Assembly (NCBI RefSeq): GCF_016901815.1
Contig: NZ_JACSNR010000011.1
Location: forward strand, 1 to 64,000
Length of the DNA: 64,000 nucleotides
Direction: 5' to 3'
Source: Hydrogenoanaerobacterium saccharovorans
GTDB lineage: Bacteria > Bacillota > Clostridia > Oscillospirales > Ruminococcaceae
The notes under the pieces: model-generated
Told to the model about the DNA's origin: nothing
Seen by the model: the letters and a program-made list of their open reading frames with translations, nothing else
The model's database searches: none
Position numbers and translations under genes: made by a program
Shown here: in pieces, positions 1 through 64,000 of the stretch
How positions within the stretch are numbered: position 1 is the stretch's first letter
Layout: every line of letters starts with the position of its first letter

Positions 1-72
1 ACTGGCAGGTCACACTTTTACTTTAACACATTAGGAGTTTTTTTATCTTTTTCACCGCTTAAGCTCTTTTGA

Positions 73-100
73 ACCACGCGACTATCGCGTGGTTTTCTTT
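73..100 (+). terminator. Intrinsic terminator (rightward)
   Basis: The arms CCACGCG and CGCGTGG enclose a 5-base loop and are followed by TTTTCTTT. It would end rightward transcription entering from left of the window. The only open frame running in from position 1 stops at 70-72 and is too short to identify. Confidence 0.6.
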
Positions 101-110
101 ACACAACAAT

Positions 111-140
111 AAAGCCATCCAGCATCTGTTGGATGGCTTT
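111..140 (-). terminator. Terminator of the darTG operon
   Basis: The 10-bp arms AAAGCCATCC and GGATGGCTTT flank a 10-base loop. The hairpin overlaps the darG stop codon and is followed, in the leftward direction, by a T-rich stretch. It may work in both directions. Confidence 0.6.
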
Positions 141-1164
141 ATTTTATGTCGTTTATTATATACCCTACGAATGTTTTAGATAAAATTTGGGAGTCATTAA
201 GTTTCCAAATTCCTTCTAAAATTTCCTGTTCTTTAAATCGGTTTGCCTTGTCCTCAGACCATTGTTTGAATTGATTAACTATTTCTGGTTCAGAAATTAT
301 GTTGGCTCGCTCAACGATAAAGCAAATCGTTGCCAAGCACTCAAGCTCATGATCAGTCGATATTGAATTTACAAAATCACAAGCTTTTTTTACATATGGA
401 CTTAGGGATTCTAAAACATTGTTTACAGATTCACTGACAATTCTATTATATAAAATTGTCCGGGCTTGCATGGTGTTAGAAGTTCCATAATATATTTGAA
501 ACTCTTTAATTTTCCTGCTTATCACCTCAATTGCGTGGTCATAGGGACCAAATTTGTTTGCCTCAAAATTAAAGTAATGCTTTTGAGAAAACAAATTAAC
601 AAAATAAGCTGTTTTTTGTAATCGTGTTTTATTAAATTTATGCAAATTTAATTTGATATCAATCAAAACTAAAGCGGAAGCACTTAGATTTGGTTCCTCA
701 CAAACAGCTTTTTTATAATTAGCCGAAGGCTCATATACATATATCTCAACTTCATTTGAGATATTCTTCAATTTACCTTCAATAATTTCCTTTACCTCTG
801 ACCAATTTAACCCTCCATTTCCACATCCCAATGGAGGTATGGCTATGCTATGAATATCTTCTTCTTGAATTGTATTGATCATGTCATCCAATCCATTCAG
901 AATATATTCAATTTTAGATTTCTCCCTCCATTTATTCTTTGTAGGAAAATTAATAATTATCTTTCCTTTTTCTTTAAAAGAAAACATTTTCCCGGGGGCT
1001 AACAAATTCGCACTGCAGGCTTTAACATAAGCTATATTGTTTTCCGGAAATTGAAGTTTAAATTGATAAGCTATACCCTTTCCCATATAGCCTTCACAGT
1101 TAACAGTATTTACTAAGGCCTCTGCCTGAGACTTCAATAAGTCCCCCTCCATATAGTATATCAT
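139..1164 (-). CDS. darG: DarG-like macrodomain antitoxin (DNA ADP-ribosyl glycohydrolase)
   Basis: A protein of 341 residues. The N-terminal ~155 residues form a macrodomain with the expected ligand-loop signatures: VNTVNCEGYMGKGIA near residue 18 and IPPLGCGNGGLNW near residue 107. The remaining ~180 residues match the layout of DarG proteins, whose C-terminal domain binds and [11 protein letters not shown] DarT. Family knowledge: DarG removes ADP-ribose from thymidine bases in single-stranded DNA. It lies 33 bases downstream of darT in the same direction with its own SD (GGAGG, 6 bases before the ATG), so the two form an operon. The DNA is clearly more AT-rich than the phage structural genes, consistent with separate acquisition. 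No conserved residue appears to be missing. Confidence 0.85.
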   Translation of the reverse strand: MIYYMEGDLLKSQAEALVNTVNCEGYMGKGIAYQFKLQFPENNIAYVKACSANLLAPGKMFSFKEKGKIIINFPTKNKWREKSKIEYILNGLDDMINTIQEEDIHSIAIPPLGCGNGGLNWSEVKEIIEGKLKNISNEVEIYVYEPSANYKKAVCEEPNLSASALVLIDIKLNLHKFNKTRLQKTAYFVNLFSQKHYFNFEANKFGPYDHAIEVISRKIKEFQIYYGTSNTMQARTILYNRIVSESVNNVLESLSPYVKKACDFVNSISTDHELECLATICFIVERANIISEPEIVNQFKQWSEDKANRFKEQEILEGIWKLNDSQILSKTFVGYIINDIK

Positions 1165-1197
1165 TTGCAGCCTCCTCTCCGAGAAAATTGGATGATA

Positions 1198-1815
1198 TCA
1201 TGGAAACATATATTCTCCGATATCAATATGCACATATTTACATAAAAGATTAAAATCGCATTGTTCTACTAACAGTTCCACCAATTTCTCTTTCGCTGTT
1301 TTATTTTTTACATATATCGCGAAAAAATCCGAGACATCAATTGGTGAAGGCGAAAGACATTCAGCCATGCAATTTTTTCGAACTACTTCATCATGATAAT
1401 TCCGATCAGCGGTGTTGTCGAGTATATCCCATCTAATACGTTTAATTCCATCTTCATAAGATAGAACTTCCGGATGCTCTCGGTCCAATGGATGAGATGG
1501 AATAATGTAAAGTTCTTTAGTTTTATATAACTCTCTCCTGACAGCTATAATTGCCATATTCTCCGAGCCATATTTTTTACACACCCGACCATCAAAAGGA
1601 TTTTTTACAAAAAAGTGAAACGGTACACAGCTGGAAAGAATAACTGAGTATTGATCTCTCTTTTCCAAAATTTGATGGTCAGCTATATCCTCAAAATCTA
1701 TAAGTCCTCTTTCCATTAATTCTTTACGAGACAATAAGCCATTATTAACTATAGAAGGAATATTTCTAATATGTGTAATATGATACAACAGTTTTCCTTG
1801 ACTTGGAGCAGCCAT
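1198..1815 (-). CDS. darT: DarT-like toxin (DUF4433 DNA thymidine ADP-ribosyltransferase)
   Basis: About 205 residues, the usual DarT length. The start begins LLYHITHIRNIPSIV, the family N-terminal signature whose histidine binds NAD+. The conserved glutamate sits in a MAECLSPSPI segment near residue 152, where the DarT catalytic Glu is found. Family knowledge: DarT ADP-ribosylates thymidine in a sequence context of single-stranded DNA and blocks replication; several DarTG systems protect against phage. The chosen ATG is preceded by AAGGAG at good spacing; an upstream GTG at 1824 is possible. The gene is directly upstream of darG, which is the expected order. Confidence 0.85.
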   Translation of the reverse strand: MAAPSQGKLLYHITHIRNIPSIVNNGLLSRKELMERGLIDFEDIADHQILEKRDQYSVILSSCVPFHFFVKNPFDGRVCKKYGSENMAIIAVRRELYKTKELYIIPSHPLDREHPEVLSYEDGIKRIRWDILDNTADRNYHDEVVRKNCMAECLSPSPIDVSDFFAIYVKNKTAKEKLVELLVEQCDFNLLCKYVHIDIGEYMFP

Positions 1816-1891
1816 ATTTATCACTCCTTACTATAAGTATATCACTATAAATCGAATCTCATCGATATAGTTTTAAGCCATAACTGAAAGG

Positions 1892-3019
1892 TTAATACTT
1901 ATCTGACTTCTTGCCATTGCATGGCTTGCACAACATTTGGCAATTCTCCCCTGTTGTCTTCCCTCCTTTGCTCCAAGGAAGAATATGATCCCCTTCCATT
2001 TCATCGTATTCAAAATGCTGTCCGCATACCGGGCAAATTCCATTCTGGCGGCTATATGCAGCCTGCTTGTCTTTCTCCTCAAAAACACGCAGGTTCAGCA
2101 ATCTTCCTGCGTATGGATCGGTATCCCGACAGAGCAGAAATTCATAAATTCCTTTTGGCTTCTGTACCTCAAATGTATCTTCATGCAGACGCTTTACCTC
2201 TGCAGCCATAATTGCTGAATTATAATAATTTTCATGATAACGATTATAGAGGTGACACCAATCCAGCCCTTTCATATCGCGATAATACTGCGGAAAGATT
2301 TTTTCTGTCCAATGAATTACATCCTGAAAATACTGCCATAACTCATCTGCATCCGGATCCGACTTATGTTGTGCCATATACTCTGTGATGTCCTTTATCT
2401 GCTGGAACTCGCAAATTCCTTTGAGTGCTTTCTCAAGGAGTTCCTGTCGGTTCGGGTCTCCGATAATATACTTATCTGAAAGCTTCTTAGCCGCACAATT
2501 TCGTTTGGAAAAATGCAGTTTGGCATCTGACAGCCAGGCACCAGTATAAACCGAATTTCGAAGCTCTTGCTCAGTCAGTTTTTCGCCGGCAATGTTGACA
2601 ACCCGGAACCACTCCAGCTTTTCCGACTCCGCCCCTTCACAAACATAGATCATAAATTCATAGTCCATAATCCGGTTGTACTTATCATCAGGAAGAGCAT
2701 CCCAGTAAAACTTTTTCCCGTCCAGTGTTATGGGAAACTGGTGTTTTAGATACTGCATCACAGAGAGGGTACGCTGTTGACCATCCAATACTTCATAGCA
2801 ATCCTCACCAGTCTTGACCCAATACATTACATTGAGAGGATACCCCTTCAGGACAGTCTGGATTACAGCTTCTGCCTGTTCCAGATCATATACAAACTCG
2901 CGCTGATAAGCAGGCCGGATGGCAAGTCTTCCACCATATGCAAAGACACCGTCATCACCATTATCTGCATAATTCTGAAATACATCTCTGATCTTGATCT
3001 TCCTGGGCTCAATATTCAT
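1892..3019 (-). CDS. DUF262 + HNH nuclease, partner of the upstream methyltransferase
   Basis: A protein of 375 residues. The N-terminal DUF262 (GmrS/ParB-like) domain carries the DGQQR motif at residues 79-83. The C-terminus is an HNH nuclease with CPVC and CKPC pairs around a GDHILPWSKGGK core (about 325-372). Such proteins occur in type IV (GmrSD-like) and other defence systems. Here it directly follows an EcoRI-family adenine methyltransferase, so it is probably the nuclease of a restriction-modification-like pair; that role is inferred. Its ATG overlaps the stop codon of the third-frame methyltransferase module (ATGA), and its SD (AAGGAGG) lies inside that module. Translation is therefore probably coupled to the repeat-controlled frame upstream. 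Confidence 0.8.
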   Translation of the reverse strand: MNIEPRKIKIRDVFQNYADNGDDGVFAYGGRLAIRPAYQREFVYDLEQAEAVIQTVLKGYPLNVMYWVKTGEDCYEVLDGQQRTLSVMQYLKHQFPITLDGKKFYWDALPDDKYNRIMDYEFMIYVCEGAESEKLEWFRVVNIAGEKLTEQELRNSVYTGAWLSDAKLHFSKRNCAAKKLSDKYIIGDPNRQELLEKALKGICEFQQIKDITEYMAQHKSDPDADELWQYFQDVIHWTEKIFPQYYRDMKGLDWCHLYNRYHENYYNSAIMAAEVKRLHEDTFEVQKPKGIYEFLLCRDTDPYAGRLLNLRVFEEKDKQAAYSRQNGICPVCGQHFEYDEMEGDHILPWSKGGKTTGENCQMLCKPCNGKKSDKY

Positions 3020-3315
3020 GACCTGATCCTCCTTATCAAAATACGGGGATAGATACTTAACAAATACCCGTCTGCATTATCTGCTGTGTAATATACTTTA
3101 CCAGATGGCTTTTCCTTCAACAGTATTGCAGCCCTTGTATTAACTTTGTTACCGCCTTGAGTAGTTCCATCCTGATTATGCTGAATCGCATTTTCATAGA
3201 TAGCAGTCATCTGATAGTCCACCGTATTCCCCAGTGTAATGCCTAAAATCTCGAACTGATCCGGGTTATACTTATCCAGAAATGTGATTGGTACACCCAT
3301 AATCCCGTTACATCT
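3016..3315 (-). other. Alternative C-terminal module 3 of the methyltransferase (frame +1)
   Basis: This segment is out of frame with the present methyltransferase but encodes another copy of its C-terminal module. It opens RCNGIMGVPITFLDKYNPDQ, nearly the same as module 2 (RCNGVMGVPITFLDKYSPDQ), and ends YPRILIRRIRS-stop. The frame is open without a stop from the AGCAG tract (3546) to 3016, crossing module 2 out of frame for about 75 codons. With 14 AGCAG units (or any number equal to 2 modulo 3) the methyltransferase would read into it and be about 546 residues long. The stop overlaps the start codon of the HNH nuclease. An ATG at 3498 could also start it alone, but no good SD is visible there. 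Confidence 0.75.
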
Positions 3316-4651
3316 TTCTCTTGATGAAGAGACGTTTGTACCGGCGCTGTCCCTGGACAATGGGCTGAGCAACTCCACTTTCAGAATTCCAGAGTCCGTT
3401 TGAGAATCCCTTTCCTTCGCTTTCAGTTGCCCCAATGATTTCGAACTGATCAGGGCTGTACTTGTCAAGGAAAGTAATCGGCACTCCCATGACTCCATTA
3501 CATCTTGCGTCGGATGACAATTCGGTCGTACAGGCGACGATAACTCTGCTCTGCTCTGCTCTGCTCTGCTCTGCTCTGCTCTGCTCTGCTCTGCTCTGCT
3601 CTGCTCTGCTAAGAGTATCGCCTGTCTGGTTTATCTTGTCAAGTGCTAAGTAGAATCTCGGCCCGCCTTTTTCATAACTTCCTTCTGGTGCAATTTCCGA
3701 CATTGGCTGACCCAGATTTCTGCTGGAACCTACAATGTCAAACTTCTCCGGATTGTGCTTATCAATATAGGTGATCGGCACACCAATATCCTCAAAATAA
3801 TCACATGGAATATCAGCTACTTTATCCACATTGATTGCATCATAATTGGCATACCGAGGGTATTCTTCCTCATTGCCATAATAACGCTTATAGAGAACCA
3901 GCTTTTCATGGCGCTTGTTATGGTCAAGATTTGTGAACCATATACTAGGCACATTTATCAATTTTTCCCCATTAACGATTTTTTCAGTTCGCCCTTCGTA
4001 ATTAGAATGAAACCACATTCCACCAGAAAAGCCTCTATAGCCAACCCACATCAGATTATCTTTAATAAGAGGAAATATCTCTTTATAAGTAATTGCATTT
4101 TTATTTCCTATAATCAAGAAATTTTTACCATACTCCATAAGCTGGGCAACATACTCCCGGAATAGACTAAAAGGAGGGTTGGTAACAACTATATCCGCTT
4201 GTTTGAGATATTCAATACACTCTTCAGATCGGAAATCCCCATCACCCTGGAGTTTCTTCACCCCGCTCTTTTTGGACTGGAGCAAAGCATCGATATCTGC
4301 ATCCGAAACGCCGCGGCCGTTTGACATCGGGACTTCGGAAATATCCATCACATATCCACACCCTTGAACTACCGGATTCCCGTCCTGATCCAGAAGGGAG
4401 AGCTGCTGTCCGATGACTGGCGAGGCAGCATAAGAAGTACAAATCAGGCGCTTCAGTCCAAGATAATTAAAGTTCCGGAGGAAGAATTTGCAGAAATTGC
4501 TCTCAAATGGATCATCGCAGTTACAAAGGACAGTTTTCCCCTGAAAATGCTTCTCGTAATGATTCAGTTCACTCTGTATGTCCTCATACTGAGTATAGAA
4601 TTCGTCCTTCTTGGCATTTTTAGCCCTTGAGAGGCTTTCATTTTTTGCCAT
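3308..4651 (-). CDS. EcoRI-family adenine-specific DNA methyltransferase, repeat-switched C-terminus
   Basis: 447 residues as sequenced. The N-terminal ~290 residues are the catalytic part, with the N6-adenine methyltransferase motif NPPF at 158-161. Next comes module 1 (DIGVPITYIDKHNPEKFDIVG begins near 288), then four SRAEQ repeats plus SR (348-369) encoded by 13 AGCAG units, then module 2 (RCNGVMGVPITF from 383) ending YKRLFIKRKM. In methyltransferases of this type the variable region after the catalytic domain usually sets DNA specificity, so the modules are probable target-recognition elements; that is inference. The start is supported by CGGAGG upstream of the ATG. A 5-base repeat inside a coding region changes frame with each unit gained or lost, and here each frame leads to a sensible C-terminus. 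Confidence 0.9.
   Translation of the reverse strand: MAKNESLSRAKNAKKDEFYTQYEDIQSELNHYEKHFQGKTVLCNCDDPFESNFCKFFLRNFNYLGLKRLICTSYAASPVIGQQLSLLDQDGNPVVQGCGYVMDISEVPMSNGRGVSDADIDALLQSKKSGVKKLQGDGDFRSEECIEYLKQADIVVTNPPFSLFREYVAQLMEYGKNFLIIGNKNAITYKEIFPLIKDNLMWVGYRGFSGGMWFHSNYEGRTEKIVNGEKLINVPSIWFTNLDHNKRHEKLVLYKRYYGNEEEYPRYANYDAINVDKVADIPCDYFEDIGVPITYIDKHNPEKFDIVGSSRNLGQPMSEIAPEGSYEKGGPRFYLALDKINQTGDTLSRAEQSRAEQSRAEQSRAEQSRVIVACTTELSSDARCNGVMGVPITFLDKYSPDQFEIIGATESEGKGFSNGLWNSESGVAQPIVQGQRRYKRLFIKRKM
3498..3545 (-). other. Alternative short tail of the methyltransferase (frame +2)
   Basis: Read in the frame produced by 12 AGCAG units (0 modulo 3), the DNA after the tract encodes SYRRLYDRIVIRRKM and a stop at 3498-3500. 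This closely resembles the natural ends of module 2 (YKRLFIKRKM) and module 3 (YPRILIRRIRS), so it is probably the original C-terminus of module 1. The product would have about 382 residues. The stop (ATGTAA) overlaps the first codons of module 2 (AGATGTAAT). Confidence 0.75.
3544..3610. repeat. Pentanucleotide tract, 13 x CTGCT (AGCAG on the coding strand)
   Basis: Thirteen perfect CTGCT units occupy 3546-3610, with two further matching bases before them. On the coding (minus) strand the unit is AGCAG, giving SRAEQ repeats in every frame and no stop codon in any frame. Such tracts change length by slipped-strand mispairing during replication. The position, between module 1 and the alternative ends of a DNA methyltransferase, fits a phase-variable locus. 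Confidence 0.95.
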
Positions 4652-4677
4652 TCAAATTTCCTCCGATCCCGTATTAC

Positions 4678-4683
4678 ATTATA
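4678..4683 (-). promoter_or_regulatory. Probable -10 box for the methyltransferase operon
   Basis: A perfect TATAAT (leftward) lies 26 bases upstream of the ATG at 4651, before the CGGAGG SD. The -35 region is poor (TTCTGT at 18 bases). It would drive methyltransferase and nuclease together. Confidence 0.5.
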
Positions 4684-4782
4684 CCATTTCACTATAATAA
4701 TACAGAAAACCCCTGCAATTTGCAATAAAAAGCAGCAAAAATACTGAAATTTTCAATTAAATAGTACAAACAGAGAAACTAT

Positions 4783-4791
4783 TGATATAAT
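4783..4791 (+). promoter_or_regulatory. Extended -10 promoter for a small peptide gene
   Basis: The sequence TGATATAAT is an extended -10 element; no convincing -35 is seen. It lies about 26 bases upstream of a GTG start with a strong SD (AAAGGAGG) and ahead of a terminator-like hairpin, so it defines a transcript of roughly 150 bases. Confidence 0.5.
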
Positions 4792-4816
4792 AAATCTATG
4801 GAAAGGAGGCCGGCAA

Positions 4817-4921
4817 GTGGGCAAAAAGAAAAGCTGTCACATGGCTGCACCTGAAACAAAGACCAACCTTGCGACTGCAATAATCCATCTCATCACTCCT
4901 ATCACTCTGATGAAGGATTAA
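4817..4921 (+). CDS. Small peptide of 34 residues with hydrophobic centre
   Basis: The GTG start has AAAGGAGG seven bases upstream. The peptide begins MGKKKSCHMAAPETK and continues into a hydrophobic stretch (LATAIIHLITPITLM) that is short for a membrane helix. It has its own extended -10 promoter and a terminator-like hairpin just after the stop. I do not recognise the family. A type I toxin-like or other membrane-active peptide is possible but unproven. Confidence 0.45.
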   Translation: MGKKKSCHMAAPETKTNLATAIIHLITPITLMKD

Positions 4922-4925
4922 AGAT

Positions 4926-4948
4926 AAGGAGGGGCTTCCCCCTTTTTC
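4926..4948 (+). terminator. Terminator-like hairpin
   Basis: GGGG and CCCC with a 3-base loop, extended by AAGG/CCTT pairing with one bulge, are followed by a T run. It would end the small transcript starting near 4798. Confidence 0.45.
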
Positions 4949-4976
4949 ATATTCAAAATCACCCACTTTGTAAACT

Positions 4977-5093
4977 ATGAAAAATGTTGCAATCTTCCTC
5001 TGCCTGATCAATATTATACTGGCCATTATCAGCATTGGCCTGTCCTTGCGCAAAATCAGAAAAGAGCGAAATCGGAATACTGGCGGAAGATAA
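4977..5093 (+). CDS. Possible 38-residue single-pass membrane peptide
   Basis: The peptide starts MKNVAIFLCLINIILAII, a clear membrane segment of about 20 residues, followed by a very basic tail (LRKIRKERNRNTGGR). This layout is typical of small toxin or stress peptides. No SD is visible before the ATG, so translation is doubtful. Confidence 0.3.
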   Translation: MKNVAIFLCLINIILAIISIGLSLRKIRKERNRNTGGR

Positions 5094-5137
5094 ATACAAG
5101 AGCTTAAAAAGAATATCTCAAAAAAACAAGCGCAATT

Positions 5138-5245
5138 ATGGGTTTTGATAAATCCGAAGAAATACGCCATGTTCGCATAAAGGATCAAGAAAAACAATTG
5201 ATCCATCTACTTGGCAATCAATCGGTTTATCGAGGACTGCTGTAA
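5138..5245 (+). CDS. Possible 35-residue peptide
   Basis: A charged peptide beginning MGFDKSEEIRHVRIKDQEK and ending QSVYRGLL. It stops 48 bases before the HicB start. No family is recognised and no good SD is visible; it may be the remnant of a longer gene. A HicA toxin would be expected here, but the sequence does not resemble HicA. Confidence 0.25.
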   Translation: MGFDKSEEIRHVRIKDQEKQLIHLLGNQSVYRGLL

Positions 5246-5293
5246 ATGGACCCTTTGGCTTACCCACACTTTCTAGCACAAGGAGGACAAACT

Positions 5294-5581
5294 ATGAAAG
5301 CTGTTTATCCTGTTATTTTCACTCAACTCAATGATGGTTATATGGCTTATTCACCGGATTTTGAAATCAATACGCAGGGAAACAGCCTGACTGATGCAAT
5401 TGCAATGATGCGTGACGCTATTGGGTTAATGGGTATTGATATGCAGGACGATAAAAAAGAAATCCCTGCTCCGTCTGATCCTGCATCGATCCGCACTAAT
5501 GCTGGAGAAGTCATTTCCCTTGTAGATATCGATTTTGCCGAGTATCGCCAGGAAAACAGACTGCGCAATCATTCACTTTAA
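5294..5581 (+). CDS. hicB: HicB-family antitoxin-like protein
   Basis: About 95 residues starting MKAVYPVIFTQLNDGYMAYS, with the HicB partial RNase H-like fold signature (YxVxF...GYxAYSPDF, then LTDAIAMMRDAIGL). The ATG at 5294 is preceded by AGGAGGACAA; a longer in-frame ATG at 5246 lacks an SD. HicB normally [11 protein letters not shown] a HicA mRNA interferase encoded next to it, but no HicA is visible on either side. It may be an orphan antitoxin or serve another regulatory role. It faces the end of the phage late operon. Confidence 0.7.
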   Translation: MKAVYPVIFTQLNDGYMAYSPDFEINTQGNSLTDAIAMMRDAIGLMGIDMQDDKKEIPAPSDPASIRTNAGEVISLVDIDFAEYRQENRLRNHSL

Positions 5582-5630
5582 TGTCACGCTGCTGCTCACT
5601 GTACCCTGACCAGAAATAACACAAAACGAA

Positions 5631-5655
5631 AAGGCCGCCCGTGTGGGCGGCCTTT
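5631..5655. terminator. Bidirectional terminator at the end of the late operon
   Basis: AAGGCCGCCC and GGGCGGCCTT form a 10-bp stem with a GTGT loop. T-rich DNA follows on both sides. It lies between the convergent hicB and holin genes. Confidence 0.8.
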
Positions 5656-5673
5656 CTTGTTGTTCTATGTAGT

Positions 5674-6129
5674 TTAGTCTTTGGTGTCACTGCCGTCTAC
5701 GGCCTGGTTGAGGGACTTAATCGCTGCCCGGAGGAAATCCGGGATCGGGGCGCCCAGAGCACCGGCGTTTTCAGTGATGCTGCCCAGTTCAGTGACGATG
5801 TACCACACCAGCACCACCGGCCCCAGGAATACCGAATAGTCAAAAGGCAGAGTGATGCCGGGAATATTGACCAGGATCATGGCGATGAGCCAGTCGAAGA
5901 TCAGGGCCACGATCACTGCCACCGCTGATCCAATCTTATGCCAGAGTCCGGCCCGGGCCACCGATGAGGACCACTCCCCCTTGCTCTTGGCCACCATGGT
6001 ACCGGTGATCCAGTCCAGCGTCATGCAGCCTACAAACGCCACCACCAGCCAGCCGAGCCAACCCAGGGCAGCGGATACTGCTGCACCCACGCCGGTGATG
6101 ATCACTTTCCATTCATTGATATGTTCCAT
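5674..6129 (-). CDS. Phage holin (toxin secretion/phage lysis holin family)
   Basis: 151 residues with three or more hydrophobic segments: AAVSAALGWLGWLVVAFVGC, SAVAVIVALIFDWLIAMIL and a third near FLGPVVLVWYIVTEL. The motif LDWITGTMVAKSKGEWSS is characteristic of the phage_holin_4 group. The start at 6129 has GAGGAGAAG upstream; the longer frame to 6213 overlaps the lysin. It forms the lysis pair with the M23 enzyme just upstream. Holins form membrane lesions that trigger lysis. Confidence 0.85.
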   Translation of the reverse strand: MEHINEWKVIITGVGAAVSAALGWLGWLVVAFVGCMTLDWITGTMVAKSKGEWSSSVARAGLWHKIGSAVAVIVALIFDWLIAMILVNIPGITLPFDYSVFLGPVVLVWYIVTELGSITENAGALGAPIPDFLRAAIKSLNQAVDGSDTKD

Positions 6130-6139
6130 CTTCTTCTCC

Positions 6140-6784
6140 TCACATTTCAATGGTTTCGATTCCGGCAGATTCCAGAATCCCACGCAGCTCGTCCCACTTG
6201 ATAGTAGATTCATCTACAAAAGGGATATTCTTGTCCTCCTGATTGAGCCAGCCGTCCTCCCAGTTGTCAGGGAGTGTGGTATGGTTCTTGTCCTGATAGA
6301 GCAGACAGGAGGGATTCACGGTGCTGTCTGTACCCTTCACCCAGAAGCTGAGGCCCTTGGAAACCTGAGGCGTCCACTTGGGGTAATTCAGATCTGTGTC
6401 AAACTCAAGGTGCAGATGGTAATTGGAAGTACCCTCCTTCCCTTCGATACCGATCGGGGTGTCGAGCCTCACAGTGTCCCCCTGCTTAACCAGAACTTTT
6501 TCCATGTGCATATATCTTGCAATCACAGAAATGGTTTTTCCAGTCCTGTGATTATACACATCGTCATATCTGATACAGAGTGCACCGCCCAGCTTGGAAT
6601 CCCACCCTGCAGCCACTACAGTACCTACGCCAGAAGCGTAAATGGTATGATCAGGTACTTTCTTGCCCTGATAGGTGGAAATATCAATGCCATAGTGCGG
6701 ATAGCCCCACGCATTGAGATACCGCTGTGTTTTATAACCACACAGCATCGTCGATTCCTTAAATGGCAGTCTGAGTTTCTGCAT
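6140..6784 (-). CDS. M23-family peptidase endolysin
   Basis: 214 residues. The zinc site of LytM-type peptidases is visible: HxxxD at 30-34 (HYGID) and HLH at 123-125, with a further His in YMHME near 93. These enzymes cut peptide cross-bridges in peptidoglycan. No signal peptide is seen, so export would depend on the downstream holin. The C-terminal ~60 residues are an unassigned extension. Confidence 0.85.
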   Translation of the reverse strand: MQKLRLPFKESTMLCGYKTQRYLNAWGYPHYGIDISTYQGKKVPDHTIYASGVGTVVAAGWDSKLGGALCIRYDDVYNHRTGKTISVIARYMHMEKVLVKQGDTVRLDTPIGIEGKEGTSNYHLHLEFDTDLNYPKWTPQVSKGLSFWVKGTDSTVNPSCLLYQDKNHTTLPDNWEDGWLNQEDKNIPFVDESTIKWDELRGILESAGIETIEM

Positions 6785-6804
6785 CGTTTATACCTCCTTT
6801 TATT

Positions 6805-8475
6805 TTATGGCTCTGCTTCTATCCCTGCCAGAGCGCCCTCGCGCATGGTCTGGTACTGCTTTTTCCCATTGTATGTGTACTGCCGTGCCTTGAACGGCTT
6901 ACCCTGCTGCCAGGGGATCTTGCGGATCACCTTGTGGTAAAGGATCTCTGCCGTCTCTCCGGTAGAGTATGCGGATTCGGCACCTTCCTGGTCTTTCGCC
7001 TTTACTCTGACTATAATCATCGTTCCAGCGGCAGATACCTGCGGAACACTCACCAGGCAGCTTGTTTCCGGTGTCTCTCTGGCCTGTGTCCATTCACCAT
7101 CGCCCAGCTTTGTTTCCACAATATAGGTAACGGCCCCACTCTCCGGGTCAGTGGACGCCTGCCACTTGACCGACATCTCCTCACCTGGGATCGGGTACTT
7201 ATACTGTGGTACGCCCGGTATGGTCGGGAGCTGATTATAGATGATCGCCTTTGCCGATCCGGTGCGGTATCCACTTTCGGCGCCTTCACTGTCCCGGGCT
7301 TTTACCCGGTAGTTGATATTGGTTCCGCTGGATGGGACTGTATCGGTGATACTTGTAGATGCTCCGCTACCAATCTGTGTCCAGCCGCCGCTGTCAATCT
7401 GACGCTCCCAGATGTAGGTGATGGGATTGCCGTCTGGGTCGGTAGATGCTGCGCAGGTGATCTGCAGCGACTTTCCTGCGTGCGGATCTCCGAATGTAAT
7501 GGACGCCGGAACTGAAGGAGGCTGATTGTATACAATCGCCTTTGCTGTACCGGTGCGGTAATCACTTTCACCGCCCTTACGATCATTGGCCTTTACCCGG
7601 TAGTTGACATTGGTGCCGCTGCTTGGGCACACATCGGTATATTTTGTCGCAGAGGTTTTTGCTATTTGTGCCCACTCTCCGGTATCTACCTGTCTTTCAA
7701 GCAGATAGTCGATTGTATCTCCATCTGGATCTGTCGATTCTCCCCAGCTTATACCAAGGTTTTTTCCCGCTTTTGGCGTTTCAAAAGAAATGAAAGAGGG
7801 AGTAGTTGGGGGCTCATTTACAATCAAACAATCATTATCATCAACTTCCGCTGTTTCGGGTAATGTAAACATTTCTCTTATATAACCGCCGGCAGATGTG
7901 TTAGTAGAAGCAACATCGGAAGTGCCGGACTGACATATATAAGCTGAAGCGCTGTTATACTTATCAGGTGTCGCTTCGTTCGATGTTCTTGTCCAAAAAC
8001 TATTAGCTCCTGATACTTGTATAGTTGAATAGTTCGGGAAACGGCTTCCTTCTACAGCGGGGCTCCAATCACTTCCCACTCTTGTGGTTAACCCCAATTC
8101 AGTTACCGAAGGGAGAAAAATTTCCGCTTCTCCGGTTATGATGGTTTTATCTTGATTCCCTCTCGATACATAAAATTTGGTTTTCCCTATTAGCTTTTTA
8201 GTAGGTTCATCAAATGTATTTAGAAATGATTCTTTGAGATATTGCGTATGAATTGTTGCGCTAAGATATGCGTTTTCACCGTTACTATCCCAAGACGCAA
8301 CATTGTAGCCGCCCGGGCTGCCTTCATGCTCTTTTAGAACTACCGCACACCTTCCGTTACCATTCAAATTTGGTTCGTAATTATGCTTAGCAATATAATA
8401 AATTGCAATGGTTCCAGATGGCTTTTTTATTTTAAGCGTTGTCCCTTCTGCTAATTGACTTATCGGTGTACCCAC
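6805..8475 (-). CDS. Tail-tip/fibre protein: DUF6273-like domain plus three fibronectin III repeats
   Basis: 556 residues. The first ~200 resemble DUF6273 domains (AYLSATIHTQYLKESFLNTF, then SFWTRTSN) common in Clostridia surface and phage proteins. Three fibronectin type III repeats follow at about 215-312, 315-410 and 413-510, each with PxxPxxIxF-type starts and DPDGDxIxYxxER cores; repeats 1 and 2 are close copies. GTG start with GAGGTGAT upstream. It lies directly after the tail fibre gene, so a host-binding role is likely. Confidence 0.7.
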   Translation of the reverse strand: MGTPISQLAEGTTLKIKKPSGTIAIYYIAKHNYEPNLNGNGRCAVVLKEHEGSPGGYNVASWDSNGENAYLSATIHTQYLKESFLNTFDEPTKKLIGKTKFYVSRGNQDKTIITGEAEIFLPSVTELGLTTRVGSDWSPAVEGSRFPNYSTIQVSGANSFWTRTSNEATPDKYNSASAYICQSGTSDVASTNTSAGGYIREMFTLPETAEVDDNDCLIVNEPPTTPSFISFETPKAGKNLGISWGESTDPDGDTIDYLLERQVDTGEWAQIAKTSATKYTDVCPSSGTNVNYRVKANDRKGGESDYRTGTAKAIVYNQPPSVPASITFGDPHAGKSLQITCAASTDPDGNPITYIWERQIDSGGWTQIGSGASTSITDTVPSSGTNINYRVKARDSEGAESGYRTGSAKAIIYNQLPTIPGVPQYKYPIPGEEMSVKWQASTDPESGAVTYIVETKLGDGEWTQARETPETSCLVSVPQVSAAGTMIIVRVKAKDQEGAESAYSTGETAEILYHKVIRKIPWQQGKPFKARQYTYNGKKQYQTMREGALAGIEAEP

Positions 8476-8487
8476 TTTATCACCTCA

Positions 8488-9531
8488 CTAATAAACCAGT
8501 TCTTCAAGCGAAATATCCAACACTATTCCATCTCTCGGGCTTTGCGGGTAGTTTGCGCCATCAACGCAGTAAACCCACCGGGCGCCGGCCAGCGCCGGAT
8601 TGTCTGCCGCTGGAACCATGTCCGCCATCAGAATGATGGTCTCATCGTCCAGCCAGTCCGCTGTAAAGTTCGGGAGCAGCGCCGGAAGGGTGTCGTTGTA
8701 CCCGCCGCCCCCCAGCTTAAAATTTATCCGCTTTGCGCTGGCGTCCACCGTCACCGATACAATGTCCCCGGTCACAAACACCTTGTCCGGCAAGGAGGTT
8801 TCCTCCCCGGTGGGCTTGGCTGCCCAGCCGCCGGAGAAGGTGTCGCCCTCGGCATAGTCAGCGGTTGCCTTGAACTGCGCCGTACAGATGCCCGGTGCTT
8901 CCGGCAGACCGGTCAGTGTGTGGGCGCTGCCCTCTTTGCTGTGGGTCAGGGTGACAATATGCCGGGCGGTATCTGCCAGGTGATCGGACAATCTGCCTTC
9001 CAAGTCCGCATCAGCCTCGATCCGGGCCTTGGTTTCTGCTTCCAGCTGTTCCGCTGTTGCCATGCCGCCCAGCCCCATTCTGACCTCAATGACCGCCGCC
9101 TCCTGGTTGGTGACAACAATACCCACATCGTGGATATGCACTGTATCTGCCGCCTCCGGGTCTGCCGGTGGGGGAATGATGTTGTCGGTGTCCTCCCCGT
9201 CCAGCCAACTCACAGCGAACAGATACTCACCCTCAGCGTCCTGGGAATAGAGCCCCACCTCCCGGACGGGCAGCGGGACAGACTGGCCCTTGTTGGTGAC
9301 CTGCACCGGCAGGCGCAGCACCGTCATGCCTCCGGAAGTGGTGACCTCCAGGTCGCCGGTCTGGATCTCGGCGTTCTCTTCTTTGACCAGGGCGGTCATG
9401 GCTGCCCGGTCAGAATCGGTGCGGCCGCTGCCCACCGCCGCACGGGTCAGGGACAGCTTGCCGCCGCCGGTCACGATTGCGGCGATCTTCCCGGCGCCGA
9501 TATCGGTTACAACGCTTTTGAAATGTGCCAT
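8488..9531 (-). CDS. Phage tail fibre protein
   Basis: 347 residues beginning MAHFKSVVTDIGAGKIAAIV, a typical tail-collar/fibre N-terminus that attaches to the baseplate (DUF3751-like). A short helical region (EQLEAETKARIEADADLEGR) precedes a C-terminal receptor-type domain. It sits between the gp48/YmfQ-like baseplate gene and the FnIII protein. The SD AGAGGAG supports the start. Confidence 0.8.
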   Translation of the reverse strand: MAHFKSVVTDIGAGKIAAIVTGGGKLSLTRAAVGSGRTDSDRAAMTALVKEENAEIQTGDLEVTTSGGMTVLRLPVQVTNKGQSVPLPVREVGLYSQDAEGEYLFAVSWLDGEDTDNIIPPPADPEAADTVHIHDVGIVVTNQEAAVIEVRMGLGGMATAEQLEAETKARIEADADLEGRLSDHLADTARHIVTLTHSKEGSAHTLTGLPEAPGICTAQFKATADYAEGDTFSGGWAAKPTGEETSLPDKVFVTGDIVSVTVDASAKRINFKLGGGGYNDTLPALLPNFTADWLDDETIILMADMVPAADNPALAGARWVYCVDGANYPQSPRDGIVLDISLEELVY

Positions 9532-10068
9532 TTAGCTTTCTCCTCTCTGGATTGGTTCTGATCTGTGACGCACCTGCGTAAATACTCCCACCGCCGGCGT
9601 GATCGGCGCATTGTCGGTGGTCATCGGGATCAGGCTCTTGAGCTTCAGCAGGATATTGGCCGGCAGCATATCCGCCAGCACGGCAAACAGTACCTCCTTC
9701 TGCTCATATCCGGTGAGCAGGATATCCAGATACAGCGTGTAGTTGGCATAGTCCAGGTTCACTGTAAAATCCCCGCTGATCTGTGCAAGGTAACGCAACA
9801 GGTTCCGGTAGGTATAGGGCAGCTGGGAAAGGTACCGGGTCTGGATCTTGCTGCGCCGCTGCGCCAGGGTATCCCCCGGGGCTCGCTGGATACCCAGAAT
9901 CCGCTCCCACCGGGCTGCTCCAATCTCGGTCACTGTGAAAATGGAAAACTCCTGGTGCAGGTTCTCCACTGCCTGAGCGGCGTTGTCAAACTCCGGCTGT
10001 TCCGCTTCGGCGATCTTCCGGAACTCCAGAATGTCCTGAAGGAAGTTCGGCCACCGGTCAATCAGCAT
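9532..10068 (-). CDS. Baseplate protein, YmfQ/DUF2313 family
   Basis: 178 residues with the family features: an N-terminal (RWPNFLQDILEFRKI) helix, AARWERILGIQ, and RRSKIQTRYL. In PBSX-like and Mu-like phages this protein (gp48-like) joins the baseplate wedge to the fibre. It overlaps the upstream gp47-like gene by 11 bases, which suggests coupled translation. Confidence 0.8.
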   Translation of the reverse strand: MLIDRWPNFLQDILEFRKIAEAEQPEFDNAAQAVENLHQEFSIFTVTEIGAARWERILGIQRAPGDTLAQRRSKIQTRYLSQLPYTYRNLLRYLAQISGDFTVNLDYANYTLYLDILLTGYEQKEVLFAVLADMLPANILLKLKSLIPMTTDNAPITPAVGVFTQVRHRSEPIQRGES

Positions 10069-11140
10069 GGTTCGTCACCGTCCCCAGTACCGGGATTGCC
10101 ACATTGGAAAGCTCCAGGTTCCCGGCTGTTTCGTTGATGGTTGTCCCGGTGATATCCAGCACCCCAGGCACATCCAGGATCCGGCTCTCCAGCTGGCTGA
10201 TCCGCACGGTGAGATGGTCACTGTCCGCCCAAGTGGAAATCAGGCTGTCAAAATAGGTCTGGATCGTCTCCTTTACGCTCTCAGCGATCCCTTCCCAGCT
10301 GGACGAGCTCTCCAGTGTCAGCGTAAATGCCACATTCACGGTGGTACCGGTGGCTGCCTCGATGGTAACGGTATGACCGATGGGCGCCATGCCCAGCCCC
10401 TCCCCGGCGTTCTGTTCCGGGTCAATGGCGGTCTGCACCTTCCCGATGAGCTGGGAAGACGGCACGGCGCCGCTGGAATCCACCAGCACTGCCTTGACAG
10501 TCCCTCCGCCGGCCCAGACCGGGAAGATCTTGGCGGCACCTACGCCCTCAATTTGTTCAATCTGCTGCTTGTACTGAGCCACATTTCCGCCAAATGCTGT
10601 GTTGGAAAGGCTCTGCATATACCGCGCCCGGAGCTCCTCGTCGCTCTCCTCGTCCTCGCCAGGGATCAGGATATCCTGGAGCTCTGCCGATGTCAGTCCC
10701 GCTATGTAGGTAATGGGGATCAGGTTGCCAAAGTAGGCGTTGCCGATCTCCCCGGTGTCCTCGCAGGTCATCTGATAGACGCCCAGGCTCTCCTTCCTGG
10801 TCGCCTGATAGTTTACCGTACCGCCGGAAAACCGGGAGCCGATGGGGATATCCATATAACCGGATGCGCCCTTGAATACGCCCTTCCGCACCGCTGCCGA
10901 CGCAGGGAGGCGGAACACGCCCCGCTCCTTGGCTTTATTGGTCAGGTCCACATCGGCTGCGGTATCGGGGAAGGCCCGGTCCATCTCGGTGGACAGAGTC
11001 GAGTAAAGAATCGCCAGTTCGGCTGCTGCCGGGGCGATGGCATCATAGATGATGCTGCCCTCCCGCTTGTCCACCGTGCCCGGCACCCGTGCCAGACAGC
11101 GGGACATAATCCGCTCATAGGTCATCTCCTCATGGGCCAT
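10058..11140 (-). CDS. Baseplate J/gp47-like wedge protein (XkdT-like)
   Basis: 360 residues. Family signatures include RVPGTVDKREGSIIYDAIAP near the start and ESDEELRARYMQSL in the centre. It forms the wedge around the tail hub in contractile tails. Start codon follows the XkdS-like gene immediately. Confidence 0.9.
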   Translation of the reverse strand: MAHEEMTYERIMSRCLARVPGTVDKREGSIIYDAIAPAAAELAILYSTLSTEMDRAFPDTAADVDLTNKAKERGVFRLPASAAVRKGVFKGASGYMDIPIGSRFSGGTVNYQATRKESLGVYQMTCEDTGEIGNAYFGNLIPITYIAGLTSAELQDILIPGEDEESDEELRARYMQSLSNTAFGGNVAQYKQQIEQIEGVGAAKIFPVWAGGGTVKAVLVDSSGAVPSSQLIGKVQTAIDPEQNAGEGLGMAPIGHTVTIEAATGTTVNVAFTLTLESSSSWEGIAESVKETIQTYFDSLISTWADSDHLTVRISQLESRILDVPGVLDITGTTINETAGNLELSNVAIPVLGTVTNHAD

Positions 11141-11569
11141 TCAGATCATCACCTCCGTTTTGATTTCGATCTCTCCAAACACGGAGACAGCGGTGAACTC
11201 CACCGCCGCCTGACGCTTTCCTGTGATGCTGATTTTGAAGTTCTCCACCGCTGTGATCCGGTCATCGGCCAGCAGAGCTTCGGTGACCAGCCGCTGGATC
11301 TCGCTCCGAAGAAAGGCAGCACTCTGCCCGATGAGGCGGTTCGCCTCGAAGCCATAGTTCCAGCTGTAAATCAGGTGAGCGAACCGCTCAGTCTGAAGGA
11401 CCTTATAGATTGCCTGTTTGAGAGCATCCATGCCGTCTACTGTGCCGGATATCCGCCCGGTCTGCCAGTTGACAGCGTAGGTGCGGGAAGGCTGCGCGGC
11501 ACGGGTCTCCACCTCTACCGTCCCGCCGATGGTCACCATTGTGCTGAGATTTGCAGGTGTCAGTGACAT
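11141..11569 (-). CDS. XkdS-like baseplate protein (DUF2634)
   Basis: 142 residues, including FAHLIYSWNYGFE and a C-terminal region typical of gp25/lysozyme-like wedge components. It sits in the canonical XkdQ-XkdR-XkdS-XkdT order. Confidence 0.85.
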   Translation of the reverse strand: MSLTPANLSTMVTIGGTVEVETRAAQPSRTYAVNWQTGRISGTVDGMDALKQAIYKVLQTERFAHLIYSWNYGFEANRLIGQSAAFLRSEIQRLVTEALLADDRITAVENFKISITGKRQAAVEFTAVSVFGEIEIKTEVMI

Positions 11570-11572
11570 ACG

Positions 11573-12016
11573 CTACACCCTCCCCAGTACAAGAAACTTC
11601 TGCCCGCCTTCATTCTGCAGCAGTACCACCTTGTCCCCGACCAGGAGGCCGGTATATACCTCTGTGGCTGTCTGCAGGGGCGTCGGGTCGCTGATCAGGG
11701 CAGTGCCCTCTGTGACCTGCTTCGGGACGCTGTGGCTGTGCCCGTCCGCCTCCTCAGTGGTCTGCTGGGGAATGGCATGAGTATGCTCCTGCACCGTGTG
11801 GGTGTGCGGGTTAATACCGTGGGTATGGGTGGCATACTGCCCGGCCACAAACTCCCGCATGAGCACCACCTGATCTGCTCCCACTTCAAAGCGGTCATCC
11901 ACCAGAATCCGCAGCGGCGATACAGCCAGCACTTCGCCGAACATCCAGGCTGCCGGCTTGGATGCGCTTCTCTGCGCTCCGGCCGCCAGCTTGACGGCCT
12001 CGCCGAGTGTTGCCAT
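11573..12016 (-). CDS. XkdR-like protein (DUF2577) with four His-x-His motifs
   Basis: 147 residues. The N-terminal part (FGEVLAVSPLRILVDDRFEV) and C-terminal OB-like region match DUF2577. Between them is an insert with HTH at 64-66, 71-73 and 78-80 and HSH at 93-95. His-x-His motifs in phage spike tips bind iron, so this may be the membrane-piercing tip; that is inference. Its start overlaps the stop of the upstream gene (TAATG). Confidence 0.75.
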   Translation of the reverse strand: MATLGEAVKLAAGAQRSASKPAAWMFGEVLAVSPLRILVDDRFEVGADQVVLMREFVAGQYATHTHGINPHTHTVQEHTHAIPQQTTEEADGHSHSVPKQVTEGTALISDPTPLQTATEVYTGLLVGDKVVLLQNEGGQKFLVLGRV

Positions 12017-12966
12017 TATACGATCACCACCTTTAAGGTCATGGTTTCCTTGATGAGATCATGGGTGCATTCGTCCACGATGTACCACCCGCTGATCCCC
12101 ACATCTGCGATGCTCACCAGAATGGACCGCCCGGCCCGGATTGACAGGTCAGACAGTCCATTGATGGAGAGCGATTTCTTTGGTCGGTTCTTGAGTTCCA
12201 GGAGGCTGTCGGCCATCGCCTCCACCTGGGCGCTGCTCCGTTCCTCGGCCACCTTCTCATAGTGCTGCAGGACACCCCAGCGCTTCTGCGTAGAGCTGTC
12301 CATGACGATCCACACATCACGCTTGCCGGTTTCTTTATTGTCCCGCACCAGCTTCACCTTGTTCGCGGTGTCGCTGTCGATGTCTGACTGGTAGGTGTAC
12401 CCGGTGGCAAGGCTCCCGTCCCCGATTGTCAGGCCGATGGCGGATGCCGCCACATCGGAGATCCGCAGACTGCCGAAATCGTCCCAGAGATAGTACATCT
12501 TTCCGGTGTTCACCAATGTGAGGTCCAGGGCCCCCAGAATGATGTCAAACAGGGTCTGACCGTCCTCTACCATTGAGGGAATCACATAGCCGGTGGGCTC
12601 CAGTGCCCCCACCTTGATGCCGAAGTCGGCGCAGATCTGGGTTGTGATCTGATCCGCCGTCTGCCCGGTGAACACATAGGTGTCCTTGCTTTTAAGGTAC
12701 CGCATCTGGTCATAGGCAGTGACGCTGACCTCCTCGCTCTCGGTCCGGCTGTGCTTGAACACATAGCCGTAAAAGAGGCCGGTGCCGTCCTCGGTCAGGG
12801 TAACGATGCCGCCCTCGGTGATCTCCACTGCCGGATCAGCCACCAGCGTCAGGGAGAGCTGAGCCGGGGACCCGGCGCGCTTAGTTTTCCAGCTGGCGGA
12901 CTTCACCAGGGTGGTGATATCGTGGGCGTCGCCGGTTTCGATGTTCTGATATAGAATCTGTGCCAT
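12016..12966 (-). CDS. XkdQ/YqbQ-like tail hub protein
   Basis: 316 residues. The pattern of ITTLVKSASWKTKRAGSPAQ, YVFKHSRTESEEVSVTAYDQ and a C-terminal NPKKSLSING-like repeat region fits XkdQ and late control gpD-like hub proteins. It sits between the LysM protein and XkdR, as expected. Confidence 0.85.
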   Translation of the reverse strand: MAQILYQNIETGDAHDITTLVKSASWKTKRAGSPAQLSLTLVADPAVEITEGGIVTLTEDGTGLFYGYVFKHSRTESEEVSVTAYDQMRYLKSKDTYVFTGQTADQITTQICADFGIKVGALEPTGYVIPSMVEDGQTLFDIILGALDLTLVNTGKMYYLWDDFGSLRISDVAASAIGLTIGDGSLATGYTYQSDIDSDTANKVKLVRDNKETGKRDVWIVMDSSTQKRWGVLQHYEKVAEERSSAQVEAMADSLLELKNRPKKSLSINGLSDLSIRAGRSILVSIADVGISGWYIVDECTHDLIKETMTLKVVIV

Positions 12967-12977
12967 GTTTCACCGCC

Positions 12978-13655
12978 TCACAGGATCAGTTTCTGCCCGG
13001 GGTAGATGGTGTACTTCGGATTTCCGGTACCCTTGTTTTTGGCGTCGATGGTCGCCTTGTTCTTCTGGTACAGCTCCGGGTAACGGCTGCCGTCCCCGTA
13101 GTGTTTCTGGGCGATGGCCCAGAGGCAGTCCCCCTTGACCACCGTGTGGGTCTTGGAGGACGCCGCCGCAGGCTTTCCGCTGCGCTTGGGAGCGGATTTC
13201 ACTGCCCGGCTGGGAGAAGGGAGCGATACGGTCACGGCGCTGTAATCCTTCCACTCCTTGAGGGTGAGGGAATAGTAGATGTCGCCTACCTCGCCGCCCC
13301 GCTCCTCATAGGAGAAGTCCTCCACCGCCACTGCCATGTTGATGTTGAGGTCGGTGCCGGTGATGGAAAGGCGTCCGCTTTCCCGGGTGTCCCGCCAGTC
13401 CTCGATGTCCCGGACATAGTCCACCGGGGAACGGCTCTCCCAGGCCGAGACATAGGGCGCATCATGGGCGGGGAAATGGCTCTCCCAGCTCACCTGCCGC
13501 AGTCCCCGCCGGCGCAGGAGGCTCACCTCACCCAGCTCCAGCACGGTGGCTGTTTCATTCTTGCCCGGGGATTTGACCGTCAGCTTTTCCGGCAGCACCG
13601 GGATATGGATCACACTGCTGCCAAAGGACAGCGTCATCTGATAATCTGCCATCAA
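12978..13655 (-). CDS. XkdP-like tail protein with LysM domain
   Basis: 225 residues. The N-terminal ~165 residues are XkdP-like; the C-terminus (about 168-225, THTVVKGDCLWAIAQKHYGD to YPGQKLIL) is a LysM peptidoglycan-binding domain. The start overlaps the end of the tape measure gene by a few bases. It forms part of the tail tube end or hub. Confidence 0.85.
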   Translation of the reverse strand: MMADYQMTLSFGSSVIHIPVLPEKLTVKSPGKNETATVLELGEVSLLRRRGLRQVSWESHFPAHDAPYVSAWESRSPVDYVRDIEDWRDTRESGRLSITGTDLNINMAVAVEDFSYEERGGEVGDIYYSLTLKEWKDYSAVTVSLPSPSRAVKSAPKRSGKPAAASSKTHTVVKGDCLWAIAQKHYGDGSRYPELYQKNKATIDAKNKGTGNPKYTIYPGQKLIL

Positions 13656-15568
13656 TATACCCCCTCGGCTCCGGCAGCCACTTCCTCGATCAGCGCATCG
13701 GCTACTCTGCCGGTGAGCTCGTCAATGTCCACCCGCTCCGACACCTGGGCGTTCATGGCCACCGTCGGGGTCAGGGTGACAAAGTTCTGCACATAGCGCA
13801 TCTCCGCCACATCTTTCATCAGCTGGAGGTCCTCGTCGGCGATGTTCACATCACTGTTGATCTTGCCGACCTCGCCCACCTTGCCGATACTGTCAAGCTG
13901 ACTTGCCCCGGCGCCTCCCGCAGCGGAAAGCAGGGAATCGGAAGCTGCCTTTTCCGCAGCGGCAGCTACCCTGGAGGCATTCTCCGCCCTGCGGGCAGCG
14001 TGCGCCGATTCCAGTGTGGCCTTTTGAGTCGCCAGTGCCGTGTCCCGGCTGCTGATCCGGTCATTGACCGCCTGGGTCTTGGCTGCCAGATCGGCGCTGC
14101 GCTGCTGCTTGGCTGCCTCGTTTTCCAGTCCGGCTATCGTGCCGAAGGTCAACTGATCGATGAGATCAATGGACACCCCCGGAATCTTATTGAGCGTGCT
14201 GATAAAATCGTTGATGATGCCGATACCGCCGTTGGCGAGCTCCTGAAGCTGAGTAAGCGCCCCGGCCCTCATATCTCCCATGAAGTTCTGGAAGTTGGTG
14301 GACAGGGTCGCCGCTCCCAGCTCCATACGGTCCAGGGAGTTCAGCACCCAGGTGACACCATAGGAGATCCCGTAGGCGGTCAGATCGGTGCCATACTGGA
14401 TATAATCCATCGCAATAGCCCAGGCATTCTCAAGGCCGCCCACTGCCTGCACCCACTGATAGATCGCCGCTACTACTACGCCGATTACAAGGGCGATCCA
14501 AAGCAGCGGATTGGTCAGAAGGGTGGCAAAGAATGTCCTGGCAGCTCCGGTGGCGATCCAGGTCGCTGTGGTCTGGATTCCCAGTGCCACAGCGTAGGCA
14601 AGACCGGCTGCCGCAAGCCCCCAGAAAACCGGTTCAATGGTTCCCCAGTTGTCCACAATCAGCTGGGCTCCGGCGCCGATCATCTGCAGCACCGGCTGGA
14701 AGGAATCCATCAGGATATTCTGTGCCATTGTCCATACCTGGGAATAGGTATAGGGCATGGATTCAAATTTCCGGTTGATCTCGTCCGCCGAGGACAGCAT
14801 GGCATTTTTGACGATCTCCGCCGTGATCTCTCCATTGGCAGCCATGTCCCGGATTCTGCCGATGGGCACATCGAGATAGTCCGCTATGGTCTGGATAATG
14901 GTGGGAGCCTGCTCAAAGATCGAGTTCAGTTCCTCACCACGGAGAACACCCGAGGACATGGCCTGGGTGAGCTGCAGCATGGCGGCGCTCTGGCCTTCGG
15001 CAGACGCTCCGGCAATAGTGAACTGCTTGTTGATCAGCTCAGTGAACTGCACCAGTTCATCGGTACTTCCGAAGGCATCTCCTGCCATAATACCCATCTT
15101 GGAGATGGCGTCCGCTGTGTCCAGATAGGAGGCACGGGAGCGGTTAGCCGACTGCATGATTCTCTGCTGCAGCTGATCCGCCGTGGTTCCGGCCTCGTTC
15201 ATGCCCTCAATCACCAGATCCAGCCGGGCCCGGGTGGTGGTCATGCTGTCCGCCAGCTGGAGCACCCGCTGGGCGCTGTATACTGCCCCGGCGCCGAGCA
15301 GGGCACCCTTGACCCTGGACATGGCATCTGCCAGCGGGTCCGCCGCATTTCCGGCGTTGTTCAGGTTCTTCACCATCTTTTCCAGCTCGGCATTGTTGGC
15401 CTTTTCCGCCTGCAGGGCAGCACTGAACTGCCGGCGCAGGTTCACATCCAGATCCTTCTGGTCGATCTGTTCCATCACCTTGAGCAGCCGGTTGCTGCCC
15501 TGGATAGCCTTGTTGATGGTGGCTGTAAATCGGTCCTGCAATGCGAGGCTCGATGATACGGTTGCCAT
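13652..15568 (-). CDS. Tail tape measure protein
   Basis: 638 residues. Features are an N-terminal coiled region, a tape-measure domain (GAVYSAQRVLQLADSMTTTRARLDLV and VLRGEELNSIFEQAPTII), two strongly hydrophobic segments around 325-375, and an Ala-rich helical C-terminus. It lies after the frameshifted chaperone gene, the canonical position. The short length predicts a short tail for a contractile phage. Confidence 0.9.
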   Translation of the reverse strand: MATVSSSLALQDRFTATINKAIQGSNRLLKVMEQIDQKDLDVNLRRQFSAALQAEKANNAELEKMVKNLNNAGNAADPLADAMSRVKGALLGAGAVYSAQRVLQLADSMTTTRARLDLVIEGMNEAGTTADQLQQRIMQSANRSRASYLDTADAISKMGIMAGDAFGSTDELVQFTELINKQFTIAGASAEGQSAAMLQLTQAMSSGVLRGEELNSIFEQAPTIIQTIADYLDVPIGRIRDMAANGEITAEIVKNAMLSSADEINRKFESMPYTYSQVWTMAQNILMDSFQPVLQMIGAGAQLIVDNWGTIEPVFWGLAAAGLAYAVALGIQTTATWIATGAARTFFATLLTNPLLWIALVIGVVVAAIYQWVQAVGGLENAWAIAMDYIQYGTDLTAYGISYGVTWVLNSLDRMELGAATLSTNFQNFMGDMRAGALTQLQELANGGIGIINDFISTLNKIPGVSIDLIDQLTFGTIAGLENEAAKQQRSADLAAKTQAVNDRISSRDTALATQKATLESAHAARRAENASRVAAAAEKAASDSLLSAAGGAGASQLDSIGKVGEVGKINSDVNIADEDLQLMKDVAEMRYVQNFVTLTPTVAMNAQVSERVDIDELTGRVADALIEEVAAGAEGVY

Positions 15569-15784
15569 TTACTTTCCCCCCTTCTTTGCGGCACGCTCTG
15601 CCCGCTTGTTGGCCTCTTTTTCCGCCCGGATCTGCTCATCAATGGACGCATAGATAAAGGCTCGCTCCCGGATCGAGAGATCCATCAGAGCGCTGGGCAG
15701 AATGTGCAGTCTGTGGAGGGCGTAGTGGGCATAGACGGATTCCCCGTCCGGAGCCGCATCATCTCCCCCCGCTATCAGTTTTTT
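15569..15784 (-). CDS. -1 frameshift extension of the tail assembly chaperone
   Basis: In the -1 frame the DNA after the slippery site is open for about 70 codons (KLIAGGDDAAPDGESVYAHY ... KKGGK) and ends one base before the tape-measure start. No start codon with an SD is visible for it. It is therefore expressed, if at all, by frameshifting from the XkdN-like gene, giving a product of about 204 residues. This is the gpG/gpGT arrangement known from many tailed phages. Confidence 0.8.
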   Translation of the reverse strand, partial: KKLIAGGDDAAPDGESVYAHYALHRLHILPSALMDLSIRERAFIYASIDEQIRAEKEANKRAERAAKKGGK

Positions 15785-16182
15785 GCCTCGTCCACCAGAT
15801 CGTTGATGTCATCGTCAAAGCCATTGACCCTGAGGACACCCATCAGCAGGTCGGAGAACTGACCGGCGGTGAGCACCTTGTCCAGCAGTGCCTCAGCGCC
15901 CATAACTCCGACAGCCGCCTGCCAGTCGGCGTCCTTGAAGTTCGGCTCCACGCAGCAGGCGATCACCAGCTTGTTGTTGTAGAGGTCCTGGTCGGTGTAC
16001 TCCTGCCGCTGGCGGGTTTTCTGGTCGATGATCACTTTCTTGCAGCTCTTGCGGATGGCCTTGTTCTCACCCTCGGTGATAGCCCGTACCAGGAACGGAT
16101 CGGGCAGGGTGGCAGTCCGGACCTCCACCAGCTCATCACCGATGTCTGCCTGGGACATCAGGAAGTCCTGAAGTTTTCCCAT
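15775..16182 (-). CDS. XkdN-like tail assembly chaperone
   Basis: 135 residues (MGKLQDFLMSQADIGDELVEV...), with ATLPDPFLVRAITEGE and NKLVIACCVEPNFKDADW typical of XkdN proteins. It ends in GCA AAA AAC TGA; the heptamer A-AAA-AAC is a canonical -1 slippery sequence in the correct phase. It is located between tail tube and tape measure. Chaperones of this kind coat the tape measure during tail assembly. Confidence 0.9.
   Translation of the reverse strand: MGKLQDFLMSQADIGDELVEVRTATLPDPFLVRAITEGENKAIRKSCKKVIIDQKTRQRQEYTDQDLYNNKLVIACCVEPNFKDADWQAAVGVMGAEALLDKVLTAGQFSDLLMGVLRVNGFDDDINDLVDEAKN
15778..15784 (-). promoter_or_regulatory. Ribosomal -1 slippery heptamer AAAAAAC
   Basis: A-AAA-AAC in frame, followed at once by the TGA stop of the chaperone. 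Slipping back one base reads K-K-L-I-A-G into the long overlapping frame. Confidence 0.8.
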
Positions 16183-16207
16183 GATTGTTTCCTCCTTAAA
16201 AAGAAAA

Positions 16208-16226
16208 CCCCGCTGTTCTGGCGGGG
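16208..16226 (-). terminator. Terminator or attenuator after the tail tube gene
   Basis: CCCCGC and GCGGGG enclose a 7-base loop; leftward it is followed by TTTTCTTTTT. It lies between the tube and chaperone genes and may lower chaperone expression relative to the abundant tube protein. Confidence 0.65.
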
Positions 16227-16239
16227 CTTGGTTGTTGGT

Positions 16240-16701
16240 TTACTGGATCTTGGTGAACTCCTGGAGGATATCGTAGTCCTCAAAGGTGAAGTCGGCGTCC
16301 TCCTCCAGCGGATCATCGCTGTCACCGTCCAGCTTGGTGAGCACTACGCTGTCCAGGTTGCAGTCCATCAGCAGTGTGGTCTGCTTGCCGGCAGAGCTGG
16401 ACGGGTCGTTGTTCTCCACCACCAGATCGAAGTAGATGTCCACACCGGTGTCCTTGTACTGCTTGAGCATCTGCCGGAACAGCGGGGTGAGATAATAGAG
16501 GGTCATTTTGCCGCTGCCGCTCATGCCGGTGGTCTTATGACCGGTCATGCGCCGGCCGATGGCCTTGATCTCTGACTTTGCCTTCTCCACCGAGGCCTCG
16601 ATGGTCTTGGCGAAGAACAGCTCCTCGTTGTTTCCATTGATCTTGGCGTAGGCTACGCCCTCCTTGCCGCTGATGGGGTCAAAGGATTTCAGTTTTGCCA
16701 T
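16240..16701 (-). CDS. XkdM-like tail tube protein
   Basis: 153 residues. Features include the opening SFDPISGKEGVAYAKINGN and the motif RRMTGHKTTGMSGSGKMTLYY, both typical of XkdM/DUF2001 tubes. It directly follows the sheath gene and precedes a terminator-like hairpin, as expected for a highly expressed structural gene. Confidence 0.9.
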   Translation of the reverse strand: MAKLKSFDPISGKEGVAYAKINGNNEELFFAKTIEASVEKAKSEIKAIGRRMTGHKTTGMSGSGKMTLYYLTPLFRQMLKQYKDTGVDIYFDLVVENNDPSSSAGKQTTLLMDCNLDSVVLTKLDGDSDDPLEEDADFTFEDYDILQEFTKIQ

Positions 16702-16720
16702 ATTGGTTTATCCCCCTTTC

Positions 16721-18040
16721 TTATGCCACATGGACCGTCATGTAGAGCTTTTCCATGCTGTCATTGGGCTTCAGCGCGCTGGCAACCGCCACATCGCGCT
16801 TTCCAGCGCCCTGGTCGATTTCGATGTCGGCACTCTCAAAGTCGCTGATGGCGCCGATGTCCTGGTACTGATTCCCCAGGCTCACCAGATCGGCCTTGAA
16901 CAGCTGGCGTCCGGTGTCGTTGTTGGTGGCAAGGCCGAGATAGGATGCGCCGAAGATCCGCGCCACATCATTGGCCCAGCCGTCCAGTACACGGATCAGC
17001 CGGTTGGAGGTAAAGTCCGAGGTCTTGCCGCCGGCGAAGGTGGTCAGGCTGTTGATGTCGGTGAGGACACGGGCCTGCTGGTTCTCAGCGTAGAACACAA
17101 ACTCGCCGGCCTTGATGGCTGCCTCGTACTGGCTCTTGGTGTACTTCTCGCTCACATCCACCGCGCCGTCGTAGACAGCATTGGTCAGGCTCTCGTTGAT
17201 CTCCGCTGCCGCCGTAGCGCCGCAGACCCAGGCCACCGCCTTTTCCGGCGGCAGGGTTTCGCCGCTCTCCAGCACCACACCGTTCTTCACATTGATGATG
17301 CCCTCATAATCGGCCTTCTGCCCGGTCAGCACACAGGTGATCTTCTTGCCCTCATCGTCCCGCAGGCGCTTCACAAAGGCCACAAACAGGCCCTTGGTCT
17401 CGCTGTCAGTGCCGGGGTAACAAAGGGTATTGAACTGCTCCACCTCCACGGCGGAGAGGTACTTGGTGTAGGCTGCGCCGTTCGCTGTACCGTTGGTGCC
17501 GCCCTCCAGGGCAGTGGCTACCGCCGCCGAAAGAGAGCCTTCCCCACCAAAGATGACAAAGTCATTGGCAGTCAGCCCGGCGGCCTCGGTCACTGTCTGA
17601 CGGTCCATCTCAGTGGTATCCAGATAGGTCACCACATCGAAACTCCCGTCTGTATTTTCCAGTACCGCCACCTTGAGGGCATTGCCCCGGGTGCCGCTGT
17701 ACCTGGCAGTCACGGTGATACCGCCGATCTCCTTGGCGGCCTTGGAGCCGCCGCCGTCCACCCGGTAGACAAGCAGGGTTTTTGCCCGCTTGAATGCCTC
17801 CCGGATCAGCAGCAGTTCCGGCGCTGTGGCATCGTAGCCGAACACCGTCACCGCCTGTCGGTTAAAGTCGCCGGAGTCCATCTTGATGATGGTGTCCTCG
17901 GCACCCCAGCCCAGCTCCGCCGGGATCGAGGCGATGCCCCGGGAGCCCGCAGAAACGCCGCCGCTTGCGGATACAAAGTTCATGTATACGCCGGGGAGCA
18001 CCTTGTTCTGGAGTGTAAATGTGCCGCCTCCAATAGGCAT
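16721..18040 (-). CDS. Tail sheath protein (XkdK-like)
   Basis: 439 residues with the sheath opening PIGGGTFTLQNKVLPGVYMN and the conserved VTARYSGTRGNALKV segment. The C-terminal domain (GNQYQDIGAISDFESADIEI ... VHVA) is the sheath-to-sheath handshake region. The sheath shows that the phage has a contractile tail. Confidence 0.95.
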   Translation of the reverse strand: MPIGGGTFTLQNKVLPGVYMNFVSASGGVSAGSRGIASIPAELGWGAEDTIIKMDSGDFNRQAVTVFGYDATAPELLLIREAFKRAKTLLVYRVDGGGSKAAKEIGGITVTARYSGTRGNALKVAVLENTDGSFDVVTYLDTTEMDRQTVTEAAGLTANDFVIFGGEGSLSAAVATALEGGTNGTANGAAYTKYLSAVEVEQFNTLCYPGTDSETKGLFVAFVKRLRDDEGKKITCVLTGQKADYEGIINVKNGVVLESGETLPPEKAVAWVCGATAAAEINESLTNAVYDGAVDVSEKYTKSQYEAAIKAGEFVFYAENQQARVLTDINSLTTFAGGKTSDFTSNRLIRVLDGWANDVARIFGASYLGLATNNDTGRQLFKADLVSLGNQYQDIGAISDFESADIEIDQGAGKRDVAVASALKPNDSMEKLYMTVHVA

Positions 18041-18044
18041 AAAA

Positions 18045-18248
18045 TCACACCTTTCTGGTCATGTATCGGTTGATAGCTTCTTCTGCCTCGGACACCGTGT
18101 AGAGCCTGCCTTCTTCCAGCAGCGCCCGTATGATGTCCGGGTGTACTTTCAGGGCAGCGGTCAGCTGCTCCCGATAAAAAGAGGGCTCCGTCTGAACGGC
18201 GGGCCCCTTTCCGGCGGGCTTTGCGGCCCGTTTGTTTTTTGCTGTCAT
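18045..18248 (-). CDS. Small phage protein upstream of the sheath
   Basis: 67 residues, basic N-terminus (AKNKRAAKPAGKGP), then a helical part (FYREQLTAALKVHPDIIRAL and SEAEEAINRYM). It overlaps the tail terminator gene by 4 bases (ATGA). Proteins of this size are common just before the sheath gene, but I do not recognise a function. Confidence 0.7.
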   Translation of the reverse strand: MTAKNKRAAKPAGKGPAVQTEPSFYREQLTAALKVHPDIIRALLEEGRLYTVSEAEEAINRYMTRKV

Positions 18249-18667
18249 TCTTTCAGTCCTTCCCTCATCTCCAGGTCCTCCATCGGTTCCCCGGCAGGCG
18301 GGTCCAGCAGCCCCGAAAGGGTCATATCAAAGACGAAATGGAACACCATATCGTCCCCGGGCTCCGCCTGGGCGCCGGTGATATGTACCACCTGCCCGTT
18401 CACCGTCAGGGTCTCCAGCTCCGAATAGAGAGTCTCCGCCCAGTCGCCAAACACCAGTGCGTCCCCCTCCCGGCAGAAGTAGAGCACCTCGAAGCTGTAC
18501 GCCCGCTCCCGCCGGCGCCCGAGCTTTTTGGTGTGGCTCTGATCGGTACAGCGGATATAGTGGTTTCCGTCGGCTTCCCTGGGGATCTGGGTATAGTAGA
18601 CCGCCCGTTCGGGGAAAAGCTCCCCCAGCCGGAGCGCCAGTGCGCTCATAATCTCGTTCACGGTCAT
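18245..18667 (-). CDS. Tail terminator/completion protein (DUF6838-like)
   Basis: 140 residues. The layout (MTVNEIMSALALRLGELFPE, YYTQIPREADGNHYIRC, FEVLYF) matches phage tail terminator proteins of Gram-positive contractile phages. It lies between the gp10-like gene and the sheath. Confidence 0.7.
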   Translation of the reverse strand: MTVNEIMSALALRLGELFPERAVYYTQIPREADGNHYIRCTDQSHTKKLGRRRERAYSFEVLYFCREGDALVFGDWAETLYSELETLTVNGQVVHITGAQAEPGDDMVFHFVFDMTLSGLLDPPAGEPMEDLEMREGLKE

Positions 18668-18670
18668 GGT

Positions 18671-19201
18671 TTACAGTCCTTTCTCCAGTTCTTCCTTGAT
18701 GTATCGCTCAAATTTCCGCTGGATACGGGATTTCTGAGTCATTTCAGTGCGGCGCATGGCTGTCCGGAGGGTCCAGATCCCCTCCACATAGCCGCCATAC
18801 GGCCCCACATACATTCCCCCGGGAAAGCCCGGCTCATAGACAAAGGTTTTCCCCTCCCAGTGTCCGGGGACAAAGTGGGAGCGGAAGCCCATCTCCAGAA
18901 AGCTGGCATAGTCGAGGTTATTGTAGACATCAATAATCCAGGTCTTTCCCTGTTTCCGGGGTTTGCTGCCATCGTGCATCCTGGCGGAGGAATAGGCCGG
19001 GCGGGTTTTGGTTCCGGTGTGGAAGTTGTACCGGTATGCGCCGGTGTTGACCACTCCGGCGTTTGTGACGATCTTCCGGGCCTGCCCCACGGCATAGACA
19101 CCCTCACCGATCAGGATCTCCTCCATGACCTCCGGGGCCTTGTCCCCCAGGCGCTCCAGGTTGTCCCGGAGCTGCCGGAGACCGCTGACTTCCATGCTCA
19201 T
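18671..19201 (-). CDS. HK97 gp10-like neck protein
   Basis: 176 residues. Contains SGLRQLRDNLERLGDKAPEV and ARKIVTNAGVVNTGAYRYNF, the gp10/XkdI signature. Such proteins join head and tail. Start overlaps the upstream stop by 4 bases. Confidence 0.85.
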   Translation of the reverse strand: MSMEVSGLRQLRDNLERLGDKAPEVMEEILIGEGVYAVGQARKIVTNAGVVNTGAYRYNFHTGTKTRPAYSSARMHDGSKPRKQGKTWIIDVYNNLDYASFLEMGFRSHFVPGHWEGKTFVYEPGFPGGMYVGPYGGYVEGIWTLRTAMRRTEMTQKSRIQRKFERYIKEELEKGL

Positions 19202-19593
19202 GCCAGATCCACCGCCTTGAGGAATACCTCCCGGTGGGTCGGGTAGAGCAGCGGCTCTCCCACCGCCTCAAACTTCTGCACCGATGGACTGGGGTCAAGA
19301 AAGCGCCCGAACCGGGAAACAGTCACTGTATCGCCGGGACGGACTTCCTTGTCCGGCTGGACAAACAGCTTGCGGTCATACCGGAGGTTCTGCTGAGCGT
19401 CGGTCTGGCGGCTGCTGTCGCTGCCGCTGGACAGGGCGCAGATGATCCCCGAGTATACGGGGCTGGGCTGGGGTCTGGTAAAGCCGTCATCACCCTTCAC
19501 AGGCTGCGGGCGGGAAATGACCGCCGTGTCCTCATAGGTGGCCTCCAGAGCCATTCTTTCAGCGTATGGATTGCCAAACATACCAGTCACCAC
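19198..19593 (-). CDS. Head closure protein-like (XkdH position)
   Basis: 131 residues, with VSRFGRFLDPSPSVQKFEAVGEP typical of the head-tail closure family (the small β-rich protein before gp10). Function is inferred largely from position. Overlaps its upstream neighbour by 7 bases. Confidence 0.7.
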   Translation of the reverse strand: MVTGMFGNPYAERMALEATYEDTAVISRPQPVKGDDGFTRPQPSPVYSGIICALSSGSDSSRQTDAQQNLRYDRKLFVQPDKEVRPGDTVTVSRFGRFLDPSPSVQKFEAVGEPLLYPTHREVFLKAVDLA

Positions 19594-19934
19594 CTCACCT
19601 TTCGGAACGCATTCAGCTGCGACCGGTAATCATCCAGCAGGGATTTCCCGGCGCCGGTGATCTCCGCCGCAGCACTGGCATTGCTGCCGTAGCTGACGGT
19701 CACATCACCACGGGTCACCGACTGGGCGGTCCGGGGAGCGGCAGCCTGCCCATAGCCCTCGCTGCGGACCTGGTCTGCCGCCATACGCACAACCACACTT
19801 TCCAGCCGGGGCGGGATCTCGTCGAGGTTGCAGTAGGAGAGCACCAGGTCGGTGACCGCGTCCAGCACAAAGGTGAGGACGGCGTCCTGCTCCTCCCCGG
19901 AGATGCCCAGCAGCAGCTTGAGTTGATCGAGCAA
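19587..19934 (-). CDS. Head-tail connector protein
   Basis: 115 residues, mostly helical (LDQLKLLLGISGEEQDAVLT; VLDAVTDLVLSYCNLDEIP), matching the gp6-like connector family that docks beneath the portal. It directly follows the major capsid gene. Confidence 0.8.
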   Translation of the reverse strand: MLDQLKLLLGISGEEQDAVLTFVLDAVTDLVLSYCNLDEIPPRLESVVVRMAADQVRSEGYGQAAAPRTAQSVTRGDVTVSYGSNASAAAEITGAGKSLLDDYRSQLNAFRKVRW

Positions 19935-19951
19935 GCGGATCTCCCCCTCTC

Positions 19952-21163
19952 TCAGCCTCTGGAAATGATGCGGGCAATCGGGATCGCCTTGTGGTCGATG
20001 TACTCCTTGGAAGAGGACGCGCCGTTGTGGACCAGGGTCCAGTTTGCTCCCTTCTCCAGCTCTGCCGCAGTGGGAGACAGCGTTGCCTGGGAGCTGCGGG
20101 TGTAGCTGATGCCATAGGGCGCAAACACCTTGCGCTGGCGGCTGTACAGGGTGTCCTGACCGCCGTTGGTTTTGGGATCGCGGCTCATCTCATAGGGCAC
20201 CTTGGCGCCGATGTTCTCATAGTCAAAGGCACCATCGCCCAGCACATAGGTGATGTACTGCACACCCGGCACCACATAGTTCTCCGCTGTGACGCTGCCG
20301 GTGCCGAAGTACGGAGTGACATCGCTCTTGTTGATCTGACCGTCCGAAGCGCCGGAATCCTTGACCAGCAGGGCACCGGGTTCCTCGGCTGTGGCGGGGT
20401 AATAGCCCTCGGTGGCAGGCATACTGTCATCAATCAGGACGATACGGCCGTTCCAGGTACCGAGGCCCAGGTCACGCTGTACGCCGCTCTCGTCAGTCTG
20501 CTTGAGGTAGGCCAGGAGGTTCAGGTTCTCCAGGTTGGTGGCAACGGTGGAGTGCATCACGACCAGGGTGAACTTGGCCTTGTTGTCGCCGCAGGCCTTC
20601 TGGATGGCACTGTTCAGGGTGGTGCTGCCCGCCATATTGAGAGCGTGACCGTCGCTGTCCTTGCCGGTGGCCAGGGTGATGTCATAGGTGTGGCCGTTTA
20701 CAAACTTGAGGTTCTCGGCGCCGGTCATCGAGAAAATGCCCTTGAGGATCGAAAGCAGGGTGTCCTGATCCACACCGTCCCAGTATTCGGCGACCTGCTG
20801 GGCCACATTGCCCATGAAGTCGGTGCCGCCGGTAATATCGCTGGAGAAGTCCAGCTCGGTCCAGGACTGGGCACGGCCTACCACCACAACGCCGCGCTCA
20901 AAGGTGGTGGTTTTCTGGGCGGTAATGTCGGTCTGGCCGTCGTAGTTGAGCGGGGTGCCGCCGATCCGTCCGGTCATGGGAATGGTGGCGAAGGCGGTGC
21001 CGGTCTGGCTGGAAAATGCCGCCTTGATCTGCTGATTGCCCCGGAGCGCCCGGGACTTGATCAGCTCGTTGCGCTTGGTGGTCGGGATCCGTTCCACATA
21101 GGCGCCGAACGCCACAGGGTTAAACGACTTGCTGTCGAATTTCGACTGGGTGTACTCTGCCAT
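19952..21163 (-). CDS. Major capsid protein
   Basis: 403 residues (MAEYTQSKFDSKSFNPVAFG...). It has the HK97-fold coat pattern of Clostridia phages, with LIKSRALRGNQQIKAAFSSQ and a long central A domain. SD AAAGGAG supports the start. It follows the scaffold gene. Confidence 0.9.
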   Translation of the reverse strand: MAEYTQSKFDSKSFNPVAFGAYVERIPTTKRNELIKSRALRGNQQIKAAFSSQTGTAFATIPMTGRIGGTPLNYDGQTDITAQKTTTFERGVVVVGRAQSWTELDFSSDITGGTDFMGNVAQQVAEYWDGVDQDTLLSILKGIFSMTGAENLKFVNGHTYDITLATGKDSDGHALNMAGSTTLNSAIQKACGDNKAKFTLVVMHSTVATNLENLNLLAYLKQTDESGVQRDLGLGTWNGRIVLIDDSMPATEGYYPATAEEPGALLVKDSGASDGQINKSDVTPYFGTGSVTAENYVVPGVQYITYVLGDGAFDYENIGAKVPYEMSRDPKTNGGQDTLYSRQRKVFAPYGISYTRSSQATLSPTAAELEKGANWTLVHNGASSSKEYIDHKAIPIARIISRG

Positions 21164-21188
21164 AATCTTGTCTCCTTTTCTTAGTTAC

Positions 21189-21827
21189 TTAGATTGCATC
21201 CGGATGCTCCGCCACATAGGCAGCGAACTCCGAATAGGTCATTTTGCTGAGGTCGGGCTTCATCTCGCCCCCGTTTCCGGGATCTGCGGGCTTGGCTCCC
21301 TTGATGGTGGGGGTTCCACTGGTTGCAGCCGGCTTTTCCTCCATAAACAGATAGGGTTTCTGTTCCCTGATGGGCTTTACCAGCTCGTCAATGGAGGTTT
21401 TGAGGTTGCCTGCATCGTCCAGCTCGATCTTCCCAAGATCCAGCAGCTTGATGATGTCCTCCGGGTCGTGGGCCTTGCCGGTGAGCTCCACCTTGAGGGC
21501 GGAGGTGCGGCGGATGGTGTTCAGCTCGGCCTTGTAGTTCGCCTCCAGGGTGGAGATCTTCTGCTGGGCCGCTGCCACATCGTCGGCGATCTTTGCCGGA
21601 TCACCGCTGCCGCCCACTCCCTTGAGGGCTGCTGCCGCATTCTTGAGGGCGGTTTCCGCACTGGTGCGGGCCTGCCGCTCCGTTTCCACTTTTTCAGCGG
21701 GAACATAGCTGCCGTCATTGCCGATCACCAAATCGATGTCCCTGCCGTCCTTGCCTTTGCCCTTGAGGGCAGCTTCCACCTGCCCGGCGAGTTCCTCACC
21801 CAGCAGCTCCTTGATTTTTTCCAGCAT
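21189..21827 (-). CDS. Scaffold protein (minor structural protein GP20-like)
   Basis: 212 residues. Highly charged and helical, with an N-terminal LEKIKELLGEELAGQVEAAL and a central coiled coil (VAAAQQKISTLEANYKAELN), as in GP20 scaffolds. It guides capsid assembly. Confidence 0.85.
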   Translation of the reverse strand: MLEKIKELLGEELAGQVEAALKGKGKDGRDIDLVIGNDGSYVPAEKVETERQARTSAETALKNAAAALKGVGGSGDPAKIADDVAAAQQKISTLEANYKAELNTIRRTSALKVELTGKAHDPEDIIKLLDLGKIELDDAGNLKTSIDELVKPIREQKPYLFMEEKPAATSGTPTIKGAKPADPGNGGEMKPDLSKMTYSEFAAYVAEHPDAI

Positions 21828-21924
21828 GGTTTTGCTCCTTTCTTTCCGGCTGTGTTTTCCGTGACTTCCACACGCTTTGCCTTGGCCTGTTTTGCGGGGA
21901 CAGGCAGCCCCGGTATATGAAAAA

Positions 21925-21940
21925 GCGCCCGACCGGGCGC
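21925..21940 (-). terminator. Terminator before the scaffold-capsid genes
   Basis: GCGCCC and GGGCGC with a 4-base loop, followed leftward by a T run. The second of two tandem hairpins. Confidence 0.6.
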
Positions 21941-21967
21941 CTTATCACCAGAAATGGGTATAAAAAA

Positions 21968-21991
21968 GCACCGTACCCATTGGGCCGGTGC
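21968..21991 (-). terminator. First of two tandem terminators
   Basis: GCACCG and CGGTGC arms with inner CCCA/TGGG pairing, followed leftward by TTTTTT. Together with the next hairpin it separates the MuF accessory genes from scaffold and capsid; a promoter may lie just downstream. Confidence 0.6.
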
Positions 21992-22032
21992 CGGTTTATT
22001 TTATTCAGAATCTTCTTCCAGATCCATCACTG

Positions 22033-22263
22033 TCAACCCCCGCTATCTCCGAACTTTTCCTGAAGAAGCTGCTCAAACTGTCTGTTGACCTCTGCCTCTT
22101 TTTCCTCTTCTTCCTTGGTCAGAGCTCTGCGGGAAATCACCCTTGGATTTCCGGGATCACTGATCCTCCAGAGAAACATATCATGCGGCGAAAGCTCCTT
22201 ATAGCGTTCCGTCTTCTGATCTTCCGGCAGTTTCCGGGATTCCTCCAGTGTCAGTTTACTCAT
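22033..22263 (-). CDS. Hypothetical small acidic/basic protein
   Basis: About 76 residues from MSKLTLEESRK, with PHDMFLWRISDPGNPRVISR and a charged helical C-terminus. The ATG at 22263 has GAGGTGG upstream and overlaps the end of the 36-residue gene before it by 8 bases, so it is translationally coupled. No family recognised. Confidence 0.6.
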   Translation of the reverse strand: MSKLTLEESRKLPEDQKTERYKELSPHDMFLWRISDPGNPRVISRRALTKEEEEKEAEVNRQFEQLLQEKFGDSGG

Positions 22264-22366
22264 CGACTTCTTCCACCTCGCTTTCAATTACGCCATCTGG
22301 AATCTGTTGGTCTTTCCAAGGCGAAAGGTTGTTAAGATATGCGCCTATTCCCTTTCCGGACGGCAT
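22256..22366 (-). CDS. Small 36-residue protein
   Basis: MPSGKGIGAYLNNLSPWKDQ then an acidic tail ending in EVEEVDE. Fills the gap between two small genes and overlaps the next start (GATGAG). Only a weak SD (GGAG, distant). Function unknown. Confidence 0.5.
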   Translation of the reverse strand: MPSGKGIGAYLNNLSPWKDQQIPDGVIESEVEEVDE

Positions 22367-22376
22367 TATTGCTGGA

Positions 22377-22562
22377 TCACGTCTCCGATTCAAAATCCTC
22401 AATCAGATGCCTTCCATAGCATAGTACATTCAGGTCATCCAACTTTCGCAAACGCTCCAAATCGTCACCAGGAATATCTTGATGCTTTAATCGATAAGTG
22501 CCTTCCCTCGTTTCATTAAGATATTTACTCATAAACCTTATATCTTCAATACCCAAAAGCAT
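22377..22562 (-). CDS. Small protein directly after the MuF gene; possible immunity or partner protein
   Basis: 61 residues beginning MLLGIEDIRFMSKYLNETRE with a Leu-rich, acidic second half (DDLERLRKLDDLNVLC). AAAGGAC is 12 bases before the ATG. It lies 6 bases after the MuF-metallopeptidase gene. Genes in this position after toxin-bearing MuF proteins are often immunity genes, but nothing in the sequence proves this. Confidence 0.6.
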   Translation of the reverse strand: MLLGIEDIRFMSKYLNETREGTYRLKHQDIPGDDLERLRKLDDLNVLCYGRHLIEDFESET

Positions 22563-22568
22563 AATTTA

Positions 22569-24272
22569 TCAGTCCTTTCTGAGCAAGATATCCATGACCT
22601 TCCGGGCAGTTTCCCGAGGGCTGCCTCCCATATACTCTGCTACCGCTTCGGCAATAAACTCCCAATCATCGCGCAGCGCATAATAGGACAGATATTGTCC
22701 GGCCTTTTTCATGTTTTCAGCGCTGTCATTCAAACTCCACTGCGTGATACCGCATACTTTCTCAAGTTCATTTCTCAGCGCTGCAATTTGTTTTTGCTTA
22801 GCCGCATTATTTTTTGTAAAAAGCATTTGAACTGCATGCCCCAACTCATGCCGAATTGCGTGTTCAGTTTGATCCGTGCTCCAGAATCCTGCCGCGAAAT
22901 TCTCCTGTGCAGTTTTCAGCATCTTTTCCAGAGAATCCTTCTCCCTCACTTCCCGCATATACACAATCCCGGAACTGGGTTGGTAAGCTGCGTAGAAATT
23001 TTGTTCTTTGGGATAGTACATCACACTTCTCAGGACGCCCTGCTCATGAAGATCCCCAAACACATCATAATATGCGGTGATTTCCCGATTAACAGAGTTC
23101 GCTACATCAAGATCAAAGCGATCATAATCCACATTGTCCAGATGCAGAACAGACAGAGCGTATTCCTTTGCTTCCCGGGCAGAATTTGCGGGAGTGAACT
23201 CCATTTTCAGCTTGATTCTACCATTTTCAGTATTGTCTTTCAATACTTCGGGCGTTTCGATGCCCTGTTCTGCTGCCCACTGGGCATAGGTCATGCGCTC
23301 CGGCATGGGCTGCCCGATGGTCTCCCAGTCCTTCCACTCGTCCGGGTCATATTCCACAGTGGTGGAGCGGCAGTTGGGGTGCATGGGCGGATAGTTGACG
23401 CCTGTCTGCGCATCTCCGATATCAAAGACCTTTCCATCCAGACCGGCACAGACTGCACTGGTCCGGTTGTCCAGGGTGGCGATGAACTCATACTGCCGGA
23501 CGCCGGCGGCCTTGTAGGCGGCTACATCAGCAGCGTTGTGGAAGTGATTCGCTTCGGTACGGATCAGCCGTTCCGCCGTCTTGTAGCTCTGACCCAGCTT
23601 ATCGGACAGCTCCTTGGACAGGGCAGCGACTCCTTTTCCCTGGATCGCCCCCTGGGTCATGATCTCCCGGAGATGGAAAAGCAGCGCCCTTTTGTTCTCC
23701 CACAGTCGGGAGGAAAAATCAGCGCCGCTCCACGGATAGGACAGTGTCTGTTCCACCAGTTCACGGTTGAGATGTGCAAAGTCGAACATCTTTCCGGCGT
23801 GCTGCTGGATATCGAACATCTTGCGGTAATAGCTGTCGGTATAGAGATCCCCGAAGCCTTCCCCCATTCCGTCCTCCAGGTCGATCATCAGGCGGTCTAC
23901 CTCCATATCCACCTGGGCTTTCAGGGCGTCCAGGCGGGTGATCCGGCTGCTGTATGCCCGGGCATCCAGCTCTGCCTTGAGACGGTCCTTGAGGGCCCCA
24001 TCCGGCAAAGCATTGATCTCATCCACATAGGCCCCCAGGGTCTTGGTCCAGGCCTTGGCTTCAGATCCGCGCAGCACTTTCACTGCCTCGGCATAGGAAA
24101 GTCCCTGCTCCGAGGCGTAGCGTCCGTAGAACTCCTCAATCTGACTGCTGATCTCCTGTGCCGCCCTCTTGTAATGGCGGAGCGCCTGCCGGATCAGGGT
24201 CCCCCCCTGTTCAGCGGCCCGCTTTTCCAGTTCCTCGGCCCGCCGAATCCAGTAGTCCTTACTCGGTGCCAT
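22569..24272 (-). CDS. MuF/SPP1 gp7-like head protein fused to a zinc-peptidase-like domain
   Basis: 567 residues. The first ~320 are the MuF head-morphogenesis domain, with LIRTEANHFHNAADVAAYKAAG and the Cys/His pattern CAGLDGKVFD...PPMHPNCRST. The remaining ~230 form an added domain. Its HAIRHELGHAVQ contains the zinc motif HELGH, and EFIAEAVAEYM could supply the third ligand. MuF proteins enter the capsid and can carry C-terminal effectors (polymorphic toxins), so this may be an injected peptidase. Its start overlaps the portal gene by 14 bases. Confidence 0.85.
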   Translation of the reverse strand: MAPSKDYWIRRAEELEKRAAEQGGTLIRQALRHYKRAAQEISSQIEEFYGRYASEQGLSYAEAVKVLRGSEAKAWTKTLGAYVDEINALPDGALKDRLKAELDARAYSSRITRLDALKAQVDMEVDRLMIDLEDGMGEGFGDLYTDSYYRKMFDIQQHAGKMFDFAHLNRELVEQTLSYPWSGADFSSRLWENKRALLFHLREIMTQGAIQGKGVAALSKELSDKLGQSYKTAERLIRTEANHFHNAADVAAYKAAGVRQYEFIATLDNRTSAVCAGLDGKVFDIGDAQTGVNYPPMHPNCRSTTVEYDPDEWKDWETIGQPMPERMTYAQWAAEQGIETPEVLKDNTENGRIKLKMEFTPANSAREAKEYALSVLHLDNVDYDRFDLDVANSVNREITAYYDVFGDLHEQGVLRSVMYYPKEQNFYAAYQPSSGIVYMREVREKDSLEKMLKTAQENFAAGFWSTDQTEHAIRHELGHAVQMLFTKNNAAKQKQIAALRNELEKVCGITQWSLNDSAENMKKAGQYLSYYALRDDWEFIAEAVAEYMGGSPRETARKVMDILLRKD

Positions 24273-25719
24273 TTACACCACCGCCCTGCTGCTGACCGGC
24301 CGCAGTGAAGTCCTCGGCGAACATCTGCGCCCCGAACTCCTCCATCTCCCGGGTCTTTTCGTCCTGGATCCGCTGGAGTTCCTCCTCCACATTGTCCACC
24401 CACGGGTGATTGGCCAGCTGGGTATACCGGCTGATAATACCGTCACTGCCCCGGATATTTGCAATGATATCCGCCTCATTGACCGGCAGATCGGCATTGA
24501 AGGTCACATGGAAGGAGTCCCCGGTGAAATCGCCCTTCCCAGTCAGAGCCAGGGCGGCGTCGATGAACACCTTCATCTGCTCAAAGGTCCCCTGCAGCTC
24601 AGCTCCCAGGGCAGCGCAGTCGGTATCCAGGTCCATATACCGGAAGTTGATGGCCGTGCCGCTGGCATTGCCCAGATCCGGGTCCTTGGTATCCACACCG
24701 CTGCCGTAGTCAAACAGATCCCGGCGGTTCTTATCCAGGAAGGCCATAACCGCATCAATGTTGAGGGTCGGCTCCAGCTTTTCCACGCCGCCGTCCCCCT
24801 CCACCTGGATGGCCAGTGCTTCGTAGAGCTCCCGGGTGAACTGATCAATGTCCTGGCCGCCGTAGTTTTTCAGGATAAAGATGAACTTGGCGATATCACG
24901 CAGCACATCGGCGGTCACCGAGGTCTGCCAGTTCACATCGTCGATCAGCTCCTTAATGAAGTAACACAGGGGCAATTCTTCCTCGTTGTACTTTGTCCAC
25001 ACAATGGGAACCGCGTCCCAGTTGTACGGCTGGCCATTCACTGTGAAGTGAGGGAACTCATTGGTGCCCGGGTCGCTGTCATAGTCCGGCTCCAGGGTGG
25101 AAAGGCTTGGAATCGGATAGGTGGTCTTGTACTTCCGTACTCCCTGTCGGTCCCAGTATTCCACCCGGGTGATGGTCTTTTTGTTCCGCCCGCTATACAC
25201 TACCTGGGGATAGATGCGGATATAGGCGTCCAGCTCGGTGTGCTCGGCGTCCCTCCACAGGGGGATCACCTCGGTGCTGGGCAGCCGCATCCATTTGAGG
25301 GTGCTGTCCTCAAAGTAAGGCGCCAGCCAGGCGATTCCCGACTTGACTGCTCCCTTGCCCAGGCTCTTGATCTTCTGGCGGAAGCGCCCGTCGAACATCT
25401 CGGTCAGGGCGTCAGCATAGGCTTTGTTCTCACTCTCCACCGAAAAAGGCTTGGAGAGCAGATAGTTTGCCTTCTGATCCACCAGCTTTTTGAGGATCGG
25501 GTGCTCGATCTTGGTGTTGCTGCGATTCTTGTATTTGTTCTCCTTGCGCTGCACATCCGAGCGGTTGCGATAATAGTCATCTGCCTGCTTCATGATGTCA
25601 TACTGCGGCGAGATGAGAAAATCATTGATCTCAGCGGCGATGATCTCAGGCAGTGTCATAACAGACCCGGCGCCGCCCTCGATCATCAGCCGGATTTCTT
25701 CACTTCGTGTCAGTTCCAT
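24259..25719 (-). CDS. Portal protein (SPP1 gp6-like)
   Basis: 486 residues with SPP1-portal features: ADDYYRNRSDVQRKENKYKN, HPILKKLVDQKANYLL and the long helical stem before an acidic C-terminus. It forms the ring through which DNA enters the capsid. Sits between terminase and MuF. Confidence 0.9.
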   Translation of the reverse strand: MELTRSEEIRLMIEGGAGSVMTLPEIIAAEINDFLISPQYDIMKQADDYYRNRSDVQRKENKYKNRSNTKIEHPILKKLVDQKANYLLSKPFSVESENKAYADALTEMFDGRFRQKIKSLGKGAVKSGIAWLAPYFEDSTLKWMRLPSTEVIPLWRDAEHTELDAYIRIYPQVVYSGRNKKTITRVEYWDRQGVRKYKTTYPIPSLSTLEPDYDSDPGTNEFPHFTVNGQPYNWDAVPIVWTKYNEEELPLCYFIKELIDDVNWQTSVTADVLRDIAKFIFILKNYGGQDIDQFTRELYEALAIQVEGDGGVEKLEPTLNIDAVMAFLDKNRRDLFDYGSGVDTKDPDLGNASGTAINFRYMDLDTDCAALGAELQGTFEQMKVFIDAALALTGKGDFTGDSFHVTFNADLPVNEADIIANIRGSDGIISRYTQLANHPWVDNVEEELQRIQDEKTREMEEFGAQMFAEDFTAAGQQQGGGVNGTE

Positions 25720-25730
25720 ACTTTTCCCCT

Positions 25731-26987
25731 CTACTTCATGATTCCGATGGACGGACGCTTCATATCGTCCTCGCAGGCGTACCGCACCGCATCGATATGA
25801 TGGTTGTCCTTATCCGGGTACCCGGCTTTGAAAATGCCCTCCCGGTCCCGCTCCAGCTCATAGCCGGAGAACTCCCGGGCGGTTTCCGGACACCGGGCCG
25901 GGTCAATGATGATCTCCTCCAGATCCTGCAGCCACTTGATGCCATACTCCACACTGTCCGGCCCTTTCCGGGCTCCTACCACCCGCAGGCCATAACCTCT
26001 GACCTCGTCAATGCTCTTGGGCTCGGCGCTATCACAGGTGATCCGGGAATTGCCGGCCTCCGGCTTGATGAGACCGGCTGCTGCCCGGTTGGACAGTCTG
26101 ACCTTGTGGATCTCCCGGAAGAGATACAGCCGGCGGCGGGTCTTGTCGTAGTGGCACACATTGTAGGCAAACGGGTCCGCCGCATAGCCCCAGTCAATGC
26201 CCCGGCGCAGGTTGTCAAAGCGGCTGATCTCCTCATCGGTGATCCTCCGCAGAGTGACATTGTCAAACACTTCGCCGCCGGTGCCGGTGACTTCACCCAG
26301 GTATTCATGGCGGTAGGCCTCCGGCTTCACGGCCTTGAGGTGCTCCGCCTCCACGATGAACTGCTCTCCCAGCCATTCCGGCGGAACAGTCAGATAGGTG
26401 GAGTGATGCACCAGGGTGTCCTCCCGCTCGATGGCAGCATACTGATTGACCCAGTTCCGGGCCGCCTTGGGCGGGTTAAAGGAGTAGAATGCAAAAAAAT
26501 CAGCGCCGCCACGCAGCACTGACTGATTGATGGAGCGGATCTTCTCCGCCCCCTCGAACTCATTGACTTCCTCATACCAGAGGTATTTCGCCCAGCCCAC
26601 CGCAAATTTGATGGACTTGACCTTGGTGGGATCGTCGGCGCCCCGGAAGATGATCCGCTGGCCGGTGGGCAGGTAGGTCCAGGACATGGGGGAAACGCTG
26701 GATTTCCAGAGCTCCGCCACACCCAGGGCGTTGATAGCCCAGCCGATCTGCTCAAACACCGATTCCCGCAGGGTCACACCGTACCGCCGCAGGACGATGG
26801 CATTGGTGTACTGGCCCTTCCCGGCGTCCCGCATCATGCCAAGCGGAATCTCCACCGAGATGAAGGAGGACTTGGTCGATCCTCGACCGCCCTTGAGCCA
26901 GTAGTGGGTGTGCCGGTGCTGCTTAATATCCCGATGGACACCGGCAAAAGTGGGAGCGATGATCTTTGACAGCTTAACCGTCACCAT
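25731..26987 (-). CDS. Terminase large subunit (PBSX/XtmB family)
   Basis: 418 residues. Walker A GGRGSTKSS near 33, Walker B region YLWYEEVNEF near 136, and the nuclease domain with IDWGYAADP and CDSAEPKSIDE. It powers DNA packaging and cuts concatemers. It overlaps the small subunit gene by 14 bases. Confidence 0.95.
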   Translation of the reverse strand: MVTVKLSKIIAPTFAGVHRDIKQHRHTHYWLKGGRGSTKSSFISVEIPLGMMRDAGKGQYTNAIVLRRYGVTLRESVFEQIGWAINALGVAELWKSSVSPMSWTYLPTGQRIIFRGADDPTKVKSIKFAVGWAKYLWYEEVNEFEGAEKIRSINQSVLRGGADFFAFYSFNPPKAARNWVNQYAAIEREDTLVHHSTYLTVPPEWLGEQFIVEAEHLKAVKPEAYRHEYLGEVTGTGGEVFDNVTLRRITDEEISRFDNLRRGIDWGYAADPFAYNVCHYDKTRRRLYLFREIHKVRLSNRAAAGLIKPEAGNSRITCDSAEPKSIDEVRGYGLRVVGARKGPDSVEYGIKWLQDLEEIIIDPARCPETAREFSGYELERDREGIFKAGYPDKDNHHIDAVRYACEDDMKRPSIGIMK

Positions 26988-27411
26988 CGCCCTCCTCTAT
27001 ATCATCTACGATTTGAACCGGCAGGCCACCGGTGAGCTTCACATTCTCGGTCAGCAGACCATAGCGCTTGGCCAGCAGTTCTGCCGCTTTGACCTGTTCC
27101 CGGCCGCCGATATGCTTGGTGATAATCTCGGTGCCGATTGGGGTCCCAACTGCTACTTCCTCGGTGGCTTCGCCTCGGATCACACTGGTGAGATACCGGA
27201 GCACCTCCTCGGCGTCGGCGATCTTCTCCTGCTGCAGGTCGGCCATCAGCTCGTCTATACGCGCGCGGATGCGTACATTTGCATACAGCCTTGCACCTGT
27301 GCTGTTGGCCTGCTTGGGCGAATACCCCGCACGGATGGCCGCCTGTGCAGCGTTTCCGTCCCTGATATATTCCAGACAGAAAAGCTCCTGTCTTGCGCTC
27401 AGTTTTGCCAC
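26974..27411 (-). CDS. Terminase small subunit
   Basis: 145 residues; ARQELFCLEYIRDGNAAQAAIRAGYSPK is the terminase small-subunit helix-turn-helix. It recognises the packaging start site, which for many phages lies in or next to this gene; see the decamer array upstream. Confidence 0.9.
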   Translation of the reverse strand: MAKLSARQELFCLEYIRDGNAAQAAIRAGYSPKQANSTGARLYANVRIRARIDELMADLQQEKIADAEEVLRYLTSVIRGEATEEVAVGTPIGTEIITKHIGGREQVKAAELLAKRYGLLTENVKLTGGLPVQIVDDIEEGDGDG

Positions 27412-27455
27412 ACAGACCGCCTCCTTTCCCGATTCCCGGCACTATGGCATAAGAA

Positions 27456-27485
27456 AAGCCACCTGGCTCTCCTTCCAGGTGGCTT
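27456..27485 (-). terminator. Strong hairpin upstream of terS
   Basis: An 11-bp stem (AAGCCACCTGG / CCAGGTGGCTT) with an 8-base loop and TTTTCTT leftward. It lies between the late activator gene and terS, so it would separate early and late transcription or serve as a site for antitermination. Confidence 0.7.
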
Positions 27486-27540
27486 ATTCTCGGTTCGGCG
27501 GCTTTCCGCCTTTGCCCGATGATTTAAGTGTATCATGCAA

Positions 27541-27590
27541 AAAGACTGACTTTCAATGACATTAGCTGACATTGACTGACAAAGACTGAC
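27541..27590. repeat. Five tandem decamers ending TGAC
   Basis: The units AAAGACTGAC, TTTCAATGAC, ATTAGCTGAC, ATTGACTGAC and AAAGACTGAC follow without gaps. The TGAC core recurs every 10 bases, hence on one face of the helix. It lies about 130 bases upstream of terS and just after the sigma-like late regulator gene; it is a candidate packaging site or activator-binding array. Confidence 0.75.
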
Positions 27591-27655
27591 AAACTTTCAG
27601 AGAAAATCTTGTATACCAAAAACTCGGAGAGTGAACCACAGAAAAAATGAAGTTT

Positions 27656-28111
27656 TCAGCCCACTTTTTTTAAGCTGTCAAGTGCCAGATTGTGCAGCCG
27701 GTAGGTAGCTCTCAGGCACTTGTCGTCATTATCACCGTAGATCTGGAGGGCCACTTCGCCCCAGGGCATGGGTTTCCAGCAGGCTCCGTCGATGTACCGC
27801 AGCCGAAGCACTTCCCGCTCCATTGGGTCCTGGATCTGGCTGATGGCTTCCTCGATCTTCTCCATCTCTCGGAGGTTTGCTTCGATCAGGGGACGGATTC
27901 GCTCCTCATACTCCATGCGGCGAAGCACCGCACCGGTCAATCTATCCCCGGCGCCTGCGTGCTGAGAGCCGTCTCCCTCCCGCATTTCCGGAAACTGCTC
28001 TCCACTCTTCATACGGGCCAGGCGTTCCAACTGATTCTCGTTCTCCATGCGAAGGGAGCGGTAACGCATCAGGCGCTCCTTTGTCATGGGCTGTGCAATT
28101 GATTCTTCCAC
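27656..28111 (-). CDS. Phage late transcription regulator (sigma-70 region 4-like, RinA/ArpU type)
   Basis: 151 residues from a GTG start with GGAGGGAG upstream. The central coiled region (RMEYEERIRPLIEANLREMEKIEEAISQI) and the end (PMEREVLRLRYIDGACWKPM, then a helix-turn-helix-like region) match DUF1492/RinA-like regulators that switch on late genes. It is the last gene of the early operon, next to the late operon, the typical place. Confidence 0.8.
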   Translation of the reverse strand: MEESIAQPMTKERLMRYRSLRMENENQLERLARMKSGEQFPEMREGDGSQHAGAGDRLTGAVLRRMEYEERIRPLIEANLREMEKIEEAISQIQDPMEREVLRLRYIDGACWKPMPWGEVALQIYGDNDDKCLRATYRLHNLALDSLKKVG

Positions 28112-28161
28112 TGTACTCTCCCTCCGTCATGTCATAAATCACTGCAGGATCTGTTTCCTTT

Positions 28162-28728
28162 CTACTCCAAAAAGAGAGGCTCTCCCCGGGCGGTCAGGCG
28201 GCACCGGTAAGGCGCTGCCGATTCCTCTGTGATGTACTTGACCCCGAAGTGCTGCTGCATATTCTCCCAGATGCTCCAGGGCAGTTTATATACCTGCCCG
28301 CTCGCAAATCCACAAAGGACAAATGCCATGCCTCCCAGTTTGGCGCACCGGGTCAGGCGCTCTGCCTGATCTTCCGTGACCCGGTCCTGGGTGATCCGAT
28401 CGGTGGCTGTGGACTTTGCTTCAAACATAACCGCCTGACCGCCAGCAAGGGTCCCTTTGTAGTCCGGCTGGGCCTGCTTTTCAAAGATCGCCACAAAGCG
28501 CCCTCCCTCCAACCTTTTGATGGGGCGCATGGGCTCCGGCGTCTTTTCGATGTCCGCCATACCCTTTTCCCGGTAGAGATCGCAGGCACCGGCGATGGCC
28601 TGCTCAAACTGAGCGCCCTGGGCTCGGCTCACCGCTCCCTGGTAGCTGCGCCGGAGCTGGGCTTCCCGTTTCTCACCCGCTATACGGGTCTGGTATTTCT
28701 CAAATTCCTCCTCGGTAAAGGTCAGCAC
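28162..28728 (-). CDS. RecU-like Holliday junction resolvase
   Basis: About 188 residues. RecU-type core: GAQFEQAIAGACDLYREKGM, ADIEKTPEP and DYKGTLAGGQAVMFEAKST, the last containing the metal-binding Asp and Glu-x-Lys. RecU cuts four-way junctions in recombination. The GTG start at 28728 has GAAGGAGGAG upstream; a longer ATG start at 28749 lacks an SD. Confidence 0.85.
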   Translation of the reverse strand: MLTFTEEEFEKYQTRIAGEKREAQLRRSYQGAVSRAQGAQFEQAIAGACDLYREKGMADIEKTPEPMRPIKRLEGGRFVAIFEKQAQPDYKGTLAGGQAVMFEAKSTATDRITQDRVTEDQAERLTRCAKLGGMAFVLCGFASGQVYKLPWSIWENMQQHFGVKYITEESAAPYRCRLTARGEPLFLE

Positions 28729-28830
28729 TGGTTCTCCTCCTTCTTTCATTCGATATAATTGACCATTTTCGTGGCCTCACGAAAATGATTGCGACTTCTG
28801 TTTGTTATTGCCCACCTATTCATTTCTCTC

Positions 28831-29466
28831 TTATGACAGCTCCTTCTTCTTTCGTTTGAAAGATTTGCAACAATCCCCCTCACCAGTATATTTGCGCATT
28901 CCATTTTCATGGTCTGACCATTTGCGGCAAATGCACATATAATCGCCAAGTCTCTCAAATCCTTGTGAATCATCTTCGTCCCAGTACACGCACTCCTTGC
29001 ACTTCCCAATCGGCGGCATTGGTCGGGCGCTCTGTGCTGCTTCTCCGGCACAGGCCGCATAGCCCGCTAAGTCCACAAAATTATCCGGCTTATCGTTCAC
29101 GGCTGCCCGGGCGATTTTAAGCAGTGCCATCAGGATCGCCACATCTTGTTCCCGGATTCCTACATTTGCCCCAGATGATACGCAGACCGCCCTGATGTAG
29201 GGCTCCCACAGCTGGGCTATGAGATCAAAGCTGTCCTCCGGCTCACCATACTCTTCATCTCTGTCACCAGCAACACACTTCCCGGCAGCTTCCAGGATCT
29301 CTGCCCGGGTTCTGATAGCAGGAGCGCTCAGCTGTTCCACTGCCTCCCGCAGAATCCGGCAGCCCTTTGTGGTGCAGTTGTGCTCATACCCACAGCCCAG
29401 GCAGGCCAGGCTCCCGGTCTGCACCTTCAGGCGATCCAGGGCCTGGATCAGCTCCTCATTCGCCAT
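28831..29466 (-). CDS. DUF6378-like phage protein with Cys-rich ends
   Basis: 211 residues. The middle (TRAEILEAAGKCVAGDRDEEYGEPEDSF, shown in part) with ALLKIARAAVNDKPDNFVDLAGYAACA is the DUF6378 pattern of phage proteins of unknown role. Cys clusters lie at both ends (CLGCGYEHNC; CKECVYW...CICRKW), suggesting metal sites. The ATG at 29466 has GGGAGGTGG upstream and overlaps the previous gene. Confidence 0.65.
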   Translation of the reverse strand: MANEELIQALDRLKVQTGSLACLGCGYEHNCTTKGCRILREAVEQLSAPAIRTRAEILEAAGKCVAGDRDEEYGEPEDSFDLIAQLWEPYIRAVCVSSGANVGIREQDVAILMALLKIARAAVNDKPDNFVDLAGYAACAGEAAQSARPMPPIGKCKECVYWDEDDSQGFERLGDYMCICRKWSDHENGMRKYTGEGDCCKSFKRKKKELS

Positions 29467-29713
29467 CTCGCTCCACCTCCCAGACATGGGGACAGTCTTT
29501 GCAGTCCTTGATAGTGGTTTCGTTCAGGTTGTCAAACGGGCAGGTCTCGCCCATTTCCACTTTCCCCTCGGTCAGTCCGCATTCGTACTTTGTCATAGCT
29601 ATCCCCTTTCTCGGTTGGTGAAACCGGGCAATCATAATTCTGGTAAGTGCTTTTACCTCATTCCGGCTGAATCCCATCCCCATCAGGAGCTTTTCAAAAC
29701 GCTTGCGCTTCAC
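29456..29713 (-). CDS. Hypothetical protein, 85 residues
   Basis: GTG start after GGAGGTGAT. Basic N-terminal helix region (MKRKRFEKLLMGMGFSRNEV), then a Cys-containing C-terminus (CPFDN...CKDCPHVW). An internal ATG near 29596 could start a shorter Cys-rich form. No family recognised. Confidence 0.6.
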   Translation of the reverse strand: MKRKRFEKLLMGMGFSRNEVKALTRIMIARFHQPRKGIAMTKYECGLTEGKVEMGETCPFDNLNETTIKDCKDCPHVWEVERDGE

Positions 29714-29719
29714 CCCTCA

Positions 29720-30274
29720 TCACCTCCAGATTCCTGTGACTTCGACCAAGGCAGTTTTCAGGCCCGGAAGCGGCACACCATCTTTTTCGCCAAAGGCGTC
29801 ATACGGGGCGATCACTGCCGCAATATACATACCCTCTTTGACTGCCAGCACCGGCTTTCCTTCCATCTCCCGGACAAAATAGTCCTTGCTCTCCAGCGGT
29901 GCCAGATAGTCCGTATCAATGGGCAGGATATCCTCTGCCCCATATACCCGGTAGAGCCGGATCTCTCTGCCACCAATAATCAGGCCCAGAGTTGCCCGGG
30001 TGGCTTCCATATCCTTGCGCTGTTTGGGAAAGTCCCGCATCCAGTCTGCCTCCTCCCGGCTCTCGTCCTGGAGAAAATAGCTGTCCAGCTGGTCGCCCTT
30101 GATGCCGGCGAACCGTGCCAGCATATTGGCGGTGAGCCCCATATTGTCCACCCGATAGGCTGCGGGTCCCAGGATCACCCACTGGTCGGTCACCTCTCCG
30201 CCATCATTCACAACATTCGTCACATGGAAACTCCCGGCGGACTTGCACATACCCGCTATCTTTTTCAGATTCAT
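29720..30274 (-). CDS. Hypothetical phage early protein, 184 residues
   Basis: Begins MNLKKIAGMCKSAGSFHVTN and contains QWVILGPAAYRVDNM and repeated β-type stretches. It overlaps its upstream neighbour by 4 bases. No recognised domain; position in the early operon suggests a DNA-metabolism or host-takeover role, which is a guess. Confidence 0.65.
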   Translation of the reverse strand: MNLKKIAGMCKSAGSFHVTNVVNDGGEVTDQWVILGPAAYRVDNMGLTANMLARFAGIKGDQLDSYFLQDESREEADWMRDFPKQRKDMEATRATLGLIIGGREIRLYRVYGAEDILPIDTDYLAPLESKDYFVREMEGKPVLAVKEGMYIAAVIAPYDAFGEKDGVPLPGLKTALVEVTGIWR

Positions 30275-30588
30275 ATTTTCTCCTCCTGGGCCAGTCCCAT
30301 CATTCTTGCATGCGATACCAGCTCTTCCAGCACGGCCCTGGCCGCTTCTTCGGTATCTGCTTTCTGGGCACGACCCGCAAGATTATGCATTACCATCTGC
30401 ATTCCAAGAAGGGCTGCATGCTCCTCTGCGGCGTTGGCTGCCGCCTGAAACGCATAGAAGAGTTCCTCGGCGTTATGGTACTCTCGGCTATACCGGGAAA
30501 TCCCGGTTTCCTGGTAGTTCTGGTAGGCTTTATCTGCCTTGACTGCGTACTTTTTAGCCAGGACTTCCAGTTCTGCTTTGCTCATCAT
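30271..30588 (-). CDS. Hypothetical helical protein, 105 residues
   Basis: Almost entirely helical and Ala-rich (LEVLAKKYAVKADKAYQNYQ; FYAFQAAANAAEEHAALLGM). GAGGAATAAACCT precedes the ATG. Function unknown. Confidence 0.6.
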   Translation of the reverse strand: MMSKAELEVLAKKYAVKADKAYQNYQETGISRYSREYHNAEELFYAFQAAANAAEEHAALLGMQMVMHNLAGRAQKADTEEAARAVLEELVSHARMMGLAQEEKI

Positions 30589-30592
30589 AGGT

Positions 30593-30832
30593 TTATTCCT
30601 CCTGTCCCTGGGCTTCCATCCACTCGTCCCATTCGGTCAGATCCGGCGGCGTAGGCATCGGCTGCCAGCACAGGATCTTCTTGACCCGAGTTCCATAAAC
30701 CTTCCACCAGCCGTCACGTTCCCGGGTGCCGGCTTCACTGACCAGTTTCCCGTCCCTGATCCGGCACAGGATCACCGGCTCATAAAGCGGCGGTTCTTTC
30801 GGCGTCACAGGACGCCAGTTGTCTGTCCTCAT
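30593..30832 (-). CDS. DUF551-like small phage protein
   Basis: About 79 residues: NWRPVTPKEPPLYEPVILC, then GWWKVYG and CWQPMPTPPD, the W-x-P...P pattern of DUF551. ATG at 30832 has GGAGGG upstream. Two further genes of this operon carry similar endings (32126-32512 and 32863-33324). Function unknown. Confidence 0.65.
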   Translation of the reverse strand: MRTDNWRPVTPKEPPLYEPVILCRIRDGKLVSEAGTRERDGWWKVYGTRVKKILCWQPMPTPPDLTEWDEWMEAQGQEE

Positions 30833-30845
30833 CTTTGTTTCCCTC

Positions 30846-31439
30846 CTATCCATTGAACTGCACATACCGAGCGCTGGCATAAAACCCATGACGGCTCCAA
30901 TACAAGCGGCTCATGGGGTGTTCCGGCGCCTCGGTTGTAATAATCCCGCTATCCTCCAGCAGCTCCTTCCGGTGCTTCTGATATGCTGCCTCCAGCTTTT
31001 TGGGGTTATCATAGAGCTCCAGGAATTGATAGGTTATAGCATCTTTCCAGAAGAGCATATTTCCCTTGTAGATCCCGATCTGCCCCCACATCGGCGGGTC
31101 GTTCCCGTCATAGGGACGGTACAGGACCGTGAGGCGGCGCTCCAGTCCGCTGGGGATCACCGTCTGATACTGCGGCAGCAGCTCCACTGCCCGGCGGCGC
31201 AGTTCATCGACTGATGCTGCTCCTTCCTCATAGGAGTAGCAAATCCCTCTGCTTGTCCGGTAAAACGGGTGGTTCGGCAGACTCTCCACCTTGGTGACCA
31301 TGGCCTCCTCGCATTCAGCCAGCACCAACCGCCCAACGGTGTCTCCCACCATGCGGAGATCCGGGAACTTCATAGGCGACTCCTGTGCCGGCGCAAACAA
31401 AGACAGCTGCTCCCACATGGGTTCTGCGCATCTTTTCAC
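30846..31439 (-). CDS. Hypothetical phage protein, 197 residues
   Basis: GTG start with AAGGAG nine bases upstream, the SD overlapping the stop of the previous gene. Contains PFYRTSRGICYSYEEGAASV and a C-terminal AAYQKHRKELLEDSG. No recognised domain. Confidence 0.6.
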   Translation of the reverse strand: MKRCAEPMWEQLSLFAPAQESPMKFPDLRMVGDTVGRLVLAECEEAMVTKVESLPNHPFYRTSRGICYSYEEGAASVDELRRRAVELLPQYQTVIPSGLERRLTVLYRPYDGNDPPMWGQIGIYKGNMLFWKDAITYQFLELYDNPKKLEAAYQKHRKELLEDSGIITTEAPEHPMSRLYWSRHGFYASARYVQFNG

Positions 31440-31445
31440 CGCGTT

Positions 31446-32120
31446 TCACTCCTTCCGCTTTATCCTCATTGGGGTTGGGTTCGGCCCTGTTTTGGGGCCA
31501 GGAAAGCCCGGGCACTGATCTGCGGGCCAGGGACGCAGCTCGTCCCGGTCAATGGGATAGTGGCAGGCGCTGATTCCACCACCCAATCCGCTGAGAGGCC
31601 TCCAATGCCGACATGTTTCCTTATGTCTGCAAAGAGTACCGGGCTGACCAGTCTGCTGGAGCTTGTCTTCAGTGGTGATGATATCCTGGGTATACTTTCG
31701 GACCATATAAACAGTTACGCCCGCCACTGCTGCTGCCTCTCTGATCAAAAGCCCGGATCTGCGCAGTTCCCGGATCTCCTCAATTTTCTCTGCTGGAAGG
31801 TCATTACTCTGATGATTTCCTTTTTTCCTTCTGGGAAGGTCCTTTGTGCATCGCTGGATCGCCTGATATGATGCACCGGTCTCCAGCCGGATCTGCATAT
31901 ATGGTTTCCCTTCTTCATAGAGCCGCCGGATGGTTTCAACTCGCTCGGCAGACAGCCTGGGCGCAGCTCTCCGAACATTCTCCATTTCATTGGTCAATTT
32001 CACCACTGTGTTGTAGGCCACTCCTGCCTGCTTCTGGATTTCCTTGATAGGCATTCCGCTGGCACGAAGTTCCCGGACCTGCTGTACCAGCTCCGGCGTG
32101 ATTTTGGTGCGCTTTCCCAT
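31446..32120 (-). CDS. Protein with three tandem helix-turn-helix repeats and a Cys cluster
   Basis: About 224 residues. Three homeodomain-like repeats follow one another: ITPELVQQVRELRASGMPIK, LSAERVETIRRLYEEGKPYM and LPAEKIEEIRELRRSGLLIR, each followed by a recognition helix (e.g. AGVAYNTVVKLT). The C-terminus has CRHKETCRHW and later CHYP and QCPGF, a possible zinc site. It probably binds repeated DNA sites. ATG at 32120 has GGAGG upstream. Confidence 0.7.
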   Translation of the reverse strand: MGKRTKITPELVQQVRELRASGMPIKEIQKQAGVAYNTVVKLTNEMENVRRAAPRLSAERVETIRRLYEEGKPYMQIRLETGASYQAIQRCTKDLPRRKKGNHQSNDLPAEKIEEIRELRRSGLLIREAAAVAGVTVYMVRKYTQDIITTEDKLQQTGQPGTLCRHKETCRHWRPLSGLGGGISACHYPIDRDELRPWPADQCPGFPGPKTGPNPTPMRIKRKE

Positions 32121-32125
32121 CTCAT

Positions 32126-32512
32126 TCACACCTCCGGGAGAGGCTGCCACTTTGTAATGCGGTACGCCTCCCGCTCCTCATACCGCCCACTCAGTTCGTA
32201 CCATTCTTCGTACCATTCCTGGGCCTCTCTTTGGTACCAAAGTGTCGTTGCCTGGGCCGCCCCTTCAATCTGCACAATGTACTCGCCATCTTCTTCTGGC
32301 TTCTCCTGGGGCCAGATCCGCCAGGTGCTCTGGCGTTCCTCTTCAAACCGGCGGCTGGTGCTCTCCCTGAGCGCCTTTTCCCGGACCAGCCGGTCGATGA
32401 TCCGACCGATTTCCTTTTCAGGCAGACCCACAGCCTCTGCCCAATGCATCAGGCGCCAGTATGTCTGCTTGGTCACAATGGCATGAAGATGCCGCAGATT
32501 CTTCTTGATCAT
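32126..32512 (-). CDS. Hypothetical phage protein with winged-helix-like N-terminus
   Basis: 128 residues. The first half (YWRLMHWAEAVGLPEKEIGR then VREKALRES) looks like a small DNA-binding fold; the second half (YQREAQEWYEEWYELSGRYE, ending ITKWQPLPEV) resembles DUF551 tails. Function unknown. Confidence 0.6.
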   Translation of the reverse strand: MIKKNLRHLHAIVTKQTYWRLMHWAEAVGLPEKEIGRIIDRLVREKALRESTSRRFEEERQSTWRIWPQEKPEEDGEYIVQIEGAAQATTLWYQREAQEWYEEWYELSGRYEEREAYRITKWQPLPEV

Positions 32513-32517
32513 GGCTT

Positions 32518-32733
32518 TTATCCTTTCCGGGTGCGGCTGCCCGCTACCCTGTCATATTCCTCTTTGTTTACCACCATCACGGTGGCAGGGTCTATCCCGA
32601 TGTGGGCAAAACACCCCCGGAAGAAATTCCACTGGCTGGGCCGGATCAGCCGGCTGCAGTCCTCTTTATCGTCCATCAGATGGACCTTTACGGCGGTTTC
32701 CGCACCGCCGATGGTTGCGATCCCGTAAAGCAT
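32518..32733 (-). CDS. Hypothetical protein, 71 residues
   Basis: MLYGIATIGGAETAVKVHLM then a DUF-like region. GGAGGGAGCGGA precedes the ATG, inside the previous gene, so the two reading frames overlap by 68 bases. Unknown function. Confidence 0.55.
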   Translation of the reverse strand: MLYGIATIGGAETAVKVHLMDDKEDCSRLIRPSQWNFFRGCFAHIGIDPATVMVVNKEEYDRVAGSRTRKG

Positions 32734-32866
32734 TCCGCTCCCTCCTCTTCTGCTCTGCGCACACCGGGCAGAGGTACTCCCCCACCGGCGCCCACAGGCT
32801 CACATTCCATTCACGCCCGCACCGGGAACATACCTCATAGCGGGCGCCGTACCGATGGGCGGTCAT
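32666..32866 (-). CDS. Small zinc-ribbon protein
   Basis: 66 residues with CSRC and CPVC pairs about 20 residues apart, then a basic tail. Its ATG overlaps the stop of the upstream gene (ATGA), so it is coupled. Probably a nucleic-acid-binding or structural zinc ribbon. Confidence 0.6.
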   Translation of the reverse strand: MTAHRYGARYEVCSRCGREWNVSLWAPVGEYLCPVCAEQKRRERNALRDRNHRRCGNRRKGPSDGR

Positions 32867-33324
32867 ACCTGCTCCCCGGCTGCGATCTTATCCCAGATCT
32901 CCTGGATTTTCTTCTTGACTTCCTCCGGGGCTTCCGGCGCTGACTGCCAGCAATGTACTGTGGGATTTTCCCACTCAGGCCACTCGTCAACTACCCATCC
33001 GGCAGAATCTTCTCCATAGTAGCTGGCGGTCTGATAGCTTCCCGTGAGAGTGGTTCCGTCTGCGGGCGATCCGCTTACAATGGCAATCACTGTTTCCCCG
33101 TCCGGCGGGAGCTCTCCCTTCTCCGGGCGGAACCAGCCGTCCCCGGCTTCCTGGCTCTCGAGCTTTTCCCAGCAGCAGGCAGCGGCGATCCGGTACATTC
33201 CCGCTATCTTCTCGCAAAAGTCCGCATCGGCCTTGGTATCTGCTTCCCTTGCCTCCTGCTCGTACTCATGGGCGGCCTTCTCCATCTCAAGAATTACTTC
33301 TTTCAGTTCATTGATTGTGGTCAT
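32863..33324 (-). CDS. DUF551-containing phage protein
   Basis: About 153 residues. N-terminal coiled coil (NELKEVILEMEKAAHEYEQE), then WFRPEKGELPPDGETVIAIV and a PTVHCWQSAPEAPEE end, the DUF551 pattern. The ATG at 33324 has GGAGG upstream. Confidence 0.65.
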   Translation of the reverse strand: MTTINELKEVILEMEKAAHEYEQEAREADTKADADFCEKIAGMYRIAAACCWEKLESQEAGDGWFRPEKGELPPDGETVIAIVSGSPADGTTLTGSYQTASYYGEDSAGWVVDEWPEWENPTVHCWQSAPEAPEEVKKKIQEIWDKIAAGEQV

Positions 33325-33346
33325 TGGTATATCCTCCATTCTATGG

Positions 33347-33574
33347 TCAAACTGTGATGCCTTTGGGTCTGGCCTGGATCGTGATCCTGGCTTTCGTGAT
33401 CTCAACGCTCAGCACTCTGGCTTCCAACACTCCCAGTGCTCCGTGAGAGCTGAGCCAGCTGGGACTTTCCGCCCGGCATACGATGTCCGGGCCGTACCGG
33501 ACCACTGTGTCGATTTTTTCTTCCGCCGGGAGAATGACATTCAGCCAATCCTCTACGGTCAATCGTTTGGCCAT
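33347..33574 (-). CDS. Hypothetical protein, 75 residues
   Basis: MAKRLTVEDWLNVILPAEEK then a short β-rich part (ARVLSVEITKARITIQARPK). ATG at 33574 has GGGAGG upstream and overlaps the preceding gene. Function unknown. Confidence 0.6.
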   Translation of the reverse strand: MAKRLTVEDWLNVILPAEEKIDTVVRYGPDIVCRAESPSWLSSHGALGVLEARVLSVEITKARITIQARPKGITV

Positions 33575-33969
33575 GGCTTGTCCCTCCCATATTCCTTCTT
33601 GTATTTCCGGGTGAGGGTGTCCTCCCCGGTCATGGCGCTGATGCACCGGCAGCAAAGCCCCAGCAACTGCTCCGCCGGGAGAGCACCCAGCCCTTTGTAA
33701 ATCTCGGACTGCATCTCCCCGGCCTGGCGGATCGCCTCCTGGATCTGCTTATGGGCTTTCAGGTGCGCTGCCTCCTGCTCACGGTAGAGCCGGTGCGCCT
33801 GGTAGAGCTTCCGGCGTTCTACTTCGGCTTCCTCTTTCTCCAGCTTCCCGGCGTGAAAGCGGTCATACACCTCCCGCAGGCAGTGATAGACATACCGGTC
33901 GCCGAGATTGGCAATGTCCGGCAGCTTGTCCACGCTCTGGGCCAGCCGGTCTATTTCCTGAAACTTCAT
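33559..33969 (-). CDS. Helical phage protein, 136 residues
   Basis: Largely coiled coil: ERRKLYQAHRLYREQEAAHL and AHKQIQEAIRQAGEMQSEIY. Lies directly after the HUH endonuclease gene, so an accessory role in replication is possible. No family recognised. Confidence 0.6.
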   Translation of the reverse strand: MKFQEIDRLAQSVDKLPDIANLGDRYVYHCLREVYDRFHAGKLEKEEAEVERRKLYQAHRLYREQEAAHLKAHKQIQEAIRQAGEMQSEIYKGLGALPAEQLLGLCCRCISAMTGEDTLTRKYKKEYGRDKPWPND

Positions 33970-33977
33970 TCCGCCCG

Positions 33978-34709
33978 CTACTCCTTTCTGCGCTCGGTGA
34001 CGATCTGCAGTAGTTCGTAATACTGGTACGGCGTGCCGAATAACTCATGGACGCCGTTCTGGACTTCTCCCAGCATCATGTATCCCTTGGGGACTTTCAG
34101 GTCTTTCCTCCAGCGGCTCCGCCCAGTCTCCTCGATGGTGACCTTTGGTTTCCTCAGATTCTTTGATGGATTCCACCGCCGCCCGCTGACCAGCTTCTGG
34201 CGGAAGGTCCGCCGGGTCTCTTTGATTAGGTACGCCGCCAGAGGCTTGAAGTTCCCCTCGGCATAGAGATAGCCCGGGCGGATATTCCCGTGGGGCCAGA
34301 TGTCTTGCAGCAGTCCAGGGTCGATCCGTGGCAGAATGATGTGGAAGTGTGGCGCTGTGCTCTCGTATTCGCACACCCAGATGTATCGCAGCTCCCTCCC
34401 CTGCTTTTTGTAAACTGCCCGGCATTTCCGGAGAAAGGCCTGCATATCCTTTTTGAGAAGGGACTTGTCCGCTGGGCGGTTCTCCTTCCGGTAAGTGAGA
34501 ACCAGATGCAGGTCCCCCGGCTGGAAGTTCTCCAGCAAAGTCAGCCACAGTTTGAACTCACTCCGGCGTTCATTGGCTTCTGCCACCCTCTCCGGGGTTG
34601 GCTTTTCCCTCTGTCCCCGTCCGGCCCTTACTCCATACCGGGGACTGTAATATCGCTCCACCACCGTCACCGGTCCTGCCCGGTAGGTGGCCTTTATGTA
34701 TCCCGCCAT
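33978..34709 (-). CDS. HUH-type rolling-circle replication initiator-like protein
   Basis: 243 residues. The HUH motif is H121-F-H123-I-I-L, preceded by RYIWVCEYESTAP; the probable catalytic tyrosine is Y160 in KPLAAYLIKET. HUH enzymes nick one DNA strand at an origin and stay attached through the tyrosine. This is the only recognisable replication protein in the prophage. Immediately upstream (34710-34890) lie several hairpins and a divergent small-RNA-like unit, resembling the control region of rolling-circle plasmids. Confidence 0.8.
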   Translation of the reverse strand: MAGYIKATYRAGPVTVVERYYSPRYGVRAGRGQREKPTPERVAEANERRSEFKLWLTLLENFQPGDLHLVLTYRKENRPADKSLLKKDMQAFLRKCRAVYKKQGRELRYIWVCEYESTAPHFHIILPRIDPGLLQDIWPHGNIRPGYLYAEGNFKPLAAYLIKETRRTFRQKLVSGRRWNPSKNLRKPKVTIEETGRSRWRKDLKVPKGYMMLGEVQNGVHELFGTPYQYYELLQIVTERRKE

Positions 34710-34766
34710 TTTTCAACCTCTCAGCTATTACAGTGTCGAAAAGATAATTGCTTTACCAAGTCTGCA

Positions 34767-34791
34767 AAGGCGCATGGCGCCTTGCTTTTTT
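34767..34791. repeat. Perfect hairpin upstream of the HUH gene
   Basis: AAGGCGC and GCGCCTT with a 3-base loop. On the plus strand it is followed by GCTTTTTT (a terminator); on the minus strand it lies in the leader of the HUH mRNA, where it could also be part of a nicking origin. Confidence 0.6.
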
Positions 34792-34810
34792 CGCGGTTTG
34801 GCGGTATAAT
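34782..34810 (+). promoter_or_regulatory. Promoter for an antisense small RNA
   Basis: -35 TTGCTT (34782-34787), 17-base spacer, perfect -10 TATAAT (34805-34810). It points rightwards, against the early operon. Confidence 0.6.
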
Positions 34811-34816
34811 AAAAGC

Positions 34817-34886
34817 GGTAATTTGCACACAATCAAATACCGCTTTTGAGAAGGCAGAGCTCGTCACAGCTCTGCTTTTTTCTTTT
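34817..34886 (+). ncRNA. Candidate counter-transcript RNA antisense to the HUH gene leader
   Basis: A unit of about 70 bases between a good promoter and a strong terminator. It holds most of a hairpin with 10-bp arms (34811-34820 / 34838-34847) and ends in the terminator stem at 34854-34875. It is antisense to the mRNA just upstream of the HUH gene and to the 3' end of the gene before it. Rolling-circle plasmids control Rep in this way. Confidence 0.5.
34854..34886 (+). terminator. Strong rightward terminator of the small RNA
   Basis: GCAGAGCT and AGCTCTGC with a 6-base loop, followed by TTTTTTCTTTT. It overlaps the stop codon of the leftward gene at 34864. Confidence 0.75.
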
Positions 34887-35061
34887 GCTCATACCGCTCC
34901 ACCCGCCGGAGCATCTCCGTCTGCAGGATCTCAGTGAAAAGGATCACTGCTTCCCGGGGTGTCTCAATGCTGTCTATGTATACCTGTCCTCGCTTGAGGA
35001 TCACATAGCGATCCCCGGTGTCTGCCAGGGTGATGCCCCGGCACTCGTAGAGAATCCGCAT
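34864..35061 (-). CDS. Hypothetical protein, 65 residues
   Basis: MRILYECRGITLADTGDRYV then a helical end rich in Lys and Glu. Its 3' end overlaps the candidate antisense RNA. Function unknown. Confidence 0.6.
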   Translation of the reverse strand: MRILYECRGITLADTGDRYVILKRGQVYIDSIETPREAVILFTEILQTEMLRRVERYEQKKKAEL

Positions 35062-35063
35062 GA

Positions 35064-35300
35064 CTATCCCCTCCGTTTCCGCCTGCCCTGCCGCCCGGGT
35101 GTCCGGGTCACATGGCAGTTGCGCTTGTCCACCGGCAGGGTGGCGATCACGCCCCGGATGCTGTCGCTGATCCGGGCTTTCTGCTCCCGAGTATAGGCCT
35201 GTTCAGCGTGGTATTCCGCCAGCCGGCGGGGATAGTCCGGGCAGCTCCCATGGCAGCCGGGGCGGCGCCGGGGGCAGTCCTTCGGGCAAATCTGAATCAC
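35064..35300 (-). CDS. Cys-rich small phage protein
   Basis: 78 residues: MIQICPKDCPRRRPGCHGSC, then a helical part and a very basic end. The four or more cysteines suggest a metal-binding knob. Overlaps the preceding gene by 4 bases. Confidence 0.6.
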   Translation of the reverse strand: MIQICPKDCPRRRPGCHGSCPDYPRRLAEYHAEQAYTREQKARISDSIRGVIATLPVDKRNCHVTRTPGRQGRRKRRG

Positions 35301-35491
35301 AGCTTGTCCCTCCTGTATGTAAGGCCGCCCAGCTCGGCACAGACCCCAAAGGCCAGCACCGACAGGAACATTCCTGCCACCAGGCCGGGCGAGAGCTTGT
35401 CCACCCGCTCAGCGATGCCGGCGAATCCGAACATCGCAACCAGGCTGGCCAGTGTAAGCCACCGGGCGATTTTTTGTCCTGTGTGTTTCAT
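35297..35491 (-). CDS. Small membrane protein, 64 residues
   Basis: Two hydrophobic segments: WLTLASLVAMFGFAGIA and LVAGMFLSVLAFGVCAELGG. ATG at 35491 has GAGGAAAAGGACG upstream. Unknown role. Confidence 0.6.
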   Translation of the reverse strand: MKHTGQKIARWLTLASLVAMFGFAGIAERVDKLSPGLVAGMFLSVLAFGVCAELGGLTYRRDKL

Positions 35492-35507
35492 CGTCCTTTT
35501 CCTCCCG

Positions 35508-35729
35508 CTATGCCGGGTTTTGGAGGGCATCCAGCTCGGCTTCCCGTCCGGCGACCCATTCCTTTGCCAGCACCTCGTGAACGCTTGCCAGCATGATCCC
35601 GGCATCTGCCGGCAGGATCGGCCCAATGTACCGCTCCCCGTTTTTATAGATGAAATAAATGCCGTTCTGCTCCACCAGCTGAACATCGGCGGTGTAGGTG
35701 TGCATCTCGTGCTTCTTGTTCTTTGCCAT
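35508..35729 (-). CDS. Hypothetical protein, 73 residues
   Basis: MAKNKKHEMHTYTADVQLVE, then a β-hairpin-like GIYFIYKNGERYIGPI and a helical end. Its start overlaps the upstream stop (TAATG). Unknown role. Confidence 0.6.
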   Translation of the reverse strand: MAKNKKHEMHTYTADVQLVEQNGIYFIYKNGERYIGPILPADAGIMLASVHEVLAKEWVAGREAELDALQNPA

Positions 35730-35929
35730 TACTGCTTCCCCTCCCCATACTTGCGGCGGATAAATACATCGTAGATCGCCCGGCGGTCGGGCGGCAGGTT
35801 CATGATCGCCCGGACACAGATGTGATACAACTCCTTCTTGCGCCGGGCATTCTCGGCCGGATCATCCGGCACCTGGCTTCGGTCAATGACCGCTGTCCCC
35901 CAGCGGGTTGTGATGATCTCTTCCTGCAT
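35729..35929 (-). CDS. Hypothetical protein, 66 residues
   Basis: MQEEIITTRWGTAVIDRSQV then a helical basic region (ENARRKKELYHICVRAIMNL). GAGGTGAT precedes the ATG. Unknown role. Confidence 0.6.
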   Translation of the reverse strand: MQEEIITTRWGTAVIDRSQVPDDPAENARRKKELYHICVRAIMNLPPDRRAIYDVFIRRKYGEGKQ

Positions 35930-36112
35930 TTTTTATCACCTCACTGCATTGTATCGGAATAACGGCTTGTCCTATGACTGGAATTGCTGCCCAGGCATCT
36001 GCCCCCGTCCCGTAAATGAAAACCAGAACTATGAAAAGAGGTACAATGAGTAAAAAATATCGGGGGCAGGTGCCCCGGGCAGTAACTGCTTACACCCGCT
36101 ATGAGATGAGAC
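35930..36112 (-). other. Leader segment between Cro-like gene and early operon
   Basis: No gene is supported here. A GC-rich hairpin (GGGGCA / TGCCCC, 36067-36080) followed leftward by ATATTTTTT looks like an attenuator after the Cro-like gene. Confidence 0.4.
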
Positions 36113-36307
36113 TTATTCGGTCTTTTCCCGGATCAACTCATCCAAAGCGGCGCGAACTTTCTCTTCGGCACCTTTCGGCTCCCGATGTCCGTTCATGATA
36201 GCGCTGAGATACTTGGGGTGGATACCAATTTTCTCGGCAAGCTCCTGAGCGGAGATATCATTCAAATGCATTTCGCCCAAAACTTCTCCTGTCCATTGTG
36301 CAGGCAT
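36113..36307 (-). CDS. Cro-like XRE regulator
   Basis: 64 residues. Helix-turn-helix: ISAQELAEKIGIHPKYLSAI, then MNGHREPKGAEEKV. First gene of the leftward early operon, facing the repressor gene; the classic place for a Cro-type switch protein. Confidence 0.8.
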   Translation of the reverse strand: MPAQWTGEVLGEMHLNDISAQELAEKIGIHPKYLSAIMNGHREPKGAEEKVRAALDELIREKTE

Positions 36308-36337
36308 ACGAAGATTACTCCTTTCACCATGTATTTG

Positions 36338-36366
36338 TTGACTTATGTAATCAATAGGGATATTAT
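36338..36366 (+). promoter_or_regulatory. Rightward promoter toward the repressor
   Basis: -35 TTGACT (36338-36343), 17-base spacer, -10 TATTAT (36361-36366). Would transcribe the repressor with a leader of about 135 bases. It overlaps an ATGTAATCA half-operator. Confidence 0.6.
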
Positions 36367-36390
36367 TAAATTGTCAGTAAAATAAAACCT

Positions 36391-36475
36391 GAAATGATTA
36401 CGATTTTCAACCTGAATCAATATTAGCATACATTCGTAATCATTTCAATACATTTTGGTTACTATCGTAATCTTT
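36391..36475. promoter_or_regulatory. Repressor/Cro operator sites
   Basis: GAAATGATTACGA (36391-36403) and its exact inverse TCGTAATCATTTC (36434-36446) plus a third, partial TCGTAATCTTT (36465-36475). The sites overlap the promoters in this divergent region. Binding by the XRE proteins on either side is inferred. Confidence 0.65.
36420..36448 (-). promoter_or_regulatory. Leftward early promoter
   Basis: -35 TTGAAA, 17-base spacer, -10 TAATAT on the minus strand. The -35 overlaps the operator at 36434-36446. It would drive the Cro-like gene and the whole early operon. Confidence 0.65.
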
Positions 36476-36507
36476 GTGAATATGTGCTAAAATTGAGGAT
36501 GGTTTTT

Positions 36508-36930
36508 GTGTTCTATGATCGATTTGAAGAATTGTGTAAGCAAAAAGGCGTGAAGCCAGGCCGGGCCTGTATTGAAATGGGAGTCAGTCGTTCTCTCGCA
36601 GCCAAATGGAAGACCACCAAGACCGACCGGCCCAGCGCCGAGGTTCTGGAAAAGATGTCAAAATACTTCGGCATCAGTATCGATGAAATACTGGGAAAGC
36701 AAAAAGAGTCCTCCCCGAAGGACGGACTCTCTGAAAGGGATAAGCGCGATATTGCACGGGATCTGGAGGCATTGATGGCCGATCTGGAGAACAGCGGTGA
36801 TTTGATGTTTGATGGTGACCCAGCCTCCCCAGAAGCGGTGGACAGCATCCGTAATGCTATGGCTATGGCTTTGGAATATGCTAAGAAAATCAACAAGGAA
36901 AAGTACACCCCGAAAAAGTATAAGAAGTAG
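36508..36930 (+). CDS. Prophage repressor, XRE family
   Basis: About 140 residues. Helix-turn-helix in FEELCKQKGVKPGRACIEMG...SRSLAAKWKTTKTDRPSAEV. The second half is acidic and lacks a LexA-type Ser/Lys peptidase, which fits inactivation by the adjacent ImmA-like protease rather than self-cleavage. GTG start chosen because GAGG lies nine bases upstream; an in-frame ATG exists at 36484. Confidence 0.8.
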   Translation: MFYDRFEELCKQKGVKPGRACIEMGVSRSLAAKWKTTKTDRPSAEVLEKMSKYFGISIDEILGKQKESSPKDGLSERDKRDIARDLEALMADLENSGDLMFDGDPASPEAVDSIRNAMAMALEYAKKINKEKYTPKKYKK

Positions 36931-36942
36931 GAGACGGTGCGC

Positions 36943-37389
36943 ATGACCATACTGCAGCGGGCTCAGCGGATCGCTGAAAAATACGGCACCACTGACCCGC
37001 AGGAAATCCTTACTGCTATGCGAATCAAAATCTTTGACGTACCCATGCATGGAGTGCGTGGTATGTATAAGCAACTGAAACGGAATACTTTCGTCTTTGT
37101 GGACAGCGGTCTGAATGACTACGAGCGGCGCTTTGTACTTGGACATGAGCTGGGACATCATCTTTTCCACCGGGGACAAAACCGGGTGTTCATGGATCGG
37201 TGCACTTTACAAGTGACCAGCCGACCCGAGATAGAAGCGGACACCTTCTCAGTATGTCTGATGGCTCCTGATCCAGCGGAAGTGCTCTTTGATGGTGAAA
37301 GTACAGACCAGCTCGCTGCCCGGCTTGGGGTCAGTACCCGTCTGGCAGAGTTATATCAGTCAGAAGTTTTGCGATCTTATAGGTACTAA
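36943..37389 (+). CDS. ImmA/IrrE-family metallopeptidase
   Basis: About 148 residues. Zinc motif HELGHH near residues 68-73, and the downstream EADTFSVCLMAP helix that supplies the third ligand. In ICEBs1 and related elements such proteases cut the neighbouring repressor after DNA damage, inducing the element. Start at 36943 or GTG 36937. Confidence 0.85.
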   Translation: MTILQRAQRIAEKYGTTDPQEILTAMRIKIFDVPMHGVRGMYKQLKRNTFVFVDSGLNDYERRFVLGHELGHHLFHRGQNRVFMDRCTLQVTSRPEIEADTFSVCLMAPDPAEVLFDGESTDQLAARLGVSTRLAELYQSEVLRSYRY

Positions 37390-37407
37390 ATGGAGGAATG
37401 ATATCTT

Positions 37408-38844
37408 ATGGGTTTGAGAGATATATTCAGAATTGGAGAATTTAAGCAGCAGATCCAGGATCTTACCAATCAGCTTGCCGAACAAAAAGCTCATTTTGAT
37501 GAGATTGGATTTACAGAATATGAGCAAGTACAGGAAGCCTTGAAACAGGCAAACGAGGAGGTTCTGTCCTGCAATACAACCCTTGCAGCTCTGCGAGAAG
37601 AAATTCAGAATCTGGAGAAGCAGGTAGCCCAGAAAGAGGCCAACCTTCGCACCGTTACAAACAAAATCGCCAAAAACAAATCCCTGTATGAGGCGACAAA
37701 GTATGCCATAGACAACTTCTTCAATGATCCTACAGCATTTGATAACTGTAAGATTTCCCCTCAGATGGAAGAGGAACTGGAGCTTGTTCCAACAGTCACC
37801 TTGCACCTGAACTACATGAATGTGGCAGATTTGCGGAAGGCATTCCGGGCAAACGACAAGCAGATTGAATCACTCATGTCCCAGTATGCGGCAAGATACA
37901 CGACCAAAGCCAACAGGTCAATCTATCAGCTCATGGTTATTGCCCTTCGTGCAGAGCTTCAGAACATTTTGTCTGAACTGAAATATGAGAAGCTGGATTC
38001 AAGCATCGAAAAGCTCAAACTCGTTACTTCCAAGTACCTGTCCATTGCCGGCAGCGGAAACCAAAATATTGCCGGAACGCTTACCAAGTTCATCGGTGAA
38101 ATCGAGTATTTGTTTATCAACGCCATTAAGATTGAGTACAACTACTATGTGAAAAAAGAACAGGCCAGACAGGAACAGCTGGCGATCCGTGAACAAATGC
38201 GCCAGGAAGCTGAAGAGCGTAAGGCTCTCGAACTTGAACGAAAGAAAGTTGAAAAAGAGGAAGAAAAGTACAAGGGCGAACTGGACAAGGTACAGACACA
38301 GCTGTCCAATGCTCAGGACGAAACGGAAATTGAAAAGCTCAATGCCCGCATTCTGGAACTGCAGGAACAGCTTGCCAATGTCGTTGTGAAGAAAGATGAA
38401 ATCATCAATCTCCAGAACGGAAAAGCCGGTACAGTTTACATTATCAGCAACCTGGGCAGCTTTGGTGAAAATATATTCAAAATCGGTATGACCCGCAGAC
38501 TTGTCCCGCAGGACCGTGTCAATGAGCTGGGAAATGCCAGCGTGCCTTTCAAGTTCGATGTGCATAGCTTCATCTTCTCCGAAGATGCAGTTTCTTTGGA
38601 AGGGCGGATTCACTCTCTCTTGGATGCGAAGCGTGTAAACAAGGTAAACCGTCGCAAAGAGTTCTTCAATGTCTCTCTTGACGAACTGGAGCAAATTGTT
38701 CTGGATATTGAACCTACTGCTGAGTTTGTTCGCACAATGGCCGCCGAAGAGTATTATCAGTCGCTTTCGTCTGACCAGGTGTATACCGATGAGGAATCCA
38801 CTGATTTTACTGATGATAATGACGAGGATTCCATTGAAGTATAA
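37408..38844 (+). CDS. DUF4041 plus GIY-YIG (T5orf172) protein
   Basis: 478 residues. N-terminal coiled coil (about 10-95), a DUF4041 region, a second long coiled coil (about 250-335), then a GIY-YIG nuclease-like domain starting GTVYIISNLGSFGENIFKIG with RVNELGNASVPF. Ends in a very acidic tail. It is transcribed with the repressor, so it is likely made in the lysogen. A role in exclusion of other phages is plausible but unproven. Confidence 0.75.
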   Translation: MGLRDIFRIGEFKQQIQDLTNQLAEQKAHFDEIGFTEYEQVQEALKQANEEVLSCNTTLAALREEIQNLEKQVAQKEANLRTVTNKIAKNKSLYEATKYAIDNFFNDPTAFDNCKISPQMEEELELVPTVTLHLNYMNVADLRKAFRANDKQIESLMSQYAARYTTKANRSIYQLMVIALRAELQNILSELKYEKLDSSIEKLKLVTSKYLSIAGSGNQNIAGTLTKFIGEIEYLFINAIKIEYNYYVKKEQARQEQLAIREQMRQEAEERKALELERKKVEKEEEKYKGELDKVQTQLSNAQDETEIEKLNARILELQEQLANVVVKKDEIINLQNGKAGTVYIISNLGSFGENIFKIGMTRRLVPQDRVNELGNASVPFKFDVHSFIFSEDAVSLEGRIHSLLDAKRVNKVNRRKEFFNVSLDELEQIVLDIEPTAEFVRTMAAEEYYQSLSSDQVYTDEESTDFTDDNDEDSIEV

Positions 38845-38862
38845 AAATCACTGACAAATAAA

Positions 38863-38900
38863 AAAGCCGCCTGTCTGCTGCAACAGACAAGCGGCCTTTT
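38863..38900. terminator. Bidirectional terminator between the DUF4041 gene and fic
   Basis: GCCGCCTGTCTG pairs with CAGACAAGCGGC (one mismatch), loop of 6; A-rich before and T-rich after. Confidence 0.75.
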
Positions 38901-38919
38901 AAAAACCAGACTATTTAAA

Positions 38920-40167
38920 TTACTCTTGCGCCAAACACTGCAACAGCTGGTCCAATTGATTGAGATCCAGGCGGTAATGCTTTTCTCTGCCGACCTGTTC
39001 CCGAATCAAAAGCTTTCCATCCTGCAGTTCGCTCAGCCGATTTAGCTGTTTCATCAGAGTAGATACAGAATACTCACAGGCTTCCGCCAGCTCCTGCCGA
39101 TTGATGCCATCTTCGGAAAACAGACTGACCTGAATTAAAATGAACAGGCAGTCCCTCAGGTTTTCGTCCCAATCGGCAAAGGACTCCTGCGCCTCCTGAA
39201 GTCTTTTATGATAGTGGTTCATTCGGGCAGCGCGGCGTTCCAGCGCCTCATAAAGGCCCTGCATAGCCTGCGTGATGATATTGGTAAACATCAGCAGAAA
39301 AGGCGTAACATCTCCCCTGCTGCGGGGGTTATTGCAAATCCGAAAGGCCTCTTCATAGATCTTTCGGTTTTGAAAAATAGGGTAGGAAATGCGATATGCC
39401 ACAATTGGATGAAACTCCCGAGCCAAAAGATAGCTGCTGATGAAACGGCTCATCCGGCCATTCCCGTCGTAAAATGGGTGAATGTACCCAAACAGATAGT
39501 GAAACAGCCCGATGGCCAGCACCGGGTTGAGCTGGGGGTCTTTCAGCACAGCCAATGCTTCCCGCATTGCCTGGATGATCTGCTCCTCTGGATAAAGCCC
39601 CCTATGGATTTCCCGGTCAAAACTGTCTGTAACGCTGACACTCTCCTTTCGAAACAAAGTGCCATCCGGCAGGTTTTCCGGTTCGATCTCACTTTTTCCC
39701 TCCAGCAGCAGTTCATCATATAAATGCCGGATATCTTCAGGGGTTTCCAGCGGTATTTCTTTTCGGGTCATCAGCATACGGTATTTACTTACAATACCGT
39801 CAAACCGCTTTTGCGCTCTCTGTTTCTGCCGCAGATTCTCAAGCGATTCCCTTACTTCCCGCCTGCTGCTTGATACCCCTTCAAACTGGTTGGTGATCAC
39901 AATTTCCCCAATCAAACTGTGCAGTGTGAAGTTTTGGATCGCCATTTTCGGCAAGCCAAAGTACAGCAGATGGATTTTCTGATCCAGCCGATGCAGTTCA
40001 ATGATCGACTGGTACAATTCCGGAAGCTGCAGGAAAAAGACTGGATACTCCCCGATCTGAAACGGAATGTGGTAGGAGGAAAAGGGATTTTCTCTGCGTC
40101 TGCGCCATTCTTCCTCATATTCGTCTGGGGACTGATAGTATACCTTTGTCAATGGAATATAACTCAT
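38920..40167 (-). CDS. Fic-family protein (probable AMP transferase)
   Basis: About 415 residues. Fic motif HPFYDGNGR begins near residue 230. Upstream (near 92) the sequence TNQFEG fits the (S/T)xxxE(G/N) inhibitory helix, so this is a self-inhibited class II Fic. The C-terminus (about 340-415) is winged-helix-like (EDGINRQELAEACEYSVSTL). Fic proteins move AMP onto Tyr/Ser/Thr of targets. The start is chosen at 40167, after GAGG; longer forms reach 40269. Lies between the lysogeny genes and the integrase as cargo. Confidence 0.85.
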   Translation of the reverse strand: MSYIPLTKVYYQSPDEYEEEWRRRRENPFSSYHIPFQIGEYPVFFLQLPELYQSIIELHRLDQKIHLLYFGLPKMAIQNFTLHSLIGEIVITNQFEGVSSSRREVRESLENLRQKQRAQKRFDGIVSKYRMLMTRKEIPLETPEDIRHLYDELLLEGKSEIEPENLPDGTLFRKESVSVTDSFDREIHRGLYPEEQIIQAMREALAVLKDPQLNPVLAIGLFHYLFGYIHPFYDGNGRMSRFISSYLLAREFHPIVAYRISYPIFQNRKIYEEAFRICNNPRSRGDVTPFLLMFTNIITQAMQGLYEALERRAARMNHYHKRLQEAQESFADWDENLRDCLFILIQVSLFSEDGINRQELAEACEYSVSTLMKQLNRLSELQDGKLLIREQVGREKHYRLDLNQLDQLLQCLAQE

Positions 40168-40282
40168 AGGATCAACCTCAGCTTCTATCATGTAAAATTC
40201 AGAATTTTTAACTCTTCTTTTTATTATAGTATCATTAAGTGTGTAAAAATACAACATTTTGCACATCAATGAAAATTCAGTT

Positions 40283-40311
40283 TTGATTTATACGCAAAAA
40301 AGCAATATATT
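40283..40311 (+). promoter_or_regulatory. Integrase promoter
   Basis: -35 TTGATT, 17-base spacer, -10 TATATT, followed by the AAAGGAG SD and the integrase ATG at 40342. Confidence 0.6.
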
Positions 40312-40341
40312 ACACTTCTTTTTACAGAAAGGAGCTTATCC

Positions 40342-41865
40342 ATGCCCTACTGTATGTATCTGCGCAAGTCCCGGAAGGACAGCGAAAACCCCAGTTTCAC
40401 CGATGAGGAGATCCTCTCCCGGCACCAGCAGCTCCTGGAGGAGACTGCCGAGCGGCAGGGGCTTCGGGTAACTGCCATCTATCGGGAGATCGTCTCCGGC
40501 GACAGCATTGCCGGGCGCCCGGTGATGCAGCGCCTGCTCCGGGAAGTGAGCGCCGGACAATGGGACGGCGTCCTGGTGGTGGAGATCGAGCGTCTGGCCC
40601 GCGGCGACACCGAGGATCAGGGTGCGGTCGCCAAGGCATTCCAGTACAGCGGCACCAAGATTGTCACTCCCTTGAAAACTTATGACCCGGGCGATGAATT
40701 CGATGAGGAGTACTTTGAGTTCGGGCTGTATATGTCCCGCCGGGAGCTCAAGACCATCAACCGCCGTCTGGTTCGAGGGCGTCAGGCCTCGGCCAAACAG
40801 GGAAAGTATGTGGGCAGTGTGGCTCCCTTCGGCTATGAAAAGGCGCCTCTCACCGGACAGAAGGGCTTCACCCTGATCCCCAGCCCGGATGCCGCCGTGG
40901 TGCAGCTCATCTTCCGGCTGTTTCTCAGCTCGGCGAAAATGGGTACCGGTGACACCGCCACCCAGCTCAACCAGATGGGCTACCGCACCCGGCAGGGACA
41001 TTACTGGTCCGGCTCCACCGTCTGCAAGGTGCTCACCAACCCGGTCTACATGGGCAAGATCAAGATGGGATACCGCCCCAAGATCAAAACCTATGAGGAC
41101 GGCGTCCAGAAGGTGCTGCGCCCGGTGCGGAAGTTCGGGGAATACACCCTGATCGACGGCCTGCATGAGCCGCTGGTGAGCGAGGAGGTCTGGCAGAAGG
41201 CGGCGGACAAACTCCATGCCTCCACCCTATCCCGGACCGTGTCCAGCCGGACTCCCCAGAACCCCTTTTCCGGGCTGCTCAAGTGCGCTGTGTGCGGATA
41301 CGGCATGAAGCGTCAGCAGAACAGCCGGGGCGGGATTGTCTACTGCACAACGCCGAACTGCTCCTGCAAGGCCAGCGATGTGACCGAAGTGGAAGCGCTG
41401 CTGATGCAGGCACTGCGGGAGATCGTGGACAGCTTTGAGGAGGAATACCCCCAGCTTGAAACGCTGGCTGATGAGGCCGCAGCGCACCGCAAGAAGCTGG
41501 AACACACCCGGCAGGAAATCAGCCGGCTGGAAAAGCAGCTGGGAAACCTCTTTGACCTGTTGGAACAGGGAATCTACGACCGGGAGACCTTCGTCAGTCG
41601 GCGGCAGCGCCTGGAAGAGCAGCTGGACGATCTGCGCCAGGGCGAACAGGCAACCCAGGAGGAACTCACCGCCGCCGAGCAGAACCAGCGGCGCATGGCA
41701 GAGATGATCCCCAGGATCCAGGAGGTCATTGACGGGTATGGGCTGCTCCAGTCAGTGGTGGAAAAGAACCTGATGCTCAAATCCATCCTCAGCCGCATCG
41801 ACTATGACAAGACCGAGCGAAATGTCCCTCCCCGCCTCCATCTGACCCTGCGGTTTGACGGGTGA
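40342..41865 (+). CDS. Large serine recombinase (phage integrase)
   Basis: 507 residues. Catalytic Ser10 in YLRKSRKD; resolvase domain to about 150 with EIERLARGDTEDQGAV; recombinase domain to about 290; a Cys motif (CAVCGYGM ... CTTPNCSC) in a zinc-ribbon domain; and a coiled coil (ETLADEAAAHRKKLEHTRQE) with C-terminal arm. It inserts and excises the phage at att sites. Its stop codon lies about 30-40 bases from the junction with the YaaH-like gene. Confidence 0.95.
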   Translation: MPYCMYLRKSRKDSENPSFTDEEILSRHQQLLEETAERQGLRVTAIYREIVSGDSIAGRPVMQRLLREVSAGQWDGVLVVEIERLARGDTEDQGAVAKAFQYSGTKIVTPLKTYDPGDEFDEEYFEFGLYMSRRELKTINRRLVRGRQASAKQGKYVGSVAPFGYEKAPLTGQKGFTLIPSPDAAVVQLIFRLFLSSAKMGTGDTATQLNQMGYRTRQGHYWSGSTVCKVLTNPVYMGKIKMGYRPKIKTYEDGVQKVLRPVRKFGEYTLIDGLHEPLVSEEVWQKAADKLHASTLSRTVSSRTPQNPFSGLLKCAVCGYGMKRQQNSRGGIVYCTTPNCSCKASDVTEVEALLMQALREIVDSFEEEYPQLETLADEAAAHRKKLEHTRQEISRLEKQLGNLFDLLEQGIYDRETFVSRRQRLEEQLDDLRQGEQATQEELTAAEQNQRRMAEMIPRIQEVIDGYGLLQSVVEKNLMLKSILSRIDYDKTERNVPPRLHLTLRFDG

Positions 41866-41912
41866 TTTTTTATGGGGTCAGTTTCATAGATAATCGGACT
41901 TATGAATGGGGA
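41866..41912. other. Right attachment junction (attR) region
   Basis: Phage DNA after the integrase runs into a reading frame that becomes YaaH-like at RTYEWGYRYGEPQAVAP (from about 41895). The crossover core cannot be fixed without attL or an empty site. Confidence 0.55.
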
Positions 41913-42347
41913 TATCGGTACGGTGAGCCTCAGGCGGTGGCTCCCTACAACCAGGTGCGCCGGGTGCTCCAGTATGCCGTGACCGAGATCCCCGCCGGCA
42001 AGATCCTCATGGGCATTCCCAACTACGGCTATGACTGGGTTATCGGCTCCTACTCTCCCGCCACCGTGGTTTCCAATGTGGGCGCCATCAACATCGCTGT
42101 GCAGAACAACGCCCAGATCTTCTTTGATGAAACTTCCAAAACCCCCTACTTCAACTACCGGGATGACTCCGGACGCCGGCATGAGGTCTGGTTCGAGGAC
42201 GCCCGCAGCATTCAGGCCAAGATGGATCTGGTGCGGGAATTTGAACTGGCAGGGGTCAGCTTCTGGCACATCGGCACCTACTTCGCCCAGGCCTGGGAAG
42301 TGCTCACTGCCAACTTCCTGGTCAACAAGATCCGCTCGCCCCGCTAA
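41895..42347 (+). pseudogene. yaaH: 3' part of a YaaH/SleL-like GH18 spore enzyme gene, cut by the prophage
   Basis: About 150 residues matching the C-terminal part of LysM-GH18 spore-germination glycosidases: TYEWGYRYGEPQAVAPYNQV, ILMGIPNYGYDW and the ending GVSFWHIGTYFAQAW. The N-terminal LysM domains and the catalytic DxxDxE region are missing. A GTG at 41862 could start a short peptide, but the enzyme is not complete. YaaH/SleL enzymes break down cortex fragments in spore germination. Confidence 0.7.
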
Positions 42348-42647
42348 TCACTCCAGACGGCAGCGGTCCATCCTGACCCGGTAGCGCTCCAGCAGTGCTG
42401 CCGGAAGGTCGTCCAATCCGTGCAGGGATACTCCGCTCAGCAGGCAGCGTCCATACACTTTTCGGCTGCCGATCAGACGATTGGGCCGCTGTCCACGCTG
42501 ATCCCGGAGCATCACCAGCAATATCCCGCTCTCAAAGGGCGCTGTGATCTCCGCCGGGCCGCCCAGAATCCGTTCCAGCTGTGCCGGGTCGGATGGGATC
42601 TCCTCCACCCGGGCATCCTGCCCCGGTTCCAGCATCAGTACCCGCAT
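42348..42647 (-). CDS. DUF3846-like protein
   Basis: 99 residues beginning MRVLMLEPGQDARVEEIPSD, as in DUF3846 proteins found in phages, plasmids and Clostridia genomes. Convergent with the yaaH remnant. Function unknown. Confidence 0.6.
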   Translation of the reverse strand: MRVLMLEPGQDARVEEIPSDPAQLERILGGPAEITAPFESGILLVMLRDQRGQRPNRLIGSRKVYGRCLLSGVSLHGLDDLPAALLERYRVRMDRCRLE

Positions 42648-42727
42648 GTTCCTGTCCCCTCTCTGCCGTCCGGCAGTCTTTGGGGATAGTCTGTTCCAAA
42701 TCCCTGTGCCTATACCGTTTGAGAAAA

Positions 42728-42765
42728 AAATCCCCGGCTCCGCATCGGAAACCGGGGATTTTTAT
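42728..42765 (-). terminator. Terminator of the MATE gene
   Basis: AAATCCCCGG and CCGGGGATTT arms, with A/T runs on both sides. Confidence 0.8.
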
Positions 42766-42766
42766 T

Positions 42767-44125
42767 TTATCCCAGCACCGGATCTTTCTTCCGGAGCTTA
42801 TTATAGAACAGAAGGGCCGCACCCGCTGCTATGGATTCAGCCAGAATAAAGCTGGCCCAGATTCCGGTCAGGCCGAACGGGCCGCTGAGGATGGCAGCTG
42901 CCGGGAGGGTGATCACCAGCTGGCGCAGCAGAAAGACGATGAGCGAATAGCCGCCCTGTCCCATGGCCTGGAACATGGTAGGCAGGATAAAGCCGATGGC
43001 TGCGGGCAGGAAGGATACCGAGATGATCCGCAGAGCCGGAACGCCGATGGCGAGCATCTCCTCCGAGGCGTCAAACAGGCCGAGCAGCCACTCGGGCGCT
43101 GCCATGAACAGCACACAGCCCACTGCCATGATCACAAAGCAGACCCGCAGGCTGATGCTCAGAGTATGCTGCAGGCGCTTGCCGTTGCCGGCGCCATAGC
43201 TGAAGCCCATGATGGGCATGGCGCCCTGGGTCAGGCCGCTGGCGGGCATGAATACGAAGGTCTGGAGCTTATAATAGATGCCGAACAGCGACACCGCTGT
43301 GTTGGAGAAGCCGATGAGGATGGTATTGAGCCCCATTACCAGCACGCTGCCCAGAGCATTCATGCAGGAATTGGGAATGCCGATGGAGGCAATATCCCGG
43401 ATCATCTTCCATCTGAAATGGAAGTTCCGAAGATCCAGCCGCACCGCAAACTTGCCCAGCAGGAACACCAGCAGAGAAGCCAGCATGGCGGTGTGCTGTC
43501 CGATCACAGTCGCCACGGCTGCGCCCTTGACTCCCATGGCAGGGAAGCCGAACAGGCCGAAGATCATAATGGGATCGAGAATGATGTTGGTGATGGCTCC
43601 CAGTGCCTGGAGCAGCATGGGGAAGATCATCGAACCGGTGGACTGGAACACCTTCTCAATGCAGATGTGGATAAAGGAACCGGCACAGAAGATCAGGCAG
43701 ATATTGGTGTAGGTGATGGCATCTGCCAGGATTGCCGGATCATCGCTGAACAGCCGGAAGAAGGGTTCCAGCAGGAACTGTCCCGCGATGATGAACAGAA
43801 CTGCCACAAAAGCTGCCATAAGAAGCCCATGGGCTACCGCGCTGTCTGCGCCCTCCTGGTCCTCCCGGCCCAGGCTGCGGGAGATATAGGAATTGACTCC
43901 CACACCAATACCCACTGAACAGGCCACAATCAGGGTCTGTACCGGGAAGGCCAGAGAAACTGCAGTCAGGGCATCTTCTCCGATTTTTGCCACGAACATA
44001 CTGTCCACAATGTTGTAAAGGGACTGAATCAGCATGGAGATCATTGGCGGGATCGCCATGGACATGAGCAGCGGGAATACCGGCCGCACTGCCATTTTGT
44101 TTTCTTCACGAAGGGAAACGCTCAT
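42767..44125 (-). CDS. MATE-family efflux transporter
   Basis: About 452 residues with twelve predicted membrane segments in two similar halves; FPLLMSMAIPPMISMLIQSL and NSYISRSLGRE are typical. MATE proteins export drugs or metabolites using Na+ or H+ gradients. ATG at 44125 has AAAGGAG upstream. A terminator-like hairpin sits in the leader. Confidence 0.9.
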   Translation of the reverse strand: MSVSLREENKMAVRPVFPLLMSMAIPPMISMLIQSLYNIVDSMFVAKIGEDALTAVSLAFPVQTLIVACSVGIGVGVNSYISRSLGREDQEGADSAVAHGLLMAAFVAVLFIIAGQFLLEPFFRLFSDDPAILADAITYTNICLIFCAGSFIHICIEKVFQSTGSMIFPMLLQALGAITNIILDPIMIFGLFGFPAMGVKGAAVATVIGQHTAMLASLLVFLLGKFAVRLDLRNFHFRWKMIRDIASIGIPNSCMNALGSVLVMGLNTILIGFSNTAVSLFGIYYKLQTFVFMPASGLTQGAMPIMGFSYGAGNGKRLQHTLSISLRVCFVIMAVGCVLFMAAPEWLLGLFDASEEMLAIGVPALRIISVSFLPAAIGFILPTMFQAMGQGGYSLIVFLLRQLVITLPAAAILSGPFGLTGIWASFILAESIAAGAALLFYNKLRKKDPVLG

Positions 44126-44144
44126 TGATAACTCCTTTGGCCCG

Positions 44145-44191
44145 AAAAAAAGCCCACTCCCCTGTTTTGGACAGAAAACAGGAAAATGGGC
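44145..44191 (-). promoter_or_regulatory. Leader terminator (attenuator) of the MATE gene
   Basis: Arms CCTGTTTT / AAAACAGG and outer GCCCA / TGGGC, followed leftward by seven T, just before the SD. Transcription should stop here unless the hairpin is disrupted. Confidence 0.65.
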
Positions 44192-44255
44192 CTTATTCAG
44201 ACAATATTTGATTTTCGTGGGGCCGATCATACGCCGACCATTAGACACGCAGAAT

Positions 44256-44284
44256 AGTTTACATCAGAAATCTGACTCTGTCAA
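44256..44284 (-). promoter_or_regulatory. Promoter of the MATE gene
   Basis: -35 TTGACA, 17-base spacer, -10 TAAACT on the minus strand; leader of about 125 bases. Confidence 0.65.
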
Positions 44285-44303
44285 GCGGTATTTCCCAGGA
44301 AAA

Positions 44304-47300
44304 TCAGAAGAAGGACATCTGACTGCTCTCAGGCAGATTGCCCAGTGCGCCGGCCTGCCGCAGCAGATCCACCACCGACTTGGAAATCTTTGCACGGGAA
44401 ACCACCTCGTCTGCCGAGAGGAATTCCCCTTCCGCCGCTGCTTCCATGATGTTGCGGGCAGCGTTTTCACCCAGTCCCTTGAGGGCTGTGAAGGGCAGAC
44501 GGATCTTGCCGTCCTCACAGCGGTACTTGGTGGCGTGGGACTTGTAGAGATCCACCGGCAGGAATTCATAACCCCGTGCCATCATCTCACACATGATCTG
44601 CAGCACAGTGAACTGATCGTCCTCCTTGGTGGTACGCTCATTGCCCAGCTTCTTGAGCTCCTGCATCCGCAAGCGTGCGGTGGAAAGTCCCCGCACAGCC
44701 GCTTCGGCATCAATATCGCCGCCGCGGATGGTGAAGTAGGTGGCATAGTATTCCAGCGGGCGGTGGAGCTTGTACCAGCCCAGCCGGATCGCCGCAATTA
44801 CATACGCCGCCGCATGCGCCTTCGGGAACATATACTTGATCTTCTTACAGCTTTCGATGTACCAATCCGGAACACCATGCTCCTTCATGGCTGTGATATG
44901 CTCCTCGGTGAGCTGGGTGGCAGCCTTACCCTTTCGGGTGATCTCCATGATCTTGAAGGCCATGGACGGCTCCAGTCCCTTGCCCAGCAGATAAGTCATA
45001 ATGCTGTCACGGGTACCGATTACATTGGAAATGGTACAGGTGCCCTCCTTGATGAGCTCCTGGGCATTGCCGGTCCATACATCGGTACCATGGGACAGTC
45101 CCGAAATCTGCAGCAGGTCGGAGAAGGTCTTGGGCTGGGATTCAATGAGAATCTGACGCACAAAGTTGGTGCCCATCTCCGGCAGGGACAGCGTACCGGT
45201 ATTGCAGTCGATCTCCTCCTCGGTGACGCCCAGCGCCGCCGGGGACGTGAACAGGCTGTATACCGCCTCATCACTGGTATCCACCTCCATTACCGGAATG
45301 CCGGTCATATCCTCCAGATGCTTATAGAAGGTGGGCACATCGTGTCCGAGAATATCCAGTTTGAGGATGGTATCATGGAGGGAATGGAAGTCGAAGTGGG
45401 TGGTGACGATGTCCGAATCCGGGTCATCCGCCGGATGCTGCACCGGAGTGAAATCGTAGACCTCGTAGTCATTGGGCACAACAACCATGCCGCCCGGATG
45501 CTGACCGGTGGTGCGCTTGACACCGGTACAGCCCAGAGTCAGGCGCTGTTCTTCATAGCGGTTCACATGGAGCCCCCGCTCCTCATTGTAGCGGCGCACA
45601 TAGCCAAAAGCTGTCTTTTCCGCCACAGTGGAGATGGTTCCCGCCTTGAACACATGGGAGGAACCGAACAGCTCCTCGGTATATTTATGGGCCTGGGACT
45701 GATATTCACCCGAGAAGTTCAGGTCGATATCCGGCTGTTTGTCGCCGTTGAAGCCCAGGAAGGTTTCAAAGGGGATATTGTGACCATCCCGGTTCATGGG
45801 AGTGCCGCAGTGCGGACAGTTCTTGGGGGGCAGGTCAAAGCCCGACTGCACCGAACCATCGGTGAAGAACTCACTGTGCTTGCAGTTGGGGCAGACATAG
45901 TGGGGCATCAGCGGATTGACCTCCGAAATACCCGCCATGGTCGCCACAAAGGAGGAGCCTACACTGCCTCGGGAGCCGACATGGTAGCCATTGGATTCCG
46001 ACTTGAACACCAGCTTCTGGGCAATGATGTAGAGCACCGCGAAACCGTGCTTGATAATGGAGGTGAGCTCCCGATCCAGGCGGTCCCGGACAATATCCGG
46101 CACCGGATCACCATAGATTTCCTTGGCCTTTTCCCAGGTGATGCGCTGGAGTTCCTCCTCCGAGCCCTCAATATACGGCGTATAGGTGCCATCGGGGATG
46201 GGCTTGATCTTTTCGATGCTGTCGGCGATCTTGTTGGTGTTTTCCACCACCACTTCATAGGCCTTTTCCTCGCCGAGATAGGAGAACTCCTCCAGCATCT
46301 CATCGGTGGTCTTGAAGTAGAGCGGCGCCTGCTCCGAGGCGTCCTTGAAGCCCTGGCCTGCCATGAGGATCTCCCGGAACTTGGCGTCCTCCGGCTCCAG
46401 GAAGTGGACATCGCCGGTGGCAACCACCGGTTTATGGAGCTTCTCGCCGATCTTGACAATGGTGCGGTTCATATCCCGCAGCTGCTCCACCGAATTGACC
46501 GAGCCATTGCGGTAGAGAAACATATTGTTCCCGATGGGCTGGATCTCCAGGTAGTCATAGTCCTTGGCGATCTCACACAGCTCGTTGAAGCTCTTGCCGT
46601 CCACAATCCCTCGGAACAGCTCGCCCGATTCACAGGCAGAGCCCAGCAGCAGTCCCTCCCGGTGCTTAAAGATCTCACTCTTGGGCATCCGGGGACGCTT
46701 GTAGAAGTAATTGAGATGGGACATGGAGATGAGCTTGTAGAGATTCTTGAGGCCGGTGAGGTTCTGCACCAGGATACAGATGTGGTAGGACGGCAGTTTC
46801 TTGACATCCACCACGGTAATGCCGGTATTGATCTGGTCCACTGCCATGATCTGCTTTTCCTCCTGCATGATCTTGGCTTCCGCCAGGAAGATCCCCGCCA
46901 GGGTGCGGGCATCGTCACAGGCCCGGTGGTGATGGAAATCCGCCAGTTTCAGATGCTTGGCAATGGTGTCCAGCTTGTGATTCTTGAGGTTGGGGAACAG
47001 CGCCCGGGAGATGGGCACTGTATCCACATAGGTATACTGCAGCTTGATCCCGTGCCGGGCTGCCGCCGCCTTGAGGAAGGAGGAGTCAAAGGGGGCATTG
47101 TGCGCCACCAGGACAGCATCCTCCCGCCCGATGAAGTCCATGAACATCCGCAGGGCTTCCTCTTCCAGAGGAGCATCCGCCACCATCTCATCGGTGATGC
47201 TGGTGAGCTTGACCACCTCATCGGGGATGCGCTTCTCAGGATTGACGAAGGTGTCAAATTCCTCCAGCACTTCCCCGTTCTTCACCCGGACCGCGCCGAT

Positions 47301-48728
47301 TTCGGTCATGCGCTCCAGACCGGCAGAAAGGCCGGTGGTCTCCAGGTCGAAGATGATGAACTCGCCGTCAAAGGCCTCCTTGGATTTCCCCACCACAGCG
47401 GGCACCATATCATTGACCAGATAGCCCTCCACGCCGTAGAGGATCTTCATCTCCTTGCCCGACTTTTCCACCGCCTTCTGGGCATTCATGGCATCGGGAT
47501 AGGCCTGGGCCACGCCATGGTCGGTGATGGCAACGGCGGTATGACCGAAATAGGCCGCCCGCTGCACCAGCTTGTCCGCCGGGGTCATGCCGTCCATCGA
47601 GGACATATTGGTATGCAGATGCAGTTCCACCCGCTTTTTCTCGCTGGTATCCTGCCGGTATGTACGCTTCACCAACGCAATGGAATCAGGACGCAGCAGC
47701 AGTTCCTTTTCAAAGGTGTCCAACATGACCTTGCCGCTGGTGAGAATGGTCTTGCCTGGCTTGAGGGTATCATCGATCAGATGCGCCTTCTCCGCCGACA
47801 CGATGGTCTTGAGGGCAAAGGAGTTGGTATAATCGGTGAACAGGATCTTGTAGATCACCTTGGTTTCGTCCCGGGTGACATGCTTGTCAGTCTGGAACAC
47901 ATCGCCCCAGACTGTCACCTGGATCTCCTCCTCCATGGCGTCGGACAGCGGAATGGGACGCTCCCCAATGGGCTTGCCCATGATGACCGTCATTTCGTCC
48001 GCCTGGAAGGGCAGCCCCGAGGCGTCAAACCGGATGGGCGCCGCCTTGGGCTCGTCCAGCAGACGGCTGTCGCTCCGGCGTCCGCCGCCCGAACGGTTCC
48101 AGCCGCCGTTGCCATTGCCGCCTCCGTTCCAGCCTCCATTGCCGCCGTTCTGGGCAGGGGCCGGACGGGAAGGCGCCGGTGCAGCCGGGCGGGGCGGAGC
48201 CTTGGGAATGGCTGCTTCCGCCGCCTCCATGGTCTTGCGGTAGATCTCCTGATTGGACTCCAGATCCAGCACGCCGGTGAACTCCACTGTGATCTGCCGC
48301 CCGAACTCCTGTTCCAGGATCTCGGAGATCACCCGGGCACAGTTCTCCCGCTCGAGCCACTCATAGCCGCCATGGGCCAGGGAGATGGTGAGATGGTCGT
48401 CTGCCAGCTCAGCGGTGGCGCCGTCAAAGAAGCCGTTGATATGCTTGCCTGCCGCCCGGAGGGTATCTGCCAGGCTGGGCAGATAGGCCACGGTGAGCTG
48501 ATCTGCCGGATACCGGGGCAGAAGCAGCACCCGTCCCAGCTGCAGCGCAGTCCGGAGCTGGGCCTGCACCTGCAGCAGCACCGATTTTTCCAGTACATTG
48601 GCAAAGCGCAGCTGAGCCGTCAGCTCCCTGCGCTGGGTGTGAATATGAAGATGCTCGATCTCACCGGCAGCCACCGCCGCCGGGAGATCAGGCAGATAGG
48701 TTCCAAATACATCGCTGAATGTTTTCAA
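44304..48728 (-). CDS. polC: DNA polymerase III, PolC type
   Basis: 1474 residues, full length. In order: N-terminal and OB regions with a Gly/Asn-rich linker (about 180-230), a PHP domain starting VELHLHTNMSSMDG near 363 that is split by the DEDD exonuclease (FIIFDLETTGLSAG near 457), a zinc-binding part (CPNCKHS ... CPHCGTPM), and the polymerase core with PDIDLNFSGEYQ near 1000. PolC is the main replicative polymerase of low-GC Gram-positives. Last gene of the pyrH-polC series. Confidence 0.97.
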   Translation of the reverse strand: MKTFSDVFGTYLPDLPAAVAAGEIEHLHIHTQRRELTAQLRFANVLEKSVLLQVQAQLRTALQLGRVLLLPRYPADQLTVAYLPSLADTLRAAGKHINGFFDGATAELADDHLTISLAHGGYEWLERENCARVISEILEQEFGRQITVEFTGVLDLESNQEIYRKTMEAAEAAIPKAPPRPAAPAPSRPAPAQNGGNGGWNGGGNGNGGWNRSGGGRRSDSRLLDEPKAAPIRFDASGLPFQADEMTVIMGKPIGERPIPLSDAMEEEIQVTVWGDVFQTDKHVTRDETKVIYKILFTDYTNSFALKTIVSAEKAHLIDDTLKPGKTILTSGKVMLDTFEKELLLRPDSIALVKRTYRQDTSEKKRVELHLHTNMSSMDGMTPADKLVQRAAYFGHTAVAITDHGVAQAYPDAMNAQKAVEKSGKEMKILYGVEGYLVNDMVPAVVGKSKEAFDGEFIIFDLETTGLSAGLERMTEIGAVRVKNGEVLEEFDTFVNPEKRIPDEVVKLTSITDEMVADAPLEEEALRMFMDFIGREDAVLVAHNAPFDSSFLKAAAARHGIKLQYTYVDTVPISRALFPNLKNHKLDTIAKHLKLADFHHHRACDDARTLAGIFLAEAKIMQEEKQIMAVDQINTGITVVDVKKLPSYHICILVQNLTGLKNLYKLISMSHLNYFYKRPRMPKSEIFKHREGLLLGSACESGELFRGIVDGKSFNELCEIAKDYDYLEIQPIGNNMFLYRNGSVNSVEQLRDMNRTIVKIGEKLHKPVVATGDVHFLEPEDAKFREILMAGQGFKDASEQAPLYFKTTDEMLEEFSYLGEEKAYEVVVENTNKIADSIEKIKPIPDGTYTPYIEGSEEELQRITWEKAKEIYGDPVPDIVRDRLDRELTSIIKHGFAVLYIIAQKLVFKSESNGYHVGSRGSVGSSFVATMAGISEVNPLMPHYVCPNCKHSEFFTDGSVQSGFDLPPKNCPHCGTPMNRDGHNIPFETFLGFNGDKQPDIDLNFSGEYQSQAHKYTEELFGSSHVFKAGTISTVAEKTAFGYVRRYNEERGLHVNRYEEQRLTLGCTGVKRTTGQHPGGMVVVPNDYEVYDFTPVQHPADDPDSDIVTTHFDFHSLHDTILKLDILGHDVPTFYKHLEDMTGIPVMEVDTSDEAVYSLFTSPAALGVTEEEIDCNTGTLSLPEMGTNFVRQILIESQPKTFSDLLQISGLSHGTDVWTGNAQELIKEGTCTISNVIGTRDSIMTYLLGKGLEPSMAFKIMEITRKGKAATQLTEEHITAMKEHGVPDWYIESCKKIKYMFPKAHAAAYVIAAIRLGWYKLHRPLEYYATYFTIRGGDIDAEAAVRGLSTARLRMQELKKLGNERTTKEDDQFTVLQIMCEMMARGYEFLPVDLYKSHATKYRCEDGKIRLPFTALKGLGENAARNIMEAAAEGEFLSADEVVSRAKISKSVVDLLRQAGALGNLPESSQMSFF

Positions 48729-48749
48729 GATCCACGGTCTCCGTTTCCA

Positions 48750-49805
48750 TTACAGTTCCTCGATAAACCGCAGCAAAGTGGGAAGGATTTCCGCCTCCGG
48801 CACCTTGCAGACGATCTCGCCTTTCTTAAAGAGCAGCCCGACACCATCGCCGCAGGCAATGCCCACATCAGCTTCCCGGGCCTCGCCGGGGCCGTTGACA
48901 GCACAGCCCATCACAGCCACAGTCAGCCGCTTGGGACAGTCTGCCAGGGCAGCTTCCACCTGCTCCGCCAGGCTGATGAGGTTGACCCGGGTGCGTCCGC
49001 AGGTGGGACAGGACACCACCGTAACCCCCTGTGTTCCCCGACCCGAGGCCTTGAGAATATCCCGGGCAGCGGCGATCTCGGTGACCGGATCAGCCGTGAG
49101 GGATACCCGGATGGTATCGCCGATGCCATCCGCCAGCAGCGAACCAATGCCGATTGCCGACTTCACCAGTCCCATCCGGGCAGTACCGGCCTCGGTGACG
49201 CCCAGATGCAGCGGGCAGTCAAAGACTTCGGCTGCCATGCGGTAGGCATCCAGCATGGTCTTGACATTGGAGTGCTTCAGGGAGAGCACATAGTCATAGA
49301 AATGCTCCTGCTCCAGCAGCTGGATGTGCCGCCGGGCGCTCTCCACCATGGCTTCCGCGGTGGGGCCGCCGTACTTTTCCCAGAGCTCCCGCTCCAGTGA
49401 ACCGCCGTTGACCCCGATGCGGATGCTCACGCCGGCTCCCCGGCACTTTTCCACCACGGCACGCACCCGGTCCTCCCCGCCGATGTTGCCGGGGTTGATG
49501 CGGATCTTGTCGGCACCTGCGTCCACCGAGGCCAGAGCCAACCGGTAGTCAAAGTGGATGTCCGCCACAATGGGACAGGCCACGCTGTTTTTGAGCGCCG
49601 TGAGGGTGGCAGCAGCGGCTGTATCCGGCACAGTGGCACGGATGATCTCACAGCCGGCAGCTTCCAGTGCCTGCGCCTGTGCAATCGAAGCGGCGGCATC
49701 ATGGGGATCGGTGTTGAGCATCGACTGGATGGACACCGGCGCATCGCCGCCGATGAGGATATTCCCTGCCCGCACAGTGCGGCAGGGGCGTCTGTATGCA
49801 GGCAT
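48750..49805 (-). CDS. ispG: 4-hydroxy-3-methylbut-2-enyl diphosphate synthase
   Basis: About 351 residues. TIM-barrel part followed by the 4Fe-4S cysteines in SCPTCGRTRVN and GCAVNGPGEA. Catalyses the seventh step of the MEP isoprenoid pathway. ATG at 49805 has AAGGAG upstream. dxr, two genes upstream, acts in the same pathway. Confidence 0.95.
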   Translation of the reverse strand: MPAYRRPCRTVRAGNILIGGDAPVSIQSMLNTDPHDAAASIAQAQALEAAGCEIIRATVPDTAAAATLTALKNSVACPIVADIHFDYRLALASVDAGADKIRINPGNIGGEDRVRAVVEKCRGAGVSIRIGVNGGSLERELWEKYGGPTAEAMVESARRHIQLLEQEHFYDYVLSLKHSNVKTMLDAYRMAAEVFDCPLHLGVTEAGTARMGLVKSAIGIGSLLADGIGDTIRVSLTADPVTEIAAARDILKASGRGTQGVTVVSCPTCGRTRVNLISLAEQVEAALADCPKRLTVAVMGCAVNGPGEAREADVGIACGDGVGLLFKKGEIVCKVPEAEILPTLLRFIEEL

Positions 49806-49840
49806 AGCCCTCTCCTTTCTGCCCCCTTCCGGGGCCACGG

Positions 49841-50869
49841 TCAGATGAGTTTGAGTATATCGTTAAAGGTCACAAAGACCATCAGGGCCATCAGAGCCAG
49901 CAAGCCAGCCATATTGATATAGCCCTCAATGTTGGGATTGAGCCGTTTGCGCCGGATCATCTCCAGCAGTACAAAGGCAATGCGTCCGCCGTCCAGAGCC
50001 GGCAGCGGCAGGAGATTGAATACACCCAGGTTGATGGTGATCACACCCACCATAATGGCAAACTGATCCAGGCCCATGGCTGCCGATTCGCCGATGGCTC
50101 CGGCTACGCCCACCGGTCCGGACATCTGTTCCACGCCATACCGGTCGGTGAACACCAGATCCCACAGGGAGAACCACACCTGCTTGGTGAGGGAAATGGT
50201 CCAGTCCAGTGCATAGACCGGCACATTGATGAGGTTCTTCTCCTCACCCACTACGATAAAGTCGATGGTGACCATATCCACACCCTGGACATTCACCATC
50301 TTGAAGTGCACATCCGAAATGGAAACCTGTTCGCCGTCCCGCAGCACAACCACATCCATGATGCCGTCGTCCTCCCGGGACAGATAGAAGGAAATGTCAT
50401 TGGCAGTATGCACCCGATGACCGTCCATGGAAACAATCCGGTCGCCGGGTTCAAAATACTGGGAAGTGACTGCGTCCTCATCAAAGGAATGGAGCACCGG
50501 AGTGGCAATGGCATTCCCCGAGGCAGTCAGCCCCAGCACGATCAAATAGCCCAGCAGCAGGTTCATAGCCGGTCCGGCCGCCATGATGATCAGCCGCTGC
50601 CAGGGCTTTTTATTGCAGAACGCCCGGCTGTCGGGATTCTCGCCTTCCTCCTCACCCTCCATGCTCACAAATCCGCCCACCGGCAGCGCCCGCAGCGCAT
50701 AGGTGGTCTCCCCTTTCTGGGTGGACCACACCGTGGGGCCCATACCGATGGCGAACTCATTGACCTTGACTCCGAACTTCTTTGCCGCAATGAAATGTCC
50801 GAATTCATGGATCAGAATGAGCGTTCCAAATACAAAAATTGCGATGATCGCTGTGAGAAGGGTATTCAA
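49841..50869 (-). CDS. rseP: RIP metalloprotease (RseP/RasP family)
   Basis: About 342 residues. HEFGH zinc motif in the first membrane segment, a PDZ domain in the middle (YFEPGDRIVSMDGHRV) and the C-terminal metal-binding NLLPLPALDGGR motif. Site-2 proteases cut anti-sigma factors and signal peptides within the membrane. The start is uncertain: TTG at 50869 has AAGGAG upstream, inside the end of dxr; longer forms to 50911 overlap dxr. Confidence 0.9.
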   Translation of the reverse strand: MNTLLTAIIAIFVFGTLILIHEFGHFIAAKKFGVKVNEFAIGMGPTVWSTQKGETTYALRALPVGGFVSMEGEEEGENPDSRAFCNKKPWQRLIIMAAGPAMNLLLGYLIVLGLTASGNAIATPVLHSFDEDAVTSQYFEPGDRIVSMDGHRVHTANDISFYLSREDDGIMDVVVLRDGEQVSISDVHFKMVNVQGVDMVTIDFIVVGEEKNLINVPVYALDWTISLTKQVWFSLWDLVFTDRYGVEQMSGPVGVAGAIGESAAMGLDQFAIMVGVITINLGVFNLLPLPALDGGRIAFVLLEMIRRKRLNPNIEGYINMAGLLALMALMVFVTFNDILKLI

Positions 50870-50877
50870 ACCGGAAA

Positions 50878-52041
50878 TCACTCCTTTGTGGAAATATACT
50901 GCCGGGCACACGCCCGGGCTGCCTGATCCGCTGCCAGGATCTCCGGCAGTGTATAGGCATCACTGCCCGGATCAACATGATCCAGGGCATACCGCACCGT
51001 CCGGGCAATGGCGCCGAAGGAGATCTCTCCCCGGAGGTAGGCATGGACTGCCTCCTCATTGGCGCCGTTGAGGATACAGGGGTGCAGTCCGCCCTGGGTA
51101 ATGGCTTCGATTGCCATCGCCAGACAGGGGAACTCCTGCAGATCCGGCGGATAAAAGGTCATTTTCCCCACATCGGTGAGGCTCAGGTGCTTCACCGTAC
51201 TGGGACAGCGATGGGGATAGGTCAGCGCATACTGGATCGAGAGCTTCATATCCGGATCGCTGAGCTGTGCCATGACCGAGCCGTCCTCAAACTCCACTGC
51301 CGAATGGATGATGGTTTCGGGGTGGACAATCACTTCAATCTGCTCCGGACGCACACCGAAGTTCCAGATGCACTCGATGAATTCCAGACCCTTATTCATG
51401 AGGGTGGCGGAATCCACTGTGATCTTCTGCCCCATGTTCCATTTGGGATGGGCCAGTGCCTTGGCAACCTCCGCATGCTCGGTTTCTGCCCGGGTCTTTC
51501 CGAAGAACGGACCGCCCGAAGCAGTGAGCAGGATCGTTTTTATTTTGTTTTGTTCCTCGCCCTGTATGCACTGGAAGATGGCTGTGTGTTCGCTGTCTAC
51601 CGGGATCAGCCGTCCGCCGCAGCGCCGGGCTGTATCGGTGATGAGCCGTCCGCCTGCCACCAGCGTCTCCTTGTTGGCAAGGGCCACAGTCTTGCCCGCC
51701 TCCAGAGCCGCCAGGGTCGGACGCAGTCCCACCATACCGCTGAGGGAATTGAGAACCAGTTCTGCCTCGGGCATCGAAGCCGCCTGACAGAGCCCTTCCT
51801 CCCCTTCCAGCACGGTAATTCCGGTGCCGGCAAGTTCTTCCCGCAGCCGGGCTGCCGCAATTTTATCGTACATAACAGCGTAGCGAGGAAGAAACTCCCT
51901 CGCCTGCGCCGCAATGCCGTCCACATCACGGTTGGCTGTGATGGCGACGACTGAATATCCAAGATGTCTGCACACATCCAGTGCCTGTGTGCCAATGGAG
52001 CCGGTAGAGCCCAGAATCGCAATTTGTTTCAAATAAACCAC
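50878..52041 (-). CDS. dxr: 1-deoxy-D-xylulose 5-phosphate reductoisomerase
   Basis: 387 residues. NADPH site GSTGSIGTQAL at the N-terminus, NKETLVAGG, and active-site segments VDSEHTAIFQ and GQKITVDSATLMNKGLE. Second step of the MEP pathway. GTG start, or TTG three codons later, both with modest SDs. Confidence 0.95.
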   Translation of the reverse strand: MVYLKQIAILGSTGSIGTQALDVCRHLGYSVVAITANRDVDGIAAQAREFLPRYAVMYDKIAAARLREELAGTGITVLEGEEGLCQAASMPEAELVLNSLSGMVGLRPTLAALEAGKTVALANKETLVAGGRLITDTARRCGGRLIPVDSEHTAIFQCIQGEEQNKIKTILLTASGGPFFGKTRAETEHAEVAKALAHPKWNMGQKITVDSATLMNKGLEFIECIWNFGVRPEQIEVIVHPETIIHSAVEFEDGSVMAQLSDPDMKLSIQYALTYPHRCPSTVKHLSLTDVGKMTFYPPDLQEFPCLAMAIEAITQGGLHPCILNGANEEAVHAYLRGEISFGAIARTVRYALDHVDPGSDAYTLPEILAADQAARACARQYISTKE

Positions 52042-52078
52042 CCGATCTTACTCTATTCAACTGGATGCCGTTTCATAC

Positions 52079-52915
52079 TCAAAGCTGGATCAGCGGCAGG
52101 TATACCGACAGCAGGAACACAGCCGGCAACACAAACAGTACGCTGTCAAACCGGTCCATGATTCCGCCGTGTCCCGGCATGATGGAGCCATAATCCTTGA
52201 CGCCGTACTGCCGCTTGAGCACCGATGCCGAGAGATCTCCCAGAATGCTGGAGGCAGTCAGTACCGGCGAGAGCAGAGCAATGCGCAGGTAGTTAACCTC
52301 CACCGGGACTCCGAGGATCTCGGTGACGCCTTCGGCATACATCCAGGAGAACAGCAGGGTGAATACCAGGGCAGTTACCGCGCCGCCGATGGCACCTTCC
52401 ACGGTCTTTTTGGGGCTGATCTTCGGGGACATCTTATGCTTGCCGAACTTGAGACCGGCAAAATAGGCGCCGGTATCTGCCATCCAGGCTGCCATCAGGG
52501 CAAATACTGTATAGTAAAAGCCCTGTACAATTCCCCGGTGATCCCGGATGCCGATGATAGTCGACAGGGACAGCGGGATCAGGATACAGATGAACACCGT
52601 CATGGCAACTTCTTCCACATGCATTTTTTCATGCCGGGCCAGAAGCAGGCAGAACAGTGCCACAATAAAGGCATAGATAATGATGGGCAGCACAGCCCGG
52701 ATCGCCGCGATCCGGGAAAAGGGGATCAGGACGGAAAAGATCAGGCCGATGCCGGTGAGAGTACGGCTGCCCGAATCAATGACATGCAGTACCTCACCCA
52801 CAGCCAGCAGGGAAATCACTGAAACTGCCAGATTCAGTGCCCATGTATCGAATTTAGCCAGCACCACAGCCAATACACAAAGACCTACACAGGCTGTGAT
52901 GATTCTCTGCTTCAA
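52079..52915 (-). CDS. cdsA: Phosphatidate cytidylyltransferase
   Basis: 278 residues, about eight membrane segments and the CdsA signature SASVLKRQYGVKDYGSIMPG. Makes CDP-diacylglycerol for phospholipid synthesis. Overlaps uppS by 4 bases. Confidence 0.95.
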   Translation of the reverse strand: MKQRIITACVGLCVLAVVLAKFDTWALNLAVSVISLLAVGEVLHVIDSGSRTLTGIGLIFSVLIPFSRIAAIRAVLPIIIYAFIVALFCLLLARHEKMHVEEVAMTVFICILIPLSLSTIIGIRDHRGIVQGFYYTVFALMAAWMADTGAYFAGLKFGKHKMSPKISPKKTVEGAIGGAVTALVFTLLFSWMYAEGVTEILGVPVEVNYLRIALLSPVLTASSILGDLSASVLKRQYGVKDYGSIMPGHGGIMDRFDSVLFVLPAVFLLSVYLPLIQL

Positions 52916-53640
52916 GATGAAATCCCTCCAAAACGCCGGCTTCGCCGCTGAAATTCCGCTATGGCCCGATCCAGATCTCCCGGGGTAAAATCAGGCCAGA
53001 GCACATCCATAAAGACAAACTCCGCATAGGCTCCCTGCCAGAGCAGGAAGTTGGAGATCCGCTGTTCCCCGCTGGGACGGATAATGAGATCCACCGGCGG
53101 CTGACCCGCTGTATACATCAGGCTGTCCACCAGTGCCTCATCCACCGCTTCGGGGGTGAGAGTTCCCTGCCGGGCCAGGCTCACTGCCTGCTGCACCGCA
53201 TGGACGATCTCATGCCGTCCGCCGTAATTGAGGGCAATATTGACAGTGATGCCCTCCCGTCCGGCGGTGCGCTCCTGCACATCCGTGATGCGCTGCCGGA
53301 GATCCTCTGCCAGCGGCGCCATATCCCCGATAAAGCGCAGGACACCCTGCTCCTCATCGCTGTGGCGCTCCAGCTCATCCAGATAGTCCCGGAGCAGGTT
53401 CATGATCGCATCGATCTCACTCTGGGGACGCTTCCAGTTCTCGGTGGAAAAGGCATAGACTGTCAGATACCGGATTCCGATGCTCCGGCAGTACCGCACG
53501 ATCTCCCGGAAGGTACGGGCGCCCTGTTTGTGTCCGGCGGAACGGGGCAGACCCCGTTTCTGGGCCCAGCGACCATTGCCGTCCATGATAATTCCGATAT
53601 GTTCCGGCAGCATGCCGCCTGTTTGCTTCTGTTCCGCCAT
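52912..53640 (-). CDS. uppS: Undecaprenyl diphosphate synthase
   Basis: About 242 residues. HIGIIMDGNGRWAQKRGLPR holds the catalytic Asp; LIIRPSGEQRISNFLLWQ the substrate-binding site. Provides the lipid carrier for peptidoglycan. ATG at 53640 has AAGGAG upstream. Confidence 0.95.
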   Translation of the reverse strand: MAEQKQTGGMLPEHIGIIMDGNGRWAQKRGLPRSAGHKQGARTFREIVRYCRSIGIRYLTVYAFSTENWKRPQSEIDAIMNLLRDYLDELERHSDEEQGVLRFIGDMAPLAEDLRQRITDVQERTAGREGITVNIALNYGGRHEIVHAVQQAVSLARQGTLTPEAVDEALVDSLMYTAGQPPVDLIIRPSGEQRISNFLLWQGAYAEFVFMDVLWPDFTPGDLDRAIAEFQRRSRRFGGISS

Positions 53641-53674
53641 GCGGGGTACTCCTTTTTTACTTCCGGCTGTATGC

Positions 53675-54229
53675 TCAGATCTCGAGAATTTCCTTGGACT
53701 TGGCTGCTGCCATCTCATCGATCTGCTTGCAGTACTTGTCAGTCAGGTCCTGGGTTTCCTTTTCAATGGCCTTGAGATCATCTTCGGTCAGTTCGCCCGA
53801 CTTCTTCATGGCCTTGAACTTATCCATGGCATCCCGGCGGATGTTGCGGATTACAACCTTGGCATCCTCACCCTGCTTGGAAATACCCTTGCTCAGTTCC
53901 TTACGGCGTTCCTCAGTGAGAGGCGGGAATACCAGACGGATCACACTGCCATCGTTCTGGGGATTGATGCCGATATCCGAAGTCTGGATCGCCTTTTCGA
54001 TCTCCTTCAGAGTGCTGCGGTCCCAGGGCTGAATGGTGAGAGTACGGGCTTCGGTTACCGATACTGCTGCCATCTGGTTGATGGGAGTGGGAGCGCCGTA
54101 ATATTCTACGGTTACCTTGTCCAGCACGGCAGGGTTGGCACGACCGGCCCGGATGGCGGCATAATCCTTTGCCAGGATATCCACCGACTTGTTCATCTTT
54201 TCATCATATACCTTGAGATTCGAGTTCAT
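53675..54229 (-). CDS. frr: Ribosome recycling factor
   Basis: 184 residues, full length; RAGRANPAVLDKVTVEYYGA and LTEERRKELSK are family motifs. Splits post-termination ribosomes with EF-G. Confidence 0.97.
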   Translation of the reverse strand: MNSNLKVYDEKMNKSVDILAKDYAAIRAGRANPAVLDKVTVEYYGAPTPINQMAAVSVTEARTLTIQPWDRSTLKEIEKAIQTSDIGINPQNDGSVIRLVFPPLTEERRKELSKGISKQGEDAKVVIRNIRRDAMDKFKAMKKSGELTEDDLKAIEKETQDLTDKYCKQIDEMAAAKSKEILEI

Positions 54230-54233
54230 ACTG

Positions 54234-54947
54234 TTATGCCTCCTTGACTATTGTACCCACATCTTCGCCGCAAACCGCACGGACAATATTGTGGGGATCT
54301 TCCAGACTGAATACCATGACAGGGATATGGTTATCTTTGCACATGGTGGCGGCGGTGAGATCCATTACTGCCAGATCCTTTGCCAGCATCTCACTGAAGG
54401 AGAGTTCCTCATACCGTACCGCATCATCATACTTATGGGGGTCCTTGTCATAAACGCCATCCACCAGAGTGGCCTTGAGGATAATATCGGCATTGATCTC
54501 AGCCGCACGCAGCGAAGATGCTGTATCGGTGGAGAAGAAAGGACTTCCCACGCCGCAGCCGAAGATTACTACCCTGCCCTTTTCCAGATGCCGTACCGCA
54601 CGGTTGCGGATATAGGGCTCGGCAACCGAAGTCATGGCGATGGCAGTCTGAACCCGTACATCCACGCCCATGGACTCCAGTGCGTCACAGAGGGCGAGGG
54701 CATTGATCACAGTAGCCAGCATACCCATGTGATCTGCCCGGGTACGGTCCATGCTGCCGCTGGAACGGCCCCGCCAGAAGTTGCCTCCGCCGACTACGAT
54801 TGCCACTTCCACACCCAGATCCACACATTCCTTGATGGATCTGCAGATGGAAAGCACTGTATTGTCGTAATCAATTCCCACATGACCATCACCGGCCAGG
54901 GCTTCGCCGCTCAGTTTGAGCAGGACTCGCTTGTATTTGGGCTCCAT
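54234..54947 (-). CDS. pyrH: UMP kinase
   Basis: About 237 residues. [14 protein letters not shown] and the [11 protein letters not shown] nucleotide site are visible. Forms UDP from UMP. First gene of the leftward core operon. ATG at 54947 has AGGAGTGACAGGT before it. Confidence 0.97.
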
Positions 54948-55089
54948 ACCTGTCACTCCTATCGTTTCATTACATGGCGGACTCTGCCACGATACTACCC
55001 ATATTTTACCCTAATCCGCCACTGCTGTAAAGAACATTTTACCGTCCGGACAGCTGTCTTGACCGCGCATTCCGGACACATTCCGGTTT

Positions 55090-55118
55090 ATTATATAATC
55101 TTTCCCGGTTAAAATCAA
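55090..55118 (-). promoter_or_regulatory. Promoter of the pyrH-polC operon
   Basis: -35 TTGATT, 17-base spacer, -10 TATAAT on the minus strand. The leader to pyrH is about 135 bases and holds no clear gene. Confidence 0.65.
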
Positions 55119-55159
55119 CCGCCGGTTCCGGTCTTTCCAGCAGGAAACTTTATTTTTAA

Positions 55160-55205
55160 CAAAAAAGCCCATACGGAGCTTTTTCTTCCGCATGGACTTT
55201 TTCTG
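55160..55205 (-). terminator. Terminator of the rubredoxin gene
   Basis: GTCCATGCGGA pairs with TCCGTATGGGC (imperfect), followed leftward by TTTTTTG. Confidence 0.65.
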
Positions 55206-55228
55206 CGTATCACAGGTTCGGCTGTGGA

Positions 55229-55387
55229 TTATTCCTTCTCGAACATATCCTTGCCTACGCCGCACAGCGGGCAGACATAATCGTCCGGGAGATCCTCCCA
55301 CTTGGTGCCAGCAGCGATGCCGTTATCGGGCTCGCCTACTGCCTCGTCATAGATATAACCGCAAACGGTGCAAACATACTTTGCCAT
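55229..55387 (-). CDS. Rubredoxin
   Basis: 52 residues, normal for the family. Iron-binding CxxC pairs CTVCGY and CPLCGV, and the signature [15 protein letters not shown]. Small one-electron carrier, often in oxygen or peroxide detoxification in anaerobes. AGGAGG precedes the ATG. Own promoter and terminator. Confidence 0.95.
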
Positions 55388-55432
55388 AATAATTACCTCC
55401 TAAATTTTTCTCAGTCCCTGAATCGGGCCGCT

Positions 55433-55454
55433 GCATATATGATACCATATATGC
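55433..55454. promoter_or_regulatory. 22-bp perfect palindrome over the rubredoxin transcription start
   Basis: Arms GCATATATG and CATATATGC with a 4-base centre. It starts about 9 bases downstream of the -10 box, where a repressor would block transcription. Confidence 0.55.
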
Positions 55455-55462
55455 CCGCCTAT

Positions 55463-55485
55463 ATTATAAACAAATCAGGAACGAT

Positions 55486-55491
<6 letters not shown>
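55463..55491 (-). promoter_or_regulatory. Rubredoxin promoter
   Basis: -35 TTGTAA, 17-base spacer, -10 TATAAT (minus strand). The -35 overlaps the uvrA stop codon. Confidence 0.7.
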
Positions 55492-58305
<2,814 letters not shown>

Positions 58306-58320
58306 AATAAGCCTCCCGAC

Positions 58321-60294
58321 TTACTTCTGTTCCTTGAGCTTCTTGATCTTGTCACGCAGATAGGCCGCATGCTCGAATTCCAGCATCTTGGCGGCATTCT
58401 GCATCTCCAGCGTCAGCTGCTGGATCATCGCCTGGCGCTCGGCAGCGCTCATGCGCTTCTTCTTCCCCTTGGACTCTGCCGACTCCTTGGTGGAGATCTC
58501 CAGAATTTCCCGGACATCCTTCTTGATGGTCTGGGGGGTGATGCCGTGCTCCTCGTTGTATTTCTGCTGGATGGCCCGGCGGCGGAGCGTTTCGGTGATC
58601 GCCCGCTCCATCGATCCGGTGACTGCATCCGCATACATGATGACTTTGCCATGGTCATTCCGGGCGGCGCGTCCGATGGTCTGGATCAGCGAGGTTTCAC
58701 TGCGCAGGAAGCCCTCCTTGTCCGCATCGAGGATCGCCACCAGCGATACCTCGGGAATATCCAGGCCCTCACGCAGCAGGTTGATGCCCACCAGCACATC
58801 GTATTCGCCCAGGCGCAGATCCCGGATCAGCTCCATACGCTCAATGGTGTCCACATCGTGGTGCATGTACCGGATGCGCACGCCGAGGTTTTCCAGATAG
58901 GTGGTGAGATCCTCCGCCATCTTCTTGGTGAGGGTGGTCACCAGCACCCGCTCGCCCACTGCCACCCGGGCATTGATCTCCGAGAGCAGGTCGTCGATCT
59001 GGCCATCCACCGGACGGACCTCCACCATCGGGTCGAGCAGGCCGGTGGGACGGATCACCTGTTCCACGATCTGGGTGCTGTGTTCCTTCTCCAGCTCACC
59101 CGGGGTCGCCGACACATAGATGATCTGGTTGAGCTTGTTGTAGAACTCGTCAAAGTTCAGCGGACGGTTGTCCAGCGCCGACGGCAGCCGGAATCCATAG
59201 TCCACCAGGGTCTGCTTCCGGGAGCGGTCGCCGCCGTACATGCCCCGCACCTGGGGCAGCGTCACATGGCTTTCGTCCACGAAGAGCAGGAAGTCCTCGG
59301 GGAAGTAGTCCAGCAGCGTATAGGGAACCGATCCCGCCGGACGCCGGGACAGCACCCGGGAATAGTTCTCAATGCCCTTGCAGAAGCCGATCTCGGTGAG
59401 CATTTCAATATCGTAGTTGGTGCGCTCGGCAATGCGCTGGGCTTCGATGAGCTTGCCCTGTTCCCGGAAGAACTTCACCCGCTCATCTGCCTCGGCCCTG
59501 AGGTCCTCAATGGCCTCCTTCATCTTGTCTGCCGGCACGATGTAATGGGACGCCGGATAGATCGCCGCATGGCTGACAAAGTTCTTCACCTCACCGGTGA
59601 TGGTGTTGATCTCCGAGATGCGGTCCACCTCATCGCCGAAGAACTCCACCCGCACCGCTGTATCCGACTGATAAGCCGGGAAGATCTCCACCACATCGCC
59701 CCGCACCCGGAACTTGTTGCGGATAAAGTTGATGTCGTTGCGCTCATACTGCAGCTCCACCAGCTTTTTGGTGAGATAGTCCCGCTCCATGGTCATGCCC
59801 TTGCGCAGGGAGATCACCATGTTGCGGTAGTCGATGGGGTCGCCCAGGGTGTAGATGCAGGATACACTCGCCACAATGATGACATCCCGCCGCTCGGACA
59901 GGGACGAAGTCGCCGAATGCCGCAGCTTTTCGATCTCATCATTGATGGCGCTGTCCTTTTCTATATAGGTATCGGTCCCGGGGATATAGGCCTCGGGCTG
60001 ATAGTAGTCGTAGTAGGATACAAAGTATTCCACCGCGTTGTTGGGGAAAAACTCCTTGAACTCACTGCAGAGCTGGGCTGCCAGCGTCTTGTTGTGGGCC
60101 AGCACCAGGGTGGGACGGTTCACCTTGGCTATGACATTCGCCATAGTAAAGGTCTTGCCCGAGCCGGTTACACCCAGCAGGGTCTGTTCCTTGTCCCCGG
60201 CCAGCACCCCCGCTGCCAGCTTTTCAATGGCCTGGGGCTGGTCACCGGTGGGTTTATAGGGGGATACCAGTTCAAACCGGTCCTTTTCTGCCAT
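58321..60294 (-). CDS. uvrB: Excinuclease ABC subunit B
   Basis: 657 residues. Walker [11 protein letters not shown], β-hairpin [14 protein letters not shown] box ([12 protein letters not shown]), helicase motifs, and a C-terminal UVR domain ([20 protein letters not shown]). Loads onto damage and recruits UvrC. First gene of uvrBA with a LexA site. Confidence 0.97.
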
Positions 60295-60366
60295 GGGTTC
60301 ACTCTCCTTTCCCGCATCAGCAGTTCCGCCCCGGCCCTCCAGTGAGGCCGCGGCGGCAGAATTTCA

Positions 60367-60378
60367 GAACAAATGTTC
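60367..60378. promoter_or_regulatory. LexA (DinR) box upstream of uvrB
   Basis: GAACAAATGTTC, a perfect GAACnnnnGTTC site as used by Gram-positive LexA. It starts about 7 bases after the -10 box, where it would cover the transcription start. Confidence 0.8.
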
Positions 60379-60385
60379 ATTCCTT

Positions 60386-60414
60386 ACTATATCACACAAG
60401 CCCTGGCTGTGCAA
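60386..60414 (-). promoter_or_regulatory. uvrBA promoter
   Basis: -35 TTGCAC, 17-base spacer, -10 TATAGT on the minus strand, followed by the LexA box. Confidence 0.7.
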
Positions 60415-60430
60415 GGGCATTTTCGTTTTG

Positions 60431-61120
60431 TCACCGGTTCAGGAAGCCGGAATCCCGGAAGGAAACACAGTCCTCGCCAGATACGACAATGTGGTCCACC
60501 ACCGAAACCGACAACGGCCCCAGCGCCCGAATCACTTCCCGGGTGGTATCGATGTCCGCCCGGGACGGCAGGGCGAACCCGGATGGGTGGTTGTGCGCCA
60601 TGATCACAAAGCTGGCGTGCACAGCCAACACCTTTTCCACGATCTGCCGCACAAACACCGGCACACTGTCCAGAGTGCCCTCACTGAGGATTCCGCAGTA
60701 GTTCACCCGGCGGCGTCCGTCCAGGCAGACCAGATAGAAGGTCTCCACCGTGCGCCCGGCAAACTTGGGGAGCAGATAGCGGCAGATCTCATCGGTGGAC
60801 TGGAGCACCACACCGCCCCGGTTGGCATCGTCCAGATAGGGACGCACCACCGCCGCGAACAGCTTGATGAGGGTGGCGGCATGCTGTCCCACACCCTTGA
60901 CCTGGCAGAGATTTTCCACACTGGCGTTCATCACGCCGGACAGGGAACCGAAGGTATCCAGCAGCCGGTGGGCTGTGGGATTGGTGTCACCCTGGGGAAT
61001 GGCATAGAACAGCATCAGCTCCAGGATATTCACCGGGTCGAAGCTGTCCAGTCCCTCCTGGAGAAAGCGCTCCTTCAGGCGCTGGCGATGCTGTCTGTGA
61101 TCCACATCATTCTGCGGCAT
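60431..61120 (-). CDS. radC: RadC family JAB/JAMM-domain protein
   Basis: About 229 residues. Helix-hairpin-helix region (ENLCQVKGVGQHAATLIKL) and the C-terminal JAMM motif HNHPSGFALPSRADID. Role in the cell is not settled for this family. ATG at 61120 has GGGAGGAGG upstream. Confidence 0.85.
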   Translation of the reverse strand: MPQNDVDHRQHRQRLKERFLQEGLDSFDPVNILELMLFYAIPQGDTNPTAHRLLDTFGSLSGVMNASVENLCQVKGVGQHAATLIKLFAAVVRPYLDDANRGGVVLQSTDEICRYLLPKFAGRTVETFYLVCLDGRRRVNYCGILSEGTLDSVPVFVRQIVEKVLAVHASFVIMAHNHPSGFALPSRADIDTTREVIRALGPLSVSVVDHIVVSGEDCVSFRDSGFLNR

Positions 61121-61208
61121 GATTGGCGGCCTCCTCCCTGCTGTGCCATAAAAAGGCATGTTCTCTGTCCTATTTTAGCATATCCCGCCGCCATAGGAAA
61201 GTGACATA

Positions 61209-61237
61209 GTGACATTTTCCCGGGCGGGTGGTATGAT
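61209..61237 (+). promoter_or_regulatory. Promoter of the pseudouridine synthase gene
   Basis: -35 GTGACA, 17-base spacer, -10 TATGAT; the AGGAGG SD and ATG follow. Confidence 0.55.
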
Positions 61238-61266
61238 GAGGGGAGAACATCACAGGAGGACTTTGC

Positions 61267-62217
61267 ATGAGGAGCTTTACCATCCGGGAGAACGATGCCG
61301 GACAGCGCATGGACAAATTCATCACCAAGGCGGTGCCGCTGCTGCCCAAAAGCCTGATGTACAAATATCTTCGTCTGAAACGCATCAAGTTAAACGGCAA
61401 GCGGTGTGAAATCTCCACCCGCCTGACTGCCGGCGATGTGGTGGAGATGTACATCGGCGATGAATTCTTCGATACCGCCCCGGAGGAGAGCTTCCGTTTT
61501 GCCGGGCCGATGGTGCCCATCGTCTATGAGGACGAGCACCTGCTGCTGGTGAACAAGCCTGCCGGTCTGGTGGTGCATGGGGACGAGAGCCAGACCCCGG
61601 ACACCCTCATTGGGCGCATTCTGCGGTATCTGGCAGAAAAGGGAGAATACGACCCGGCAACGGAACAGAGCTTTACCCCCTCCCTGTGCAACCGCATCGA
61701 CCGCAACACCTCCGGTCTGGTGATCTGTGCCAAGACCGCCGCCGCCCTGCGGGTGATGAATGAGAAGATCAAGCTGCGCCAGATCGACAAACGCTACCGC
61801 TGTCTGGTACACGGCACCCCCAAGCCGGCAGAGGGGCGCATTGAACTGTTTATGCGCAAGCGTTCGGACGAAAACCGCATCGAGGTGTTCCATCACCCGG
61901 TGCCGGACGGGCGCACCATGATCACCGAATACAAGGTGCTGGACAGCAATGGGCGCTATTCGCTGCTGGAGGTGCACCTCATCACCGGACGCACCCATCA
62001 GATCCGTGCCACCATGGCGGAGATCGGTCACCCGCTGGTGGGCGAAGGCAAATACTCCTCCATGAAGAACGATCTGGGCTTTCGGTTCCAGGCGCTCTGT
62101 GCCTGGTCGCTCACCTTCCGGTTTGAAGGGGACAGCGCCCCGCTGGACTACCTGAACGGACGCACCTTCACCGTGGGAGAGGACCCCTTTGCCCGCTATC
62201 TCCGGGACAGGAAGTGA
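61267..62217 (+). CDS. RluA/RluC-type 23S rRNA pseudouridine synthase
   Basis: 316 residues. N-terminal S4 domain (AGQRMDKFITKAVPLLPKSL) and catalytic core with CNRIDRNTSGLVICAKT (catalytic Asp) and GRTHQIRATMAEIGHPLVG. Closest layout is RluC. Overlaps the SplB-like frame region slightly. Confidence 0.9.
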   Translation: MRSFTIRENDAGQRMDKFITKAVPLLPKSLMYKYLRLKRIKLNGKRCEISTRLTAGDVVEMYIGDEFFDTAPEESFRFAGPMVPIVYEDEHLLLVNKPAGLVVHGDESQTPDTLIGRILRYLAEKGEYDPATEQSFTPSLCNRIDRNTSGLVICAKTAAALRVMNEKIKLRQIDKRYRCLVHGTPKPAEGRIELFMRKRSDENRIEVFHHPVPDGRTMITEYKVLDSNGRYSLLEVHLITGRTHQIRATMAEIGHPLVGEGKYSSMKNDLGFRFQALCAWSLTFRFEGDSAPLDYLNGRTFTVGEDPFARYLRDRK

Positions 62218-62224
62218 TGCTGCC

Positions 62225-63124
62225 ATGCAGATCCACCGCATCACAGCCCGGCAGGCGCTCAACCATGTGGGCGGCGACCCCTATGACTATGACCTCAACA
62301 TCTACCGGGGCTGTGCCCACCGGTGCCGGTACTGCTTTGCCATCTACTCCCAGGAGTTCCTGAAACCCCAGGCCGGGGAGACCAACTTCTTTGAGGACAT
62401 CTTCATCAAGGAAAACATCGTGGAACTGCTGGAACGGCGGCTGGCCTCCCCGCACTGGAACGGGGCGGTGATCAACATCGGCGGAGTCACCGACAGCTAT
62501 CAGCCGGTGGAGGCCCGGGAAAAGCGGATGCCCGAGATCCTGCGCCTGATGATCCGCTACCGCAATCCCATCACCATCTCCACCAAGTCGGTGCTGATGC
62601 TCCGGGATCTGGATCTCTTTGATGAGCTCTCCCGGCTGACCTATGTGGGCATCGCCTCCACCGTCACCACCCTGGACGAACCGGTGCGGCGGGTGATCGA
62701 ACCCGGCGCCGCTCCTTCTCGGGCCCGGCTGGAGATGCTCCGGGAATTTGCCCGGTGCACCCGGGCTGTGGTGGGAGTCCACTCCATGCCGGTGATCCCT
62801 CTCATCACCGACAGCACCGAAAACCTCACCGGGCTGATCGAAGCCACCCGGGAGATCGGCGCTGACTACTGGCTGCCCGGCACCCTGAATCTCCGGGGAC
62901 TGACCCGGGGCACGTTCTTTGACTGTGTGCGGCAGAACTTCCCCGATGTGGAAGCGGGTCTGGCACGGCTCTACGCCTCCGGACACCTGGACCGGGAATA
63001 CCGCCGGATGCTCTATGAGAAGATCCGGGCGCTCACAGCCTTTTACGGAGTCAGCACCGACTATCACCGCAAGCTGCGGGAATGGGAGGAACAGACCCGG
63101 GGCACCCAGCTCTCGCTGTTCTGA
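62225..63124 (+). CDS. SplB-like radical SAM protein
   Basis: About 299 residues. Radical SAM cysteines C30, C34 and C37 in YRGCAHRCRYCFAIYSQEF, as in Rv2578c/SplB-like proteins. Follows the pseudouridine synthase by 7 bases, so probably co-transcribed. The reaction is not known; true spore photoproduct lyase has a different C-terminus. Confidence 0.75.
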   Translation: MQIHRITARQALNHVGGDPYDYDLNIYRGCAHRCRYCFAIYSQEFLKPQAGETNFFEDIFIKENIVELLERRLASPHWNGAVINIGGVTDSYQPVEAREKRMPEILRLMIRYRNPITISTKSVLMLRDLDLFDELSRLTYVGIASTVTTLDEPVRRVIEPGAAPSRARLEMLREFARCTRAVVGVHSMPVIPLITDSTENLTGLIEATREIGADYWLPGTLNLRGLTRGTFFDCVRQNFPDVEAGLARLYASGHLDREYRRMLYEKIRALTAFYGVSTDYHRKLREWEEQTRGTQLSLF

Positions 63125-63140
63125 GCTGTAAAAAAGCCCC

Positions 63141-63168
63141 TTGACAAGATGCGAATCACTGCTATAAT
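63141..63168 (+). promoter_or_regulatory. Promoter of the second MATE gene
   Basis: -35 TTGACA, 16-base spacer, -10 TATAAT, both perfect. Confidence 0.75.
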
Positions 63169-63209
63169 GGCAGTTGTTGCGGAGGGTGAATCATTCACTT
63201 TGAAATGAG

Positions 63210-63262
63210 GAGCTGGATAAGCAGTCAGGCTGGAACGCCTGCTGTTTATCCGGCTCTTTTTT
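63210..63262 (+). promoter_or_regulatory. Leader terminator (attenuator) of the second MATE gene
   Basis: A long stem of about 21 bp (63210-63230 with 63236-63256) with few mismatches, then TTTTTT, about 35 bases after the transcription start and 42 bases before the ATG. Confidence 0.7.
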
Positions 63263-63304
63263 GTTTGTCCGCAAAAGTATCTGAAAAAGGGGTTTGGAAT
63301 CATC

Positions 63305-64000
63305 ATGGATCTTCTCACCGGAAATATCCGGACCATCTATCTGCGCTATCTCAGCGCCGCCTTCGGCAGTGCCATGATCAGCTCCATCTACGGGCTGGTG
63401 GATACCGCCATGGTGGGGCAGTACCAGGGGCCGGACGGCGCCGCCGCTCTGGCCATATTCGCGCCCATCTGGAACATCATTTACAGCCTGGGGCTGCTCG
63501 CCGGCATCGGTGGCTCGATCCTCTTTGCCGCCGCCCGGGGCAGCCGGAACGACGGCACCGAGAACCGCTTCTTCACTGCCGCTGTGCTGCTCTGCGCCGG
63601 GCTTTCGGCGCTCTGCTGGGGGCTGATCCTCCTGCTGCCGGAACCCATGCTGCGGCTGTTCGGCGCCGATGACGCTCTGCTCCCGCTGGCGATGGAATAC
63701 CTGCGCCCGGTCTCCTTCGCCGTGCCGGTCTTTCTGTTCAACCAGCTGCTCTCCGCCTTCCTGCGCAATGACAGCCGTCCGGGTCTCACCACCGCCGCTG
63801 TGCTTGCCGGCGGTATCTTCAATGTCGCCGGGGATTACTGCTTCATCTTCCTGCTGGATATGGGCATCTACGGCGCGGGACTTGCCACCTCCCTGGGAGC
63901 CATCATTCAGCTGTGCATTCTGCTCTCCCACTTCTTCTCCCGGCACTGCACCCTCCGGCTCATGCCCGCTCCCGGGCTGCCCGGACTGTTCGGACGCATC
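63305..64000 (+). CDS. MATE-family efflux transporter (3' end outside the window)
   Basis: The first 232 codons are present, starting MDLLTGNIRTIYLRYLSAAF and including SIYGLVDTAMVGQYQGPDGA, ending the window in frame. Six membrane segments of the first half are visible. It belongs to a different MATE subgroup from the gene at 42767. No close SD except AAAAAGGGG. Confidence 0.85.
   Translation, partial: MDLLTGNIRTIYLRYLSAAFGSAMISSIYGLVDTAMVGQYQGPDGAAALAIFAPIWNIIYSLGLLAGIGGSILFAAARGSRNDGTENRFFTAAVLLCAGLSALCWGLILLLPEPMLRLFGADDALLPLAMEYLRPVSFAVPVFLFNQLLSAFLRNDSRPGLTTAAVLAGGIFNVAGDYCFIFLLDMGIYGAGLATSLGAIIQLCILLSHFFSRHCTLRLMPAPGLPGLFGRI

Follow-up and report, generated by a model that had tools for sequence, protein, structure and literature searches.

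A positionally conserved, putative antisense RNA unit in the leader of HUH replication initiator genes of Clostridia phages

The rep gene and the antisense unit in its leader

We analysed 64,000 nt of Hydrogenoanaerobacterium saccharovorans DNA (contig NZ_JACSNR010000011.1, positions 1 to 64,000; hereafter the window), which covers part of a contractile-tailed prophage. Leftward genes for terminase, portal, head, tail sheath and tape measure occupy 13652-26987, bearing out the phage setting assumed in the original prediction for this locus, and a serine recombinase and repressor-type genes lie to the right. The product of rep, the presumed regulated gene, matched the profiles PF23343 (REP_ORF2-G2P, E=1.8e-14) and phrog_3584 (replication initiation protein, E=1.7e-53), and a 16-row alignment showed the HUH motif PHFHI and an invariant YLIK region. 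Profile match, HUH motif and tyrosine region together place the window Rep in the PF23343/phrog_3584 family.

The gap 5' of rep measures 154 nt, and upstream of it lies a 65-aa ORF (34864-35061, minus strand) that gave no family match in Pfam- and phrog-type profile searches; its stop codon falls within the terminator hairpin listed below. A promoter, a pair of hairpin arms, a terminator and a second hairpin had been predicted for this region, opposite the leader of the HUH gene, and all of them were found at or near the expected positions. The gene and the elements of the antisense unit, including the predicted counter-transcript RNA (ctRNA), are:

33978-34709, minus strand: rep, HUH rolling-circle replication initiator (PF23343, phrog_3584)
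34782-34810, plus strand: ctRNA promoter TTGCTT-17-TATAAT, pointing away from rep (from sequence and family geometry)
34817-34886, plus strand: predicted ctRNA of ~70 nt, opposite the rep leader (from sequence; fold −24.4 kcal/mol; start inferred from the −10 box)
34854-34886, plus strand: intrinsic terminator of the ctRNA, 8-bp GC stem followed by T6CT4 (from sequence; −15.8 to −16.8 kcal/mol)

The −35 box (TTGCTT, 34782-34787) matches TTGACA in the TTG only (3 of 6 positions), and the −10 box (TATAAT, 34805-34810) follows after a spacer of 17 nt. The predicted ctRNA contains neither an ATG nor a ribosome site, and with its 3' part it overlaps the end of the 65-aa ORF. Its terminator (GCAGAGCT-CGTCAC-AGCTCTGC-TTTTTTCTTTT) is expected to work in the antisense direction only, because it has no U-tract in the rep direction. 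A search of the whole window with Rfam 15 gave no match at gathering score.

The hairpin with 10-bp arms (AAAAGCGGTA/TACCGCTTTT, 34811-34820 and 34838-34847) had been counted as part of the RNA unit. The hairpin is present, but roughly the first 6 nt of its left arm precede the expected ctRNA start (~34817), and it is therefore mainly a feature of the rep mRNA or DNA; the predicted ctRNA has a weaker 5' hairpin of its own (−4.7 kcal/mol). As a candidate intrinsic attenuator the 10-bp hairpin was dropped for the family, the other leaders having no U-tract.

Recurrence of the unit and of an origin-like element in relatives

Within the window alone, a count over 128 kb of strand gave 24 promoter-plus-terminator pairs (0.055-0.077 per 350 nt), the strongest of them far from the prophage early region (63163, plus strand, TTGACA-16-TATAAT, terminator −36 kcal/mol). 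A single such pair is unremarkable in the window alone, and we therefore gathered relatives of Rep. Blastn of the window DNA against phage records and a comparison of the window Rep with plasmids gave no match, and pattern scans with the window Rep over viral and genome contigs returned no relative; the Rep alignment (A1) was too divergent for a contig scan, and relatives of the window Rep were recovered instead by profile search of whole genomes. The full collection drew on profile search, contig scans and annotated phages. Eighteen close homologues served as the discovery set, after which the criteria were fixed, before any of the held-out loci: 90 non-redundant loci whose Rep is less than 85% identical to any earlier Rep.

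An antisense promoter-terminator pair was present in 13 of the 18 discovery loci; the corresponding counts were 1 for the sense strand and 0.8 for shuffles. Among held-out loci with a Rep score above 200, the antisense unit occurred in 16 of 23 (sense 0/23, shuffled 0.0), at scores of 100-200 in 11 of 24 (sense 1/24, shuffled 0.5), and below 100 in 7 of 43 (sense 0, shuffled 1.25). Pooling the upper two bands gave 27/47 antisense versus 1/47 sense (Fisher p=1.4e-9). The unit was likewise tied to its position: it was found at the rep leader in 27 of 45 held-out loci, whereas 550-900 nt further upstream the same strand had it in 2 of 45 and the sense strand in 0 of 45.

The geometry of the 56 family units was nearly constant. 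The spacer was exactly 17 nt in 54 of them and the −35 box began with TTG in 52; the −10 box lay a median of 111 nt from rep, and the terminator ended a median of 69 nt past the −10 box. Across homologues, the rep leader was thus found to contain an antisense promoter and its terminator at a conserved position, also in induced Latilactobacillus phages and a Terrisporobacter phage. Among inducible lysogens, Latilactobacillus curvatus TMW 1.1365 and TMW 1.1381 and L. sakei TMW 1.46 carry units. Judged by sequence comparison, diverged sequence with constant geometry is the mark of a functional antisense RNA gene. That ctRNA control of the HUH gene operates here, as originally predicted, gains strong comparative support from the conserved position of the promoter, the 17-nt spacer, the ~70-nt length and the terminator.

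It could still be argued that the unit has no RNA function and that a promoter and a terminator arose by chance in this gap, which is AT-rich within a GC-rich prophage; the frequency of such pairs in the window and the poor −35 box would both fit. We give this explanation hardly any weight. The unit recurs at the same position in unrelated homologues, which in our view rules chance out, and it is absent from the sense strand, from shuffles and from neighbouring positions; the comparative evidence thus identifies a real antisense unit.

Several relatives do without it. No qualifying unit was found in FP_Toutatis, and the nearest relatives of the window locus (L003 and L004), judged by eye, have no such promoter. 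In Butyrivibrio phage Arawn (L030), too, no unit qualified, and rep follows the preceding gene after only 91 nt, while three loci with 70-72% Rep identity to Arawn (L244-L246) carry one, so that Arawn probably represents a natural loss. Since L003, L004, Arawn and FP_Toutatis lack it, the unit appears to be dispensable.

A further shared element of the relatives lies between the unit and rep: a GC hairpin and, after it on the rep strand, the motif CT(T/C)G-N8-ATTA. The corresponding elements of the window are:

34767-34783, minus strand: GC hairpin of the presumed double-strand origin, AAGGCGC-ATG-GCGCCTT (from sequence; same position in relatives)
34745-34760, minus strand: presumed nick-region motif CTTGGTAAAGCAATTA (from CTYG-N8-ATTA conservation)

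As a fixed pattern, CTYG-N8-ATTA was found in 44 of the 90 held-out loci, versus 1 of 90 on the antisense strand and about 1 in shuffles. At the level of predicted elements, then, a hairpin adjoins a conserved nick-like sequence near rep. CTTGATA nick sites are known from phiX174 and pC194. Position, association with an HUH Rep and likeness to these nick sites suggest that hairpin and motif most likely form a putative double-strand origin. The second perfect hairpin of the original prediction is this element; its presence held up, but its assignment to the layout of the RNA unit did not, as it adjoins the origin-like motif and most likely does not belong to the unit. The origin-like element was also seen in 19 of 56 loci without a ctRNA unit.

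Complementary arms in the rep leader

Aligned on the −10 box, the relatives show an inverted repeat around this box whose sequence differs at each locus. We named the arm that falls within the ctRNA target B; the anti-arm, which lies in the ctRNA promoter spacer just outside the target, was named B'. By permutation, we compared the pairing of each locus's arms with their own partners and with the partners from other loci. For B:B', matched partners of the discovery set reached −14.2 kcal/mol versus −8.4 for mismatched ones (p=5e-5), and both held-out sets gave p=5e-5. When the ctRNA target was left out of the folding, B' appeared to pair with the rep start codon, and the B':start pairing was therefore tested as well, with matched and mismatched values of −15.2 and −11.1 kcal/mol in the discovery set (p=5e-5) and p=2.5e-4 and 5e-5 in the two held-out sets.

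The control pairings B:start, B':origin and B':rep +20..60 gave mostly non-significant results (p 0.03 to 0.998). B against the origin region reached p=0.009 in one held-out set, and origin against start 0.02-0.08; since some control pairings fell below 0.05, small composition effects exist, weaker than the main pairings. Shuffles within each locus gave a mean z of −2.71 for B:B' and −1.37 for B':start, compared with −0.18 and 0.00 for two controls, and the B':start pairing was individually significant in only 18 of 56 loci. Where both helices were present (36 loci), the B' bases that they use overlapped by 72%, versus 55% expected under rotation.

Partition-function folding of the 56 loci pointed in the same direction, the expected number of B':start pairs rising from 3.2 to 6.6 once the ctRNA target was removed (Wilcoxon p=1e-8). 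Over the family, the predicted accessibility of the start fell slightly, from 0.42 to 0.39 (p=0.04). An initial folding test of SD accessibility alone showed no overall change, and pair-specific tests were needed. An arm that is freed by the ctRNA and pairs with the rep RBS or start, the feature of a pSK41-type switch, is thus seen at the level of the family in complementarity and predicted folding.

In the window copy, the following leader elements were assigned:

34834-34843, minus strand: target arm B in the rep mRNA, GCGGUAUUUG (from family-wide B:B' complementarity)
34811-34820, minus strand: P1, UACCGCUUUU, an extra partner of B that gives the 10-bp hairpin (duplicated partner)
34800-34809, minus strand: anti-arm B' in the rep mRNA, UUAUACCGCC, encoded within the ctRNA promoter (pairs with the rep start)
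34702-34709, minus strand: rep start codon region AUGGCGGG, target of B' (from pairing and folding)
34889-34897, minus strand: B0, GCGGUAUGA, a second pairing partner for B', adjoining the ctRNA target on its upstream side (post hoc, specific to the window)

The window B' pairs with the start region AUGGCGGG at z −2.57, and its B:B' pairing is not significant (z −0.63), B preferring P1. When a short leader was folded, the start was predicted to be closed with or without the ctRNA. A longer leader was dominated by a 9-bp B0:B' helix (z −3.1), and the partner occupying B' in the window may be B0 rather than B. The B0:B' helix could be broken by a stiff ctRNA:mRNA duplex, since B0 lies right beside the ctRNA target; this idea arose post hoc. 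Tested as a general feature of the family, B0 was not supported. With B:B' not significant in the window and L003 and L004 seemingly lacking the promoter, support for the mechanism comes more from the family than from the window copy, and it is at family level that sequence comparison favours a translational switch.

Mode of action and relation to known systems

Antisense-RNA control of copy number is a textbook plasmid mechanism. We consider it reasonably probable that the ~70-nt ctRNA represses the phage HUH Rep through refolding of the leader. The sequences suggest a small RNA fully complementary to the leader, with its antisense promoter ~110 nt upstream of rep and its terminator ~70 nt further on. 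In its absence, B would pair with B' and the rep start would be open; once the ctRNA captures B, the freed B' would cover the rep start codon and SD, and Rep synthesis would stop. More phage copies would mean more ctRNA and less Rep, a plasmid-like negative feedback on replication, and because the origin sits between promoter and rep, each extra phage copy would contribute to it.

The closest known system in mode is that of pSK41 and the staphylococcal RepA_N theta plasmids, which has the same layout. Its RNAI (~83 nt) is complementary to a stretch of the rep leader that lies ~100 nt before the translation start, and RNAI binding was proposed to refold the leader and sequester the ribosome site (PMC5703833). 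The likeness is one of layout and mode only, and no sequence relation is expected: pSK41 is an unrelated theta replicon, whereas the phage unit serves an HUH rolling-circle Rep in tailed phages of Clostridia, has the origin inside the leader, and would encode the sequestering arm in the ctRNA's own promoter spacer. In pT181 (RNAI) and pIP501 (RNAIII), a ctRNA on the rep leader likewise decides rep expression through mutually exclusive helices (PMC5703833). These plasmids end rep transcription at an induced terminator, whereas most inspected phage leaders have no U-tract after the relevant helices; a hairpin plus U-tract between ctRNA target and rep was absent from most leaders read by inspection, the window having only UUUUAUUAU. 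In Gram-positive bacteria, pMV158 RNAII and the predicted ctRNAs of pC194 and pUB110 are examples of ctRNA control over an HUH rolling-circle initiator (PMC5703833, PMC4485353). Those plasmid Reps belong to Rep_1/Rep_2 and the phage Rep to PF23343. The plasmid ctRNAs act at or beside the rep ribosome site, whereas the phage ctRNA target ends ~100 nt upstream, beyond the origin; direct occlusion of the pMV158 type was not found, the −10 box lying a median of 111 nt upstream of rep and the target farther upstream. Among phages, mycobacteriophage prophages (RedRock, Alma and others) use RNA-based origins (PMC7157519) and so share a plasmid-style RNA in replication, but there the initiator RNA replaces Rep (ColE1-like), whereas here Rep is made and the antisense RNA would limit it. 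A literature search for ctRNAs on tailed-phage HUH initiators, with most subscription papers outside its scope, returned only plasmid work and the mycobacteriophage RNA origins.

On the sequence evidence, pSK41-like refolding of the mRNA leader is the likely mode, over simple overlap or pT181-type termination. The chief rival keeps the ctRNA gene and lets it act by another route, be it attenuation (pT181/pIP501), direct occlusion of the start by the ctRNA 5' part, RNase III cleavage or polymerase collision, with B' not the effector; we regard this as possible though rather unlikely. The fixed position of the convergent promoters would suit it, and so would the window's 10-bp hairpin with UUUUAUUAU behind it in the rep direction. 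The scarcity of U-tracts after either the B:B' helix or the origin hairpin in the inspected leaders speaks against attenuation. Direct binding can appeal to a significant but smaller excess of pairing between the ctRNA 5' part and the rep start (−13.1 vs −11.4 kcal/mol). The locus-specific excess of B':start is the stronger of the two (delta −3.5 vs −1.7), and since B' lies outside the ctRNA, direct binding leaves its locus-specific match to the start unexplained.

Promoter and inverted repeat might instead constitute a single-strand origin, folding in the displaced strand with the −10 box in the loop, so that host RNA polymerase makes the lagging-strand primer. The −10 box is indeed enclosed by the inverted repeat in most loci, and the RNA has the right polarity for priming the displaced strand, because CTTG-N8-ATTA puts the presumed nick on the rep strand. 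A primer would have no need of a strong terminator at a constant ~70 nt, priming would make no use of the complementarity between B' and the rep start, and the promoter is an ordinary duplex promoter with a spacer of 17; we therefore consider a single-strand origin improbable.

The unit is apparently common among phages and prophages of Clostridia and extends to Latilactobacillus phages, and many phages probably throttle their own DNA copying by a plasmid-type RNA brake. If so, phage lytic amplification would be linked to plasmid-type feedback, and it would be explained how several related prophages might coexist. The origin/rep/ctRNA cassette could be tested in inducible laboratory phages and offers candidate origins for a large unstudied Rep family. 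More than one phrog_3584 Rep is encoded in many genomes of the order, with a maximum of six in one genome (G207); if their arms differ, this would bear on RNA-based incompatibility between prophages. As the arms differ in almost every locus, each prophage could have its own RNA incompatibility type. Speculatively, and with considerable doubt on our part, these units may form a widespread class of phage replication brake: the ctRNA promoter would itself encode the lever closing the rep start, and RNA alone would confer replication immunity. If so, a resident prophage would need no more than RNA, separately from the repressor, to keep a related incoming phage from replicating, and several such prophages could share one cell.

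Follow-up and report, generated by a model that had tools for sequence, protein, structure and literature searches.

The window analysed here, a 64-kb stretch of DNA that corresponds to contig C3 of the genome from its base 1 and has no assembled sequence to its left, carries a prophage that has almost certainly been inserted into a protein-coding gene. The gene appears to be of the YaaH/SleL type, and this family identity, together with the listing of yaaH, cotJC and spoIVB as sporulation genes (and of yaaH among the spore coat genes) in PMC3533761, suggests that the element sits inside a sporulation gene. We propose that a complete temperate phage with a contractile tail used the large serine integrase it encodes to enter the MTYEWGY codons of this gene, so that the N-terminal half would stop at a phage-derived TAA and the C-terminal half would lack a start. 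Precise excision between attL and attR would restore the gene in frame. The break is most likely cheap while cells grow, and excision once they sporulate (probably in the mother cell, with a directionality factor, RDF, as the trigger) would rebuild the gene, while the spore lineage would retain the phage DNA, as it does for skin and SPbeta. Taken as a whole, insertion followed by sporulation-time excision seems to us slightly more probable than not; regulated excision as such is about an even matter.

The integrase gene (40342-41865, plus strand; 507 aa) has the complete Pfam domain set of a large serine recombinase, i.e., Resolvase, Recombinase and zinc-ribbon (Zn_ribbon_recom) domains. Its 3' end lies ~30 bp ahead of a headless GH18 coding part, listed as an ORF at 41862-42347 (plus strand). 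As this frame aligns to positions 208-315 of the 317-position GH18 profile only, the first two thirds of the domain are missing, and the statement of the sequence-only reading that the frame starts in mid-protein after the integrase was borne out. The 11-bp attR core, GACTTATGAAT (41897-41907, plus strand), occurs once in the 64-kb window and opens the C-terminal part of the LysM2-GH18 gene (41897-42347, plus strand); phage genes, the three recombinase domains and a core that follows the integrase agree with the prophage, large serine integrase and attR order described in that reading. The N-terminal half, for which a search had been suggested, was located elsewhere in the same genome, on contig C10 (3,597 bp) at 2600-3472, where it ends in ...ITLMTYE followed by TAA at the same core as attR (the attL twin, GACTTATGAAT, C10:3460-3470). 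The two halves are in frame across the core and, joined on paper, give an open YaaH/SleL-type protein of 436 residues, which is 84% identical to the intact orthologue of a congener (G002) over 429 aa without gaps. The DNA of the empty site, obtained by joining the flanks, likewise aligned to G002 over 600 of 600 bp with no gap (79% identity), and the attP rebuilt from the attR left arm, the core and the attL right arm forms a dyad that was reached by none of 200 shuffles. On paper, excision would restore the reading frame exactly, as had been claimed from the sequence. The intact gene of G002 reads through the junction between genes for an acetyltransferase and PolC (names read from sequence), and the same neighbours flank the split halves, the acetyltransferase gene on C10 and that for PolC at 44304-48728 in the window, with a DUF3846 gene and a MATE gene between the C-terminal half and the latter. 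An intact yaaH without a match to the junction had been named as evidence against the insertion; the intact gene of G002 does match it.

The intact orthologue of G002 finds its best solved relatives in 4s3j ('Cortical-lytic enzyme'; E 3e-93) and 4s3k ('Spore germination protein YaaH'; E 6e-86), both over query positions 18-439 of 444, in line with the YaaH-like family named earlier. From this match, the split gene is predicted to encode a YaaH/SleL-type protein with two LysM repeats and a GH18 domain that acts in cortex hydrolysis, the two LysM repeats probably forming the N-terminus on C10. The host genome carries SpoIVA and two sigma-K/E-like genes (best 297.8 bits against a cut-off of 298.65). 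MTYEWGY, in which the insertion lies, comprises seven consecutive invariant residues and is the longest invariant run among 15 intact proteins.

The prophage body (1-41907) has its structural genes on the minus strand and the integrase on the plus strand. PHROG matches were obtained for the terminase (25731-26987), portal (24259-25719), scaffold, major head (19952-21163), sheath (16721-18040), tape measure (13652-15568), baseplate (10058-11140), tail fibre (8488-9531) and endolysin (6140-6784), and these genes mark the element, which is at least 41.9 kb long, as a contractile-tailed prophage. No near relative of its 14.5-kb structural region was found among 50,697 phage records. Between the phage genes and the integrase lie a T5orf172-domain gene (37408-38844) and, next to the integrase, a Fic/DOC-domain gene (38920-40269, minus strand; Pfam PF02661), both likely cargo. 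A THF riboswitch was noticed on the same contig to the right of the window (L033:2335-2442).

Repeats occupy both sides of the assembly gap between the two halves. In C10, only 19 bp separate the core from a repeat present at four contig ends (those of C10, C5, C7 and C3). Contig C3 starts with another repeat, the end of a repeated IS200-like element (1-115, minus strand), which is present at or near four contig ends (C3:1, C1:1, the end of C13, and C34). In C34 this second repeat runs into a transposase-like frame, and there is a match to Rfam STnc490; we take both to be related to IS200. A single copy of the IS would probably bridge the gap from C10 to C3. We also considered that C10, which ends 127 bases past the core, might stop at a k-mer branch left by excision, and dropped the idea, since these bases are mostly the repeat of other contig ends.

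The same gene was found to be split in relatives. With the intact protein as a query against the 394 genomes of the order (E<=1e-25; states assigned by reading the table and the junctions), only 117 genomes gave a match, so the gene appears to be dispensable in many genomes. It reads through in 102 of these, ends at a contig break in three (exactly at the motif in G170 and G269, elsewhere in G078) and is split at the motif in twelve, namely G000 (the genome of the window), G040, G071, G072, G196, G228, G283, G304, G316, G350, G392 and G413, with G350 and G072 counted as split. The C-terminal half was located in ten of the twelve, that of G350 through the integrase search only; none was found for G040 (a genome 55% complete) or for the near-complete G072, in which the N-terminal half (L146) stops at the motif. 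Two further genomes, G001 and G025, are split according to a search of 61 genomes. The best 80 named loci comprise 72 intact genes, seven split ones, all from MAG or uncultured records, and one contig break of the same length and end as that in G170. The junctions lie at two neighbouring positions, Y-E-W and Y-T-Y-G. G350, with its attR at a later NYGYDW motif and its two junctions at different motifs, is no simple case. In G269, two contigs (L140 and L141) share exactly 127 bp from the second landing spot onwards, a pattern that a sample with both occupied and empty sites could give. G228 was tried as a similar case and set aside, as it has no second contig with its end. Part of the N-terminal half also stands beside an integrase in two IMG/VR contigs (L257 and L261).

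The elements in yaaH, phage or non-phage, range from 1.9 to >40 kb. The smaller ones measure 1.9 kb (L217), 3.9 kb (G283), 4.9 kb (L220), 5.5 kb (G304, with transport-like genes), 6.4 kb (G392), 9.7 kb (G316, with a different recombinase) and 20 kb (G071), gene functions in the small elements being read from sequence. With its recombinase broken by stops, the 1.9-kb element (L217:5580-7490) is to all appearances a trapped relic, and the insertions in L217, G350 and G072 would not be mended by one clean excision. In a midpoint-rooted tree of 50 integrases, those sited in yaaH occupy at least five places. The integrase of G001 is sister to that of the window, yet it stands at the attL end. As the phage of G001 is partly related to that of the window and has its integrase at the opposite end, the genus has probably seen two separate insertion events.

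No internal stop was found in any split half tested, except for one in the N-terminal match of G001 before the compared region. Pairwise codon fits gave dN/dS values for the N- and C-terminal halves of 0.063 and 0.045 between G000 and G002, 0.087 and 0.055 between G001 and G002, and 0.159 and 0.050 between G000 and G001, and of 0.015-0.040 among three split g134 species. The medians were 0.075 and 0.051 for split-intact pairs versus 0.076 and 0.042 for intact-intact pairs, several other pairs being saturated in dS. Decay is absent from these codon data, but they say nothing of function while the gene is split. The element ends of G413 and G228 are 97.5% identical over 121 bp, whereas their host gene is 90% identical; as the elements are more alike than the gene that holds them, recent transfer is suggested, and the low dN/dS may predate the split. 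Alternatively, a single insertion in the genus g134 may have been inherited vertically, as the integrase dS of 0.96 between G413 and G196, close to that of yaaH (0.76-0.84), would suggest; the elements are otherwise mosaic, and the ends in G413 and G228 are too similar for such a history. We leave this point undecided, and thus do not take dN/dS as proof.

A search for related integrases (E<=1e-60) yielded 59 in 48 of the 394 genomes, and all 59 loci were examined. The gene fragments beside the integrase 3' end belong to cotJC-like genes (10), yaaH (8), spoIVB (5) and asnB (2) in 25 of the 59; 22 adjoin one uncharacterised gene of ~300 aa and 12 are without an assigned target, with the reservation that these counts are not independent events, have no null and include a few self matches, the references coming from these loci. 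The integrases in spoIVB (L101, L102, L109, L112 and L288) lie at GAVTHV-like codons just upstream of spo0A, one being called by a direct match and four from the neighbouring spo0A and a SpoIVB-like C-terminal peptide recognised by eye; four of them (L288 is absent from the tree) form a clade next to the window integrase. As spoIVB is expressed in the forespore of B. subtilis, these targets fit poorly with excision confined to the mother cell. asnB counts as a sporulation gene through B. subtilis asnO only. The cotJC-like sites, in manganese catalase genes, are L103, L106, L107, L114, L119, L123, L127, L129, L290 and L301. The uncharacterised protein (EAVCVHTKKVYD motif; sites L289, L299, L312, L313 and 18 other loci) had no significant Pfam or NCBIfam match. 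Its gene is present in 35 of 61 relatives, counting the genome of the window itself (C1:120674-121021); in G044 and G054 its coordinates place it no more than ~10 kb from spoIVA. In G037 (contig C2), two integrases 10 kb apart (L309 and L310) flank pieces of this same gene, as nested or tandem elements. It is tempting to suppose, at a little under even probability, that the integrase family has specialised in this order on spore-development genes, with clades at yaaH/sleL, cotJC-like genes, spoIVB, asnB and the uncharacterised gene, where phages and non-phage islands would be harboured and the genes repaired by development.

Signals that could govern excision were sought as well. With the one consensus used, no sigma-E-like site was found upstream of any split gene; two of 40 genes matched, both intact. 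A consensus scan placed a sigma-70-type promoter-like site, TTGATT-17-TATATT, upstream of the integrase (40283-40311, plus strand), the scan of 40100-42800 giving 3 sites versus 1.1 expected. Such a promoter is no objection to developmental excision, because the skin element of C. difficile pairs a constitutively expressed integrase with an RDF of the mother cell (PMC5025042). The shared small ORFs held no convincing RDF candidate, many matches being shadow frames of the integrase. A 64-aa protein (36113-36307, minus strand), 57% identical to one in the element of G001, looks HTH/Cro-like by eye and is at most a weak candidate for a regulator or RDF. The attP pattern of the excised element had no match in viral contigs.

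The observations can be explained in other ways. Plain insertion would mean that the phage uses conserved DNA in a dispensable or redundant gene, that lysogens live without the enzyme and that excision occurs only on phage induction. Conserved coding sites are often common to several large serine recombinases (one prolyl isomerase site is used by 33 integrases; PMC10083194), and the gene match in only 117 of the 394 genomes, the lack of a mother-cell promoter by the consensus used and the seemingly unrepaired cases of L217, G350 and G072 all suit this explanation. Nevertheless, a neutral choice of site does not predict that 25 of 59 related integrases lie at yaaH, cotJC-like genes, spoIVB and asnB, and the halves are open and conserved, albeit the insertion may be recent; plain insertion is in our view a serious contender, but a distinctly less probable one. 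Excision in the mother cell is favoured because the insertion recurs, the halves stay open and related integrases lie at spore genes, while the sigma-E-like promoter, RDF and excised form sought in vain, together with the relics, count against developmental excision.

Lysogeny might instead act as a reversible switch of sporulation or germination that helps the phage, with spores that are altered or germinate slowly unless the phage leaves and with excision tied to induction rather than to development. The yin element in yabG of C. botulinum occurred within one culture in integrated as well as in excised form and went with an earlier start of sporulation (PMC10747680), and the 127-bp overlap in G269 is what a mixed population would give, but G269 has no third contig in support of mixed sites and G228 no second one; we regard such a switch as improbable. 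That the halves are unrelated assembly fragments or pieces of a decaying gene, as their position on different contigs and the repeats at both flanks of the gap might suggest, is contradicted by the shared core, the dyad, the in-frame join that matches a congener and the adjacent integrase, and is scarcely credible.

Insertion with excision during sporulation would make the element a variant of the known intervening elements of sporulation genes (skin/SPbeta type), with a role proposed by analogy with theirs. SPbeta in spsM of B. subtilis is likewise a full prophage in a spore gene that excision would rebuild (PMC4191935), and its integrase, of the same broad large serine recombinase family, is 27% identical to that of the window; gene, host class and phage differ, and excision, RDF and timing are here only proposed. 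skin, a serine recombinase element that splits sigK in B. subtilis and C. difficile, has entered this one gene independently at different positions (PMC5025042), but sigK encodes a sigma factor whereas the target here encodes a cortex enzyme, and RDF/sigma-E control was not found here. gin in gerE and yin in yabG bring non-phage or phage-like cargo into spore genes (PMC5595907 and PMC10747680), as do the elements with non-phage cargo in yaaH of the relatives; their excision has been demonstrated, while our system is known from sequence alone. The prophage phi027 of C. difficile lies beside a CotJC-like gene, a kind of gene also targeted by the related integrases; this gene is not yaaH, and it is adjacent to or downstream of the prophage (PMC11222575 and PMC12122855). 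Elements of this kind almost all reside in mother-cell genes, and the small ones have mostly ceased to be functional prophages (PMC6957869). The insertions in spoIVB would depart from this rule. The open-licence literature yielded no paper on yaaH with a prophage, on spoIVB as a prophage integration site or on the present yaaH insertion system, and for SleL a single genome paper; what is new here is a target gene with two adjacent landing spots common to phage and non-phage cargo.

Split genes of this kind would otherwise be taken for pseudogenes when genomes are surveyed. Were excision developmental, the repair of genomes in sporulating cells would be common in little-studied anaerobic Clostridia, beyond a few model strains, the landing spot shared by phages and non-phage islands would be explained, and germination would depend on a phage-borne recombinase. 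Developmental excision would also suggest that the uncharacterised target gene has a role in spores, and if the integrase family is genuinely specialised on spore-development genes, this ~300-aa target would be a spore gene too.
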